From: Pyrus communis | Taxonomy: Eukaryota > Streptophyta > Magnoliopsida > Rosales > Rosaceae | Assembly: GCF_963583255.1 (NCBI RefSeq) | Contig: NC_084803.1 | Span: 10,390,122-10,454,121, forward strand | Reading direction: 5' to 3' | Length of the DNA: 64,000 nt | Shown: in pieces, positions 1-64,000 of the stretch | How the letters are laid out: the number at the start of each line of letters is the position of its first letter | How positions within the stretch are numbered: position 1 is the first letter of the stretch | Position numbers and translations under genes: made by a program | Notes under the pieces: model-generated | Seen by the model: only the letters and a program-made list of their open reading frames with translations | What the model was told of the DNA's origin: nothing | Database searches by the model: none

Positions 1-554
1 AATAATATTTTTAAACTATAATAAATACTTAAAAATCAATTTTAGAGTAATATTGTTCTTCACAAAAATTATAGCAAAAAAATAATGTACCAGCATAATT
101 ATTTACATATTTTAAAAGATAACTATTGATATATTTTAAAACATAAAATAAATACATATAATTAGCATGGGTACATTTAGCAAAATTAAAAATGGGTAGA
201 AATACAAATACAAGTTTAAAAAATATGGGCACAAAAATGAATTAATATATGGGTACATATTAAAACTGAAAAGAAAATTGGTACAAATTAAAAAAAAAAA
301 AAAAGGCATTGCAAATTAAAAAATGGGTACAAACTAAAAATAAAAATATATGATAAAAAATTTAGCCATAAATATAAATATAACAAATATAACGTTTCTA
401 ACACTAAATGAATATATTTAGAAATAAAAATATCATGTTATTGAAATAATTAATGATGTTTATTAAAATATAAGGACATTGATCAAAAATTGAAAAGGAA
501 TAAGGTTTTAATCAATGGAGTAGGAAAAATAGGGATGAGAACCGAATTTTTCCT

Positions 555-876
555 AAAATCAATTAGCTATATGGGGAGGAGCCCAACCTCTTATAAGCTC
601 ATGCAATGTCCCTCATCCCATTAATGTGGCACTCATTCTCAACATGCCCCCTCACATGTGGCGAATTTACGAGCCTAACAAGTGGACAACACAATGGGGT
701 TGACGTGAAACACATGTGGCCGTTTGGCTTCACACATGGGACAACCTTGCTCTGATATCATGAAGAAATTTGGGGTTCCACCATAAAATCAATTGACAAT
801 ATGGGGGAGTAGCCCAACCTTTTATAAGACCATGCAAAGTCCCTCCTCCCATCAATGTGGGACTCATTCTCAACAA
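555..876 (-). mobile_element. TRIM-like pair of short direct repeats with a PBS-like site
   Basis: Bases 555-646 and 785-876 are direct repeats of about 92 bp around a spacer of about 140 bp. Just before the second repeat, the minus strand reads TGATATCAGAGC, one change from the initiator-tRNA primer site TGGTATCAGAGC common in plant LTR elements. The layout suggests a miniature LTR element or relic. The same unit is at 52573-52664 and 62169-62260, where it is interrupted by a later insertion. Confidence 0.5.
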
Positions 877-945
877 GCAAACGACATATCTCCTTACCAA
901 ATTAATTCAATTCATTTTTATACTAAAATATTGTCCTACATGAGC

Positions 946-1588
946 TGTGACATCCCACATCGCCCAGAGGAGTGATCCTTATATTATATTTCCATCCTTA
1001 CCTAGCACGAGGCCTTTTGGGAGCTCACTGGCTTCGGGTTCCGTAGGAACTCCGAAGTTAAGCGAGTAGCGCGCGAGAGCATTCCCAGGATGGGTGATCC
1101 ATCGGGAAGTTCTCGTGTGAGTTCCCAAAAACAAAACCGTGAGGGCGTGGTCGGGGTCCAAAGCGGACAATATCGTGCTACGGTGGTAGAGCGGGCCCGG
1201 GAAGTGGTCCCCCCCGGGCCGGGATGTGACAATTTGGTATCAGAGCCTAACCCTGGTCGTGGTGTGTCGATGAGGACGTCGGGCCCCTAAGGGGGGTGGA
1301 TTGTGACATCCCACATCGCCCAGGGGAGTGATCCTTATATGTATATTCCCATCCTTACCTAGCACGAGGCCTTTTGGGAGTTCACTGGTTTTGGGTTCCG
1401 TAGGAACTCCGAAGTTAAGCGAGTAGCGCGCGAGAGCATTCCCAGGATGGGTGACCCATCGGGAAGTTCTCGTGTGAGTTCCCAAAAACAAAACCGTGAG
1501 GGCATGGTCGGGGCCCAAAGCGGACAATATCGTGCTACAGTGATGGAGCGGGCCCGGGAAGTGGTCCCCCCCGGGCCGGGATGTGACA
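946..1588 (+). mobile_element. Cassandra-type TRIM retrotransposon with 5S-derived LTRs
   Basis: Two LTRs (946-1231 and 1302-1588) start TGTGACATCC and end GGATGTGACA. The 5' LTR is followed by the primer site TGGTATCAGAGC (1235-1246), and a G-rich polypurine tract (about 1288-1301) precedes the 3' LTR. The 5-bp target duplication TGAGC lies at 941-945 and 1589-1593. Each LTR contains a block resembling the internal part of plant 5S rRNA, which is the hallmark of Cassandra. It encodes no protein, so it would depend on other elements for movement. The duplicate region (62324-62328) has TGAGC once with no insert, so the element arrived after the duplication. Confidence 0.93.
1048..1120 (+). other. 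5S rRNA-derived segment in Cassandra 5' LTR
   Basis: The segment starting AACTCCGAAGTTAAGCG and containing CCAGGATGGGTGA and GGGAAGTTCTCGTG follows the order of the plant 5S gene from about its box A region to its internal control region. The 5' third of 5S is not recognisable. A matching segment is in the other LTR at about 1404-1477. It could retain RNA polymerase III promoter function; it is not a functional 5S gene. Confidence 0.85.
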
Positions 1589-1867
1589 TGAGCTCATTTA
1601 ACATTCTCATAAGGAGAGATGCAAGCACTTAGAATTATGCATCTGATTAAGGACAACAGTATTTCTGATATTGTGTTTACATGCACAAGGAAAGTTAGAG
1701 CAAAATTTCATTTTGTTATTTTATCAAATGACAACTACTTAGAAATTAACTCAGCAGAAATTACATGCCCTATTAATAAAGTTCATATGCTGAGTAAATT
1801 AGATAAGTGAAAACCATAAAATTATAGAGTACTCAATAATCAAATGACATAATTTTCTTTTACCAAA

Positions 1868-2095
1868 ACAGCTAAAGAGTACTTCCCTGTATGTCTCACA
1901 ATTCCAATTCACAATTCTTATCATCTCATCTTCATACTTCCTTGTCATATATCCATAATTCTTTGTCATCATCTGCAAATAGACCTCTGTACACGAGATT
2001 TTTCTAAACCCCACAATTTGAATGATGTTCTGAAGTTCATTTGGAAAAAATTCATCAGTGATGACGTCTACTAGATTAAGGATAAATTCATATAA
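1868..2095 (-). CDS. Unidentified conserved exon-like ORF
   Basis: The minus strand has an open frame of about 70 residues running from about 2095 to about 1868, including the stretches LVDVITDEFFPNELQ, CTEVYLQMMTKNYGYM and YEDEMIRIVNWNCETYRE. No ATG opens it, so it looks like an internal exon or a gene fragment. The same frame is open in the duplicate at about 62610-62840 with only one or two residue changes. I do not recognise the family. Shorter degenerate relatives of its DNA, marked by a CCCCACAATTTGAATGAT core, appear at about 3405-3470, and weaker ones near 2895 and 3555. It may be a fragment carried by the surrounding element or a decayed host exon. Confidence 0.3.
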
Positions 2096-2147
2096 CTAAT
2101 AATTTAGTTGAAAGCAAAATAACTCCACCAAAATATTTAGAGTGATG

Positions 2148-2750
2148 TTATTCTCACCCGAATGTCTTATCTTCCCACCCACCTTTTAATGAATTTTTTA
2201 ATTACAAATTTTTCCATTTGCAAAAAGACTGATAAAGACATTAATTATCTTGTTTTGCTTAATTTTAAAAAAATAAAAAGAAGTTGGGAGTGGAAGACGA
2301 TTTGTCTACCTTAAACCCTAATTCACATTTTCATCTTCTTTCATTCAGAGAAAGTAAAAAAATATCAATGGACTTAGAAGATGACTTTTTTATTGAACAG
2401 GTGGAAGATGACACTTCTACGGAATGGGTAGAAGATTATGTTTCCATTGAAAATGTAGAAGAATAATTTGTGTGTAGGTCATTTGAATTTGTCCATCATA
2501 TTTTTGAATTTGTTGTTGTCGAATTCTTTTGAATTTGGATATCTCTGTCGTTTCCATTTGAATTTGCATACCTTAGTGGTTTTCATTTACATATTATTTG
2601 TTATATTTTCTAAGAGAATTTTATAAGTTCATATTTATGTATATATTAAAGGTTATTTTGGGAATAATAGTGGGTGAGGAAATAACATTTTAATTTTTTA
2701 ACTTTTTAAGGTGGGTGACATTATAACGTGGGTGAGAAAATAAGACAATG
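2148..2750. mobile_element. MITE-like element with inverted ends
   Basis: The left end (ATTCTCACCCG followed by a run with TTCCCACCCACC) is mirrored at the right end (GGTGGGTGACATTATAACG, then GGGTGAGAAAATAAGAC). It contains a short ORF (2284-2466, acidic, about 60 residues) that is probably incidental. It has an orthologous copy at about 62885-63490, so it predates the 52-kb duplication. No transposase is visible, and the target duplication was not resolved. Confidence 0.5.
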
Positions 2751-3068
2751 AGGTGGGTCTAGTAGCTCTCAATATTTATAGCAAAAATGTCATTGCCATG
2801 AACAAATTGTGATCATGTTGAAATTTGCACAATATCAGATATAGCTAAAAATTAATAAATAATACACAAGTTGATGTAACTTAATGAATAAAAGAAAGCT
2901 CCACAATTTAAAATGTCATTAATTTTAAGAACAATACTTGACTACTTAAAGATACGTAGGAATTCATACTCAAAACTCTTAGTGTTTTAATCACAAAACT
3001 CTTAGTGTTTTAATCACAGAGTTTGGTCCATATGATAAGAACCGGTTCATACTATGAATCACATTGGA

Positions 3069-3236
3069 AAGATCATCTCTGCAAAAAATAAATTAAAACT
3101 AAGGTTATTTAGTCAATCTATTGTGCCAAATACATAGACGGTTCGTAATACTTTTACTAATTCCGTTCATTTGTTTTTAAACAGTTTGATGACTAAACGA
3201 CTTTAGTTTTAATTGATTTTTTGTAGAGACGATCTT
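3069..3236. mobile_element. Foldback MITE-like element
   Basis: An arm starting AAGATCATCTCTGCAAAAAA is mirrored by an arm ending TTTTTTGTAGAGACGATCTT, giving a hairpin of about 170 bp with TTAGTTTTAATT pairing inside. The same unit is at about 63787-63956. It is non-coding. Confidence 0.55.
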
Positions 3237-3299
3237 TATAGGGCGATTTATAATATAAAATGTTTTGATTATAAACACGAAATTCTATAAATTGATAGC

Positions 3300-4037
3300 G
3301 AACAATTTTAAAACTTTTTTAGTAGGAGTTCCTACTCATCTTTGAGTAGCCAAGTAATGTTTTAATTTTAATATGAATATTCCTCACAAAGGACTCTCCT
3401 ATAACCCCCACAATTTGAATGATCTCCTAGAATTCACTCGACCAAACTCTTAGTGATGCATGAAAAAGATGTAAAGTAAAACTCAAATTATATGATACTC
3501 GTAATCACATGGCACAACGCATCTAATTTAATTCCTCCAAACCAAATGAGATGGAGTGACCCCCACAGTTTAAAGATGCTATAAAAATTTATATGCCAAA
3601 AGCGTTTCTTATTTCAACTCTCTGCAAAAAAAGGTCCAACTAAATTATATTGGGATAGTGAAGCAAGGAAATATAACAGCAACCAAAAGGATTAATATAA
3701 AGACCAATGGGTGATAAAACATAGGATAATAAAAATGATAGGGAACGACTGTTTTATCTCTTAGCCTCAAAACCAGTAAATAAGAGAGAAGGAAATCAAA
3801 TCAATTGTACATTTGCTAAACGATAGGCTTTACCTATCAATATAATTCGAAGAGAATTAAGGTACAAAATGGATCTTACTTATCAAGGCTTCTTTCTAGC
3901 TATCGACCCATTAATAGAAGTAAAACAAAGTCAATGTTATAAATATATAATTATATTATATATTATATATTGTGATCAATTTAATCATAGTCATCAAGCA
4001 ATCAGAGCCAATCAACAAATTGGACCGACTTTTGTAG
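3300..4037. other. No gene; inner flank of an LTR element
   Basis: AT-rich DNA with no coding signal that I can support. It holds a weak relative of the unidentified exon (3405-3470). It should correspond to sequence just beyond the right end of the window if the 52-kb tandem duplication continues. Confidence 0.4.
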
Positions 4038-4808
4038 TGTCCTCCTACAATGAAGTAACGTTACTTCTCCTACAACAAATCACAAAATTAATAGTAGTAT
4101 ATCACAATTTTATCACCACAATTTATTAAATAAAATAAACCAAGTAAGATAATACTTATCTTTTGTAGGTAACGCTCTCCGTCGATCCTCGATTTGAATA
4201 AGCTTTTAGGTTGAGGCGTGTAGTCACTGCTCTTAAGAGTAGATTTTGCCCCTCTAAGACAATGTCTTGGTGTAACAGGTCGTGACGCCCTACCCTCCAA
4301 GTTGCAATAGCCTATAATCCTTCCTTTGGCATATGAGAGGTTAAATTATAATAGCATTTGAGGAGAATGCAAGAAATCACAAGAGGAGAGGAAGGTGGGA
4401 TTCCTTTCAACTAGGTGAGGTTTGTAGGAAAGAAAATATTTGAAGTTCAATAGCAAAAATATATTGTACTGAAAAAAAAAAAAAAAAAGAAGCAAAGGAG
4501 TAGTCTAGGTAAAGATCAACCATAATCCTCACGACTTGAAGAGTTGGTTTTACATAGAACATGAGAAAAGTAAACATGATCAAGCATGGTCTGAAAACGT
4601 TAGACTATATAATTGCCCAATTAATGGGTTAATCAAGATGATATATTTAAAGAGAAAGTCTAATCTATAGCCCCAATATTATAACCCGCTTTAATGCATT
4701 AGTTTTTGGTTTGCAAACAAAACTGAAATTGAGATCAGAAGAAATCATTAAGAATAACATAATCAATGAGGGGTTGTATAGTGAAATACCCAATCAAAAA
4801 TGCCAACA
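4038..4808 (-). mobile_element. LTR of a disrupted LTR retrotransposon (outer end)
   Basis: About 770 bp, beginning TGTCCTCC and ending ATGCCAACA, related along its length to the LTR at 39592-40309 plus 45693-45756. The flank after it (ACTGC, then ATGTAGTATATAAT) continues colinearly with the minus strand of 15056 downward, where no LTR is present. Inference: this is the right-hand LTR of the same original insertion whose left-hand LTR starts at 39592 in the other duplicate. The orientation is inferred from the polypurine tract near 45757. Confidence 0.7.
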
Positions 4809-6372
4809 ACTGCATGTAGTATATAATCTTTTTGCTTCTACATGTCTTAGAACTTGTTATGGTGATAACTCATAATCGTGTTTATATATCTTTGCTTTAG
4901 GTATATAATTGTATTGGTATCTTTATTGGGGATAGATCGATAGCTGTCTATCTTATAGGCAATTAGATGAAGATGTTAAGTAAATATTTTTCATAGATAT
5001 AGACTCTCCAATTGAACCAAAAAAAAAGTTTTAAACATGAATATCATAGGTAAATCATTTGTATATAATTAGGAATTCTTCAATTTAATTTCATATTTAC
5101 CATAAAGGGAAAAATAGTCATAATACTAAGTGGGTTTCTTATTGATTGATATTCATGACATTCAAGTCGAATGAAGGTTCCTCACGTAACCAGTCTTGGC
5201 TTGATTGGAAATTAGCTTATTATTTAGACGGGGGAAGGTGGCATGTGTAATGGTTGTGATGGAGTACTTGACAATTTATATATGTGATTTGTTGGTGACT
5301 TCTTGAAATGGAAACAAAACAATAATCCGTGTAGGGTTTCAAATTGGGGTTTTTGAATTTTAATCTTTCAAGAAGATTAAAATTTAAAAAAAAAACTGGT
5401 GTTAGATTGATTATTGATTTTAGACCCTTATTGTGTACTTAATTCAAATTCATATTATATTTTTGTTTTTATATTTAATAGAATTTTTTTTCGTCAAAGT
5501 TTTTATATTTAATAGATAACTTATTTAATGTTATTACATTAAATTTTAAATTTATTATTATACAATTTTATTTAACTTTCTCCAATTAGTGTACCTAAAC
5601 ATTCATATCATAATATATTTTACTAAATTAGTGTACCGAAATGCCCGTACCTAAATATATTATAGTGAATTAGTGACAGATAAGAAAATATGTAAAAACA
5701 TAAGTGTACCAAAATTCCGTACCTAATTATATGATATTAAACTAGTGTACCGAAATGTCGGTGCCTAAATATATTATACTAAACTAGTGTACCGAAATAT
5801 CCGTACCTAAACATATTATATTAACCCATTGTACCGAAATGTTCGTACCTAAATATATTTTTATGAATAGTGGTAGATAAGAAAATATGCAAAAACATAA
5901 GTGTACCAAAAAATCTCTACGAAAATATTTTCTTATATAAGATGCCTACCATAATGAGAATTAAAATTTATAATATTTTCATAAAATTTAAATTCATAAA
6001 ATTATAAATAAGAAAAGAAACATTGAATACATATGCTGGCATTAAATAGAGTCTAGGAACTAAAATTAATTTTTAATCTTGTATAAGACATTTTTCTAAA
6101 CTTCATCTTATATAGGGATTAAAATCTAGTTTTCTATTTCAAATTTCTCACAGCATATTTTGGTTTCAAATTTCTCACAGCATGTCTACAGTTTCTTTTG
6201 CTTATAATTTGAAAACTTGATAGTGATATGTAACAAGTTATATACTGAATTGCAGACTTGTATTGATTTTCATTATAGTGGGAGTAGGAATGTTAATTAA
6301 GTTTTTCACAATTTCGCATCTGTTTCAATCGTTTCATTTTAACCCCTCCACCCCCACCGCATAGGTACTATA
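4809..6372. repeat. Inverted duplicate of the S-RNase upstream region, cut at the TATA box
   Basis: Apart from the element at 5346-6136, this block matches the reverse complement of about 14245-15056, including anchors such as AAGTGGGTTTCTTATTGATTG and AACTTGATAGTGATATG. The match runs through the CATAGGTACTATAA of the S-RNase core promoter and stops at 6372-6373. No S-RNase coding sequence follows. It is therefore a promoter without its gene. Confidence 0.85.
5346..6136. mobile_element. MULE-like non-autonomous element with internal tandem repeats
   Basis: A 791-bp insertion flanked by the 9-bp direct repeat TTTCAAATT (5337-5345 and 6137-6145). It is absent from the matching site near 14480 in the inverted copy. 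A 9-bp duplication fits Mutator-like elements, but the ends (GGGGTTTTTGAATTTTAATC and GATTAAAATCTAGTTTTC) are only weakly inverted. Inside, at 5586-5920, units with GTGTACCGAAATG and CGTACCTAAATATATTATA repeat about six times. No transposase is seen. Confidence 0.6.
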
Positions 6373-7156
6373 ACGAGATAACAAGATAACAAGCGAACTT
6401 TTGGAGACACGATTAGAAGAGAGGAATACCTTAACGAGATAACAAGCGAACTTTTGTTTGTGAAAAAGAAGAAGAAGATATCAACTAGTTTGTTCAGCAC
6501 TTAAAAAAACAAGACAGTGAAAAGTCAAGTTTATGAATTTGAACGTCTGTCCTGAAGTAGTATTAATTAACCCTTTCCTTGAATTTGATGTAGTACATTC
6601 CTGAATCATCCTTCAGACTTTGTGTCTTTTTACTCTTTCTCTCTCTCTCTCTCTCTGTGTGTGTGTAGTTAAACCCTTTCTCAATAGTACATGTACAATC
6701 TCGATTATGCGGATGCATGACTGCATGGAAGACCGACCAGTGACTAATTAGACCCTTGAATATTTTCAAAGCTCGCTGAGGCAGTTAAAGTTAAACAAGA
6801 TATATAGGTTTGGTGCTAATGAAGAAATGTACTCGAGGAGCAACATATATCTGATTTCATTAAATACTTATTATTTATATTCCCGTACACAGTGATCAGT
6901 CACAATTATGACAGTATAAGTAGGTACGTAGTGAAAAGAGATTTTTCAGTGACGGAAACACAGGATGATACATCATATGTCATTATACAAATGGTGGGAT
7001 ATGTGTGTTAAAAAGTTAATAGCTTAAAAAATAAAAAATTTCACTACTTATATAAAAACACATGGTATACTACTCGTGTTCTGGTCACAAAGAAAAATTT
7101 CTCCGAAGTGACATCGATCGATCGATCATGCAACTCAGCAAGTAGCAATACTAGTT
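6373..7156. other. Probable 3' flank of the S-RNase gene; inversion breakpoint at its left edge
   Basis: No gene seen. On the minus strand this DNA would follow the S-RNase stop codon if the copia element at 7157-13253 were removed. A unit reading TAACGAGATAACAAG then CGAACTTTTG is repeated at about 6371-6400 and 6433-6457, next to the point where homology to the S-RNase promoter ends. It also has a CT/GT microsatellite at about 6641-6668 and GATC repeats at about 7113-7128. Confidence 0.45.
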
Positions 7157-8204
7157 TGTAAGTTCTAATGAGAGTTGAACACTTATCATCTTTAGTTTGG
7201 AGACATGAGGATATAAGAGATTGGGATTAACTAAGGTTGTAAGCTGATAAGGAATTTGTATAATAGGGGTTTTAGCTAAAACAATCACTATAGTGTTGAA
7301 ACACTTAGAATGGATGTGAATGATAGATTTTCTCAGTGATAATGTTAGATTGATTAGGATTGTATAATGGGAAGAGTCCTTATCAACCATCATCATATGC
7401 AGTAGAAAACAAGGGGTCCTTGCGCTCTCTCAATCATGCAAACTAAAGAATAATTAGATCCCAGTCATTGAGCAATTGCATCCAGTTGAGGAGAGCTGCA
7501 GAAGATCCCTAGTTTCCAAGAGATTTCTTCTTCACGTTAGTGGTTACTTTTGGTACTGTAGTTATTCTATTCCACTGACTTTATTTATATTGATCTTACA
7601 TTTGGTATCAGAGCTTTCACATACCAATTAACCCTAAGAAGAAAGCATCAAGAATTGTTTTGTGTTTCAAATCAAAGAACTGATTTATATATATAGTTCA
7701 AAGAGGGATGTATGTGAACAAATGACAGCTAAAGCTGTCTGTGTTGACAAAAGTGTAATCAATACCAATATACATACATTAGTAATGGCACTAGGATTCG
7801 AAACATAGACATTGATCATCTAAAGAAGTTCAGTTGTTCATGTCTTGGATTCGAAGTGTCATAACACTTCATATATCAACGTGTGAATCAAGTCAGTTGA
7901 AAAATCATAAGGGTTTCTATTCATGACTACAGAAAACTCATATGTTGGATATGAAGGTGGTATGATTAAGAGAATTACTCGCATACTCCTCAATCTAAAA
8001 TTGTTGAGTCTGTGAAGTAAAGATGGGGATTAAAGATTAATATTTTCATTCCATATCAATACAGCCATGAACCCAAGTTCCATGAACCTCAACACAGTTG
8101 AACCTCTCAAGGTGTCAACTATAAGAAGTGGAAAACATGATTTGGAGATAGTTTTGGGTGTCTTGGATATGGTTTGGCGTTAATTAAGAACTGAAGAACC
8201 GCCA

Positions 8205-9001
8205 ATGCCAAATGAAGGATGCACTTTGAGCCAAAGATCCAAGCATGAAAAATGGGAGAAATCGAACAAAATATCCCTCATGATAATCAAAAGGTCCATG
8301 ATTGTTCTTGGAGGCTTCCCAAAGGCAACTAATGCAAAGAAGTTCATGAAATCGATCAAAGAGAAGTGCAAAGAGTCTTTTCAGACAAAAACTGGGAACT
8401 TTATGAACTCACTGACAACCATTAGATACGATGGTGAAGGGAGTGTCCATGAATACATTCTCAAGGATATCGACATTGTTGGGAGCTTAGAACACTTGAG
8501 GTACCCATTTCTGAAACATTTTCGGTCCATGTCATCATGAATTCCTTGCCTAATACTTATACTTAGTTAAAAGTATCCTATGATGCACTGCAAGCAAAGT
8601 GGGATGTCAATGAATTAATATCTATATGTGTGGGTGAGGAAGTGAGGATTAAGAAGGAAAGGGTTGAAAAGGAGAAGGGTGAGTCGGTGAATTTTGTTCA
8701 GGGTTATGCAAAGAATGCCAATAACTACAATTCGGATACTGCTAAAAGGAATTCTGCCAGAAACATTCCTCCCTCTAAAAAGACCTTCAAGGTTAATAAC
8801 TCATCAATTTGTAAGTGTTATTTTTGCAAAAAGACAGGTGATATGAAGAGAAAATGTCCTAAATACAAGTCATGGCTTGCCAAACAAGAGGCAAAGAAAA
8901 GTAAAAATAAAATTTCAAATGTTTTTGCTTGTTTTAAGTCCAATTTGATTGATATACCTAGCAATGATTGGTGGCTCCAATTCTTCTATTCATGTTACTA
9001 A
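8205..9001 (+). pseudogene. copia gag remnant
   Basis: Broken gag reading frames. The first (8205-8540) has the UBN2-type gag pattern, with LGGFPKATNAKKFMKSIKEK. The second (8630-9001) has a nucleic-acid-binding zinc knuckle reading CYFCKKTGDMKRKC, in which the usual histidine of the CCHC motif is methionine. The two pieces are separated by a stop and a frame change. The protein would have packaged the element RNA; it is not functional here. Confidence 0.75.
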
Positions 9002-10309
9002 TTCATTGCAAGACTTCATAACAAACAGAACACTAAATAAGGATGAAGTCAAGGTTTCAGTTGGCAATGGAAGAACAGTTGAAGTCAAGACACTAGGGAC
9101 TGTTAGATTAAAATTAGATTTTGGTTTTTGCTTGGAGCTAGAAAATGTTGTCTATGTACCTTCCATGAGAAGGAATTGGTTTCCGTTTCTAAGTTAATAC
9201 TATTGGGATTTTATTTTACTTTAAATAATATTGGCTTCAATGTTTTTTTTTATAAATCTTCTCATATTGGCACTAGATTTCTATGTGATGGGATGTTTAA
9301 ATTCAAAACCAATTTGATTGAAAGTATCTTTAATGTTGAAAAAGAAGTCAAAAATTCGAAAAATTCTTCAAATCTTTGGTGTAGGAGACTCGGCCACATA
9401 TCAAAATGAAGAGTGGAACTTTTGGTTAAAAATGACATCTTGCCTCCATTGAATTTCAATGATTTTGATTTTTGCATTGAATGTGTTAAGGGGAATTTGG
9501 TTAATAAACGTAAAGAGGGTTCAACTAGGAGTAAGCAACTCCTAGAAATAATACATATAGACATTTGTGGTCCATTTCCTACTTAAACAATTGAAGAAAA
9601 TAAATATTTTATTACTTTCATTGACGATTATTCTAGAGATTGCTACATATATTTGATCCCAGAAAAATCAAAAGCCTTGGAAGTGCTTAAAATTTATAAA
9701 ACTGAAGTTGAAAATCAATTGGAAAAGAAAATTAAAATCATAAGGTCTAATAGAGATGGAGAATATTATGGTAGATATACACAAAATGGCAGGCATCCAG
9801 GACCATTTGCCTTGTTTTTACAAGACAATGGAATAGTGGCTCAATACACCAACCCAGGCACACCCGAGCAAAATGGGGTCACAGAGAGAAGGAATATAAC
9901 CCTAATGGATATGGTAAGAAGCATGATTTGTAGGGTTTTCTTGCCTAAATATTTATGGGGAGATGCAGTAAAAACTGCAAATTATTTGTTGAATATAGTT
10001 CCTTCAAAAGCAGTAGAAAACACTCCATTTGAATTATGGACTGGAAAGAGACCGAGCTTGAATCATTTTCACGTTTGGAGATGTAAAGCAGAAGCCAAAA
10101 TTTACAACCCCAGTAGTGTTAAACTTGATCCCAAGACAATTAGTTATTGCTTCATTGGTTATGCCGAGAGATCAAAAGGGTTTAAATTCGACCCTTCTAG
10201 CAATCAAGGTCCTAAATTGTTGAGACAGAGAAAACAATATTTATGGAGCACAGTCTGGACGATGAGTCTGGGACAAATGATAATGATTTTGTGTTTGAAG
10301 AGGAAATAG
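8949..10309 (+). pseudogene. copia protease and integrase remnant
   Basis: The protease region and the GAG-pre-integrase region are in different frames (8949-9409). The integrase core is open at 9653-10309, with YTNPGTPEQNGVTERRN and the downstream TPFELWTGKRPSLNHFHVW typical of copia integrase. Stops before 9653 separate the zinc-binding part from the catalytic core. Not functional. Confidence 0.8.
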
Positions 10310-10425
10310 ACACTAGCACTACTATAGAACATGCAAAGACTTCTTCTCTCAAGGCATCAATAGTGGCAACTGAATTTCCAAGGTACATGCATGATGACAC
10401 ATAGGCAATTGAATTTCCAAGGCAC

Positions 10426-12290
10426 ATGCATAATGATACAAATGAAGTTGAAGGGAACGTGAATTCTGAGCAAGGAAATAAATTGGGAGCCATACCACCG
10501 ATTGATAATGATGTCAATATCAACCGTGTCAATGAGCTTATGGACACCGAAGCATTACACATGCAAACACAGCAAGGGCAAGAGGGTGGCATAGTTGAAA
10601 ATCAACCAATGGTCCTGAGGAAATCAACTAGGTTAAGGAGATCAACCGCCTTAGAAAATTTTGTGTACATGACTGAAGCAGCAGCCAACAACATTGATTT
10701 GTCAGAATTCGATGATCCCAAAACTTTTAAAGAAGCATTATCAAGTATAAATGCTACCAAATGGATAGAAGCAATGGAAAGTGAACTGGGATCGATGAAA
10801 AATAACGAAGTCTAGGAGCTTGTAGAGAAAACAGAAAACATGAAGCCAATAGGCTGCAAATAGGTATTCAAGACCAAAAGAGATTCGAAGGGAAACATAG
10901 AGAGGCACAAAGCGAGACTTGTAGCAAAAGGGCTTACTCAAAGAAGGGGAGTGGATTATAAAGAGACCTTCAGTCCTTTTTCAACAAAAGATGCATTTAG
11001 AGTTATTATGGACATCGTTGCACATTTAGATCCAGTCTTGCAGCAAATGGACGTCAAGACGGCATTCTTAAACGGTGACTTTGAAGAATGCATCTACATG
11101 AAGTAACCAGAGGGATTCTTAGAAGAATGGAATCAAAATTCAGTTTGTAGATTGAAAAACCCAATATATGGTTAAAACAAGCATCAAGACAATGGTATCT
11201 CAAGCTTCATAGAGTTGTTAAAGAGAATGGCTTTGCTGAGAATCCTTCTCATAACTGCATATACTTGAGGATTAGTGGGAGTAGCTTCATAATATTGGTC
11301 CTTTATGTGGATGACATACGACTTGCAATGAACACAGGTAGCTTATTGGAAGAAACCAAGAAATTGCTGCAAGAAAACTTTGAAATGAAAGACCTTGGAG
11401 AAGCTTCGTATGTTCTTGGTATTGAAATTAAAAGAGATAGGAATAATGGATTGCTGGGGTTATCACAAAAGGGTTACTTGGACAAGGTTTTAAAAAGATT
11501 TAACATGGCTTCTTGTGGCATTATTGAAATGCCAATTTCAATGGATGACAGATAAAGCAAAGAGCAGTGTCCCAAGAGTGAGTTGAAAAGAAGAAACATC
11601 GAAGGCAAACCACATGCCTCTCTTGTTGGAAGCTTGATGTATGCACAAGTGTGCACAAGACTTGATCTTGCTTTCACTATCAGTGTTCTTGGCAGGTTTC
11701 AATCTGACGCAGGGGAGGCTCACTGGAATTGAGCCAAGAGGGTATTGAGGTACCTTCAAAGAACCAAGGAACATATGCTTATTTACAGGAAAACTGATGA
11801 GCTTGTGTTAGAAGAGTATAGTGATTCATATTTTGCTGGATGTCTAGATGACCTTAATTCTACTTTGGGTTATATTTTCACTATGGCATGTGGTGCAGGT
11901 TCGTAGAGAAGTGTGAAGCAGGCAACAGTGGCTCTACCATGGTGGCTGAATATCTCTCATGTTGTGAAACTGTCAATCAAGCTATATGGTTGAAAATTTT
12001 CATTGCAGGACTTAGTGTAGTGGATTCTATTTTGAGACCAATTCAAATTTATTGTGATAACAATGCAGCTATTTTCTTCAGCAAGAACAACAAAAATCAT
12101 CTGCAACAAGTAATTTAGATATCAAATATTTGATTGATCGAAAGAAAGTGACGGCAAGTTTGGTGAAGATTGATTACTTGGAGACCGGTTCTATGGTTGC
12201 TGATCCTTTAAACAAAGCAGTTCCGGTTGTGGTTTTCAAGAAGCATTTTGCAAAGATCGGTCTGTTAGCTAGTTTTGATTATGTTAATTA
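10426..12290 (+). pseudogene. copia reverse transcriptase and RNase H remnant
   Basis: The linker and the start of reverse transcriptase are open at 10426-10815, ending at an internal stop. The fingers and palm follow with more stops, and 11265-11555 holds the polymerase signature YVDDI. RNase H parts are at 11888-12290, including the end region with SMVADPLNKAVP. At least four premature stops or frame changes make it inactive. Confidence 0.85.
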
Positions 12291-13232
12291 GTGGGAGCAA
12301 GTAAATCCTGGAACGTGTTTTGTTATCAGTTACTAGTTCATATGATTGGTATTTATGAATAAGTATTAATAAAGTTTTCTTCATTGATAAGGTTTCCACA
12401 CTAACGAAGTCTTAAAAGTTGTGTGGTTGTTTCGAAGTTTTCCCTTTAGATGCACAGCTTTAGTTATGACAGTACATGTATATTTTATTATGCATAATGG
12501 TTTTGACAATATTATGATTGGTCAGTAGGACAAACAACCAAGAGTTCCAATATGAAACATTAAGATAAATTGATCTATCGATTCTTAAGGGGACCAAGTG
12601 CAGGATGTGAGAAACTATACATCTACAGACACATTTTACACAAAATCTTGTGGGAGTTCAATGTGTTAGTCAGTTTTGTGAATGTAATTATGGGGATTTT
12701 GTTCGACGAATTGAACAGGTTACCCCTTAGTTCTTCATGAATACTAATTAATTACCTGAACTTATATTCGTGATTCAAGTTGGTGCTGATCTCGTGAATC
12801 AAGTATTAGCTCTAGTGGGATAATGTAAGTTCTAACGAGAGCTGAACACTTGATCATCTTTAGTTTGGAGACGTGAGGATATAAGATATAGGAATTAACT
12901 AAGGTTGTAAGCTGATAAGGAATTTGTATATTCAGCTAAAACAGTCACGATAGTGTTGAAACACTTATAATGGATGTGAATGATAGATTATTGATTAGGT
13001 TATTGATTAGGATTGTATAATTGGAAGAGTCCTTATTAATCATCATCGTATGTAGTATAAAACAAGGGGTCCCTGCGCTCTCTCAATCACTCAAAATAAA
13101 TAATACTCAAATCCCATTCATTGAGCGATTGCATCCAGTTGAGGAGAGCTGCAGAAGATCCCTAGTTTCCAAGAGATGTCTTCTTCAGTTTAATGGTTAC
13201 TTTTGGTACTGTGATTATTGTATTCCTCTTAC

Positions 13233-13238
13233 TTTATT
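13233..13238 (-). terminator. Candidate polyadenylation signal for the S-RNase gene, inside the LTR
   Basis: On the minus strand AATAAA lies about 20 bp past the S-RNase stop codon, inside the 3' LTR of the opposing copia element. If the gene is transcribed, its 3' untranslated region must come from retrotransposon DNA. Whether the site is used is unknown. Confidence 0.4.
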
Positions 13239-13257
13239 TATATTGATCTTACAGTTG

Positions 13258-14201
13258 TTACCATAGCTTTATGTGGGCTATACTTGGTACAGTTTCCGGG
13301 AGTTTGTCGTCAAACTTGCAACTGGTTGTTTCGCCTGGATCACAGTCAATTCTGTTATTGCCAGATTCATCATAGCAGAGGGCGACTTGGGCCAAATATA
13401 TTAATTTCTTGCTCTGCTTCTGCATTTGTTGATAGCATCTGATATTGACGGAATGTCCGCCAGTTTCGGACTCAATGGCCTTTGTTATCTGATCGATGGA
13501 GTACAATTTGTATAACGACATCTTTGGCTGAAGTGGTTGGGGTACAATATTAGCCTTCTGCAGGATTTGAGCTATATCAAAATCATGGTACGTCGCTAGG
13601 GTCTTCCGGAAGTACTCGGTCTTCGGGAACACGTTGTCGGAGCACTTTCCGTGCTTATCATACTCTCTTTGCCAGAATTCGACATGGTCCCCTTTTCTCC
13701 AATCCCACCACGAACTGAGTAGCTCCTTTTTCAGTGCATCATCCATCTACATATATTATTTAATTAAAACATAAGAAGAAAACTAGTTAAGAATACACGT
13801 ACATACACGGAAACACACGTACATATACGGTACACATGTAGGGAGATATATAATGATACATATATACACATATACATATATACATACATACACATACGTA
13901 GGGACACACATGAATATTAACTATTGAGAGTTAATTTGTGAATAATTACCCCATTCACATTAAAGGCATCCCCCATGCAGGTAAGGGATGAAGAGGATGA
14001 TTTATTCGCAGGCCAGAGACCATGAATAGTGAACTGAAGATGAGATGGTTGCATGATGTGGCATTTATTCACCCCCCCTATAGCTTGGCATTCAGCAGCT
14101 GGCCAGAACTGAACATGCATAAAGTATTGGAATGGTGTGTAAGCGGATGAAACTGTGACAAACAAGAAGAAAAATATGACTTGCACTAACTTTGACTCCA
14201 T
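13258..14201 (-). CDS. S-RNase-lineage T2 ribonuclease, two exons
   Basis: Exon 1 is 13950-14201 (84 codons) and exon 2 is 13258-13746; a 203-bp intron (GT at 13949, AG before 13746) sits between conserved regions C2 and C3, as in S-RNases. The product is 246 residues: a hydrophobic signal peptide (about 1-20, ending VSSA), C2 with FTIHGLWPAN (catalytic His60), C3 with FWQREYDKHGKC (second catalytic His), eight cysteines in the mature part and one NKS glycosylation sequon. T2 enzymes cleave RNA through a 2',3'-cyclic phosphate. In the style, S-RNases enter pollen tubes and determine female self-incompatibility specificity. The ILQKANIVPQP and CYDESGNNRIDC stretches resemble Prunus-type S-RNases. 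By my count acidic and basic residues are about equal, whereas S-RNases are usually basic, so a non-S relative is possible. The ATG follows a TATA box by about 40 bp. Confidence 0.88.
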
Positions 14202-14240
14202 TTCTATTTCTACCTGATGTTTTGAAGACGAAGTTGCATG

Positions 14241-14248
14241 TATTTATA
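14241..14248 (-). promoter_or_regulatory. TATA box of the S-RNase-lineage gene
   Basis: The minus strand reads TATAAATA about 40 bp upstream of the ATG, leaving room for only a very short 5' leader. It is followed on the plus strand by a GGAGGT microsatellite (about 14259-14280). The same core, up to CATAGGTACTATAA, is present without a gene at about 6359-6373. Confidence 0.75.
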
Positions 14249-14249
14249 G

Positions 14250-15056
14250 TACCTATGGGGTGGAGGTGGAGGTGGAGGTGGTGAAGGGGTTAAAAGGAAA
14301 CGATCGAAACAGATGCGAAATTGCGAAAAACTTAATTAAGTAACATTCCTACTCCCACTACAAATGAAAATCAATACAAGTCTGCAATTCAGTATATAAC
14401 TTGTTACATATCACTATCAAGTTTTCAATTTATAGGCAAAAGAAACTGCATGCATGTGTGGACATGCTGTGAGAAATTTGTATCCAACACAGATTATTGT
14501 TTTGTTTCCATTTCAAAAATTCACCAACAAATTACACATATACATTTTCAAGTACTCCATCACGACCATTACACATGCCACCTTCCCCATCTAAAGAATA
14601 AGTTAATTTCTAATCAAGCCAAGGTTGCTCACGAGAGGAACCTTCATTCGACCTGAATGTCATGAATATCAATCAATAAGAAACCCACTTAGTTTTATGG
14701 CTTTTCTTCCCTTTATGGTAAATATGGAATTAAATTGAAAAATTCTTAATTATATACAAATCATTTACCTATGATATTGATGTTTCAAACACTATCTTTT
14801 CTTCCTTTTTTTTTTCTTTTTTCTGTTTTTTTTTTTTTTTTTTGGTTGAATTGTAGAGGCTATTTCTATGAAAAATATTTACTTAACTTCTTCATTTAAT
14901 TACCTATAAGATAGCTGGGTAGCCATCGATCTATCTTCAATGAAGATACCAAGACAATTATATACCTAAAGCAAAGATATAAACACGATTTTGAGTTATC
15001 ACCATAACAAGTTCTAAAACATGTAGAAGCAAAAAGAATATATACTACATGTAGTT
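14250..15056. repeat. S-RNase upstream region, inverted repeat with 4809-6372
   Basis: Reverse complement of the 4.8-6.4 kb block, without the MULE-like element found there. It is probably S-RNase promoter DNA. At 15056 it runs straight into the block shared with 39291-39591, whereas in the other copies this point is occupied by an LTR element. Confidence 0.8.
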
Positions 15057-16400
15057 AAGGTTCTCACCATGCCAAATTTCAATACAAATGATTCCTCCAT
15101 ATATGGTACAATAACAAAAACAACAAACTCAAAATTCAAAATTCAAACCAAACAATACAAAACCAAAATAATATGTACAATAATGACAAATAAAATATGA
15201 AAAAAAATGGTATTAATATTGCGTGGTTTACATGCGTTGCTCACAAAATGGGAAAAATAGATGTAAAAAAAATGAATGACTCAACCTAAAAATTAGCTTA
15301 CTCATCAATCTAAATATGGAAAGTAAATTGGGGGTAGCAATGTAGTCAATGGGTTTAAATTGAAGAAATAAAATTCAGAAAAAAATGCTTATCGTTTTTA
15401 AATCCTAGGCCTAGGCTAATCTTATAATAGTATACTTTAAATAATATCCTTAATAATAATGGTAGAGGAAGCGTGTAACCGTGTAATAAGATAATCTTAC
15501 ATTCTTAATAGAAAGTAGGGTTGGCAGATAAGATGCATAAATACTTTTTACCAAATTTAAAATAAGAAATATAGATACAATGAATGCATATCTCAATACA
15601 CTAAAATGGATATTATTCATATCTATTCCATATGGAATGCAAATATTCTACATTAATTTCTCAAATAACGTATCTTCACAGTATGATTTGAGCTAAAGTT
15701 AAGTCTTGCCTAATCCACATTCGCCATGTGGGTATCACGTGACGGAATAAAATGAACTTGGGCTAAAATCAAATAACACGACACCCACAAACAAATAATG
15801 AATTATATTGAGCCGACCTAGCTGTAAGGTTATTGGGTCGAATAACACGTCTCACACTTGGTCGTATCCATCCAACCTAAGACGACATTCCATTAGAGTT
15901 GAATGGATACGCTATTATAGTATGTGATCATCATATGGACCAGACTTGTAACACTTGTGAATAATAGGATAATACTTGTGATTAAAGCAGCTGATATTAA
16001 TGATTTAAATCCTAGGCTAAATCTTATGATGGTGTAATTTAATTAATATCCATAATACTAATGGTTTAGGGTGGGTGTAACTGTGTAATAAGACCATCTT
16101 AATTTTCTAATAGAAAGAGTGGCAGATAAGATGCATGCATACCTTCACCAAAATAGAACAAGAAATAGAGACTACGTATGCATATCTGATAACACTAAAA
16201 TGGACATGATCGTAAACATTCTACCTTCCCCGAATAACGTATAATTACAGTACAACTCAAACTAAATTCAAAGCCTAATCTAAATTCGCCACGTGAACAT
16301 GACGTGACGTAATAAAATGAACTTAGGCTCAAATCAAATAACATAAGAGGCCCGCAAACAAATAATGAATGTTATTGAGTCGGCCCAAATTTTAACGCAT
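15057..16400. repeat. Distal upstream block, inverted repeat with about 38200-39591
   Basis: Bases 15057-15370 match the reverse complement of 39291-39591, and about 15560-15960 match that of about 38230-38600. Within the block, about 15410-15810 and 16000-16390 are a tandem direct duplication with a period of about 590 bp; both parts contain AAATCCTAGGCTAA-like and GGCAGATAAGATGCAT sequences. The part at about 15560-15960 is also related to DNA upstream of the F-box gene (24300-24620). No gene seen. Confidence 0.8.
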
Positions 16401-16426
16401 CATCTATTCTTTGGAATTAGACTTAC

Positions 16427-17910
16427 TTGTGAAGCAATTTGAACTTGTGAGTCATGATCTGAAAATGTCTGCTCATAAATTTTTAGCATCTGATTAATTA
16501 ACTGCCTGTTCTTCAAGGCACGAGATCCCAGTAAGCGGATAAACCATCCCCATGCTTGAATAGTTTGAACCTTCAAGCCACTGGTTAGCATGTGGTGCAT
16601 CCCAGTAAGCAACCTTGGCTTCAAATCTTTGACAACTGCCTGTTTATGGAAGAAAATGAAGAAAAAGGAAATGTACATGTCAATATAAATTACAGAATAA
16701 CCAGCAAGACAGGATCATGGAAAGCCACCTCATGGTTCTATGTGAGACCCGTGAAGCCAATGGAAGGGATGCTATATAATCATATGGTTAATTTTTCCAT
16801 GACACGGCATGAGCTACCCATACTAGAAGTCATATTTCAAGAAAATGACATGAGCAAGTGAGTACCTAGGAAAGATTTAGCAGGGGGGGTAATATTGTAG
16901 ACCTAGGGTTCAAACACCTCTCTGACATATCCCTCTCCCTCTTATCAGAGCTAAGGAGTCTTCTATATACTGAAGGAGCCCATATATGCGATAACAGCCT
17001 GTCACAATAACATAAGGCATATTCAGAAGAATTAGTATGAAAACAACACTATTTAAAACGCATGATACTTGCGATGTATTACCTGAATAGCCTCAAAAGT
17101 AGTCGACAAAGAACTGATAGGATTGTCAATGGCATGAACAATTGCAAGCAAAAGAGAATGGAAAGGGGCAGCTAAAAGTGGTGTTCTCAATTGTTGGATA
17201 GATATGCACCACACCCCTAAATTGCAAACAGACTGCAGTTATGAAATCAGCAGGTTACTATTCGGACACACGAAAAAACAAAAACTAAAAACACAAAAAG
17301 ATCATCGCTTGTAGTAATAAATTCCCGTCAATATAAAGAAATAACCTTCATTTTTTGTGGTTGTAATGAGCTTTGCCAGTGAATCTAAAACAAATTTGAC
17401 ATCATCCGCTGCGAAACAAAGAAATTGGTGACAGAAATTTGGTTATCAGTTTAAGCTCAGCTGCATAAAAAGTTCAAAATTTTAATTTCAAACGAATCAG
17501 AATTTTGAGTGGCTACATGTACCTGCGATTTCGGCGACGATGGACGGATGATATATCATGAAGCCCAAGCATTCCAATGCCTGAGTTGCACTGCAAATTT
17601 TTTAAATAAAAAAGAAAAATCCAAGACGTATTCAGTTAAACCACACCATTAAAATAAATGAAAAACCCAGAAAAATGAGATTTCGAATCGGAAGAACTCA
17701 CATTTCTTCGTCATTGTTCCGAACATCGGCGACGGTCGGACGGATGAGGCTCCGGCAGCTCCGCGCAAGCATTTGAATTGAATCGTGGCAATCGGAGGAT
17801 TGCTGCTGGAGGTGTAAGAGGGTGGAGTAGGCGAATGACTTGGTTGCTTTGGTGGCGGCTGAAGAAATCAGATCCCTGATTTCTTCGAGCTGGTCTGAAA
17901 ATCCGGAAAT
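16427..17910 (-). pseudogene. RIF1 (telomere-associated protein) 5' fragment, five exons
   Basis: Spliced pieces at 17702-17910, 17523-17590, 17346-17408, 17093-17232 and 16427-16639 read in order as the N-terminal part of plant RIF1: QLEEIRDLISSAATKATKS, LECLGFMIYHPSIVAEIA, DDVKFVLDSLAKLITTT, NLGVWCISIQQLRTPLL and VQTIQAWGWFIRLLG. Splice sites are GT/AG. RIF1 controls replication timing and break repair through HEAT-like repeats. Three faults mark a pseudogene: the codon where the start is expected is ATT (17908-17910) with an in-frame stop upstream; an exon expected between the last two pieces is missing; and homology ends after 16427, where the S-RNase upstream block begins. The exons remain open, so decay is limited. 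Confidence 0.85.
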
Positions 17911-17959
17911 CGTTGCGGTGGGGGAGAGGAAGCAGCAGTGACCAGACTACCGGTAGCAT

Positions 17960-19010
17960 GTGAGGTGAAACCCTAATATCGCACTGGATTTTTGGAATTG
18001 GGAGTCTTTTCGCGCCATAGCACGGAAAAGGGTGACGGGTTTAGCAACCTGGGGCCTGTTGGGCTTTAGGCCTAAATAAATGGTAAGAAATACTTAGTGT
18101 TTTTAGAACTAAAAAATATTGCTTTAAAAGCGTTTTTAATCACTAGTACTTGTTAAACAAGTCCTAAGTCCCATGTATTTCTGTGAGAGGATTTTTTGAA
18201 GTTCCACGACTTTTGGAAGGATTTATACGAAAGAGTTTGTGATAAGGTTTCAGGTTTGCTTGTAGCACACATAAACGATAGTTGAGTTTGTACTAAGTTC
18301 AATTTCTTCATTATGCGTGAATTTCTCCATATATATATATATATGCATATTACGTACTTATGTGTGTATTATAGTTATGTAGGTGAGACATTTGTACTAA
18401 AATTTATGTACTAATGTATTCGTACCACAATTTTATGCACATATACATTTGTCGCAATACTTTGCACCCATGAGTTTTTTTCATATAAATTTTTTATGTA
18501 TCGTTGTTGACATTTTTTAATTATAAGATTTTAAATTTTGGATAAATTTTTATCTATTAGTGTGATTGGAGCATAAAAATATACATGACTTAAGAATAGG
18601 TTTATAAATGTTATAACACTTAAATATGGTAAGTTTTAATAATAAATACTTGAATTAGATTTGGAAAACGATTCATGTTAAAATATAAAAATATCTTATT
18701 TAAGTCATAAAATCTAAAAACTCCATTTTTTTCAAAACTAGTAAAGGAAAAAGTGACGATGAAACATCGCCAACAACAATTGGAGTCATGGCCCTCAAAA
18801 ACGTGTGCCCGTCGAAACGTCTCTTCCTCATTAATGAATTAAAACCACCGCCGCATGCAATCGTGCATCCCAAATCCCTGAAAACCTCGATCCTATCTTT
18901 GAAGATTCCCAAGATATCCGAAATGATTGGCCATTTCCCGGTTAATTTTCCCTCAAATTCAAAACCCTAGCGCCTCCGAATACCAAACGTTTGATCTTCC
19001 CTCTGAAATG
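17960..19010. other. Intergenic, no gene seen
   Basis: AT-rich DNA between the RIF1 fragment and the plant mobile domain ORF. It holds a short TA run near 18332 and repeated GTAC-containing phrases. Small ORFs here lack recognisable features. Confidence 0.4.
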
Positions 19011-19020
19011 CCTATAAATA
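19011..19020 (+). promoter_or_regulatory. TATA box upstream of the plant mobile domain ORF
   Basis: CCTATAAATA lies about 145 bp before the ATG at 19164 and is followed by a CT-rich leader, which is the usual layout of a plant core promoter. Confidence 0.5.
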
Positions 19021-19163
19021 CCCAAATTTCTTTCATTTGCATCCCACGCCTTCAAAAACTTTGAAATCTCTCTTTCCATTCCTGCTTGCTCCAACCACAA
19101 AACCTCAAGCTCATCTCTCACAAACCCCCTTTTTAGCCTACGCAAACCTTTGACTCCTTACCA

Positions 19164-20057
19164 ATGGCCTCCTTCATCTTAAAGCTTTCCGACGAGTGCA
19201 ACAAATGCAAAGATTTCATCGACCGGAGAGCCATCAAAACGATATGCTTCGAAAACGACCTAGCCACCACCCACCAAATTCTGGGCCCACTATTCAAAGA
19301 TGCAGTGCCATCGTGCATCACCAACCTCCTCAAGGAACAGTGCCTAACACCCGTGCTGCAAGGGTTTGACTGGTCGAAATGGTGTTTGGCACGGCCCCAA
19401 GGAGCTTGGCCCTCGACCACTATAGCTTGGGCCGTCTGGGTCGACCAAATGGGAACATTCTTCGACAAAGAATGGGACGCTCTCGGCATTCATGACGCCA
19501 TCAAGCTCTCGACCATGGAGATCACCATGGATAAAGAGTTGTTCATGGCGGCCCTGAGTTTATGGTGTTCGGCTACCAACACCATGATCTTTCCCTTCGG
19601 CCCTATCAGCCCCACTTTCCTTGATATCTCAGCTATCCTTGGGACTTCCTCATCTAGTCTCCCAATAGATGCTGCCCTTGCCGGGTGCCCGTCGAACCTC
19701 GACCTAAAAGCGTTGTTCGACGAACGGGCCGTCGAGACACTAAACCGAGGAGATCGAGAGCCTTCGAAAGAAGAGGTTCAAAAGCTACACAAGAACTTCT
19801 TAAAATACAACACTCTCATTCTCCACTTCACCGGTCGAGGCGAGGAGAGCCTTAGGAAGGGAGAACATAAAGCCTTCCTATTCTACTGGTACAACAAATT
19901 CATCTGTTGTACCCCTTGGGTCAAATTTCATGTCTTGTGGAACAAGTATGGCCATATAAGCGGAGTCACTCGGATTTCATCTATTGTCCCGGATCAAGGT
20001 GATGGTAGCGTCGCTACTCCGTTAGGTCAAACTCTTCACAGAGTTGTTGAGTCATGA
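19164..20057 (+). CDS. Plant mobile domain protein, short form
   Basis: A 297-residue ORF from a clear ATG. The stretch from about residue 85 to 170, with STTIAWAVWVDQ and WCSATNTMIFPFGPISPT followed by FLDISAILG, matches the plant mobile domain (aminotransferase-like, PF10536 type) found in MAIN-like host proteins and in Mutator-like and Ty3-type elements. Many members exceed 500 residues, so the C-terminal half is missing or the gene is truncated at the TGA. GC content is clearly higher than in the surroundings, as is common for recently moved PMD copies. Its own TATA box and leader are present. No transposase or LTR is seen beside it. It could be a captured domain or a truncated host gene. 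Confidence 0.7.
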   Translation: MASFILKLSDECNKCKDFIDRRAIKTICFENDLATTHQILGPLFKDAVPSCITNLLKEQCLTPVLQGFDWSKWCLARPQGAWPSTTIAWAVWVDQMGTFFDKEWDALGIHDAIKLSTMEITMDKELFMAALSLWCSATNTMIFPFGPISPTFLDISAILGTSSSSLPIDAALAGCPSNLDLKALFDERAVETLNRGDREPSKEEVQKLHKNFLKYNTLILHFTGRGEESLRKGEHKAFLFYWYNKFICCTPWVKFHVLWNKYGHISGVTRISSIVPDQGDGSVATPLGQTLHRVVES

Positions 20058-21530
20058 CAAGACTTTTGAGGTAACGTTATTCTGATCAGCCTTTCTCTAG
20101 CTTTAGAATACGTACTGTTTGGTATTCTATCCTTGTATATGATCCAATTTCGTACAATGTAGCAGAGACATTTCAGACTCAATGGTGCAATCTTGAACGT
20201 CATGCAAAAAAATTTGTAATGATGATGAATACTGTTTGTTTCCTAATCGATGAATAGAGTTTAATCTATCAATCTATTCGAAGTAAGAAGTGTTGAGGAA
20301 AAACATAGGTAAGCTTATGGGCCCGGGGCAGAGTTCAAAAGCCATCTTTGGTGACGTTGTTTTGGGAAAACATCACCTCCAAATTTAGTATTTGTAAAGA
20401 TTTCCACCGTGATATCCGGAATACCACCTTACTCCGGTACTAGGTATTAAATATTAAGCTAATGGAAAACCTTTTGCCCTAGACTCACGATAATGCATTG
20501 ACCAGATTAAGGTTGAGGAAGTGTCGGATCATACACGGAATGACCTCCAAATTTAAATGTTAGTCTAACATGTTTGAGTTGTCTTTGTTTTTTGATTTCG
20601 TTTGTTCTTTCACCTTGCCCCCATTCCAAGTCAGAGGATTTCAATAGTGCAACATGTCACCAAGAAGGGGCTTCCTTCTCAGTCCGAATTGTGTGTCCAT
20701 CTTTAGTGATTCTTAAACGAAAGTTTGTTAGGAATTTGGTCGGCTGCATGTGGGTCAAAAATATTTCTTAAATCCTTTTGTCAAATCCTATGCGTCAGAC
20801 TCGTGGACTTTGAATGTCGTTTTCGGTTTCTCTGAATGTGTCACACATATTGCATGTGGTGATGACCGGTTGTTGTTTGGATGGGATATTTTGCATGCGT
20901 GCAATATCCCTTTTGTGCACCTCGTTGCGTTATGGTCTTGGTAGTTACTATATTTTACTTGGTCATCAGGCATTGTTGGTTGATAGTAATGTCCGTGTAA
21001 TCACTTACCACTCCACTCTCTCTTATTTACCCACCATCACTTCTCTCTTCATTTCTCACCGAATCTCTCTCTCTCTCTCTCTCTCTCCAATCTCTCTTGT
21101 ATTTTGTGTATAATGCTAGCAGAAAAAGTGACAGTGGAGGTTATCCAGAGAAATATATTGGCGCTAATACTAGATGATATTCATGCGGAGGTTGAGATTG
21201 AAGGACCTCAATTTTGGTAGATTTTAGATGCTGTTATCTTGTAAAATGTTAGACAACTTCATTCACTTAGTATAAATTACCTAGTTAAACTCATTCGAAT
21301 TTCTCTTCAGATATTGTTTCTAATCTTAGTACCTCACCCAATTCATGAATTTGAGTTAAGGTCTTTTTTTTTTCTTTTTCTTTTCTTCTTTTCAAATTTC
21401 TTCTCAACTGATGCAGTTTAAGGTTTATTAATTATAGATCGATATAATTAGTATGTGAGTGGGCAAGAATCCGGATGTAATTCATGTGAAAAGAAAAAAA
21501 AATTCAATTCTTTTTAAATAAATTTGGTAT
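20058..21530. other. No gene recognised
   Basis: Mixed-composition DNA after the PMD ORF, with a CT microsatellite at about 21065-21087 and a T-rich run near 21366. ORFs here are short and without recognisable motifs. Confidence 0.4.
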
Positions 21531-21802
21531 AGGGCACGATTACACAGAAGTGCCCAATCAGTTGAAAAGGGCTGTCAGACCTATCAGAATGAAGGCACAA
21601 ATTAGGCTCTATAATGCTTTGCCTTGATAACACAAACAACTATATTGTGCCCTTCGGCCAAAGGACACACTCATAAAGGGCACACATAAAATTATTGTTG
21701 CTACATTGTTGCTATTTGTCTACAAGCACATATGTTGGTGCTCTTTGGCCTCAAAGGGCACACAATAATTTATTGTGTGCAGTGCCCATATTTTTTGTAG
21801 TG
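21530..21802. mobile_element. Possible CACTA-type transposon end
   Basis: The right edge read on the minus strand begins CACTACAAAAAATATGGGCAC, which resembles the CACTA terminus of plant En/Spm elements. The adjoining 250 bp contain several short repeats of GGGCAC in both orientations, like subterminal repeats. No matching left end or transposase was found, so this is a fragment at best. Confidence 0.35.
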
Positions 21803-21842
21803 TGCCAAGTGCTATGCATATATATGCAACCGGAGAGCTTGT

Positions 21843-23972
21843 CTAACGACCGATTTCAGCAATCTTGGTCCAAGATTTCAGAGATCTGTCATCGTAGTCT
21901 ATTTCATACAATGCAAAGTGAGTTATGGGGAAGGTCAAGCTAGTAATGCTCTCGTCGAGAATATTAACAATTTCTCCAGCTTTTTTCCTTTCTTCTTCCG
22001 TCAACTTCCCGTAGAGGAGACTCAAATATGGCATAGAACCTGCATCAAATATTGCACACACGCAGATTACATACGTACATTCCCGTCAACACTTTAAGAA
22101 ATTAAGTCACGGTAAACAACAACTTACTGTTGTAGAAACCGAAATGGTAGCTCCAACGTTGGGCATTTTCAAACAACTAAGAAAAGAAGGTGTAATGATA
22201 AGTGAGTCTATTCAAGCTCAAACCAAAACGAGAAAGATGAAAAGGAAACAAAACAGAACAAAACAAAACATCAAGAAAATCAATATGTATTAAAAAGGGA
22301 TCGAGAAAATATATACCTCTCGATCCATCAATAATGAAACACACTGGTGATAGTAATTCTTAGTAACCACCCGATCAACTTTAGCAACGATGTCATCCAT
22401 AGGAGCAAATCTAAACTTGTTAAGGGCATCCTCACGACTCATCATCTGGATGGATCCCAGGATGGGGATGTGAGGTTCGATCTCCGGCCCACCAAACTCT
22501 GCCTGGAGGCCCTCCATCACCTTCTTGATTCTATGGGAAACATCAGCCGGTGGAATGGCCCAAACCGAATACGAGTACAACCTCCGGCAACTTTCCCTCT
22601 TCCCGTCTACCACCACCATCGCATCTTCATCTTTATCTGAGCAAGTATTCTCTATGCTCTTAAGCTTGTGGCTGCGTCCCATGACCGAAACTATGCTATT
22701 CACATAAACAATAATACTATCTTTATCTTCTGTTTCAATGGGAATATGCTTAAGCTTTTTGGTACAAAGATTAAAGAAAACTACGTGTCCATCACTGTCA
22801 ACCATAAGCCACTCATCGCCCCACAACGCCACAGGTCCAGACCTACGTATCTGATCATCTGTGCCCTCAATGGTCAAGTGTTTTGTCCAAGCACCCTTAA
22901 AGTCATCATCCATCACCCACATTTCATAAGGTTCAGGATATCGACGATGGTCCACACTAAGGGCAAAAAAAGCAACTGATTCATTCCAAACAGTAAGCTT
23001 CAAATAGAGGTGATTCGACCGCACAAACTGTTGGAGCTCAGATGGTAAGGGTATACCGTGAAATACCTCACGACTTGTATCGAAGGAAATGATCAATTTC
23101 CCATTCGCATGGAATCGATGCCCAACTCCGTCAAATGGACATAATTCCTTATCTTGCTCAATTCCCAGCCAATAACACATTCCCTTGAAGGACATCTGGA
23201 AATCCTCAGGCCAAAACAAAGTAGTTTCGGTTTCTAAAGAATCTGTGTTGATCTCTTCCCAAAAATCACAACCCATGGTGTATACTACTGCCTTGTGCCG
23301 ACTAAGAAATGTCCGGCAGTCTTCATCTACCTCTTGAAAATAAGTAGTAAAGGTCACAACTTTGTACTCATTAGACATGGGATCATAGCCAAATCCAGTA
23401 TGAAAACCAGTTTCCATATGTTCTTGCCGATCGTAATCATCCGGCTGGTCCAAGGGCCACATTGGAAGGCATGGCTCATCGGGAATACGATTGAATTCCC
23501 CAATTCCGGGATTGCATAAAACTAGGCCACTCTCACTAGATAGTAAAACAATGCCATTGCAGTGGCCTTGGATACGAAATTGTTGTTCCGGCACTCCGAT
23601 ATTTTGAATCAAAGATTGAGGAATAATGATGTCCTGGACACCAACAAGAGAGCAGCTATTGCTATGCTCGTCATCAGTATTATCATCGTCTTTGAAAAAC
23701 TCAAGAAATGATAATACTTCTTCAGTCTCCTCCTTCTTAGTGGTCTCCTCCTCCTCCTCCTCCTCCTCATGCTGCCGCTGCACTACTAATCGCGCCAAAA
23801 AGACGTGGAGAGTGGTGAGATTGTTGTTCGCGGAGTTGGAGAGGTGCTTTGACAGAAAACCCGCATTGTTGATGAGAGCAGACCACCATTTAGAGACACA
23901 TTTGAATCGCATCAGAGTTTTGGGAGGCAGAGTTAGTAGGATTTTCACCAACATATCTTGTCCCATTTTCAT
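21843..23972 (-). CDS. SLF/SFBB-like F-box protein fused to a cyclic-phosphodiesterase-like domain
   Basis: Three exons, 22317-23972, 22128-22176 and 21843-22039, keep frame across both GT/AG introns and give 633 residues. Residues about 3-45 are an F-box (ILLTLPPKTLMRFKCVSKWW), which in SCF ubiquitin ligases binds SKP1. A glutamate-rich insert follows (about 72-90), then an F-box-associated domain of S-locus type (LCNPGIGEFNRIPDEP, GFGYDPMSNEYKVV, SFKGMCYWLG, YEMWVMDDD) to about 430. From about 468 the protein becomes a 2H phosphoesterase like plant cyclic phosphodiesterase (YSVWAIPPADV, EFGGPEIEPHI, KLTEEERKKAGEI), which opens ADP-ribose 1'',2''-cyclic phosphate. Its first HxT motif is His501-Ile-Pro503 and its second is Tyr573-Leu-Ser575, so catalysis is probably lost. 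The gene is about 8 kb from the S-RNase-lineage gene and on the same strand. The role of the fusion is unknown; the intact 1.9-kb frame argues against a pseudogene. Confidence 0.87.
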
Positions 23973-24039
23973 TTTGCCGCTGCAACACTCCTCGCGCTCT
24001 CTCTCTAACGATAAACAACAAATTATGAAATTTTTTTAA

Positions 24040-24620
24040 TTAATATTTCTAAGAAGAAAAAATCACAAACAGTAAACTAATTCAGATTTTAGATCAAATC
24101 TTTGATTAATTCTCGGAAGCAAGGTCCAATTACATACATCCTGATCTGCGTGTGTGCATATCATCACCATAGAAACTGATTAGGATTAGTAAGTAAAGAT
24201 TTTAATTACTTGTTGCAGAAATTACCGGAGACGAAAGAGACCCCCGCCGGAGAAGGAGTCGATGGAGGCCGCACCTGCTGGTTTTGTGTTCTGCTCTACG
24301 ACAGTGATGATAGACCGAGTGTGAGAGATGTGTTTCTTCAACCCTGTACCTCAAAAGTTGGGCCCACATAATATCATCCATTGCTTTCTTTGTGGGCCTC
24401 ATGGAACATGTTATTTGATTTTAACCCGAGTTCATTTCTTCTGTCACATCGTGTCAACATGGCATAATGTGGATTATACCTTGATTTTAGCCTGCATTAT
24501 ACTATGAAGATACATTATTTGAAAAAAAAATGTATAATATTTGCATTTCTTAGAGTAGATCTGAATCATGTCAATTTTAATGTATTGAGATATGCATTCA
24601 TTGTATCTATATTTTGGGTA
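24040..24620. repeat. Upstream block of the F-box gene, shared with 37837-38600
   Basis: Direct repeat of 37837-38600, anchored by CGGAAGCAAGGT, CATAGAAACTGATT, TTGTTGCAGAAATTACC and GAAAGAGACCCCC. Its distal half is also related to the reverse complement of about 15560-15960 upstream of the S-RNase gene. It probably holds the F-box gene promoter. Confidence 0.75.
24046..24226 (-). promoter_or_regulatory. Possible 5' leader intron of the F-box gene
   Basis: The minus strand has a donor-like CTCCG/GTAATT at about 24226 and an acceptor-like TTTTTCTTCTTAG at about 24046, upstream of the ATG at 23972. The GC-rich stretch 24227-24300 would be the first untranslated exon. This is proposed from the splice-like sites only. 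Confidence 0.3.
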
Positions 24621-25903
24621 AATATCAGTTTACTACTCTTAAGTTTCGTGATTTTCAACATTTGGTACATAAAATTTTTTTCGTCCCAGAGTCATATCTA
24701 AAGTGTTAATTTTGGGACAGTCTCATACATCCGTTAGTCAAACTATTAACTCTGCCTTTAACTGATGATGTGGCGCCTATGTGGACAACGACTGTACACC
24801 ATGTGTCATGAAGGGATCCACGTGGAAATTAAAAATTCAAAAAAATAATTATTTAAAGAAAAGTTAAAAAAAAAAAAAAAAAAAAAACCAAAAGCAAAAC
24901 CCAGATTGTCTTCCCTAAATCCCCCCATGCCCACCTTCCCACCTCTATCACCCGCAACCACTTCCCTCCCCATTGCACCTCTATCCCACCTTCTCCCATC
25001 CCCCATCATCCCTCCCAAAAATCTCGTCGTCGCCACCCGAGCCCACCTACTTCTCCCATCCCCAAAAATCCCGTCGTCGCCCTCCTTCTCCCATTCCACC
25101 ATCCCTTCGAAGCCGTTGATGGCGAGGTCTAAATCCTTGAGGTTTTTGAGACGACCCAGTGAGTCGAGAATCTCGCCAACTAAGCTTCACTCGGTGAGCT
25201 AAAGCACCTCAAGGTTCGTCAAATTGCCGAGCTCGACCGGGATCCGACCCGAGTGAAATAGGTTGTAAGAAAGGTTGAGCATTTTTAGTGTGGAAATGTT
25301 GCCGAGAAACGGAGGGATGGTGCTTTCGATGAGATTGTAGACGAGAGAGAGGACCTCGAGTTTCTGGAAGCGGTCTAAGGAGTCGGGAATTGGTCCGGAG
25401 AAATTGTTTCCGGTGAGGTTGAGGTATTTGAGGTTAGGGAGAGTGGCAGGGAGGGTGCTGGTGAGAAGGTTTTGGGAGAGGTCAAGGTGCTCGAGATTTT
25501 GACAAGGGAAAAGTGAGGGAGGGAGGGTGAGGAGGGAAGTGGTTGCGAATGATGGGGGTGGGAGGGTGGGCACGGGGGGATTTAGGGAAGACAATCTGGG
25601 TTTTGCTTTTGTTTTTTGTTTTTTTTTTGTTTTTTTTTTTTTGTTTTTTTTTTAACTTTTCTTTAAATAATTATTGTTTTGAATTCTTAATTTCCACGTG
25701 GATCCTTTAATGACACGTGGCGTCCAGTCATTGTCCACATAGGCGTCACATCATCAGTTAAAGGCAGAGTTAACAGTTTGACTAACGGATGTATGAGACT
25801 GTCCCAAAATTAACACTTTAGATATGACTCTGGGACGAAAAAAACTTCATGTACCAAATGTTGAAAACCATGAAACTTGAGGGTAGTAAACTGATATTTA
25901 CCC
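24616..25903. mobile_element. MULE-like element with long inverted repeats and a captured LRR-kinase fragment
   Basis: The ends GGGTAAATATCAGTTTACTA and its complement open inverted arms of more than 300 bp (24616-24935 and 25565-25903). The interior carries an LRR receptor kinase fragment and no transposase, which is the Pack-MULE pattern. The inverted repeat continues 30 bp outside the termini into host-like DNA (24583-24615 and 25904-25935), so normal direct target duplications are absent; this suggests a rearranged insertion. Poly-A and poly-T tracts lie at the inner part of the arms. Confidence 0.7.
25105..25515 (-). pseudogene. LRR receptor kinase (HAESA/HSL1-like) ectodomain fragment
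   Basis: Five or so leucine-rich repeats are readable: NLEHLDLSQNLLTSTLP, LKYLNLTGNNFSGPIPDS, KLEVLSLVYNLIESTIP, LKMLNLSYNLFHSGRIP, then, past a stop near 25199, LGRLKNLKDLDLAINGF. Spacing and wording match the N-terminal repeats of HAESA-like kinases, which perceive peptide hormones at the plasma membrane. No signal peptide, membrane segment or kinase is present, and in-frame stops interrupt it. Confidence 0.75.
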
Positions 25904-26021
25904 AAAATATAGATACAATGAATGTATATCTCAATCTCTGAAATACTTCAAAAAATGAAATTAAACTAAATTTTGGGACGGAATACAAAAGGTCTACCGA
26001 TTTACTTTCCATATTAAAGAC

Positions 26022-26128
26022 ACATTTGAATTGCATCAGAGTTTTGGGAGGCAGAGATAGTAGAATTTTCACCAACATATCTTGTCCCATTTTGTTGCAA
26101 CACCAGTCGCGCTCTCCCTCTAACGATT
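26022..26128 (-). pseudogene. 5' fragment of a second F-box gene copy
   Basis: From ATG at 26088-26090 the minus strand reads MGQDMLVKILLSLPPKTL and then MQFKCV, nearly identical to the start of the F-box/phosphodiesterase gene, then diverges after the FKCV codons at about 26022. The leader also matches (23973-24010 versus 26091-26128). Beyond 26128 the homology is broken by a LINE with a nested hAT and resumes at 29890-29948, then again after the copia element at 37837. It cannot make a product. Confidence 0.85.
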
Positions 26129-26302
26129 TTTTATTTTTTATTTTTTGGACAAGAGGTAGGATTTCATTAAGGGCAGAGCCCAGAAGCCAAATAGCAATAC
26201 AAGGAAGAAAGACAGAACAGGTAGAGCACGACACAAAAGCGAGGCTGAGTTCCAATCTACTATCTTTCCCAAACGCAGCTTCCAAAGTTTTATTGGGGGG
26301 GG
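26129..26302 (-). mobile_element. 3' end of a truncated LINE (part 1)
   Basis: On the minus strand this ends in an A-rich tail (AAAAAATAAAAAATAAAAAA at about 26129-26149) next to the F-box fragment. It is continuous with 29596-29889 once the hAT is removed. Non-LTR retrotransposons end in such tails and are often 5'-truncated. Confidence 0.55.
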
Positions 26303-29300
26303 CAGTGGCGGATCCAGGATTTTAAACTCGGGGGGTCCCAATAATAAAGGTTAAAAAATTTATAGATAAAAATAACATTGAAAAGTTAAATATAATACAT
26401 TTTATTCAAAAATCATTTGCATAACAATATTACAAGCTATAAAATCCTAATTCAAGCGTCCACGACGAGGTTTCATGGTCTGAAAATGTTCCATGATAGC
26501 TTCATTACCAATACATGAAAAAACATCTTTCTCAATGTAAACAACTAAGCTGTCACTCAACCATTGATCTCCCATTTTGTTGCGAAGTGGACCCTTAATG
26601 ATATTCATAGCGGAAAATGCCCTCTCCACTGAAGCAGTTGCAACCGGTAAAACCAAAGCCAACTGAACAAGCAAATATACATATGCAAATGTTCGATGCA
26701 ACCCTTTCTCCACCATTTTCTTAGCAAGCTCATTAATTCCCCGCAATTGAGAAAAATCATTATCAGAACGCACAAAATGAATGTAAATATCAAGTTGATC
26801 TTGAAGTGCCAATCTATCTCGATCCGTGAAATCTTTAGGATACATATGAGCAAGGCGAACAAGCTTCTCTTTATCAAAAGCTACAAATGAATCATTCGGA
26901 CTCAAGCATGCCAAGCAAATAAGCAATTCGGTATTACCTTCAGCGAAGCGATCATCTAATTCTGTAAGTTGGAAATCAATGATCTCGAAAAAGAGCTCCA
27001 CTTTGTAATGATGATGATTGGTCTTTCTTGGAGCCTTACGCAATGACTTCCCTTGAATGACATATAAATCATCCATATTAGGCACCTCAATTTCATGTTC
27101 AATACAAAAAGATGATACTTTATCAACCAAAAGATCAAAATTTTCATCATTCCTCATGCAACGTAGTTGTTCTTTACATGTCTTGACTAAAGCCATTGCA
27201 TTCACAATCTCTTGACCTTTTTTTTGCAATGCTTGTGACAAATCGTTTGTAACTCCTAATATGGATTTCATCAAAAAGAGGAGGAACACAAACTCAAAAG
27301 ATTGTAAATCTTTTAATAACCTTTTTGCTTCACCAGCACTATCATTGTAGCAATCTTCAACAATCATGTCAAGCACATCCACCACAGATGAGAACATTGT
27401 AATCAAACTAATCAAAGCACCATAATGTGAATTCCACCGTGTATCCCCAGCACGTTTGAGACTAGTTTCTTGATTTAACCCTTGCCCCGTTTCAAGACAA
27501 TCATTTTCAATAGCTTTCAAGAGATTTTCTTGTTGTTTCTCTCTAAGTGCATCACGACGCTTACATGAGCATCCAACAACATTTACCAAACTATTAGTCA
27601 ATGTGAAAAAAGCGGCAACATCGGAGTTTTTCTTTGCTACGGCAACAAGAGCTAATTGTAGTTGATGAGCAAAACAATGAACATAAAATGCACAACTTTC
27701 TTCATCCAAAATTTTTTTTTTAAGGCCATTGAACTCACCTCTCATATTACTCGCACCATCATAACCTTGACCTCGTAGGTTGGAGTAGCTCAAGTCATGT
27801 AGTTTCAAGAACTCATCAATGGACTCCTTTAGTTTACTTGAAGTTGTTTCGGTAACATGTTGGACTCCCACGAACCTTTCAATTACTTGACCTTTGTTGT
27901 CCACATAACGCAAAATCACCGCCATTTGCTCCTTTGTTGAAATATCACGTGATTCATCTACCATTATAGAAAAGAATTTACTCTCTTTCACTTCTTTCAT
28001 AATAGCCTTAATAGTTTCGAAGGCACATGAATTGACAATATCTTTTTGAATTGAATGAGCTATTAGCTTGAGATTTCCCGGAGCATTTTCCAACACAACT
28101 TCCTTTATTTTCTCATCATGATCTGCAAGGAATTGCAAGAGCTCTAAATAATTCCCCCTATTATTCGAAGTGACACTTTCATCATGGCCACGAAAAGGAA
28201 GGCCTTGTCGCAACAAGAACTTAGTGCAATCTATTGATGCATTCAAGCAAAGACGATATTTCATACACTCTTCTTCTGATTGTTTGATCACAACTGCTTC
28301 AATATGTGTCTTTTGGTTCATTAGATAACTAGCCGCTTCTCTAGCTTTATTGTGGAAACTACCAATAGGACCAACATGTTTGTCAAAACATTCTCTTGCA
28401 TTCTTCCATTTCTTAAAGCCTACCCCAGTGAAGGCATCGCTTCCTAATTGTGAAAAGTTGATTTTAAAGAGATAGCAATGAAGACAAAATGCCGCATCTT
28501 TAGATATACTATACTCCAACCAATCATATTCTTCAAACCACGAAACAACAAATCGTCGCTTTTTCTTTGCATGCAAAGTGTATGGGAACTCATACTTTGT
28601 AGGCCTACAAGGTCCCATTTGCAAATATGCTCTGCGGACCTCATCTTGAATATTAGAAGGATAGTCCTTCATTCGAATTCTTTTTCCCGGGTCTCTCTCA
28701 AGATTATTAAAATCAATGTCACACTCAATTTGTCTTGAGCTCGAACTACCCGAACAAGTAGATGGTGCTATTGGCTTTGGCTTGAAAAATCTTTCCATAT
28801 TTCTTATTTCTAAACTACACATTTAACCAAAAACACAAAACATATACCTATCAACCAATAAACAAAAATTCCTTATTTCTTATTTCTAAACTACACATTT
28901 AACAAAAAATACAAACATATACCAATTACCCAATAAACAAAATTTCCATCTAAATTCTAATGATCAAATGAGTATAAACATAAAACATATCAACAATCAT
29001 ATCAATAATAGACTAAAAATCTTCATCAATATCTAATATAATTTAATTGAGATTAGATTAGAATACCAAAAAACTTACTTGAATTGTGAACCAAATAGTG
29101 GTGACCTAGAGATTTGGGGAGGTATGATATTAGAGTAATAAAATTATAATATGGGATTGGGTGTGGGATTTAGAATTTTAGGGTTTTGAAATCTGAGGAG
29201 TTGGGGATTGGAAATTGGATGAATATGTTAAAGCTGGGCATTGGGGGAAGCAGAAAAGAAATTTGGGTGAATATGTTATTGGGCATTGGGGGAAGCAGAA

Positions 29301-29595
29301 CAACGGGAAATGGGGGAAGGGTGGGACAGTGGGGAATGATGTGGGTTAGGGGAGGGATTTAAAATAATGGGCAAACACTTTGGGTGGGATTTAAAAAATA
29401 ATTTAAAACAATTGGCCAAAACTCTGTTGTTTTGGGCCAATTATTTTCTTTCTTCTCCGGTCATCTTCTCCGATAAGAAGATGTCGCACCTGCAACCTGC
29501 ACTGCATGAGGGGTCCCCAGAAAATTTCTAGTAGCGATTTAGGGTCGTCGAAGGGTCCTGGGACCTCTCAGGTCCCTCTGTGGATCCGCCACTTG
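26303..29595 (-). mobile_element. hAT transposon, autonomous-looking
   Basis: Terminal inverted repeats CAGTGGCGGATCCA (left) and TGGATCCGCCACT (right) bound a 3.3-kb element with one long uninterrupted transposase ORF. It sits in a G-run on both sides (8 G on the left, 13 on the right), which fits an all-G 8-bp target duplication but cannot prove it. It is inserted in a LINE fragment. Confidence 0.88.
26447..28822 (-). CDS. hAT-family transposase with TTF-type zinc finger
   Basis: An intact 791-residue ORF; Met9 is an alternative start. In order: a TTF-type zinc finger region (about 70-170, with AAFCLHCYLF), the transposase catalytic core with a likely first acidic residue in FFSIMVDESRDIS and a second in GQGYDGASNMRG, an HCFAHQLQLAL stretch, a helical insertion, and the C-terminal hAT dimerisation domain with VATASVERAFSAMNIIK, whose glutamate completes the acidic triad. 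Such enzymes cut the element out and insert it with 8-bp duplications. The lack of any stop over 2.4 kb among otherwise ruined elements points to recent activity. Confidence 0.93.
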   Translation of the reverse strand: MCSLEIRNMERFFKPKPIAPSTCSGSSSSRQIECDIDFNNLERDPGKRIRMKDYPSNIQDEVRRAYLQMGPCRPTKYEFPYTLHAKKKRRFVVSWFEEYDWLEYSISKDAAFCLHCYLFKINFSQLGSDAFTGVGFKKWKNARECFDKHVGPIGSFHNKAREAASYLMNQKTHIEAVVIKQSEEECMKYRLCLNASIDCTKFLLRQGLPFRGHDESVTSNNRGNYLELLQFLADHDEKIKEVVLENAPGNLKLIAHSIQKDIVNSCAFETIKAIMKEVKESKFFSIMVDESRDISTKEQMAVILRYVDNKGQVIERFVGVQHVTETTSSKLKESIDEFLKLHDLSYSNLRGQGYDGASNMRGEFNGLKKKILDEESCAFYVHCFAHQLQLALVAVAKKNSDVAAFFTLTNSLVNVVGCSCKRRDALREKQQENLLKAIENDCLETGQGLNQETSLKRAGDTRWNSHYGALISLITMFSSVVDVLDMIVEDCYNDSAGEAKRLLKDLQSFEFVFLLFLMKSILGVTNDLSQALQKKGQEIVNAMALVKTCKEQLRCMRNDENFDLLVDKVSSFCIEHEIEVPNMDDLYVIQGKSLRKAPRKTNHHHYKVELFFEIIDFQLTELDDRFAEGNTELLICLACLSPNDSFVAFDKEKLVRLAHMYPKDFTDRDRLALQDQLDIYIHFVRSDNDFSQLRGINELAKKMVEKGLHRTFAYVYLLVQLALVLPVATASVERAFSAMNIIKGPLRNKMGDQWLSDSLVVYIEKDVFSCIGNEAIMEHFQTMKPRRGRLN

Positions 29596-29889
29596 GGGGG
29601 GGGGGGGAACCAGAGAGGATGGGGGCCTTATGACCCAAACATCAGAATGCATCCCTCTTTTACATTGCAAAGCAACCCAATCGGTTGCACAATTCGCTTG
29701 ACGAGGAACCACCGCCAGTTAATCGAATGAAAACGATTGGAGAAATTTCGAATTTGGATTAGCAAGGGAAAAATGGTCCAGTTTCCGTTCTTGAAGTCAC
29801 CCTTGATGTTGCTGATGAGCTCCAGAGAGTCGAACTCAAAGACCATATCCTGAAAATTGTTGTGGGTCGCTGGCGGTGGATTATACATG
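29596..29889 (-). pseudogene. LINE RNase H-domain remnant (part 2)
   Basis: The minus-strand frame with EFDSLELISNIKGDF, PLLIQIRNFSNRF and INWRW matches the C-terminal RNase H region of plant L1-type elements (the part ending in the usual W-R-W-hydrophobic pattern). The frame is then lost. It joins 26129-26302 across the hAT insertion. Confidence 0.65.
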
Positions 29890-29948
29890 AAATTGATTAA
29901 GCTTTTTAATTAAGATTTCTAAGAATAAAAAAAAAATCATATACAAGA
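29890..29948. repeat. Isolated piece of the duplicated F-box upstream region
   Basis: TTTTTAATTAAGATTTCTAAGAA resembles 24030-24060 just upstream of the intact F-box gene. It is stranded between the LINE/hAT and the copia element. Confidence 0.6.
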
Positions 29949-29993
29949 TGTTGGAAAAAGCTATGGAAAAACTGCTATATATTTTATTATAAA

Positions 29994-30921
29994 TGTAGAC
30001 ATCGAAATTTCAGTAAAATAAATGTTAACCAATGTATTAAAATTACAACATTTATTTACTTCACCAACCTCACACACTTACTTCACCAACAACATCCACT
30101 TACTTCACCTACAACCTCCACTCACTTCACCTACAACCTCCACTCACTTCACCAAAAAAATGAATGGTGGTGATTCACTCTCAAAGCCTATAAATAGGCT
30201 TCTCCATCAAGAGGAATAGGGGGGGACCAAAACCTTGAAGCCTTAAAGTTCTAAAGCTCTCAAGAAAATCCCGAAGGATCAAGAAAGCACTCTTTGTTCT
30301 TCGTCAAATCCTCCTTCAAGATCAAGCCCCAACGGCCCTTGAAGAACTCCCACCAACTCAAGATCAAGCCCCGACGGCCCCTTGAAGAAAGTGTTCATCA
30401 TTCATCATCTGTTCATCCTAAGATCAAGCCCCAACGGCCCTTTGGATCAACAACCTCAACAAATCCACACATCCAATCGTTCTTCAAGACTAAGCCCAAA
30501 CGCCCCTTGAAGATCTGCTCATCCATCAACCTTCAAGATCAAGCCCAAAAGCCCTTGAAGAAATCCATACACCCATTCTTCAAGATCAAGCCCAACGCCC
30601 CTTGAAGATCCATTCATCAACTGTTCATCCTAAGATCAAGCCCTAACGGCCCTTTGGATCAACAACCTCAACAAACCCATACACCCATTCTTCAAGATCA
30701 AGCCCAATGCCCCTTGAAGATCCGTTCATCAACTGTTCATCCTTAGATCAAGCCCCGACGGCCCTTTGGATCAATAACTCATCCACAAACCTACACCCTA
30801 CGAAGATAGAATCAGAGGACCAAATTTGAGAGAGATCGTAACCCCAAAATCATTAAACACAAAAATATTATTTTTGTACGCGTATTCTTGTTTCTTGTTT
30901 CAGGAATTTTTCGTGTTCACA
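29994..30921. mobile_element. Solo LTR with internal tandem repeats, nested in a copia LTR
   Basis: Begins TGTAGACATCG and ends GTGTTCACA, flanked by the 5-bp duplication ATAAA (29989-29993 and 30922-30926). The other copia LTR lacks it. About ten imperfect copies of a unit with AGATCAAGCCC and CGGCCCTTGAAG fill 30310-30775, and one frame reads KIKPQRPLK repeatedly. This is probably not a gene. Confidence 0.85.
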
Positions 30922-32179
30922 ATAAACTATTAAATAACACACAATAGAATCTCTATAAATGCAAGAAAAACAAGGAATAGAAGAACCTTAAGATATCGAG
31001 GCTAAAATTTAATTCTATAGCCTTAAGACAAGATTGCCCCTCGGTGGTGCCTCAAGGTTTGTGTTGGCAAATGTCTCCCAGGATACAATGATGATTCTCT
31101 TTGCGAAAGTAGCACTCCAATCCACAAAGAACAGCGAACCAAAAGTGTTTAAAACCCTCTCTTTCTTGAACACTAAACTACTCTAATTTCTATATGATTT
31201 ATGGATGCAAAACTATATCTAAAATGCTTGACTTGGTGGTCTATTTATAGGCATTAATATGCCCTATTTTCAAAGGATGCGTCTGCTTCCAAAGGATAGA
31301 GGTTGCGTCTGCTTCGAAGTCAAGGGATGAACCCTTTGTTGAATCTTACATCTGTTTGCAAATGACAAAAAGCTGCAACCTTTGTTCAAACATACACAAC
31401 CCTTGAAAATCTGCCGGTCAAACCTTTCCATGACCATTTTCCATAATAAAATAAAATTAAAAAGGAACAATTGCATATTGCAATATATAGGCAGTCAAAG
31501 ACTAACCCACTTTTCCATTTTAATTTTCATTCACTTGAATATTTAATATTTAAATATTAATAATACTAATATTTAAATTATTAAATTTCGAACAATCCCC
31601 ACATGAATGAAAATTAATAAAATTTAATGCAAATGAAGATGCAGACACTTAAAGAGAGTTTAATTGGACAAATACCGTATGGGGAAAGGTAGCTTTTGGC
31701 TTTGAACCTTCCTTAGTGAAATATTATCGGATTTACTAGCTAATCAGTGAACGCAATGTCTTGAACTGCTCAGCCGTTGATGTAAACCAAGACAATAATA
31801 TTCACACAGTATTCCTCCTAACACATATGATTCTACGGTTGTGTTCATTTTGGCCCTAAACAATTCCGAGTAATCTTGAGTGCTTTAGAGAATTTAGCCT
31901 TATAATTCTCATAGAAACGGCCACTTTTCACACTCATGTAGGTGATATCCCATGAAGAGTATCCTGCACAATACCCCACTTGTTATTTCCAAGTATAGGA
32001 ATCATTGAAAGCAAAACTTATCCTAAACACGCTGCAGAAAGCACTGTTTCATCATAGGACATGGGTTGGAGATTATCTCCGCAGTGCTCCCATTGAATCA
32101 TCCACAATTCGGTTGTCCCTTTTGAACCTAGATCTTGGGATTTCCAGTCAACTAGGTTGGGTTGCCATTATGGCGATTC

Positions 32180-32888
32180 TTAAGATGTAGGCTTTAAACC
32201 CATTCCCCTCGATGATTTATAAACTTGCTCTCTAGTCAAACCTTTAGTAAACGGATCCGCTATATTTTCTTTTGACCTTATGTAATCAATGGTAATTATA
32301 CCACTTGAGAGAAGTTGCCTAACGGTATTATGTCTACGACGTATGTGTGGAGACTTACCGTTATACATATGATTTTGTGCCTTTCCAATCGCTGATTGGC
32401 TATCACAATGTATACATATGGCGGGCACCGGCTTCAGCCAATTGGGAATATCCTCTAAGAAATTACGAAGCCGTTCAGCTTCTTCCCTTGTTTTGTCTAA
32501 AGCAATGAACTCAGATTCCATAGTGGATCTAGCTATACACGTTTGTTTAGAGGATTTCCATGAAATGGCTCCACCTCCCAGAGTAAAAACATATCCACTC
32601 GTGGACTTCGAGTCTTGTGGATATCCAGTTAGCATCACAAAAGCCTTCAAGTACTGCTGGATATCTTGTGAAGTGCAATCCATAGTTCTGTGTAAATTTC
32701 AGATAACCAAGAACCCTTACAATTGCCTTCCAATGATCCTTTCCAGGATTACTCGTGTATCTACTCAATCTGTTAACTGAATATGCAATGTCCGGACGTG
32801 TATAATATGTAATGTATATTAGACTACCAATTATTCGTGCATATTCACTTTGAGATATACATTGACCAATATTCTTTGATAAATGCAA
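32180..32888 (-). pseudogene. copia RNase H region
   Basis: Two overlapping frames (32547-32888 and 32180-32683) carry the end of reverse transcriptase ([20 protein letters not shown]) and RNase H, with [12 protein letters not shown] and the closing [14 protein letters not shown] frameshift around 32600 separates them. Not functional. Confidence 0.85.
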
Positions 32889-32981
32889 ATTGACATCATA
32901 TGGTGTTTTTGCATGACTACTTACATACTTACTAAATTTTGTAAGTATTTTCTCAATATAATGTGATTGAGATAAAATTAG

Positions 32982-33809
32982 TCATTCAGACATTCTAGAA
33001 ATCTTGATTCCTAGTATAACATCTGCAACTCCCATATCTTTCATATCAAACTTATTAGCCAACATTCTTTTGGTAGATTTAATAATCTCATGGTTACTAG
33101 CAATAATTAGCATATCATCGACATATAGACACACAATGACATATCCCTCTTGTGTGTTTTTAGTGTAAACACATTTGTCACACTCATTTATTTTAAATCC
33201 ATTTGACAACATTGTAGTGTCAAACTTATGGTGCCATTGCTTAGGTGCTTGTTTTAAACCATAAAGTGATTTAACAAGTCTACATACCTTTCTCTCTTGG
33301 CCATGCACTATGAAACCTTCAGGTTTTTCCATATAAATTTCCTCGTCCAAATCACCATTTAGAAAAGCAGTCTTGACATCCATTTGATGAATCTCAAGAT
33401 TATGAATTGCTGCAATAGCAATCAACATATGGATGGATGTTATCCTCGTGACTGGCTATGCATCAAAATAGTCTAAGTCTTCTCTTTGCTTATAACCTTT
33501 GGTGACAAGTCTTGCTTTGTACTTGTCAATAGATCCATCTGCTTTCATCTTCCTTTTGAAAATCCATTTATAACCTAAAGGTTTGTTTCCAGGAGGAAAA
33601 TCCACCAATTCCCATGTATGATTTTGCATGATGGATTCAATTTCAGCATTAATAGCCTTTTTCCAAAATGGAGCTTCTGGAGAGGATATAGCTTCCTTAT
33701 ATGTTTGAGGCTCATTTTCTAATAAGTAAGTAATCAAAACAGGTCCAAAAGACGTTGATATCTTAGCCCTCTTACTACGTCTTGGTTCTGATGTGAAATA
33801 TTCTAACAC
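32982..33809 (-). pseudogene. copia reverse transcriptase
   Basis: The frames 33456-33809 and 32982-33428 are separated by a single stop. The first has the N-terminal WKKAINAEIESIMQNHTWELV and YKARLVTKGYKQ; the second has MDVKTAFLNGDLDEEIYM and the catalytic YVDDML. The 5' end is cut at 33788 by a solo LTR insertion. Confidence 0.88.
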
Positions 33810-35602
33810 TCAAATTAAAACCCTATGATTGTAGTATATGAAAGTAGGGATCGTTTTAGTTCGGGGATTAGAAGGGATGCTAATCTACTCTAAACTGACT
33901 TAAAAACACAAAACTAAACATAAAAACACTTTAGACTTATATGACTCAAAACAAACTAAAAAGACTCAAAACAGCACAAAATAATCAAATAGACTCAAAC
34001 TAGACTCTAAACGGTGATTTGGACGAATTCTAACTTAACTTTGACTCAAAACACTTAAAAACATAAATTTGGACAGATTCTAACTAAAAGACACAACCAA
34101 GTAAAAGGGGATTGGATTTTGGACGAAATTAAGGTAAAAACAAGCAGATTGTAAAGACTCTAAACAACTTGGACGAAATTAGGGAAAAATATGGGTGATA
34201 AGCTAGCTAGAGGGTCCTTCTCCACACATGACACACTTGCATACAAATTGATTTCCGGTTGCTTTTCCAATAAACCATGAACCTCAACACCCCAGATTAA
34301 CCGTGAACAACACTAATTAACCCTCAGATTTTCCTTAAGTCATTGAATTGGATGGAATACGCATCGGCAACCAAATTATTCTTCAATAGTTCCCTACATG
34401 AACAACATAATAGAGATACAATCAAAGATCATTAAGCTTTGTGAAAATCATAAGCATTGACAAGGCATTCGTAACTATGAAAAACATGATACTCTTGTTA
34501 GGAATTTACTTAACACGATCGTGACTGGCAACCTCCACTACTTATAAATATAAGTTCATAACGATTAGGTGAAACTCCCTTATATTTTAGTATCAAATTC
34601 ATGCATGCAAACTAAGCGGGCCCTCTTAATCAACACACTAGAATAAGTTCTTAATCAAACAGTTAAGTAAATTGTATTCACGATTTATGATATCACAACT
34701 GAAAGTAATCAATTCATATTGCAAATATAATCATGGTTTCAAAGTCTCCTCTAGCTAAAACAAGTTTAGCTCCTCATGTTCGCAAAACAAAGATAATTAA
34801 ACTTAAACATTAAAAACAAAGATAGAATACACCTAGAAACACTCCAGGTGGCTCATTCTTCCTTCCTTGATGCGCACAATGGGAATTTGTGTGAATTTAG
34901 GCTCTTGAGGTGTGGCGGATGGTGTGGTGTGAAATTGTGGTAGAGGGTGGTGGTTTATGAGTGTTGCGGCATCATGTATTTATAGGATGAAGGGAAGGCA
35001 CGAAATTGGGCTGAAAAGGAGATGAATTAGGACTCCAAATCACCGAAGAACAAGGACACTTTCAATCAGATTCCAAGGAAGACAAGGAATGGTCCTTGTG
35101 GCAGATTCTAGAACTTCTAGAGGGGTTACATGTGGCATAAACTTATGGCACGAAAATAGGGCTTCTAGAACCTGATATTTAGGTGATTTAATGTGAAAAG
35201 GAGTCCTCTTTGCAGCTGGAATTAAGGTAGGAAAAGATTAGGTTAGGATAAGATAAGATAAGGTTGGATAAGGTTTGGATAAGATAAGGTAATTTGGATA
35301 ATGTTTCCTTCTTCATGGTTGATTCCTTATCCTCCAAGTCTTTGATTTAATTCTTCCAGATGATAAGCACATTCCTAGCCTGTTTTGATCTTCAATTTCA
35401 TCCATCCACCTTGCTCCATGCATATGCAATCCATTCCAAGCCCAAAATAGCTCTAAAATGCTCCAAATTGCACTTTCTTGCCAACTTTGTTATTTAAACC
35501 TACAAACACACGAAAATAGTTTAAATCACTATAATAAATAGAAACTAACTATGTAAATGCAAGAAAACAAGCTAATTAAGTTGTATAAATATGCTCCTAT
35601 CA
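33789..35602 (-). mobile_element. Solo LTR of the 9.4-kb Ty3-type family
   Basis: 1814 bp from TGATGTGAAAT to ATATGCTCCTATCA, flanked by the 5-bp duplication GGTTC (33784-33788 and 35603-35607). The ends and the internal GTAGGGATCGTT phrase match the LTRs at 52761-54897 and 60020-62124. It lies between the reverse transcriptase and integrase of the copia element. Confidence 0.9.
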
Positions 35603-36093
35603 GGTTCTATTTCTTGTAAATGTTCTCGGTCAACAGAATTATCATTATTTTCTTTATGACTGCTATTAAAGTCATCATAAGTTCTTTTCAAAGAATTTTG
35701 TTCTTGTGCAATTTTCCATGGAAATACGTTTTCAAAGAATATGGCATTCCTTGATTCAATTATTGTATTAACATGTACTTCGGGATTATCCGATTTATGT
35801 ACAAGAAACCGATATGCACTACTATTTATGGCATAACCAATGAAAACACAATCAATGGTTTTAGGTTCTATTTTAATATTCTTAGGATCAGGGACCGTTG
35901 CCTTAGCTAGACACCCCCAAACTTTGAGAAATTTATAAGAAGGCTTTATGCCTTTCCATAATTCATAAGGTGTCTTATCTAACTTCTTATGAAGTAATTT
36001 ATTGAGAATGTGGTTTGCAGAAAGCAATGCTTCTCCCCACAAATTCTGGGCTGCCCCAAAACTTATCAACATAGCATTCATCATTTCTTTCAA
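35603..36093 (-). pseudogene. copia integrase C-terminal part
   Basis: The frame holds MKEMMNAMLISFGAAQNLWGE, TPYELWKGIKPSYKFLKVWG and IDCVFIGYA, the end of the copia integrase core and its C-terminal region. The zinc-binding part and the catalytic residues upstream are missing because of an internal deletion joining directly to gag. Confidence 0.85.
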
Positions 36094-36788
36094 TGTACGA
36101 TTTTTGCGTTCAGCAACTCCGTTTTGTTGGGATGAATAAGTTGACTGTTAGACTTCTTTTCAAAGCAACGATTATCCTCCTCAAGTCCCATCTCTTTGCA
36201 CTTATGCTTAAGATAATTTTTGAAATCTTTCCAAGCAGGAGGTAATTTTTCAATTACTGCAGCCACTTGAAAGGTCTCACTTAGCGACATCCCTTCAGCA
36301 TGTATTTCATGAAGAATAAGTTGTAGCTCTTGGACTTGATTGATAACCTTCTTGGAGTATGTCATCTTGTAGTCAAGAAATCGACCGACCACGAATTTCT
36401 TCATGCCAGCATCTTCAGTCTTATATTTCTTGTCAAGAGAGTTCCATAAGGCTTTTGCACTTTTGATTGGACTATACACATTGTATAGTGCATTATCTAA
36501 TGCATTGAGGATGTAATTCTTGCAAAGAAAATCAGAATGGTTCCATGCATCTACTGCAACCACTTCTTCTACGGTAGTTCCAGACACAGGCGCATCTTCA
36601 GTCAGAAACTTTGCCAAGTTTAGAGTGGTGAGGTAAAATAACATTTTCTGTTGCCACCTCTTAAAGTCTGTCCCATTGAACTTCTCAGGCTTCTCACCAT
36701 GATTGGTGGAAGATGGGATCACCACGGGCACAACACTCGCAACTAACGTGCTGCCTAATTTACTAAAAGAATTACTAGTATCATCCAT
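36090..36788 (-). pseudogene. copia gag, truncated
   Basis: 232 residues from an ATG, with the UBN2/DUF4219 pattern: [40 protein letters not shown] and [20 protein letters not shown]. The zinc knuckle, the protease and the start of integrase are absent, so the element is defective. Confidence 0.85.
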
Positions 36789-37836
36789 TTTCCCTTAAAA
36801 GAGAAAGATCACACAATTCAATATATTGTAATTAAATTGAAAAGCAACAAAGTATTATGAAGCAAATAAATTTTAGTTTCTTTACACCTTAACCCACAAG
36901 ATTATTTAAAACATGTCGTAACAGTTTAAAACATACACATATGAATCATATATGAAAACAAACCAAACAATTTATTGCACTAAAATAATTATCAGTCCAA
37001 ACTTAAAACACGTATAAAAGTGAACCAATAATGGTGGTGGGCACATGCTTTGAACTTCTCATAAAGAATTCTAAGAAATCATCCCAGATTCTCATAAATA
37101 ATTTTCAAACAAATATAGCAATCAATACAAAAAAAATCCTTGTCTTAAGTTATTGGAAAAAGCTATGGAAAAACTGCTATATATTTTATTATAAACTATT
37201 AAATAACACACAATAGAATCTCTATAAATGCAAGAAAAATAAGGAATAGAAGAACCTTAAGAGATCGAGGCTAAAATTTGATTCTATAGCCTTAAGACAA
37301 TATTGCCCCTCAGTGGTGCCTCAAGGTTTGCGTTGGTAAATGTCTCCCAAGATACAATGATCTTTCTTTTTGCCGAAGTAGCACTCCAATCCATAAAGAA
37401 CAACGAACCAAAAGTGTTTAAAACTCTCTTTCTTGAACACTAAACTACTTTAATTTCTATATGATTTATGGATGCAAAACTATATCTAAAATGCTTGACT
37501 TGATGGTCTATTTATGGGCATTGATATGCCCCATTTTCAAAGGATGCGTCTGCTTCCAAGTCAAGGGATGCAAACCTTTGTTGAATATTACACCTGTTTC
37601 CAAATGACAAAAAGCTGCAACCTTTGTTCAAACATGCACAACCCTTGAAAATCTGCCGGTCAAACCTTTCCATGACCATTTTCCATAATAAAATAAAATT
37701 AAAAAGGAACAATTGCAGACTGCAATATATAGGCAGTCCAAGACTAACCCACTTTTCCATTTTAATTTTCAATCATTTGAATATTTAATATTTAAATATT
37801 AATAATACTCATATTTAAATTATTAAATTTCTAACA

Positions 37837-38600
37837 CAGAAAACTGATTAAGCTTTAAGATCAAAACTTTGATTAATTTTCGGAAGCAAGGTTCAATTAT
37901 ACATGGTGATGTGCGTGCGTGTGTGTGCGCGCGCGCGTGCGTGTGTGTATATTTATCATCATCATCATAGAAACTGATTTAGATTAGTAAGTAGAGATTT
38001 AATTAATTGTTGCAGAAATTACCAGAGATGAAAGAGACCCCCGGCAGGAGTAGGAGTCCATGGAGGCCGTGTCGGCTGGCGTTCTATTCTGCTTTATGAC
38101 TGTGAATGGTGCAATGCAACCGGGAGGGATTTGTTTCAAGTTCAACTCTTTAATTTATGGGAGTTTCCAATGCAAGGTCGCACTCAAAGTATGCATCTTA
38201 GAAAACGTCTTAATTTTATAAAATGATAGACCAAGGGCATTGTTCGAACCTACAACCTCCAACCGTGATGGAACATCGTCTTAGGTTGGATGGTTATGAC
38301 CAAGTGTGAGAAATGTTATTCGACCCCACAACCTTACAGTTGGGTCGGCTTGATATCTTTCATTATTTGTTTGTGGGTCTTATGTTATTTGATTTTAGCC
38401 CAAGTTCATTTTATTTTTTCACATCATGTGCAAATGACAAATGTGGATTAGACAAGACTTCATTTTAGCCCGAGTCATATTGTGAAGATACGCTACTCGA
38501 AAAAGGTGGAATATTTACATTCTTTATGGAATATATATGAATCATGTCCATTTTAACGTATCGAGATATGCATACATTGTATCTCTATTTCTTTTTCTAC
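37837..38600. repeat. Orphan copy of the F-box upstream block
   Basis: Direct repeat of 24040-24620 without a gene beside it; its gene start is the fragment at 26022-26128. Its distal part (38230-38600) is the reverse complement of the S-RNase distal upstream block. It includes a GT/GC microsatellite at about 37911-37946. Confidence 0.78.
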
Positions 38601-38758
38601 ATTTGGTGGAAGGGATATATGCATCTTATCAGCCAACTTTGTTTTTTATTAAGAATTTAAGATTGTCGCATTACACGGTTACACCTATCCTATACCAGTA
38701 ATATTAACGATATTATTTAAAGTATACTATTGTAAGACTAGCCTAGGCCCTAAGATAT

Positions 38759-39105
38759 GGGAGAGGATCCTCTCTGGAGCCGGTTCCACCGGAGCCTCTA
38801 GATCTTCCTCCTTCCTCTTATTTCTCTGCACTTTTTCGACCCCCGGAGTTTGCGTCATGCTCCCCCAGAGTGGGAGTCGGCTGAGGTCGGAGTTGGTCGA
38901 AGTCAGCATCGTGGCCTCCCCGGAGCTAATTATCGGTAACGTCGTAGTAGTAGTCGTTGATTGTGTGGTTTTGAAGTTTTCCGAAAACTAGCTTCAGAGA
39001 GACCACGACACCGACTCCGGGGGCCGAAAACCTACAAAGAAAGAAGAGGAAGGAGGAGGATCCGGAGGCTCCGGTGGAACCGGCTCCGAAGAGGATCCTC
39101 TTCCC
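38759..39105. mobile_element. Foldback MITE with GC-rich inverted repeats
   Basis: Long arms GGGAGAGGATCCTCTCTGGA and its counterpart ending GAAGAGGATCCTCTTCCC, flanked by the 8-bp repeat TAAGATAT (38751-38758 and 39106-39113), which fits a hAT-type MITE. It is absent from the inverted relative near 15.4-15.5 kb. Non-coding. Confidence 0.8.
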
Positions 39106-39129
39106 TAAGATATAAATCATTAAATCACT

Positions 39130-39265
39130 TGCTTTAATCACATATGTTGTTTCCCCTCAATAGAAAGTTAGATAAAAGACCCAAAACCATTGACTAACAT
39201 TTGCTTTATTCACATGTGTTGTTTCCCCTCAATAGAAAGTTAGATAAAAGATCCAAAACCATAAG
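39130..39265. repeat. Two-copy tandem repeat of about 73 bp
   Basis: Two copies of a unit with TGTTGTTTCCCCTCAATAGA and GTTAGATAAAAGA, side by side. No function seen. Confidence 0.75.
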
Positions 39266-42200
39266 CATTTGTTTAATATTTTATTTCTTCAATTTTAAAC
39301 CCGTTGAGTACATTGCTACCCCGAATTTACTTTCCATTGATGAGTAAGCTAATTTTTAGGTTCGAGTAATTCTTTTTTCTTTTTTTTTACATCTATTTTT
39401 ACCATTTGTGAGCAACGCATGGAAACCACGCAATATTTTTTTTTTTTTTCATATTTCATTTGTCATTATTGTATATATTATTTTGGTTTTGTATTGTTTG
39501 GTTTGAATTTTGAGTTTATTATTTTTGTTATTGTACCATATATGGAGGAATCGTATGTATTGAAATTTGGCATGGTAAGAACCTTAACTACTGTTGGAAA
39601 TATTTGCGATACGTATGCTACTTCTCCTACAACAAACCATAAAATTAATAATAGTATATCATAATTTTATCACCACAATTTATTAAATAAAATAAACCAA
39701 ATAAGATAAAATATTTATCGTTTGTAGGTAGAGAACAACTCTTTGTCAGTCCTCGATTTGAATAAGATTTTAGGTTGAGGTGTGCAATCAGTGTCCTTAG
39801 GAATAGATTTCGCCCCTCTAAGACAATTTCTTAGTGTAATGGGTTATGGTGCCCTACCCCCAGGATACAACAACCTATGATCCTTCATTAGGCATATGAG
39901 AGGTGAAATTATAATAGCATTTGAGAGAATACAAGAAATCAAAAGAGGAGAGGAAGGTGAGATTCAACTAGGTCAGGTTTGTAGGAAAGAAAATTTTTGA
40001 AGTTCAATAGCAAAGGAGTAATCTAGGTAAAGATCAACCATAATACTCACGGCTTGAAGAGTTGTTTTTATATAGAACATGAGAAAAGTAAACATGATTA
40101 AGCATGGTCTAGAAACGTTAGACTATATAATTGCCCAATTTTTCTCCAAAAAAATATAATTGCCCAATTAATGGGTTAATCAAGATGGCATATTCAAAGA
40201 GAATGTACGTAATTTATAGCCCCAATATTATAACCGCTTTAATGCTTCAGTTTTTGGTTTGCAAAAAACCAAAAAATGAAATTGAGATTAGAAAAATTCA
40301 TTAAGAATGTGTTGACCTTAAAAAATTACAAAGCCTACGTGGCGCGCAGATCGGGTAACTAATAAGCTAACTATGTCCTTCGGTTGAATGCGGGGCGTGC
40401 CAACTCGTCAGCCGAGCTCGACTGAGGAGTAAAATTTGTTGATGTTGCGTTGAGCGCGTTGCTAACTTCTTTATCTTGCGACTGCAGCCGAGGAAGGAAC
40501 AAATCCCGACCTTTGAATTCTCGAGCCTGAAGACAAGGCTGCTAGTTCTACGAAGTTCACAAATCGTCGGCGCCAGATTCGGTCACAGTGATTATAATCA
40601 TAAAAGTATAAGCACGTCGAATTGACACCAGACTGTACGGATGCAAGTATTCAAAGGTAATGTATGTCTTGATGATGAATGTGGTTCGGCCGTCAGAATG
40701 CCAAACTCTGAAACTCACTTGTGAGTATCCAATCATAAAATCACTCGGCGATCAATACGCCGAATGTCGGACCTTGTAACACCTTACTTCGCCGAGAAGG
40801 CTAATAAGATGACCTCTACCAATAAGGGTTCGAAAACCCTTCTCGACCGAGACTTGGATAGGTAACCAGTCGGCCTCAACGCAGTGCTGTTTATCCAAAC
40901 TGAAGGTGCTCATTGGTCGGCTAATTCTACGGCAACAGTGTTGTTTATGCAAACTGAAGGTGTTCGCTGGTTGCCTTCACAGTGCTATTTATCCAAACTG
41001 AAGATATGTCGGCGAAAAAAAAGAAAATAAAAAAAATCTCAAGATATTTGAGAGGTTTTGCGCAAGGCAATTGTGTGTTGAATTGGAGGTCCCTTTTTCG
41101 TTGCACAACGCCTTGTATTTATATGGTTAATATTTGCTTGACACGGCTAGATAATTGTGTAGAGTTCAATCGGGATTCTGCCACCTTCTCCATATAATCT
41201 GCGATATCCAAAATCCCAAATGAGCTAATGTAGACCACGTGCATTTGTGGTAATGGCCCCAGGGAACAATTCTGATATTTGATGGTATCTTACCCTGCAT
41301 ATCCTTCCCTCAATGCCACGTGCTCCTTCCTTATCTTTTGCATGGCACCAATTTAAACCAAAGATTGGTATTGATGGTTTGAATGCCTCGCAAGCCGTGA
41401 ATCTCTATGGTCCAACTTCCATGCACCAATGACATTCCAATTTGTATGACTTCATCATTACTCCAAACTACGCATCTTGACTTTTCAAACCCTATTTACC
41501 ATGCTACTCCAATCTAATAACATGAATCCCAAGTCCATTTGAATTGTACTTGTTCGAAGATATAATGCCAAAATGATTCAAATTAAAAGATAACTATTAT
41601 GATAAAAACCATAATATTATCCTTTAATTGTAACAAATATATCTTCATTTTTCATCTAACGGTTAAGAGCTATGCTCATTCAACGGTCTAGATTACTCGG
41701 GCCTATAGTGTAAAATCGGGTCCAAACATTGCCCCCCAGTTTCCTTGAGCTGCAGCTCGTAAGCCGAATGGTTAAGGAAATTAATTGTTCGTAGCCAACA
41801 AAATCTCATCGTATCACTGAAAAAGAAACTTTGCTCTTTGGCAATAACACCCATGTTCGACCATCCAACTCATACGGTCGAAAAACCCAAAACTTGCAAA
41901 GGGGTCGAGAAAAAATGAGGTCGGGCGAGGTCGAGAAACATTAGACCGAGGTAATATCATCAAAACCACCACCGAATAACCATCATTCGGCCTTAAGGAA
42001 ATTCATTATTTTTCACCAAATGGGCCACGCCAGAGTCAGTGGCCTCCACTTATTAACCGAATGAGCATCTCACTATTCTTGTCTTGGAACTGCGAACACA
42101 AACCATTCAGCCAAAAGGTTTTTTATTTTTATTTTTTTTTATTTTTTATTTTAAATAGGGCCTCTCATGAATGCCACCTAGGGAAATGAAGAAGAATTGG

Positions 42201-42460
42201 CACATTGTGGCATGCCAAAAATTACACTGGCATGAAGCATAATCCATATTGGATTCGACTTTGTCCCACTAACTTTATTTGTTATCAGAGCCTCATTCGA
42301 TCAACATCAACTCCAAGCTCTCTTAGCTGCTTGTCGAGAAAATTTTCCAGAAAAACACCGAAGCTCTCACTGGATATCAATTTCTTCAAGAAAAGTTTAT
42401 GGAAGACGACATAATCAGAAGGAAAGGAATAACGTCTTGCTGAACTCGACGACGACCGAA

Positions 42461-42465
<5 letters not shown>

Positions 42466-42499
<34 letters not shown>
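42466..42499. repeat. AT microsatellite
   Basis: A run of AT dinucleotides inside the non-autonomous element. Similar runs are at about 43123-43144 and 46917-46947. Confidence 0.9.
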
Positions 42500-42500
<1 letters not shown>

Positions 42501-43358
42501 CGTTTCTATGGCGAGCACACACATATGTATATAGAATGAGCGTGTGCCGAGCATCAGCTCGCTGAGCTCGGCATGTGTGATATATATTATAGATAGAGCA
42601 CAGGATTGCCAAGCACCATATCATGAGAGGCTTGTCTTGAATATAATTGAATGATTCGATGCTGCATGGAATGTTCATCGGCCTTCTTTATCTTCTTAAG
42701 CATCGGCCGATGAGCCGAATGGTCAAGAAAATTATTCGTCAACGCATATCAAAATTTTCCCCAGCTTCAGCTAGATGGCCTTGAAATCCTAATTCTGCCG
42801 AATGACCAAGAAAAACATATAGCCGAGAACTACTAAGAAACCACCGCCGAACAAAATTTATTCAGCAAACTAATGTTTAAAATTCCATTCCTTTCTCCAG
42901 TTTCTTTGCCTTCAAAAGTTCCATAGACTTGGTTACATCACTTGGAAAGTATATTGGTACGAGACCAAGAAGAACTGGGGTCGAGGATAAAGTGGGGCCG
43001 AGACCAAGTAGAACTAGGGTCGAAGACGATGAAAACCATTCCTGGAGCTCGGCCTGCCTATATATACATATTTATATATAAAAGTGGCCTGCCTATATAT
43101 ACATATTTATATATAAAAGTGGCATATATATATATATATATATACGGCATCCTGATGTAAGCTAACTTTAAAACCAAGGCTAGGCTTGAAATTTCAAACA
43201 AATTGCACACTGCACTAAGCATCAGGCCATCACCGCTTAAATTTCACTGAGGAGAAGCTTATTGAGAGCAAGCCCATAATGTCTGCCCCCCATTTTCTTT
43301 ACATCGGCTTGCATAGCCGTATGTTTAAGAAAATAATTTATTTATTATATATATATTT

Positions 43359-44225
43359 TTAGCATACGGAAATAAAAGTGGCCGAACCATAAATAGGAGG
43401 AGGCCAACGATGTTTTATTCCAAGCTGAGATCTTTTAATATCAAAATTTTCAAATTGATTTCTCTCTAGGCCAAATGACGAATTTTCTCCAAATATTTGT
43501 AACTTGGTGAAAATTTTTTCATTTTCGGCCGCCGAATGTGTTGAACAATTATTATGCCCCACAGGCATAATTTCGGCTTTTAATTCAAACAACTTAGCCG
43601 AATGGGATTTCTCTATATTGGCTTTATCACCAATAACCATGTCAATTGGCGTAGTTTCGACATCTAAAACCATGTCTCCAATTACCATATCAATTGATGT
43701 GGTTTTATGGCCTGAAGTCGTGTATTGGTCTTGTTCGTCATTGGAACACTCCTTTGATGAATCATTTTCTGAGTCAATTTTTGGCTCAGAAACTTGAACA
43801 TTTTCTTCCAGGCCTACCACACTTTCAGTCTCGACCGAAAAAATAGGTGGCCTTTGTTCTTCGGCCAAATTAACAATTTTCTTAGGTCGATGTCTGATTA
43901 TGGCTGGAGCGGAAAATTGCCCCTCAGTCTTTTCAACCAACCATTCCTCAAATGGAATCAATTTGTAGTTGAAAACGTAAGGAAAATATTCTCCATCTAG
44001 CCATGCATTAAATCGAGCCCTATCTTCATTTACCCATTGCTCTTGCAGGGTAACAGGAGCTTTTATTCTCAACATGTAAGTGAATGACTTTTGCATCTCT
44101 CTATGGCCACGAAGAACTTTTTCCACTTCCAAAGATCTTTTTCGTTCATCATTGTATTTTTTCAATTCCTCTAGGCGCTTGTACAATCGGCTACGTTGAG
44201 CCAGATTGGAATCTTGATATATCAT
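43359..44225 (-). CDS. ORF of the non-autonomous LTR element, function unknown
   Basis: 288 residues from an ATG just inside the 5' LTR and PBS. The first 60 residues are highly charged with a predicted coiled-coil feel (SRLYKRLEELKKYNDERKRS), followed by WVNEDRARFNAWLDGEYFP and VFNYKLIPFEEWLVEKTEGQ. The second half is acidic and repeats TTxIDMVIGD twice. I see no protease, reverse transcriptase or integrase motif, and no zinc knuckle. It could be a divergent gag-like protein or a captured sequence. The intact frame suggests selection or youth. Confidence 0.5.
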   Translation of the reverse strand: MIYQDSNLAQRSRLYKRLEELKKYNDERKRSLEVEKVLRGHREMQKSFTYMLRIKAPVTLQEQWVNEDRARFNAWLDGEYFPYVFNYKLIPFEEWLVEKTEGQFSAPAIIRHRPKKIVNLAEEQRPPIFSVETESVVGLEENVQVSEPKIDSENDSSKECSNDEQDQYTTSGHKTTSIDMVIGDMVLDVETTPIDMVIGDKANIEKSHSAKLFELKAEIMPVGHNNCSTHSAAENEKIFTKLQIFGENSSFGLERNQFENFDIKRSQLGIKHRWPPPIYGSATFISVC

Positions 44226-45756
44226 GTGAACTTTGTAGTTTTAGCACTGCGTCCTACCGAGTGTGCCAAAATGTTGACCTTAAAAAATTACAAAGCCTAC
44301 GTGGCGCGCAGGCCAAGTAACTAATAAGCTAACTATGTCCTTCGGTTGAATGCAGGGCATGCCAACTCGTCGGTCGAGCTCGACCAAGGAGTAAAATTTG
44401 TTGATGTTGCGTTGAGCGCGTTGCTGACTTCTTTATCTTGCGACTGCGGCCGAGGAAGGAACAAATCCCGGCCTTTGGATTCTCGAGCTTGAAGACAAGG
44501 CTGCTAGTTCTGCGAAGTTCACAAATCGTCGGTGCCAGATTCGGTCACAGTGATTATATTCGTAAGAGTATAAGCACGACGAATTGACACTAGACTGTAT
44601 GGACACAAGTATTCAAAGGTAACGTATGTCTTGATGGTGAATATAGTTCGGCTGTCAGAATGCCGAACTCTAAAAGTCATTTGTGAGTATCCAATCATAA
44701 AATCACTCGGCGGTCAATACGCTGAACGCCGTACCTCGTAACACCTTACTTCGTCGAGAAGGCTAATAAGATGACCTTTGCCAATAAAGGTTCGAAAACC
44801 CTTCTCGACCGAGACTTGGATAGGTAACCAATGGGCCTCGACACTGTACTGTTTATCCAAACTGAAGGTGCTCCTTGGTTGGCTGATTCTACAGCAACAA
44901 TGCTGTTTATCCAAACTAAAGGTGTTCGCCGGTTGCCTTCATAGTGCTGTTTATCCAAACTGAAGATATGTGGGCGGAAAAAAAGAAAATAAAAAAAATC
45001 TCAAGATGTTTGAGAGGTTTTGCATAGGGCAATTGTGTGTTGAATTGGAGGTCCCTTTTACGTTGCACAGTGCCTTGTATTTATATGGTTGATATTTGCT
45101 TGACACAGCTAGATAATTGTGTAGAGTTCGATCGGGGTTTTGCCACCTTCTTCATATAATTTGCGATATCCAAAATCCCAAATGAGCTAGTGTAGACCAC
45201 ATGCATTTGTGGTAATGGCCCCAGGGAACAATTCTAATATTTGATGGTATCTTACCCTGCATATCCTTCCCTCAATGCCACGTGCTCCTTCCTTATCTTT
45301 TGTATGACACCAATTTAAACCAAAGATTGATTTTGATGATGTTTGAATGACTCGCAAGCCGTGAATCTCTATGGTCCAACTTCCATGCACCAATGACATT
45401 CCAATTTGTATGACTTCATCATTATCTCAAACTACGCATCCTGACTTTTCAAACTCCATTTACCATGCTGCTCCAATCTGATAACAGGAATCCCAAGTCC
45501 ACTTGAACTGTACTTGTTCGAAGATATAATGCCAAAATGATTCAAATTAAAAGATAACTATTATGATAAAAACCATAATATTATCCTTTAATTGTAACAA
45601 ATATATCTTCATTTTTCATCCAACGGTTAAGAGCTATGCTCATTCAACGATCTAGATTACTCGGGCCGATAGTGTAAAATCGGGTCCAAACAGAATGATA
45701 TTAACATGATCAACGAGGAGTAGTATTTTGAAATACCCAATAAAAAAATGCCAACA

Positions 45757-46906
45757 ATTCCCCACATATTTCAAAATACAAATTGAATCACAAAAGGAAT
45801 TTGAGTAAAACAAGTTTAAAGAGGACAAGGAAATATGAAAGGAAAATGAGAATCCAACGCATCAACACTGGTGTTTTTGGGACTATGAACCAACCTTAGG
45901 ATGAGTTAGCAGTAACTCACAGAAATTTGGTAAAAATTGAATTTTCAATGAACCAATATTTCTTTGCCTGAATCATAGGACTAACCATCCACATTGAATC
46001 CTCGGATCGAGCATGTTGTAGCGGGTTGGCGCAAATAGGCCATGCACCCACCTGAAAATTCTTGAGTGGCGGCCCCACTCCCACACTCAAATAGGTGAAT
46101 GCATCAAGTGTGCATTGTAGTCGAGCACACCACCCATATATAGGTTATGGTATTCATTAAGAACATAAGTTCAACCTTAGACGTTGCAGTAGTTGCATTA
46201 TCTATACCATAGAGATAGACTCTCAACAATAATAATATTAGATATAAATTGATAATACACGCCCAATCAACAAGTGACTTGTTCTTACCCATATGAATCT
46301 ACTTCATCGCATCTCCATTCACATAGGTTGGGTTACCATCACTCTTGATCGATGTTATAGGCATACGTCTCATCCCCTTGATGTCATAATCATCACTAGC
46401 ACTTAGCTTAGTGGATTTGTCAGATGATTAGCTAAATCCAATTCTGACGTCAAAACAATTATATCAAGTACATATGCATAAGTCATTTAGCTTAATGCCC
46501 TCATAGCTATGATATCACACACAATAAACCAACTAGTCTCTTCCCAAATAGTGGGATATCTCAAACCAAACAAAGTGGCCTCTTCCACAAATAGTCGGAT
46601 AGCTCAATAATAGATATAGAAAGAACTCGTCTCTTGTCGTTCACATTGTCTTCTTTATAAGATTACCAGCCGGTTGTTTCAAAGCTAGTGAACCTGCTCA
46701 AATATATTATCTGCAAACTCTTGTACAATTGATCAAATAAATCGAGCTCTATTCATAATTTGCATATCAAGGATACGCACACTCATTCCATAATTCACAT
46801 GAGTGTTAGACTCTGTGTATTGTTGGCACCAGATCATGACTGCAAACTAAAATACTTTAGGTATCTGCTCGGTTCTTAGTATAATGCTACTAGTATATAT
46901 ATGTGC

Positions 46907-46946
<40 letters not shown>

Positions 46947-47050
46947 CAATATACCTCCACCAAAAAATAAATTTCAATATCAAAAGGGTAATATACACAC
47001 TCATTTTCGTATAAAATAAGTGACAAAGAAATTATTTTCAAAACTGCATA
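45757..47050 (-). pseudogene. Decayed copia 3' interior including RNase H tail
   Basis: Between the LTR end and the small hAT. On the minus strand, about 46290-46520 holds a ruined copia RNase H end (a degraded ELDLANHLTNPLS-like phrase, then downstream DNA with DGNPTY-like codons). Full of stops. It ends in an AT-repeat tract. The position next to the 3' LTR fits the end of a copia pol gene. Confidence 0.45.
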
Positions 47051-47058
47051 TATATTCA

Positions 47059-48196
47059 CCAATGTTTTAAAAAACTAGCCTCGGGGCACGCCTAGGGCGC
47101 CTTTGAGGCTGGGCGCTAAGGCTAACGCCTCTGTTTTGCTGGAGTGGGCGAAAGGCTTTGCCGGAGACGCCGAGGCGGCGGAGGCGCGCCTCAAGGCGTC
47201 CCAGGCGCCTTGTCTGCCCTTTTTTTTTTTTTTTTTTTTTTGAAAAAAACGTTGTTTGGGTAAGGGTTTTTAGTCCAGATTCCACTTTTAATCCACATTC
47301 CACCATACCTTCGATCCTCTGCCTTCTTCACCCACTTCTCCCGTGCGCCAGAACACACAGCCGCCGTCACCCCAGTCGATCGTCCTCTCCCAGTCGCCAC
47401 GCCGCCGTCATCACCCTACCACCGTCACCCCAGTGCCATCAGCAAGCCCACAAATCCCCAATTTTAAAGGTTAGAGTTTCTGAAATTCTGAAAAAAGTTA
47501 GGGATTTGATTTTTTTTAAACTGGTGTGAACTGTGGAGCATTCTGGGATAGGGCTGGGTGAGAGATAAATCTGGAGCAGTGGACTGGGGAAGCTTTTCTG
47601 GAGTAGGAAATAAATCTGGGCGATAAGCTTTTCTGGGGAAAGCAGAAAAACAGAGAGGAGGGAAGAGGCTAAAGGCTCTGGGGAAAGCAGAAAAACAGAG
47701 AGGAGGGCCGGGCATGGGAGAAGGATACCAATTTAACGTGGGTTTGATGTTGGAATGTGGGACCTGAGTCGGGACTTGTTTTTTTTTTTTTTTTTTTTTT
47801 TTTTTTTGTCAAAGAGTCGGGACTTGTTTGGAAAGTTGTCCAACGAGGGAGAGGAGATGAAACTGACAAATGACGTTGCCTATTTAATGGAAAATGGGAT
47901 ATAGGTCTTTTCGTTTCAGATTTATAGCAAGGTTTCCAATTTTAAACGAATTTGGATGACATTACCTTTGAATAATGAATTTAGATGATATTATCTTTTG
48001 AATGATTATGGATTTGAATGATAAAATTGAGAATGGATGTTTATTTTACATAGTATTATTTTTTATACAATTATATGTATAATATATATAAAAAAAAATT
48101 TAATCCTATAAGGCTTCGCCTCACGCCTCACGCCTCACGCCTAGGCCGGGCTTCGCCTCCGACGCCTCGTCCACGCCTCACGCTTTTAATACATTG
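47059..48196. mobile_element. Non-autonomous hAT-like element with CG-rich subterminal repeats
   Basis: Ends CAATGTTTTAAAA and TTTTAATACATTG are inverted, with the 8-bp duplication ATATTCAC on each side (47051-47058 and 48197-48204). The first and last 150 bp are packed with GGCGCC, GGCGCT and CACGCCTC phrases, typical of hAT subterminal binding sites. The interior holds poly-T tracts (47220 and 47780) and no transposase. Confidence 0.82.
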
Positions 48197-49689
48197 ATAT
48201 TCACATAAGATGATCAGGTTACAGATGAACTTACAGAAACATAGCAATACCACCACATTTTCAAGTATATATGTCATCTGAACTCCTTGTTGTTGGAATT
48301 TAAGATTATTTTATTGTTTGAATTTGGACTTAGCCCGTTAGTATTAGGGTTTCATTTTCTTGCTTATTAGGGTTAGGTTAGTTCTCTATATATGTGATGC
48401 TTTGTAGCTCGTAGAACAAGTAAGTCATTCACAATGTAGCCTTTAGGGTTTTGTAACCATTTCGGTATTCTTGTTTGTTTAATAATATTCTTATTTTGTT
48501 AGTCTTATTCATGGCGCATTTTGATATTTAACTTAGTATCAGAGCAGGTACAATCCTTCGTGATTTAATTTGCTCTTGTTTGATACAATTTTGTTGTCCT
48601 GTCTAGTTTAGGTTCGTGAATTTTTTTTTTTTTTTTTTTTTTGTTTTTTGTTTTTTTGTTTTTTTTGGTTTTCGGGTTTGGTTCTGGGATCTTGTTTTTG
48701 CATTGATTGGTTTAGACTGTTTATTTGTGGTAGTTTGAAAAAAAAAAATGAAAGCAAAACTAGAGTCCCGCCGCCGCATGCTGCATGGAGACCCATCCGT
48801 CTCACCGCCTGTGTGGAATCTGCATCAGAACCATAAGTCGCACCACCAGCCACGCCACACCGCCCTGCTGTCCAGAACTCGGACCTGTACGATCCTATTA
48901 TTGTTCGCATCTGACGCTGCAAATCAGCCCTGAACCTGTAATCCCGTCAGCCCACCACCGCACTGCTCGTTCTCATTCTCACCCAGACCCACGAAACCCA
49001 TCTGCACGCTGCCGCTGCAACCAGAAACCCAGCACATCTGCCGTTTGAATCCACCCCGCCGCCAAGCCACCCAGTCACGCCTCCACCATTGCCTGAAATC
49101 TCGCAGCTGCCCATTGCTTCCTCGCCTGAAAAGATGCAACCACAACTCGGAGTCTGGATTCAGAATGTTCGTCTGCACATGTTTTGCGCCCATTTTGCCA
49201 CCGGAACCGAAGAAAGAAGAAGTAAAAGAAAGGGAAAAAAATAGAAAAAGAAAACAGGAAAAAGTAAAAAAAAAAAAAAAAGGTATGGAGCCCACAATCT
49301 GTTGGGCTATTATGATTTGTTTGAAGGCCTTTAGTTGGGCCTTGTTGATTGAAGCCTGGATTGTTCGTTTGTTTGCTTGATTGCTTGCTCGCTTGTCTTG
49401 TCTTGTCTGTCTAACTGATAGGGGAGCCGAGAATTATTTGGTGGGTGGGCTAAACTTAAATTATTACTAGGAGATCAAATGGTTAAATTTTTTTGTTACT
49501 TACGTAAAGTGACACAATGACAAACCTGAAAACAATAATTTAAAGTAAGAAATTTAACTATGAATAAAGTCAGTTTCAACTATATTTAACAAAGAAAACA
49601 TTTGAAGTTGCAACTTATAGTAGAAAGAAACATACATCATCAATCTTGTCATAACAACTTAACAAATAAAAGAAAAAGTACCTATTCAA

Positions 49690-49850
49690 GTTGTGCCCTT
49701 CGATCCTTAATGGAATTGAAATCTTTTGTTATTTCTTCTGAATCAATCTTTTCGGCAAGCTCTTTTTCAATGTACACAACCATTGAATATGCTAGAAATT
49801 CACTCTCCATCTTGTTGCAACGTCTTGTTTTAATAAGCCAGAAAAATCAA
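49690..49850 (-). pseudogene. Captured hAT transposase C-terminal fragment
   Basis: The minus strand reads NKMESEFLAYSMVVYIEKEL, then an IKDRRAQLE-like end and a stop, which corresponds position by position to the last 50 residues of hAT/TTF transposases (compare NKMGDQWLSDSLVVYIEK in the intact gene at 26447-28822). It is the dimerisation-domain tail only. The surrounding 49430-50390 may be a deleted hAT carried in the LTR element. Confidence 0.75.
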
Positions 49851-50394
49851 CAAGTTTTCTCACTTGTATTGTATGCTTGGTTTCTGTGAACTACAGTGCA
49901 AAGACGAGAGGTCGAGACGGGACAAAGGCTTTTCTGAAAGTCAGAAAGTGAAAGAAGGTCACTGTGTTGTACCCCAAAAGTCGAAATAAAATAATAAACT
50001 AGTCTACTCCTAGGAAACCTAAATTAATAAAATATTAAATTTACTTTTTAAAACCTGATGAGATGACTACTCTACTCCTAAACTAATGACTATACTACTC
50101 CCTAGAAACTAATCAAATAAAAAAACTTAATCGGACGTGACTGCCAGTGTGTGTGTACGATTTGAAATATAATAATAATAAATTTTGATATTGATTAAAG
50201 TAAATAATTTATTTAATATTTATTAACTCTTACTTTTTCTAAAAGTAGTCTTATTGTTCAGAACTTTACTTATTAGGTGGGCTATAACAATTAAAATTAA
50301 TAAAATAATCTAAATTAGCAGTATTTTTAACCTTAAACAACTAAAACTCTCCCTATGCTAGAGCCCACTCTAGCCCTATTACTAGCTTCGCCGT

Positions 50395-50515
50395 TGCGCC
50401 TAACGGAGCTTGCCTTGTCGTGTCCGCCTAGCGGAGCTTGCCTTGTCGTGTCCGCCTAGTGGAGCTTGTCTTGTCTTGTCCACCTAACGGAGCTTACATC
50501 CTCATCTGCTTGCTG
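50395..50515. repeat. Tandem repeat of about 31 bp, four units
   Basis: Units with CGCCTAACGGAGCTTGC and CTTGTCGTGTC alternate four times with small changes inside the short LTR element. Confidence 0.8.
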
Positions 50516-50804
50516 GCAAACTCATGACGTGTACCGCCATGAGTTTGACGGGGGGGTGTTGGAATTTAGGATTATTTTATTGTTAGAATTTGGGCTTAGC
50601 CCGTTAGTATTAGGGTTTCGTTTTCTTGCTTATTAGGGTTAGGTTAGTTCTCTATATATGTGATGCTTTGTAGTTCGTAGAACAAGCAAGTCATTCACAA
50701 TGTAGCCTTTAGGGTTTTGTAGCCGTTTCGGCATTCTCGTTTATTTAATAATATTCTTATTTTGTTGGTCTTGTTCATGACGCACTTTGATATTCAACTC
50801 TTGT

Positions 50805-52018
50805 AAATGTCATTAGCACACAGTTCGTGTCCTTGTATCTCACTTATCAAAGGGGTCATTAAAAATTCTAACACCTTTTCCTTAATTTATAGTAGCTTTG
50901 ATTTAAGCATCACAAACATACAAATTTAAAATTAATTTCAAGCATCAAAAGATACATGAAAATATACTTTTGATTATATAAATACAGTACAGAGACATTC
51001 ATATATCAATTAGTTGCACGCTTTAAACGAATTGAAAATCTCATTAATAGACAAAATTCGTCTCTCATGTATTTGGATGTAATTGGACGGGTTTTAAGCC
51101 ACTTAGCCTCTACTCTTCAACATGCATGTCAAATTAGACTCTCTCCGATACATCACATTAAAATGTCATGGCAAATAAAGAGTTGCAATTAATATGCATT
51201 GCCATATGTAAAAAGTATAATGTAAAACTCACCAGACGTCAATTTCTAAGTAATAGTACTTCAAATATGTTTAGTATTCAAAATATGCCTCGGCAATGAT
51301 CTTGTGTAACTTTTCTCTCAAGACATATGCGTCCTTCTCAATGAATTCATCGTTCATGGTGGACCGTCATTTTAATTTTCTATGTTCACTTCCATGGTAT
51401 CATTCCACCACTAGAGAAGAAACACGTAATCACAATCAGCCAGACATTATATTATCTTTTGAAGTAATATTTTGACGTAATATTTCTAACAATTTGTAAC
51501 TTCACACATACCCCCACATAGGTATTGGAATCTCTTTAAAACATAATATCATGATATAACAATAATTTCTCAAATTAATTTGCATATTAAATGCTCAAGA
51601 TTAATTCTTATTTAACACAAAATTCATAAGCGCGTTAACTCTCTATTATAAATATCAACATTAATCGGCATAAAACTCCCTAGACAAAAATAATAATAAC
51701 AATAACTCAATCAATGAGAAATAAAAGGAAACCCACATTAAAGCTATTTAACCAGAATATTAATATGTGGAATCATTACTTTAATGCTCTTTAAAACTCA
51801 ATCATAAAATTCCATGATTTTGTTTTTCTCCATGCACTAAGTCTAAGTCGAAACCAAAGAAGAAAGTTGGAATTCCATCATAAAATCAAGGGTTATTTTG
51901 GTTCCAATTCCTAATCAACCTTGCTTGTTTAAATATTTTGATCGAGGTCTTTAGCCTCATTTAAGAGATTTAACTCATGCATTTATGCATTTAATGTCCT
52001 CCAAATTATGAAATTTAA
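50805..52018. other. No gene; interior of the large LTR element
   Basis: AT-rich DNA without a coding signal. It lies directly left of the second copy of the 52-kb duplication. Confidence 0.4.
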
Positions 52019-54897
52019 ATAATATTTTTAAACTATAATAAATACTTAAAAATCAATTTTAGAGTAATATTGTTCTTCACAAAAATTATAGCAAAAAAAT
52101 AATGTACCAACATAATTATTTACATATTTTAAAAGATAACTATTGATATATTTTAAAACATAAAATAAATACATATAATTAGCATGGGTACATTTAGCAA
52201 AATTAAAAATGGGTAGAAATACAAATACAAGTATAAAAAATTTGGGCACAAAAATGAATTAATATATGGGTACATATTAAAATTGAAAAGAAAATTGGTA
52301 CAAATTAAAAAAAAAAAAAGGCATTGCAAATTAAAAAATGGGTACAAACTAAAAATAAAAATATATGATAAAAAATTTAGCCATAAATATAAATATAACA
52401 AATATAACGTTTCTAACACTAAATGAATATATTTAGAAATAAAAATATTATGTTATTAAAATAATTAATGACGTTTATTAAAATATAAGGATATTGATAA
52501 AAAATTGAAAAGGAATAAGGTTTTAATCAATGGAGTAGGAAAAATAGGGATGAGAAACTAATTTTTCCTAAAATCAATTAGCTATATGGACAGTAGCCCA
52601 ACCTCTTATAAGCTCATGCAATGTCCCTCATCCCATCAATGTGGCACTCATTCTCAAAATGCCCCCTCACATGTGGCGAATTTACGAGCCTAACAAGTGG
52701 ACAACACAATGGGGTTGATGTGAAACACATGTGGCCGTTTGGCTTCACACATGGGACAACTGATGCGAAAATTAAACGCACACAAATTAACCCTCTTGTT
52801 GTCGAATTGTAGTAAGGATGCAAGTAGGGATCGTTCTAGACCGGGGATTAGGAGGGCTTGCTAAAACCTCTAAACTGACTCAAAAACATAAAAACAAAGT
52901 TAAAAATGTTCACAAAGACTCAAAGGACTCAAAACAAGTTCAAAAGACTCAAAGGACTCAAAACAAGTTCAAAAGACTCAAAATTGCCTAAAAACACTAA
53001 CTAGGCAGTTTCTGACCTTAAACCCAATTTTGGACGAATTTAAGATTATGGCTTGATTCAAAACACTTTAAAACATAAACTAAACAGATTCTAAGCACTA
53101 AAGAACAAGAAAGTAAAGGGGGGTTTTGATTTGACGAGAATTGAATTAACAAAACAAGTTGTGAAACTAGGCAGATTGTTAAATGAATTTGTTGAAAACA
53201 AGATAATGGAATAGCTAAGGGGTTCTTCTCCACACATGAAATATATGCAACATAAATCGATTTCCAGTTATCAATTCAATAAGTTATGAACCTCGACGCT
53301 CCAAGTTAATTAGGTCCGCTTAAATTAACCTTCAGATTTCCCTAGAATCATTGAATTGGATGAATATGCATCGCAATCAAATTATTCCTAACAAGTTCTC
53401 TATATGAACAGCATGATAAAGATACAAGTTAGAATCATTACGTTCTTTGGAAATCATAAGCATCGACAAGGCATTTGTAACTATGAAAAGCATGATACTC
53501 TTGCCAGGAATTTACTTAACATGATTGTGAAAACAACCTTAACTACTTGTGAATATTAGTTTGTGACGATTATGTGAAACACCCTAATATTCTAGCTCCA
53601 AATTCAAGCATGCAAATTAAGTAGGCCTCCCTAATAAACATACAAGAATAAGTTATCCGTCAAACGGTTAAGTAAATTGCGTTCACGACTTATGCAATGA
53701 TAACTGGAAGTAATCAACTTATTTCACATATATAATCATGGTTTCGAATACACCCTTAGCCAAAGGAAGTTTAGTTCCTCATACGTACAAGACAAAGAGA
53801 ATTGAAATTAAACATTGAAATCAAAGAAACACCTAAACATTCCAACAACTCAAACTTGAATTGTATGAACGTTTAGGCCCTCTTCTCTTCCTCTTTGTTG
53901 TGGCACAAGGTCTAAGGAAATGTTTAGGGCTTTAGGTGTATGGAGGAATGGATGTGTGGTGGTAGGATAGTGTTTTGGAGGGATGGGAAGCCACGGCCAA
54001 GGGAAGTTTTTTGTGTTGGTGTATTGTGTATGAATGAATTGCATGGTTTTATAGGGAGAGAATGGATTGGAGAGCATGTTAATGGCAGCTAGGATGAATG
54101 ATTAAAGGGGCTGCTAGGTTGGAAATGCATGTGGAGCAGCTGGAAATGAAGGGGAAGCACGGCAAGGTGTGGTAGGAATGGGTGAATGTGCATGTGCTGA
54201 TTTATTTGAAGATGCATGTGCAATGGCTGGAATGAATGTGTTTTGCACGGCACCAAGGGGTTTGAATGATTGAATGTTGGTGAATATGTGGCTGCAATGA
54301 TTAAGTGGACATCCTGGAAATGCAAGGTGAATGTGCACGGCAAGGGGAGTGATTGATTGAATGTGCATGTTGGTGAATATGTGGCTGCAATGATTTTGGA
54401 AGAATGATATTGAAATGAGAAAGCATGTGGCTGCCAACTAGAGTGAATGATTGAAGTGGGATGGCTGCAATGGATTAAAGGATGAGAGTGCATGTGGCTG
54501 CAATGGATTAAAGGATGGGAGTGCACGGCATTGGAGAGAAAATGGCTGCAATGATGTGTAATTGGGCTAGGGTTTAAGTGCATAAAATGGACCCATATTG
54601 CTCCCCCTTGCATGGCAAGGGAAGGGAAATAGGGTTAAGCCCACGACAAGGGCTATGTAATTGGGCTAGGGCCTTGGTTTTGTGTCCTAAAGTGCCTCAA
54701 TTTCGTCCAACACCTTGGCTCCAAACATAAGCTATCCATCCTTAGCCCAAAAGTGCTCCAAAATGCACTTCTTTGCTCCTTAAGCCCTTAGAACCTGAAA
54801 ACATACGAAAATAACTTAAAAGACTTAAGGAACTAAGAAATAACAACGCAAATGCACAAGAACAAGCTAACTAAGTTGCCTAAATATGCTCCTATCA

Positions 54898-57130
54898 AAT
54901 TCCCCCACACTTAGCTTTTGCTAGTCCTCGAGCAAAACAAAACGATAACAAACAAATAAAACGACACTAAACAAGTAAAACACAACCTAAACCTTCCAAC
55001 AATCGTCTCAGGGATTTCCAATGCACATGACATGTTAAAAATCATTATTCCCACAGATTTTAGCCATCTTTACACTTAAGTACATTCTTAATCATAGTCA
55101 CCACATACTAGTTCACAATTAAGCATTTAAAACCATGTTTTGAATGTAGTAACATGCCTTAGAGAATTTGCTCAATTCCTTACAAGATATGCACTCAATT
55201 TTTACTCCAATTTTCTGACTACACACCCTAATCTAGTTATATGTGAGAAGATTGATGTAAGCATGAAAACGAACACTCACATATATGTATCACAAAGGAA
55301 GCAATTTCTGGAGTTAATAAGCATGTTTAGGTATGATCTCATGAATGGAATGCTACTACTTAGATGCGAGAACCCGTGACACCATATGCTCATACCAAGT
55401 TCAAACTCCACAAATTGAAACACATAACACTCAAGATTGAAGTCACGGGTTGTAATGGGGCTTGGGGTGTTTGGATAACAAAGAAGGGATATGGAAAACA
55501 AAGGTTCTTTAAGCAATAGTGAGCAAAGTAATGAATTAGACATTTAGAATTCCCTTTAGAACGCAAAAAATCAACTTTGAACACCCAAGGGGAAGTCACA
55601 CAAAACTTAGGGTCATATTCAACTTTTTGGACCCTTTCTTTAACAACCAACACTTGTGAGTTCATTCTCACTTATTTTTCTTTTCTTTTCTTTTCTAGCC
55701 GTGCCTATGGCACAACAGCTTTCATCAATAATCCTTCCCCCACACTTATTTTCTGCAATAATGTAACTCAAAAGAAATTCTTTTAAGTCATGCTCACTAT
55801 CTTTTAAGAACAAGGGTGTGGACTGTCCTAAACTAGGCTAGGTAAGGATAATGTGGGTGAACAAAGAATAAAGGCTAAACAATGCTCAACGGGGTTAAAA
55901 CTTACAACATATACGAAATATGGGAAGTAAGGCTATTTGGCTATGGTGGCAACTACACAACTTCATCTTGATATATGTTATGCAATTCAATGTCATGCTT
56001 TGAATGAAACGGATATAAGTTCTAGCATTTAGTTCTATCATGATACAATTGCATTCTAAGTAGCAACCAAGCAAGGAATACTGAGATCATGCAACAACTT
56101 TAGAAAACAAAGAATCACAGATTATAACTCTCCAAAGAAGGTAATGGCTCGAGTCTCACAGGGATGTAGCGTTATTATGAGTTCCTTCCTTCAAGCATGT
56201 TACAGAAACGAATTTTTCTTTTATGATTGCATGTGAAGTCATACATTAAAACCATAACCAAGCATATACCAAGAGTAAATCAAACTTTTCTCCATGTTTA
56301 TAACTCTTTTTAACAGTCATGCAATTACAAACCAAATCCTCATCATTGTGTTGGAAGGTATCCTAAGACACAAACACACAAAAACGACTCAAAACACTCT
56401 TTTTAGGCTTTTCAAAACATGTTTTTCAAATTTTTATGTGATTTTCGGAGTTTATAAGTCAACACACTCTCAAACATTCTGAAATGGCTTAAAAAACACT
56501 TAAAAATAGCAAGGAACAACATTGGAAGTTATGGGTGATAAAATCTCACGAATTTGCATCAACAACATTAGTTACCCCCCCATACTTGAATCAAACATTG
56601 TCCTCAATGTTTTAAGCTTAAAATCACACCAAACAAAAGTAAACATAAAAACAGCAACTAAACATACTAAACATGGCATAATGTAACTAACAAAGAGAAG
56701 AGTTTAGGGACACAAATCTGGTTGTGGAATGTAAATTCCATCTTCTCCTTGGTGATTGCATTGATGCTTGATCTTGGTGATTCCACATGCTTAATCTTGA
56801 ACTAGGCTGGATGATTATTTTGGTCTCCCCTGAAGGTCTGAGCTTACTCCTTTTATCTGTTTCTTTGTTCAATCTTTCCAATTCGTATTGAAGAGGGTTA
56901 GAGGATAACTCAGCCTATGCAGTTGTTGCGCTTGTCTCCGCATGCTTCAATGTATCATTTTCACTTGCCTTACTTGCTCCCCTTGCAGAAGTGGTCCCTT
57001 CTCTGGAAGTGTATCAACCGTTGAAGATGACTACTCGAGAGCAATGCTAGGTAAGCAACCAGGGAATAGATTCCAGGCAGTCGGTTCCAGATCGGAAGAC
57101 TGACTCCAAGTGCCGGCTGATTGCTTTCTT
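54898..57130. other. Non-coding interior of the Ty3-type element
   Basis: No protease, polymerase or integrase is recognisable on either strand. The short ORFs are without motifs. This is where pol would normally lie in a complete relative. Confidence 0.6.
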
Positions 57131-57499
57131 TCACTTTGCTATGCGAGTAAGAACAAGGACAAAGGAAAAGACAGGGAAAGAGCATGATATGAGATACTTT
57201 TGCTTTGGACCTTGATGATATGAGATACCTTTGCTTTTGAAGAAGCGGCGAATGAATCAGCACATGTATTTGTTGTGGTTGTCTCCACATGCTTCGATCT
57301 ACCGTTTCCTCCTGGCTTATCTGTATTCCAAGCATCTGGTATCTTCTTTGGGGGAGAAAAAATTGAGTATTTCGAGAGGCTTTGCTGGGAGTGCGCCCTC
57401 AGAGGTGAGGAAAAGTTAGGCATTTTCTTCAGGTCTGCCTTGCCATAAAAGATGAAGGTCGACATATATAGGGATTTCCCAATAGCAAGTGGTGGTACT

Positions 57500-57800
57500 G
57501 TTCTTTTACCCTTGTCGACAAACGCTTCTTCGATTTTTGAGCAAGCGTCTCTTCGATTTCTGAACAAACGCCTCTTTGATTTCTGAATGGCAAGTAGTCG
57601 TGCGGATGCGGCTTTGTCAGAGATCTTTTGACAAAGTTGCACGCGTTTTCTGAAAAGCAGAGAAAGCGTCGCCGAACTTTACGCTTGTCGGTAAAAGTGT
57701 GTAGTTGCGATGATGACCTCCACGTGTTTTCAACTTTGTCAGAGATCTTTTGACAAAGTTGAACGCGTTTTCTGAAAAGCCGAGAGAGCGTCGCCAAACT
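57500..57800. repeat. Tandem repeats upstream of the antisense ORF
   Basis: A unit of about 118 bp with TCAGAGATCTTTTGACAAAG and CGCGTTTTCTGAAAAGC occurs twice (about 57613-57690 and 57736-57810). Before it a shorter unit, with TCTTCGATTTCTGA, repeats about three times. Position just 5' of the plus-strand ORF suggests a regulatory role, but this is inference. Confidence 0.7.
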
Positions 57801-57971
57801 TCACGCAGGAAAATCTGGCTTTTTGAATCGGTGGTCGTGTCGCCTCTCCTTTTTGTAGAGGTATCGATCACCTCCAACATGCACACTTTGAAGGTTGCTC
57901 ATTCGTGAAAATCGTCTCCGGCCCTTTGAGATTTTGCTACATCCGACCCTTCTCTTTTAACATTTTTGACA

Positions 57972-58580
57972 ATGGCTAACCCTTCTAACATTTGCTTAGA
58001 TTTGAGTCTCAGCAGTGATTCGGGTGCGCCGCGTCAGGTAAATGTATGGTGCCCGTCTTTCTTATCTTCTAATGACCCTCTTACAGGTGAAGACTCTGTG
58101 ATGAAGGATGCAACAACAGCTACGATAGTAGCTAGGAACCTCCTCACTCCAAAAGATAGTAGGCTGCTTTCAGAACGGTCCGATGAAGTGGCCGTTCAAG
58201 AGTTCCTAGCTCTCAGTGTTCAGTGTGCGGGCTCTGTGTCCAACATGGGCCAACGCCTACTTGCTCGATCCCGCCAAGTTGAATCATTGATGGTGGAGGT
58301 GGAAAATCTTAAGCAAGAGATCAAACAGCTTAAGCACGAGAATAGAAGTTTGCATGTGCTTGCAAATAACTATTCAACCAGCATGAAGAGGAAGCTTGAT
58401 CAGCTGCAAGAATCTGAAGGTCGACTTCAAAGTGACCGTCAAAGGCTTGCGGCTTACGTCCAGAGGCACCTTTTTCCTGCGTCATCTAGCGTTCCACCAA
58501 GTATTGAGGCCTCTTCTTTGATGCCTCCCGCTCCTAGAGTTTTGCCAAGTAGTGGGGCTTCAAGCAAACAACCTTTGTGA
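57972..58580 (+). CDS. Antisense coiled-coil ORF inside the Ty3-type element
   Basis: 202 residues from ATG at 57972 to a TGA, on the strand opposite to the element's own genes. It opens with NPSNICLDLSLSSDSGAP, has VAVQEFLALSVQCAGSVSNM and then a long heptad region (VESLMVEVENLKQEIKQLKH, followed by MKRKLDQLQESEGRLQSDRQ), and ends in a Ser/Pro-rich tail. No transmembrane segment, zinc finger or enzyme motif is seen. Plant LTR elements sometimes carry extra antisense ORFs between pol and the 3' LTR or near gag. The frame is clean while pol is gone, so it may matter to the element. I do not recognise a named family. Confidence 0.6.
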   Translation: MANPSNICLDLSLSSDSGAPRQVNVWCPSFLSSNDPLTGEDSVMKDATTATIVARNLLTPKDSRLLSERSDEVAVQEFLALSVQCAGSVSNMGQRLLARSRQVESLMVEVENLKQEIKQLKHENRSLHVLANNYSTSMKRKLDQLQESEGRLQSDRQRLAAYVQRHLFPASSSVPPSIEASSLMPPAPRVLPSSGASSKQPL

Positions 58581-58620
58581 AAGTTACATTCTGTTTTTTT
58601 TTTTTTTTTTTTTTTTTGAA

Positions 58621-59877
58621 TCAAACGACATGGAATTGATCTTTGAATGGAAGGTGATACTTGAAATGATCCGGTAATAGTTTAAATTCAAGAGTGGATG
58701 CCTGAATCATTAACAACATATTAGTATAAAAGAAAATTGAAATTCGGGGAGGCGGCTTACCTGTGTGCTCCGATATGAACTCAAGAATAAACACCCCTTC
58801 GAAAGTTGTAGGACCAGAAAATTCAGCTAGATTTGGTGTTTTGAGAGTTATGACTTGTCCCGTGTCATAAAATCCAACTTCTTTGGGAATTGTTGTCTCA
58901 AGTATATCCTCTTTAACGAATTCTTGATATTCCATACTTTGCACCTTTGGAAGGGCTTCCAAGATGTCTTTTTCACTTTCTTCTTCCTTGGAATTCATGA
59001 ACCTGCAAGGAATAGGGATATTAGGTGGAATGGGGTTAGAACTAATTAAATTTGGAACAACCTTACTTGAATTAGATGGCGTAGGAGCAATAGGTGCCTC
59101 TGGCAAAGGTGTTTCCACCCTTTCCGTGGCTTGGGTGTATTCCTCTTCCTCTTCTTGCAATCTTTCATCTTCCTTGTGATTTGATTTTGATGGTTGAGGG
59201 TCCGTTCCAACCTCCTTGGCACTTCTTAAGGTGATTGCATTGGCGGTTTCAAAGCCACCCTTTGGATTGACCACGGTAGTGCTTGGTAACTTACCATTTT
59301 CATGAAGTTGTCCCAAAAATTCGGCCATTTGGCCCATTTGCTTCTTTAGCTCATTAACCTCATTTGCTTGGTTTTGCATTCCCTGCGCCATTGTGGTTAG
59401 TAACTGATATGTTTCATCGTCATTCATAGACGTACCTGAGTTGGTTTGGGATGATTGTGTTTGAGGAGGTGGTTGTGGTGGTTGCATAGGTGTTGTATAG
59501 AACTCCTCATATGGCTGCCAATATTCTCCTTCTTGAGCCTCGTTGGCTTGATTTTGTGAGCCCTGCACCAAGGAAATTAATTCATTAAGAATTTGATTAT
59601 AATCTATTGACGAACCTGAGTTTGGTTGGGCATATTGAATATGAGGTTGTGGTGGCTGCATAGGTCTTGAATAGAACTTCTCATATGGCTGCCAATATCC
59701 TTCTTGTTGCACATGTTGAGGTTCCCACAACATAGAGTTTGAATGATCACTCCAATCCAAATCGTAAGTATTGGAAAACACGTCGTTCCTTGATTGATTA
59801 TGATCACATGTACCAACTCTTTGCATTTGGGACCTTTCCATGAGCTGTGATAAAAGGGAAGCATTATCAAGTGCCAT
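58621..59877 (-). CDS. gag-like ORF of the Ty3-type element
   Basis: 418 residues from ATG near the primer site. The middle holds ELKKQMGQMAEFLGQLHENG and PKGGFETANAITLRSAKEV, a phrase typical of the C-terminal part of Athila-group gag. Before it are two repeats with YWQPYEKFYSRPMQPPQPH-like wording. An acidic, proline-rich linker follows, with PIPCRFMNSKEEESEKDILE. The usual N-terminal gag domain and the CCHC knuckle are missing, and the C-terminal 100 residues are not recognisable as protease. It probably represents a rearranged gag of a non-autonomous lineage. Confidence 0.7.
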   Translation of the reverse strand: MALDNASLLSQLMERSQMQRVGTCDHNQSRNDVFSNTYDLDWSDHSNSMLWEPQHVQQEGYWQPYEKFYSRPMQPPQPHIQYAQPNSGSSIDYNQILNELISLVQGSQNQANEAQEGEYWQPYEEFYTTPMQPPQPPPQTQSSQTNSGTSMNDDETYQLLTTMAQGMQNQANEVNELKKQMGQMAEFLGQLHENGKLPSTTVVNPKGGFETANAITLRSAKEVGTDPQPSKSNHKEDERLQEEEEEYTQATERVETPLPEAPIAPTPSNSSKVVPNLISSNPIPPNIPIPCRFMNSKEEESEKDILEALPKVQSMEYQEFVKEDILETTIPKEVGFYDTGQVITLKTPNLAEFSGPTTFEGVFILEFISEHTGKPPPRISIFFYTNMLLMIQASTLEFKLLPDHFKYHLPFKDQFHVV

Positions 59878-62609
59878 GTTGTGCTTCTCTAGTACCTAAA
59901 ATCAACAAAACAAAACAAAAAACAAATCATAAACTTAAAACTAAAATACATAAATAGAAACAAAGGGAAACAACGGGGGATTAGCAAAGTTGCTAATCCC
60001 CGGCAACGGCACCAAAATTTGATGCGAAAATTAAACGCACACAAATTAACCCTCTTGTTGTCAAATTGTAGTAAGGATGCAAGTAGGGATCGTTCTAGAC
60101 CGGGGATTAGGAGGGCTTGCTAAAACCTCTAAACTGACTCAAAAACATAAAAACAAAGTTAAAAATGTTCACAAAGACTCAAAGGACTCAAAACAAGTTC
60201 AAAAGACTCAAAGGACTCAAAACAAGTTCAAAAGACTCAAAACTGCCTAAAAACACTAACTAGGCAGTTTCTGACCTTAAACCCAATTTTGGACGAATTT
60301 AAGATTATGGCTTGATTCAAAACACTTTAAAACATAAACTAAACAGATTCTAAGCACTAAAGAACAAGAAAGTAAAGGGGGGGTTTTGATTTGACGAGAA
60401 TTGAATTAACAAAACAAGTTGTGAAACTAGGCAGATTGTTAAACGAATTTGTTGAAAACAAGATAATGGAATAGCTAAGGGGTTCTTCTCCACACATGAA
60501 ATATATGCAACATAAATCGATTTCCAGTTATCAATTCAATAAGTTATGAACCTCGACGCTCCAAGTTAATTAGGTCCGCTTAAATTAACCTTCAGATTTC
60601 CCTAGAATCATTGAATTGGATGAATATGCATCGCAATCAAATTATTCCTAACAAGTTCTCTATATGAACAACATGATAAAGATACAAGTTAGAATCATTA
60701 CGTTCTTTGGAAATCATAAGCATCGACAAGGCATTTGTAACTATGAAAAGCATGATACTCTTGCCAGGAATTTACTTAACATGATTGTGAAAACAACCTT
60801 AACTACTTGTGAATATTAGTTTGTGACGATTATGTGAAACACCCTAATATTCTAGCTCCAAATTCAAGCATGCAAATTAAGTAGGCCTCCCTAATAAACA
60901 TACAAGAATAAGTTATCCGTCAAACGGTTAAGTAAATTGCGTTCACGACTTATGCAACGATAACTGGAAGTAATCAACTTATTTCACATATATAATCATG
61001 GTTTTGAATACACCCTTAGCCAAAGGAGGTTTAGTTCCTCATACGTACAAGACAAAGAGAATTGAAATTAAACATTGAAATCAAAGAAACACCTAAACAT
61101 TCCAACAACTCAAACTTGAATTGTATGAACGTTTAGGCCCTCTTCTCTTCCTCTTTGTTGTGGCACAAGGTCTAAGGAAATGTTTAGGGCTTTAGGTGTA
61201 TGGAGGAATGGATGTGTGGTGGTAGGATAGTGTTTTGGAGGGATGGGAAGCCACGGCCAAGGGAAGTTTTTTGTGTTGGTGTATTGTGTATGAATGAATT
61301 GCATGGTTTTATAGGGAGAGAATGGATAGGAGAGCATGTTAATGGCAGCTAGGATGAATGATTAAAGGGGCTGCTAGGTTGGAAATGCATGTGGAGCAGC
61401 TGGAAATGAAGGGGAAGCACGACAAGGTGTGGTAGGAATGGGTGAATGTGCATGTGCTGATTTATTTGAAGATGCATGTGCAATGGCTGGAATGAATGTG
61501 TTTTGCACGGCACCAAGGGGTTTGAATGATTGAATGTTGGTGAATATGTGGCTGCAATGATTAAGTGGACATCCTGGAAATGCAAGGTGAATGTGCACGG
61601 CAAGGGGAGTGATTGATTGAATGTGCATGTTGGTGAATATGTGGCTGCAATGATTTTGGAAGAATGATATTGAAATGAGAAAGCATGTGGCTGCCAACTA
61701 GAGTGAATGATTGAAGTGGGATGGCTGCAATGGATTAAAGGATGGGAGTGCACGGCATTGGAGAGAAAATGGCTGCAATGGTGTGTAATTGGGCTAGGGT
61801 TTAAGTGCATAAAATGGACCCATATTGCTCCCCCTTGCATGGCAAGGGAAGGGAAATAGGGTTAAGCCCACGGGAAGGGCTATGTAATTGGGTTAGGGCC
61901 TTGGTTTTGTGTCCTAAAGTGCCTCAATTTCGTCCAACACCTTGGCTCCAAACATAAGCTATCCATCCTTAGCCCAAAAGTGCTCCAAAATGCACTTCTT
62001 TGCTCCTTAAGCCCTTAGAACCTGAAAACATACGAAAATAACTTAAAAGACTTAAAGAACTAAGAAATAACAACGCAAATGCACAAGAACAAGCTAACTA
62101 AGTTGCCTAAATATGCTCCTATCAACAACCTTGCTCTGATATCATGAAGAAATTTGGGGTTCCACCATAAAATCAATTGACAATATGGGGAGTAGCCCAA
62201 CCTCTTATAAGTCCATGCAAAGTCCCTCCTCCCATCAATGTGGGACTCATTCTCAACAAGCAAACGACATATCTCCTTACCAAATTAATTCAATTCATTT
62301 TTATACTAAAATATTGTCCTACATGAGCTCATTTAACATTCTCATAAGGAGACATGCAAGCACTTAGAATTAAGCATCTGATTAAGGACAACATGTATTT
62401 CTGATATTGTGTTTACATGCACAAGGAAAGTTAGAGCAAAATTTCATTTTGTTTTTTTATCAAATGACAACTACTTAGAAATTAACTAAGCAGAAATTGC
62501 ATGCCCTATTAATAAAGTTCATATGCTAAGTAAATTAGATAAGTGAAAACCATAAAATTATGAGAGTACTCAATAATCAAATGACATAATTTTCTTTTAC
62601 CAAAACAGC

Positions 62610-62840
62610 TAAAGAGTATTTCCCTGTATGTCTCACAATTCCAATTCACAATTCTTATCATCTCATCTTCATACTTCCTTGTCATATATCCATAATTCTT
62701 TGTCATCATCTGCAAATAGACCTCTGTACACGAGATTTTTCTAAACCCCACAATTTGAATGATGTTCCGAAGTTCATTTGGAAAAAATTCATCAGTGATG
62801 ACGTCTACTAGATTAAGGATAAATTCATATAACTAATAAT
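62610..62840 (-). CDS. Unidentified conserved exon-like ORF, second copy
   Basis: Duplicate of the frame at 1868-2095, again open, with the Val to Ile change near ETYRE and one Gln to Arg change near the start. The near absence of disabling changes says little, because the duplication is recent. Family unknown. Confidence 0.3.
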
Positions 62841-64000
62841 TTAGTTGAAAGCAATATAACTCTACCAAAATATTTAGAGTGATGTTATTCTCACCCCGAA
62901 TGTCTTATCTTCCCACCCACCTTTTAATGAATTTTTTAATTACAAATTTTTCCATTTGCAAAAAGACTGATAAAGACATTACTTATCTTGTTTTGCTTAA
63001 TTTTAAAAAAATAAAAAGAAGTTAGGAGTGGAAGATTATTTGTCTACCTTAAACCCTAACTCACATTTTCATCTCCTTTCATTCAGAGAAAGTAAAAAAA
63101 TATCAATGGACTTAGAAGATGACTTTTTTATTGAACATGTGGAAGATGACGCTTCTACAGAATGGGTAGAAGATTATGTTTCCATTGAATATGTAGAAGA
63201 ATAATTTGTGTGTACGTCATTTGAATTTGTCCATCACATTTTTGAATTTGTTGTTGTCGAATTCTTTTGAATTTGGATATCTCTGTCGTTTCCATTTGAA
63301 TTTGCAGACCTTAGTAGTTTTCATTTACATATTATTTGTTATATTTTCTAAGAGAATTTTATAAGTTCATATTTATGTATATATTAAAGGTTATTTTGGA
63401 AATAATAGTGGGTGGGGAAATAACATTTTAATTTTTTTAACTTTTTTAAGGTGGGTGACATTATAACGTGGGTGAGAAAATAAGACAATGAGGTGGGTCT
63501 AGTAGCTCTCAATATATATAACAAAAATGTCATTGCCATGAACAGATTGTGATCATGTTAAAATTTACACAATATCAGATATAGCTAAAAATTAATAAAT
63601 AATACACAAGTTAATGTAACTTAATGAATAAAAGAAAGCCCCACAATTTAAAATGTCATTAATTTTAAGAACAATACTTGGCTACTTAAAGATATGTAGG
63701 AATTCCTACTCAAAACTCTTAGTGTTTTAATCACAGAGTTTGGTCCATATAATAAGAACCGGTTCATACTATGAATCACATTGTAAAGATCATCTCTGCA
63801 AAAAATAAATTAAAACTAAGGTTATTTAGTCAATCTATTGTGCCAAATACATAGATGGTTCGTAATACTTTTACCAATTCCGTTCATTTGTTTTTAAACA
63901 GTTTGATGATTAAACGACTTTAGTTTTAATTGATTTTTTGTAGAGGCGATCTTTATAGGGCGATTTATAATATGAAAGGTTTTAATTATAAACACGAAAT

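Follow-up and report, generated by a model that had tools for sequence, protein, structure and literature searches.

An F-box protein joined to a cyclic-phosphodiesterase-like 2H domain in an alternating RNase T2 array of pear

The pollen F-box proteins SLF, SFBB and SFB combine an F-box with an F-box-associated (FBA) domain, are linked to RNase T2 genes and occur in multiple tandem copies. The S-pollen genes are described as intronless (PMC7881130). In S-like loci, an S-like SLF is closely linked to an S-like RNase (PMC8774079). The 'Mal S-locus' of Gillenia consists of segmental blocks with an F-box gene, a tandem RNase T2 gene or remnant, and transposons; its F-box genes are called SFBB, and the word 'phosphodiesterase' is absent from the main text of that report (PMC12033343). 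Outside these RNase-linked systems, 2H phosphoesterases are characterized by two HxT/S motifs (PMC5283653), and the Arabidopsis cyclic phosphodiesterase (CPDase; 1fsi, 1jh6 and 1jh7) belongs to this superfamily.

We describe here a gene of pear (Pyrus communis) that has features in common with each of these systems. It lies in the window, the 64,000-nucleotide stretch of DNA that was analyzed, and encodes an F-box and an FBA domain like SLF, SFBB and SFB, with the same RNase T2 linkage and tandem multiplicity, but it differs from them in an added 2H domain and two introns. Since S-pollen genes are described as intronless (PMC7881130), the fusion gene is, by its introns, not an S-pollen gene. 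As in S-like loci (PMC8774079), the F-box gene adjoins an RNase T2 gene not shown to be an S-determinant, here at a distance of 7.6 kb and within an alternating array; unlike in those loci, the F-box partner has a C-terminal 2H domain and the pair has been amplified into the array. The segmental blocks, the F-box gene with a tandem RNase T2 gene or remnant, and the transposons are in common with the Gillenia locus (PMC12033343). With Arabidopsis CPDase the fusion protein shares the whole 2H fold, but both catalytic motifs are altered and the fold forms the C-terminal domain of an F-box protein.

The fusion gene and its family in Rosaceae

The fusion gene is a single frame of 633 residues, spliced from three minus-strand exons (23972-22317, 22176-22128 and 22039-21843) across introns of 140 and 88 bases, both GT..AG. 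In-frame stops lie upstream of its ATG. Its parts, and the remnant of a second copy in the window, are as follows.

22317..23972, minus strand: exon 1 of the fusion gene, residues 1-552, running from the F-box through the FBA propeller and linker into the first half of the 2H domain (spliced translation)
23853..23960, minus strand: F-box, residues 5-40 (Pfam PF00646, 21.6 bits against a cut-off of 20.5)
22749..23195, minus strand: FBA_1 (F-box-associated), residues 260-408 (Pfam PF07734, 34.6 bits against a cut-off of 21.1)
22578..22667, minus strand: linker, residues 436-465 (low model confidence in the apple orthologue)
22464..22472, minus strand: first 2H motif, H501-I502-P503, where HxT is expected, with Thr replaced by Pro (alignment to 1fsi)
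22128..22176, minus strand: exon 2, 49 bases, 2H domain (splicing; P0002 and P0003 join identically)
22020..22028, minus strand: second 2H motif, Y573-L574-S575, where HxS is expected, with His replaced by Tyr (alignment to 1fsi)
21843..22039, minus strand: exon 3, end of the 2H domain and stop codon (splicing)
26019..26093, minus strand: second fusion-gene start, a remnant of 25 residues, 92% identical (tblastn)

The exon coordinates, the length of the product and the position of the join had been given in an earlier, sequence-only reading of this DNA, and splicing and translation proved all of them correct. The F-box/2H join falls inside exon 1, with the 2H domain starting at about residue 466. 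A domain search of the product, as that reading had proposed, placed the F-box and FBA_1 above their Pfam cut-offs, the former narrowly (1.1 bits above the curated value), and left the CPDase profile PF07823 below its own (15.8 bits versus 21). The 2H domain was instead recognized through 1fsi: in a phmmer search of solved structures, fusion residues 467-629 align to residues 8-175 of the 189 residues of this Arabidopsis enzyme (E 2.8e-28), a match that bears out the claim that two small GT/AG exons complete the 2H fold. With its FBA domain, the F-box part is putatively SFBB/SLF-like.

Structural modeling agrees with the 2H assignment. AlphaFold2 was run on P0002, the orthologue of the window protein in apple, with an alignment of 29 rows; the mean pLDDT of the model is 69, with 65-91 in the 2H blocks and less than 50 in the linker (residues 428-468). 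The closest PDB folds retrieved by Foldseek were 1jh6 (E 2.1e-13), 1fsi and 1jh7, with TM scores of 0.77-0.82 by target and 36-37% identity between P0002 and these plant CPDases. The 2H fold of the fusion protein was thus recovered both by phmmer and by Foldseek of the P0002 model. The splice junctions are also kept, reading MDRE/LFEN and FYNS/SMPY in the window gene and in P0003, and MDRK/LFEN and FYNS/SMPY in P0002.

A full-protein search of 5.8 billion proteins, which reaches only relatives that have short exact words in common with the query, returned 51 matches. Proteins spanning both parts were found in Malus domestica, M. baccata, Rosa, Rubus and Fragaria, together with a shorter model from Argentina. 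Both parts align in seven named Malus proteins (P0001, P0002, P0004-P0008), some of which are shortened models, and in 14 Rosoideae proteins, one of which (P0026) is without the F-box itself; five Prunus matches cover the F-box part only. None of the 51 matches is named as coming from outside Rosaceae, five of them being listed without an organism (P0003, P0030, P0035, P0043 and P0044). Stand-alone 2H proteins occur in many plant families, as seen in a 2H search limited to short proteins, with full-length fusions outside its range. A precomputed Pfam list has the F-box present for Malus P0001 and P0009 and absent for P0002-P0008, and truncated gene models of the family occur in Malus and Pyrus.

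The pear genome itself has three intact fusion copies, each with the frame and the two splice junctions preserved. With this join present in other genera as well as in these three copies, an assembly or gene-model accident could be ruled out, and the concern that the join might exist in this assembly only is removed; the Rosaceae search suggested earlier likewise located the architecture in Malus, Rosa, Rubus and Fragaria. In keeping with the statement that no described protein of this architecture was known, no published description of an F-box plus 2H protein was among the matches listed in the literature searches; in the databases, three Rosa chinensis entries are already auto-named 'putative F-box domain, RNA ligase/cyclic nucleotide phosphodiesterase'. 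One further match, P0003 (635 aa; source 'lgn', three contigs, the longest of 2301 bases), covers the entire spliced product, including both junctions. Genomic pieces of the same source read directly into introns (P0102 and P0104), which points to a caller that leaves introns in place and makes cDNA the most likely origin of the P0003 contig, in which case the fusion is probably transcribed.

The neighboring RNase T2 and the alternating array

An RNase T2 gene (14201-13258), intact and interrupted by a single intron, lies 7.6 kb downstream of the fusion gene on the same strand, and both active-site histidine motifs (HGLWP and KHGKC) are present in its product.

13950..14201, minus strand: RNase T2 gene exon 1, with the FTIHGLWP motif and, by eye, a signal-peptide-like hydrophobic start (translation)
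13258..13746, minus strand: RNase T2 gene exon 2, with the KHGKC motif and stop codon (PF00445, 83.8 bits)

S-RNases have been delimited by at most two introns, the absence of amino acid pattern 4 and a basic pI of 8 to 10 (PMC12033343). The window RNase has one intron and lacks amino acid pattern 4, and its pI of 6.74 is below the S-RNase range. Among solved structures it is closest to RNase MC1, RNase LE and further non-S enzymes, with the Pyrus S3-RNase ranking 11th of 16; the four relatives found for it comprise two from Pyrus, one from Malus and one from Rubus. On account of the pI and the non-S character of the closest solved relatives, we would call the neighbor an S-like RNase T2, and its earlier identification as an S-RNase was not accepted.

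The window corresponds to positions 10390122-10454121 of contig C1 (43.46 Mb), in a genome of 487 Mb in 29 contigs. Across seventeen 10-kb stretches surveyed around it, RNase and fusion genes alternate along some 200 kb (10.384-10.582 Mb). Their order begins with fusion L011 (frameshift), an RNase, the window fusion, an RNase, fusion L012 (3′ end interrupted) and an RNase, and continues with fusion L010 (intact), an RNase, fusion L013 (intact, on the other strand), fusion L020, a piece of an RNase and a fusion remnant, with short F-box-start and 2H pieces interspersed among these larger ones. Three of the fusion copies are broken (L011, L012 and L020), L020 through a frame break and a 2H deletion. 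By comparison, four of the four full RNase copies are intact, with pI values of 6.74, 7.09, 6.74 and 8.79, only the last of which is within the S-RNase range. Three of the four are 97.5-100% alike, as copies within one genome rather than alleles, and one array copy, RN2, has the sequence of the Pyrus communis RNase P0117.

Collinear duplicated runs include both the RNase and the fusion genes. Within a 234-kb string, the segments at 25.4-36.4, 36.5-41.6 and 41.6-44.7 kb match those at 144.6-155.6, 156.6-161.7 and 166.8-169.9 kb at about 97%, and those at 27.3-36.2 and 42.0-45.0 kb match 88.7-97.6 and 107.7-110.8 kb. Three partial fusion copies with stops are present elsewhere, at 1.36-1.42 Mb of contig C10.

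A similar pairing is suggested for Rubus argutus by the consecutive locus tags M0R45_028571, an RNase, and M0R45_028572, which contains an F-box start, linker and 2H domain; the adjacency is read from the tags, taken as map order. Both are incomplete models, the former with 177 aa and 40% identity over half the query, the latter with most of the FBA domain absent, and further 2H or fusion models of this species carry the tags 028555, 028558 and 028562. Three of the four RNase relatives (P0118, P0119 and P0120, though not P0117) are on a contig equal in size to one with a fusion or 2H match (P0053, P0007 and several, respectively), a linkage of chromosome scale except for the consecutive tags of Rubus. 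In view of these tags, RNase and fusion may have been paired already before the two subfamilies separated. The fusion gene is tied to an intact T2 RNase, which we class as S-like, more closely than had been noted, by the array and by the Rubus tags.

Motif loss, constraint and origin of the 2H domain

The window protein has HIP and YLS where 1fsi has HVT and HLS, and thus lacks the two HxT/S motifs of 2H phosphoesterases. Among 29 fusion-sized rows, the first motif is HIP in 22, HIT in three and HIA in three, with one unaligned, and the second is HLS in 13, YLS in 12 and other or missing in four. Both motifs are intact in only two of these rows (P0011 and, from Fragaria, P0024) and in none of the nine Maleae-type rows, two of which are gene models missing motif 2; both are retained in the shorter fusion models P0033 and P0060. 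By comparison, both are intact in 19 of 20 named non-Rosaceae stand-alone proteins, and the remaining short Rosaceae or unnamed rows have both in 5 of 21 cases, with the unnamed rows P0063, P0071 and P0089 placed in neither group. Since a stand-alone 2H gene on pear contig C3 (L014) retains HIT and HLS, an ordinary 2H enzyme seems still to be encoded in the pear genome.

Mutants of the homologous enzyme CNPase indicate what such changes may entail (PMC4643303). Changing either histidine abolishes activity, and T232A and T311A nearly do so; the KM of T232A is raised about 70-fold, with a large error, and ligand trapping is lost in H309Q but retained in H309S. Together with the HIP and YLS motifs, these parallels make catalysis by the pear 2H domain very unlikely and leave nucleotide binding a possibility. 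An active phosphodiesterase joined to an F-box protein is ruled out for pear by the two motifs, and the sequence-only proposal of a competent cyclic-phosphate binder loses its support for the same reasons.

Despite the loss of its catalytic motifs, the 2H domain appears to be under constraint. Between the window protein and 14 Rosoideae fusions, identity is 55-64% (mean 61%) in the 2H domain versus 41-44% (mean 43%) in FBA; in the F-box, compared for the 13 that have one, it is 51-63%, slightly above the 2H value in 2 of 13. The dN/dS comparison was made among the three intact pear copies. The window gene differs from L013 by 7 synonymous and 6 non-synonymous changes in the 2H domain (dN/dS 0.21, binomial p 0.008 versus neutrality) and by 10 synonymous and 33 non-synonymous changes in FBA (dN/dS 0.84, p 0.37), a contrast with a Fisher p of 0.046 for 2H versus FBA and of 0.09 for 2H versus all upstream sequence. 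Against L010, FBA has a dN/dS of 0.55 and the 2H domain 0 synonymous and 2 non-synonymous changes; because these two copies differ in 2H by two changes only, the 2H/FBA contrast rests on one real comparison.

The linker between the two parts is 38 residues long and intronless in pear and apple, and has 36-40 residues in seven Rosoideae proteins. Six pieces ending in or crossing introns were inspected, and in the three that reach back far enough (P0102, P0104 and P0106) the stretch ahead of the 2H domain ceases to be homologous right after 'LQ', as would be seen ahead of a splice acceptor. P0030 stops at ...STPNV where the full protein P0033 continues ...STPNTG, the pattern expected at a GT donor. 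Rosoideae-type fusions thus appear to carry an intron in the linker, and the next intron, within the 2H domain, is by eye at the same place in the Maleae and Rosoideae groups. The single-exon join emphasized by the earlier reading is true for the window gene but not general, given the apparent Rosoideae intron; it looks like a Maleae condition. The linkers suggest a precise loss of the intron in Maleae, in which case the single-exon join would be the derived state.

The number of fusion events was approached through trees of each part. The 2H tree of 60 rows was made after 13 of 73 rows had been dropped (P0007, P0101, P0091, five Salix, two Xanthoceras, two Populus and one Dovyalis), with 2H matches shorter than 140 residues excluded and four shorter models labelled as fusions (P0033, P0054, P0060 and P0065). 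The fusions fall in a Rosaceae group that also holds stand-alone rows, and the starred branches, if the annotated labels are taken as they stand, require six changes or more. A test of one clade, in which five nested stand-alone rows were counted with the fusions (P0053, P0056, P0058, P0074 and P0097), was not rejected (p-AU 0.335). For the F-box tree of 44 rows, eight of the 51 matches were dropped beforehand (P0005, P0006, P0010, P0012, P0027 and P0032-P0034). Here the Maleae and Rosoideae fusions are separate, on long branches, and at least three changes are forced. One clade is rejected without P0030 (p 1.8e-50), but not with P0030 counted as a cut-off fusion (p-AU 0.13), a label given to this protein in place of F-box only, as it ends at the apparent splice donor, after the first F-box tree was seen. 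A single fusion origin before the separation of Maleae and Rosoideae is possible, and two independent fusions, one in each group, would also be compatible with the trees.

Interpretation of the locus

The explanation we prefer, tentatively, is that the gene encodes an SCF receptor with a 2H pseudoenzyme as a recognition module, at an RNase/F-box locus. The gene would stem from the joining, possibly in a single event predating the Maleae/Rosoideae split, of an F-box/FBA gene of the class that includes SLF and SFBB to a 2H gene of CPDase type, and the product would most likely be the substrate receptor of an SCF ubiquitin ligase. Its F-box would bind SKP1, its fast-varying FBA propeller would select targets, and its 2H pseudoenzyme, for which motif loss and conservation are observed, may have been retained for a putative binding role, as a further recognition module attached through a flexible linker. 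Because RNase T2 and F-box-2H genes travel together, the array RNase, or the RNA or nucleotides made by it, would be the leading candidate for what the receptor meets, a specific reading that we consider less likely than the general one of a receptor.

The alternatives are individually improbable, the strongest being an S-RNase-type pair in which the fusion, acting like SLF or SFBB at the S-locus, would recognize the linked RNase and mark it for degradation, with the 2H domain merely an extra contact surface. An F-box with a fast-changing FBA domain (dN/dS of 0.84 versus L013 and 0.55 versus L010) and the intactness of all four full RNase copies, one with a pI of 8.79, fit such a pair, as do alternating RNase/F-box blocks like those of the Gillenia 'Mal S-locus' (PMC12033343). 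The two introns nevertheless set the fusion apart from the intronless S-pollen genes (PMC7881130), and three of the four RNase copies, all from one genome, are 97.5-100% alike with pI values of 6.7-7.1. As to location, contig C1 is the longest among the 11 contigs listed, and in apple and pear chromosome 15 is the longest. The Malus S-locus is on chromosome 17 (PMC12033343).

Next in probability, and rather unlikely, is that the 2H domain binds the 2′,3′-cyclic-phosphate ends produced by RNase T2, bringing the RNase, RNA or an RNase-RNA complex to the SCF ligase. RNase T2 and fusion genes do alternate, co-duplicate and, by locus tag, adjoin in Rubus; one catalytic histidine and one serine remain in pear, and both motifs persist in 2 of the 29 fusion-sized rows and in two shorter fusion models. 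RNase T2 enzymes are mostly secreted, however, and a cytosolic encounter would need uptake, as in pollen. The changes of Thr to Pro in motif 1 and of His to Tyr in motif 2 moreover strike the residues that hold the phosphate. CNPase offers parallels on both sides, since the nucleotide ligand is still trapped by H309S but not by H309Q, and the KM of T232A is about 70-fold up, with a large error (PMC4643303).

Still less probable is that the 2H tail is a functionless passenger, a by-product of birth and death in a tandem F-box/RNase cluster. The several broken copies, the truncated models in Malus and Pyrus and the decayed catalytic motifs would be expected of such a cluster, and the dN/dS evidence comes from few changes; yet conservation between subfamilies is higher in the 2H domain than in FBA, the pear copies show purifying selection on 2H, and three of them, like Malus, retain the frame together with both splice junctions. 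Least probable of all is a role of the 2H domain in 2′,3′-cNMP immune signaling, in which the receptor would sense or shield TIR-made 2′,3′-cAMP/cGMP and couple them to ubiquitination: some relatives carry the database name 'CPR1-like', CPR1 being also the name of an immune F-box protein, but this is only an automatic label, the same motif losses and the linkage to RNase count against it, and no immune receptor was recognized among the seven window frames examined, one of which is an LRR fragment.

A bolder proposal, which we regard as doubtful, on a par with the degradation partner, takes the idea of an SCF receptor with a 2H pseudoenzyme further. The locus may be an ancient second RNase/F-box system of Rosaceae, apart from self-incompatibility, in which a tandemly amplified RNase T2 would be matched by a dedicated receptor; the 2H pseudoenzyme would read the RNase or its cyclic-phosphate RNA, and a toxin and its sensor or antidote would be combined in one locus.

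Several plant families have RNase T2 genes linked to F-box genes, and the pear locus bears on what such pairs may do outside self-incompatibility. Relatives of the 2H domain described here act on ends of the type left by RNase T2 enzymes. In combining lost catalytic motifs, apparent constraint on the 2H domain and co-duplication with an RNase, the fusion makes this locus a concrete system for probing an older function that may have given rise to S-loci.

Transposon-related and repeated sequence in the window

Several mobile-element-like and repeated features, together with a gene fragment, were mapped in the window:
19137-20054 (+), plant mobile domain frame (PF10536, 54.8 bits)
25202-25651 (-), leucine-rich-repeat gene fragment (LRR_1, LRR_8)
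26450-28822 (-), open hAT-type transposase frame of 791 codons (DUF4371 match)
30922-37836, Ty1-copia-like element with flanking repeats and internal pol-like frames
1-3283 and 52018-64000, repeated segments, 96-98% identity within the window
24309-24614, 15567-15868 and 38298-38590, dispersed repeat, copies ~74% alike

The hAT-type frame also displays a hAT dimerisation match slightly below the cut-off, and the leucine-rich-repeat fragment adjoins the fusion gene. In the Ty1-copia-like element, repeats that are 91% alike (30922-31594 versus 37191-37836) enclose minus-strand pol-like frames, recognized by eye, that lie between 32183 and 36794. The 96-98% identity range covers three pairings (1-745 with 52018-52760, 1586-3283 with 62321-64000, and 52761-54898 with 60020-62125), and these segments are probably young retroelement duplications. 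The dispersed repeat is found upstream of the fusion gene and also of the RNase gene; it may be a mobile element or a promoter piece common to both genes.

Broken fusion copies elsewhere in the genome

Damaged fusion copies were located on two contigs:
C1:10479878-10477842, L012, array copy with its 3' end lost
C10, 1.36-1.42 Mb, L016, L017 and L021, second fusion-gene cluster

The 3' end of L012 has been replaced by sequence that, by eye, resembles a retroelement gag. All three C10 copies contain stops and a shortened 2H part. Truncated Pyrus and Malus database models (P0087, P0107, P0111, P0112) resemble the C10 copies by eye.

Altered motifs in stand-alone 2H genes

Altered catalytic motifs are also carried by stand-alone Rosaceae 2H genes, comprising database proteins P0055-P0059 and pear loci L015, L018 and L019, which display HIP or HFP and, in some, YxS or QMS. 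Because the stand-alone genes share such changes, their sequences suggest that loss of the catalytic Thr may predate the fusion of F-box and 2H domains.
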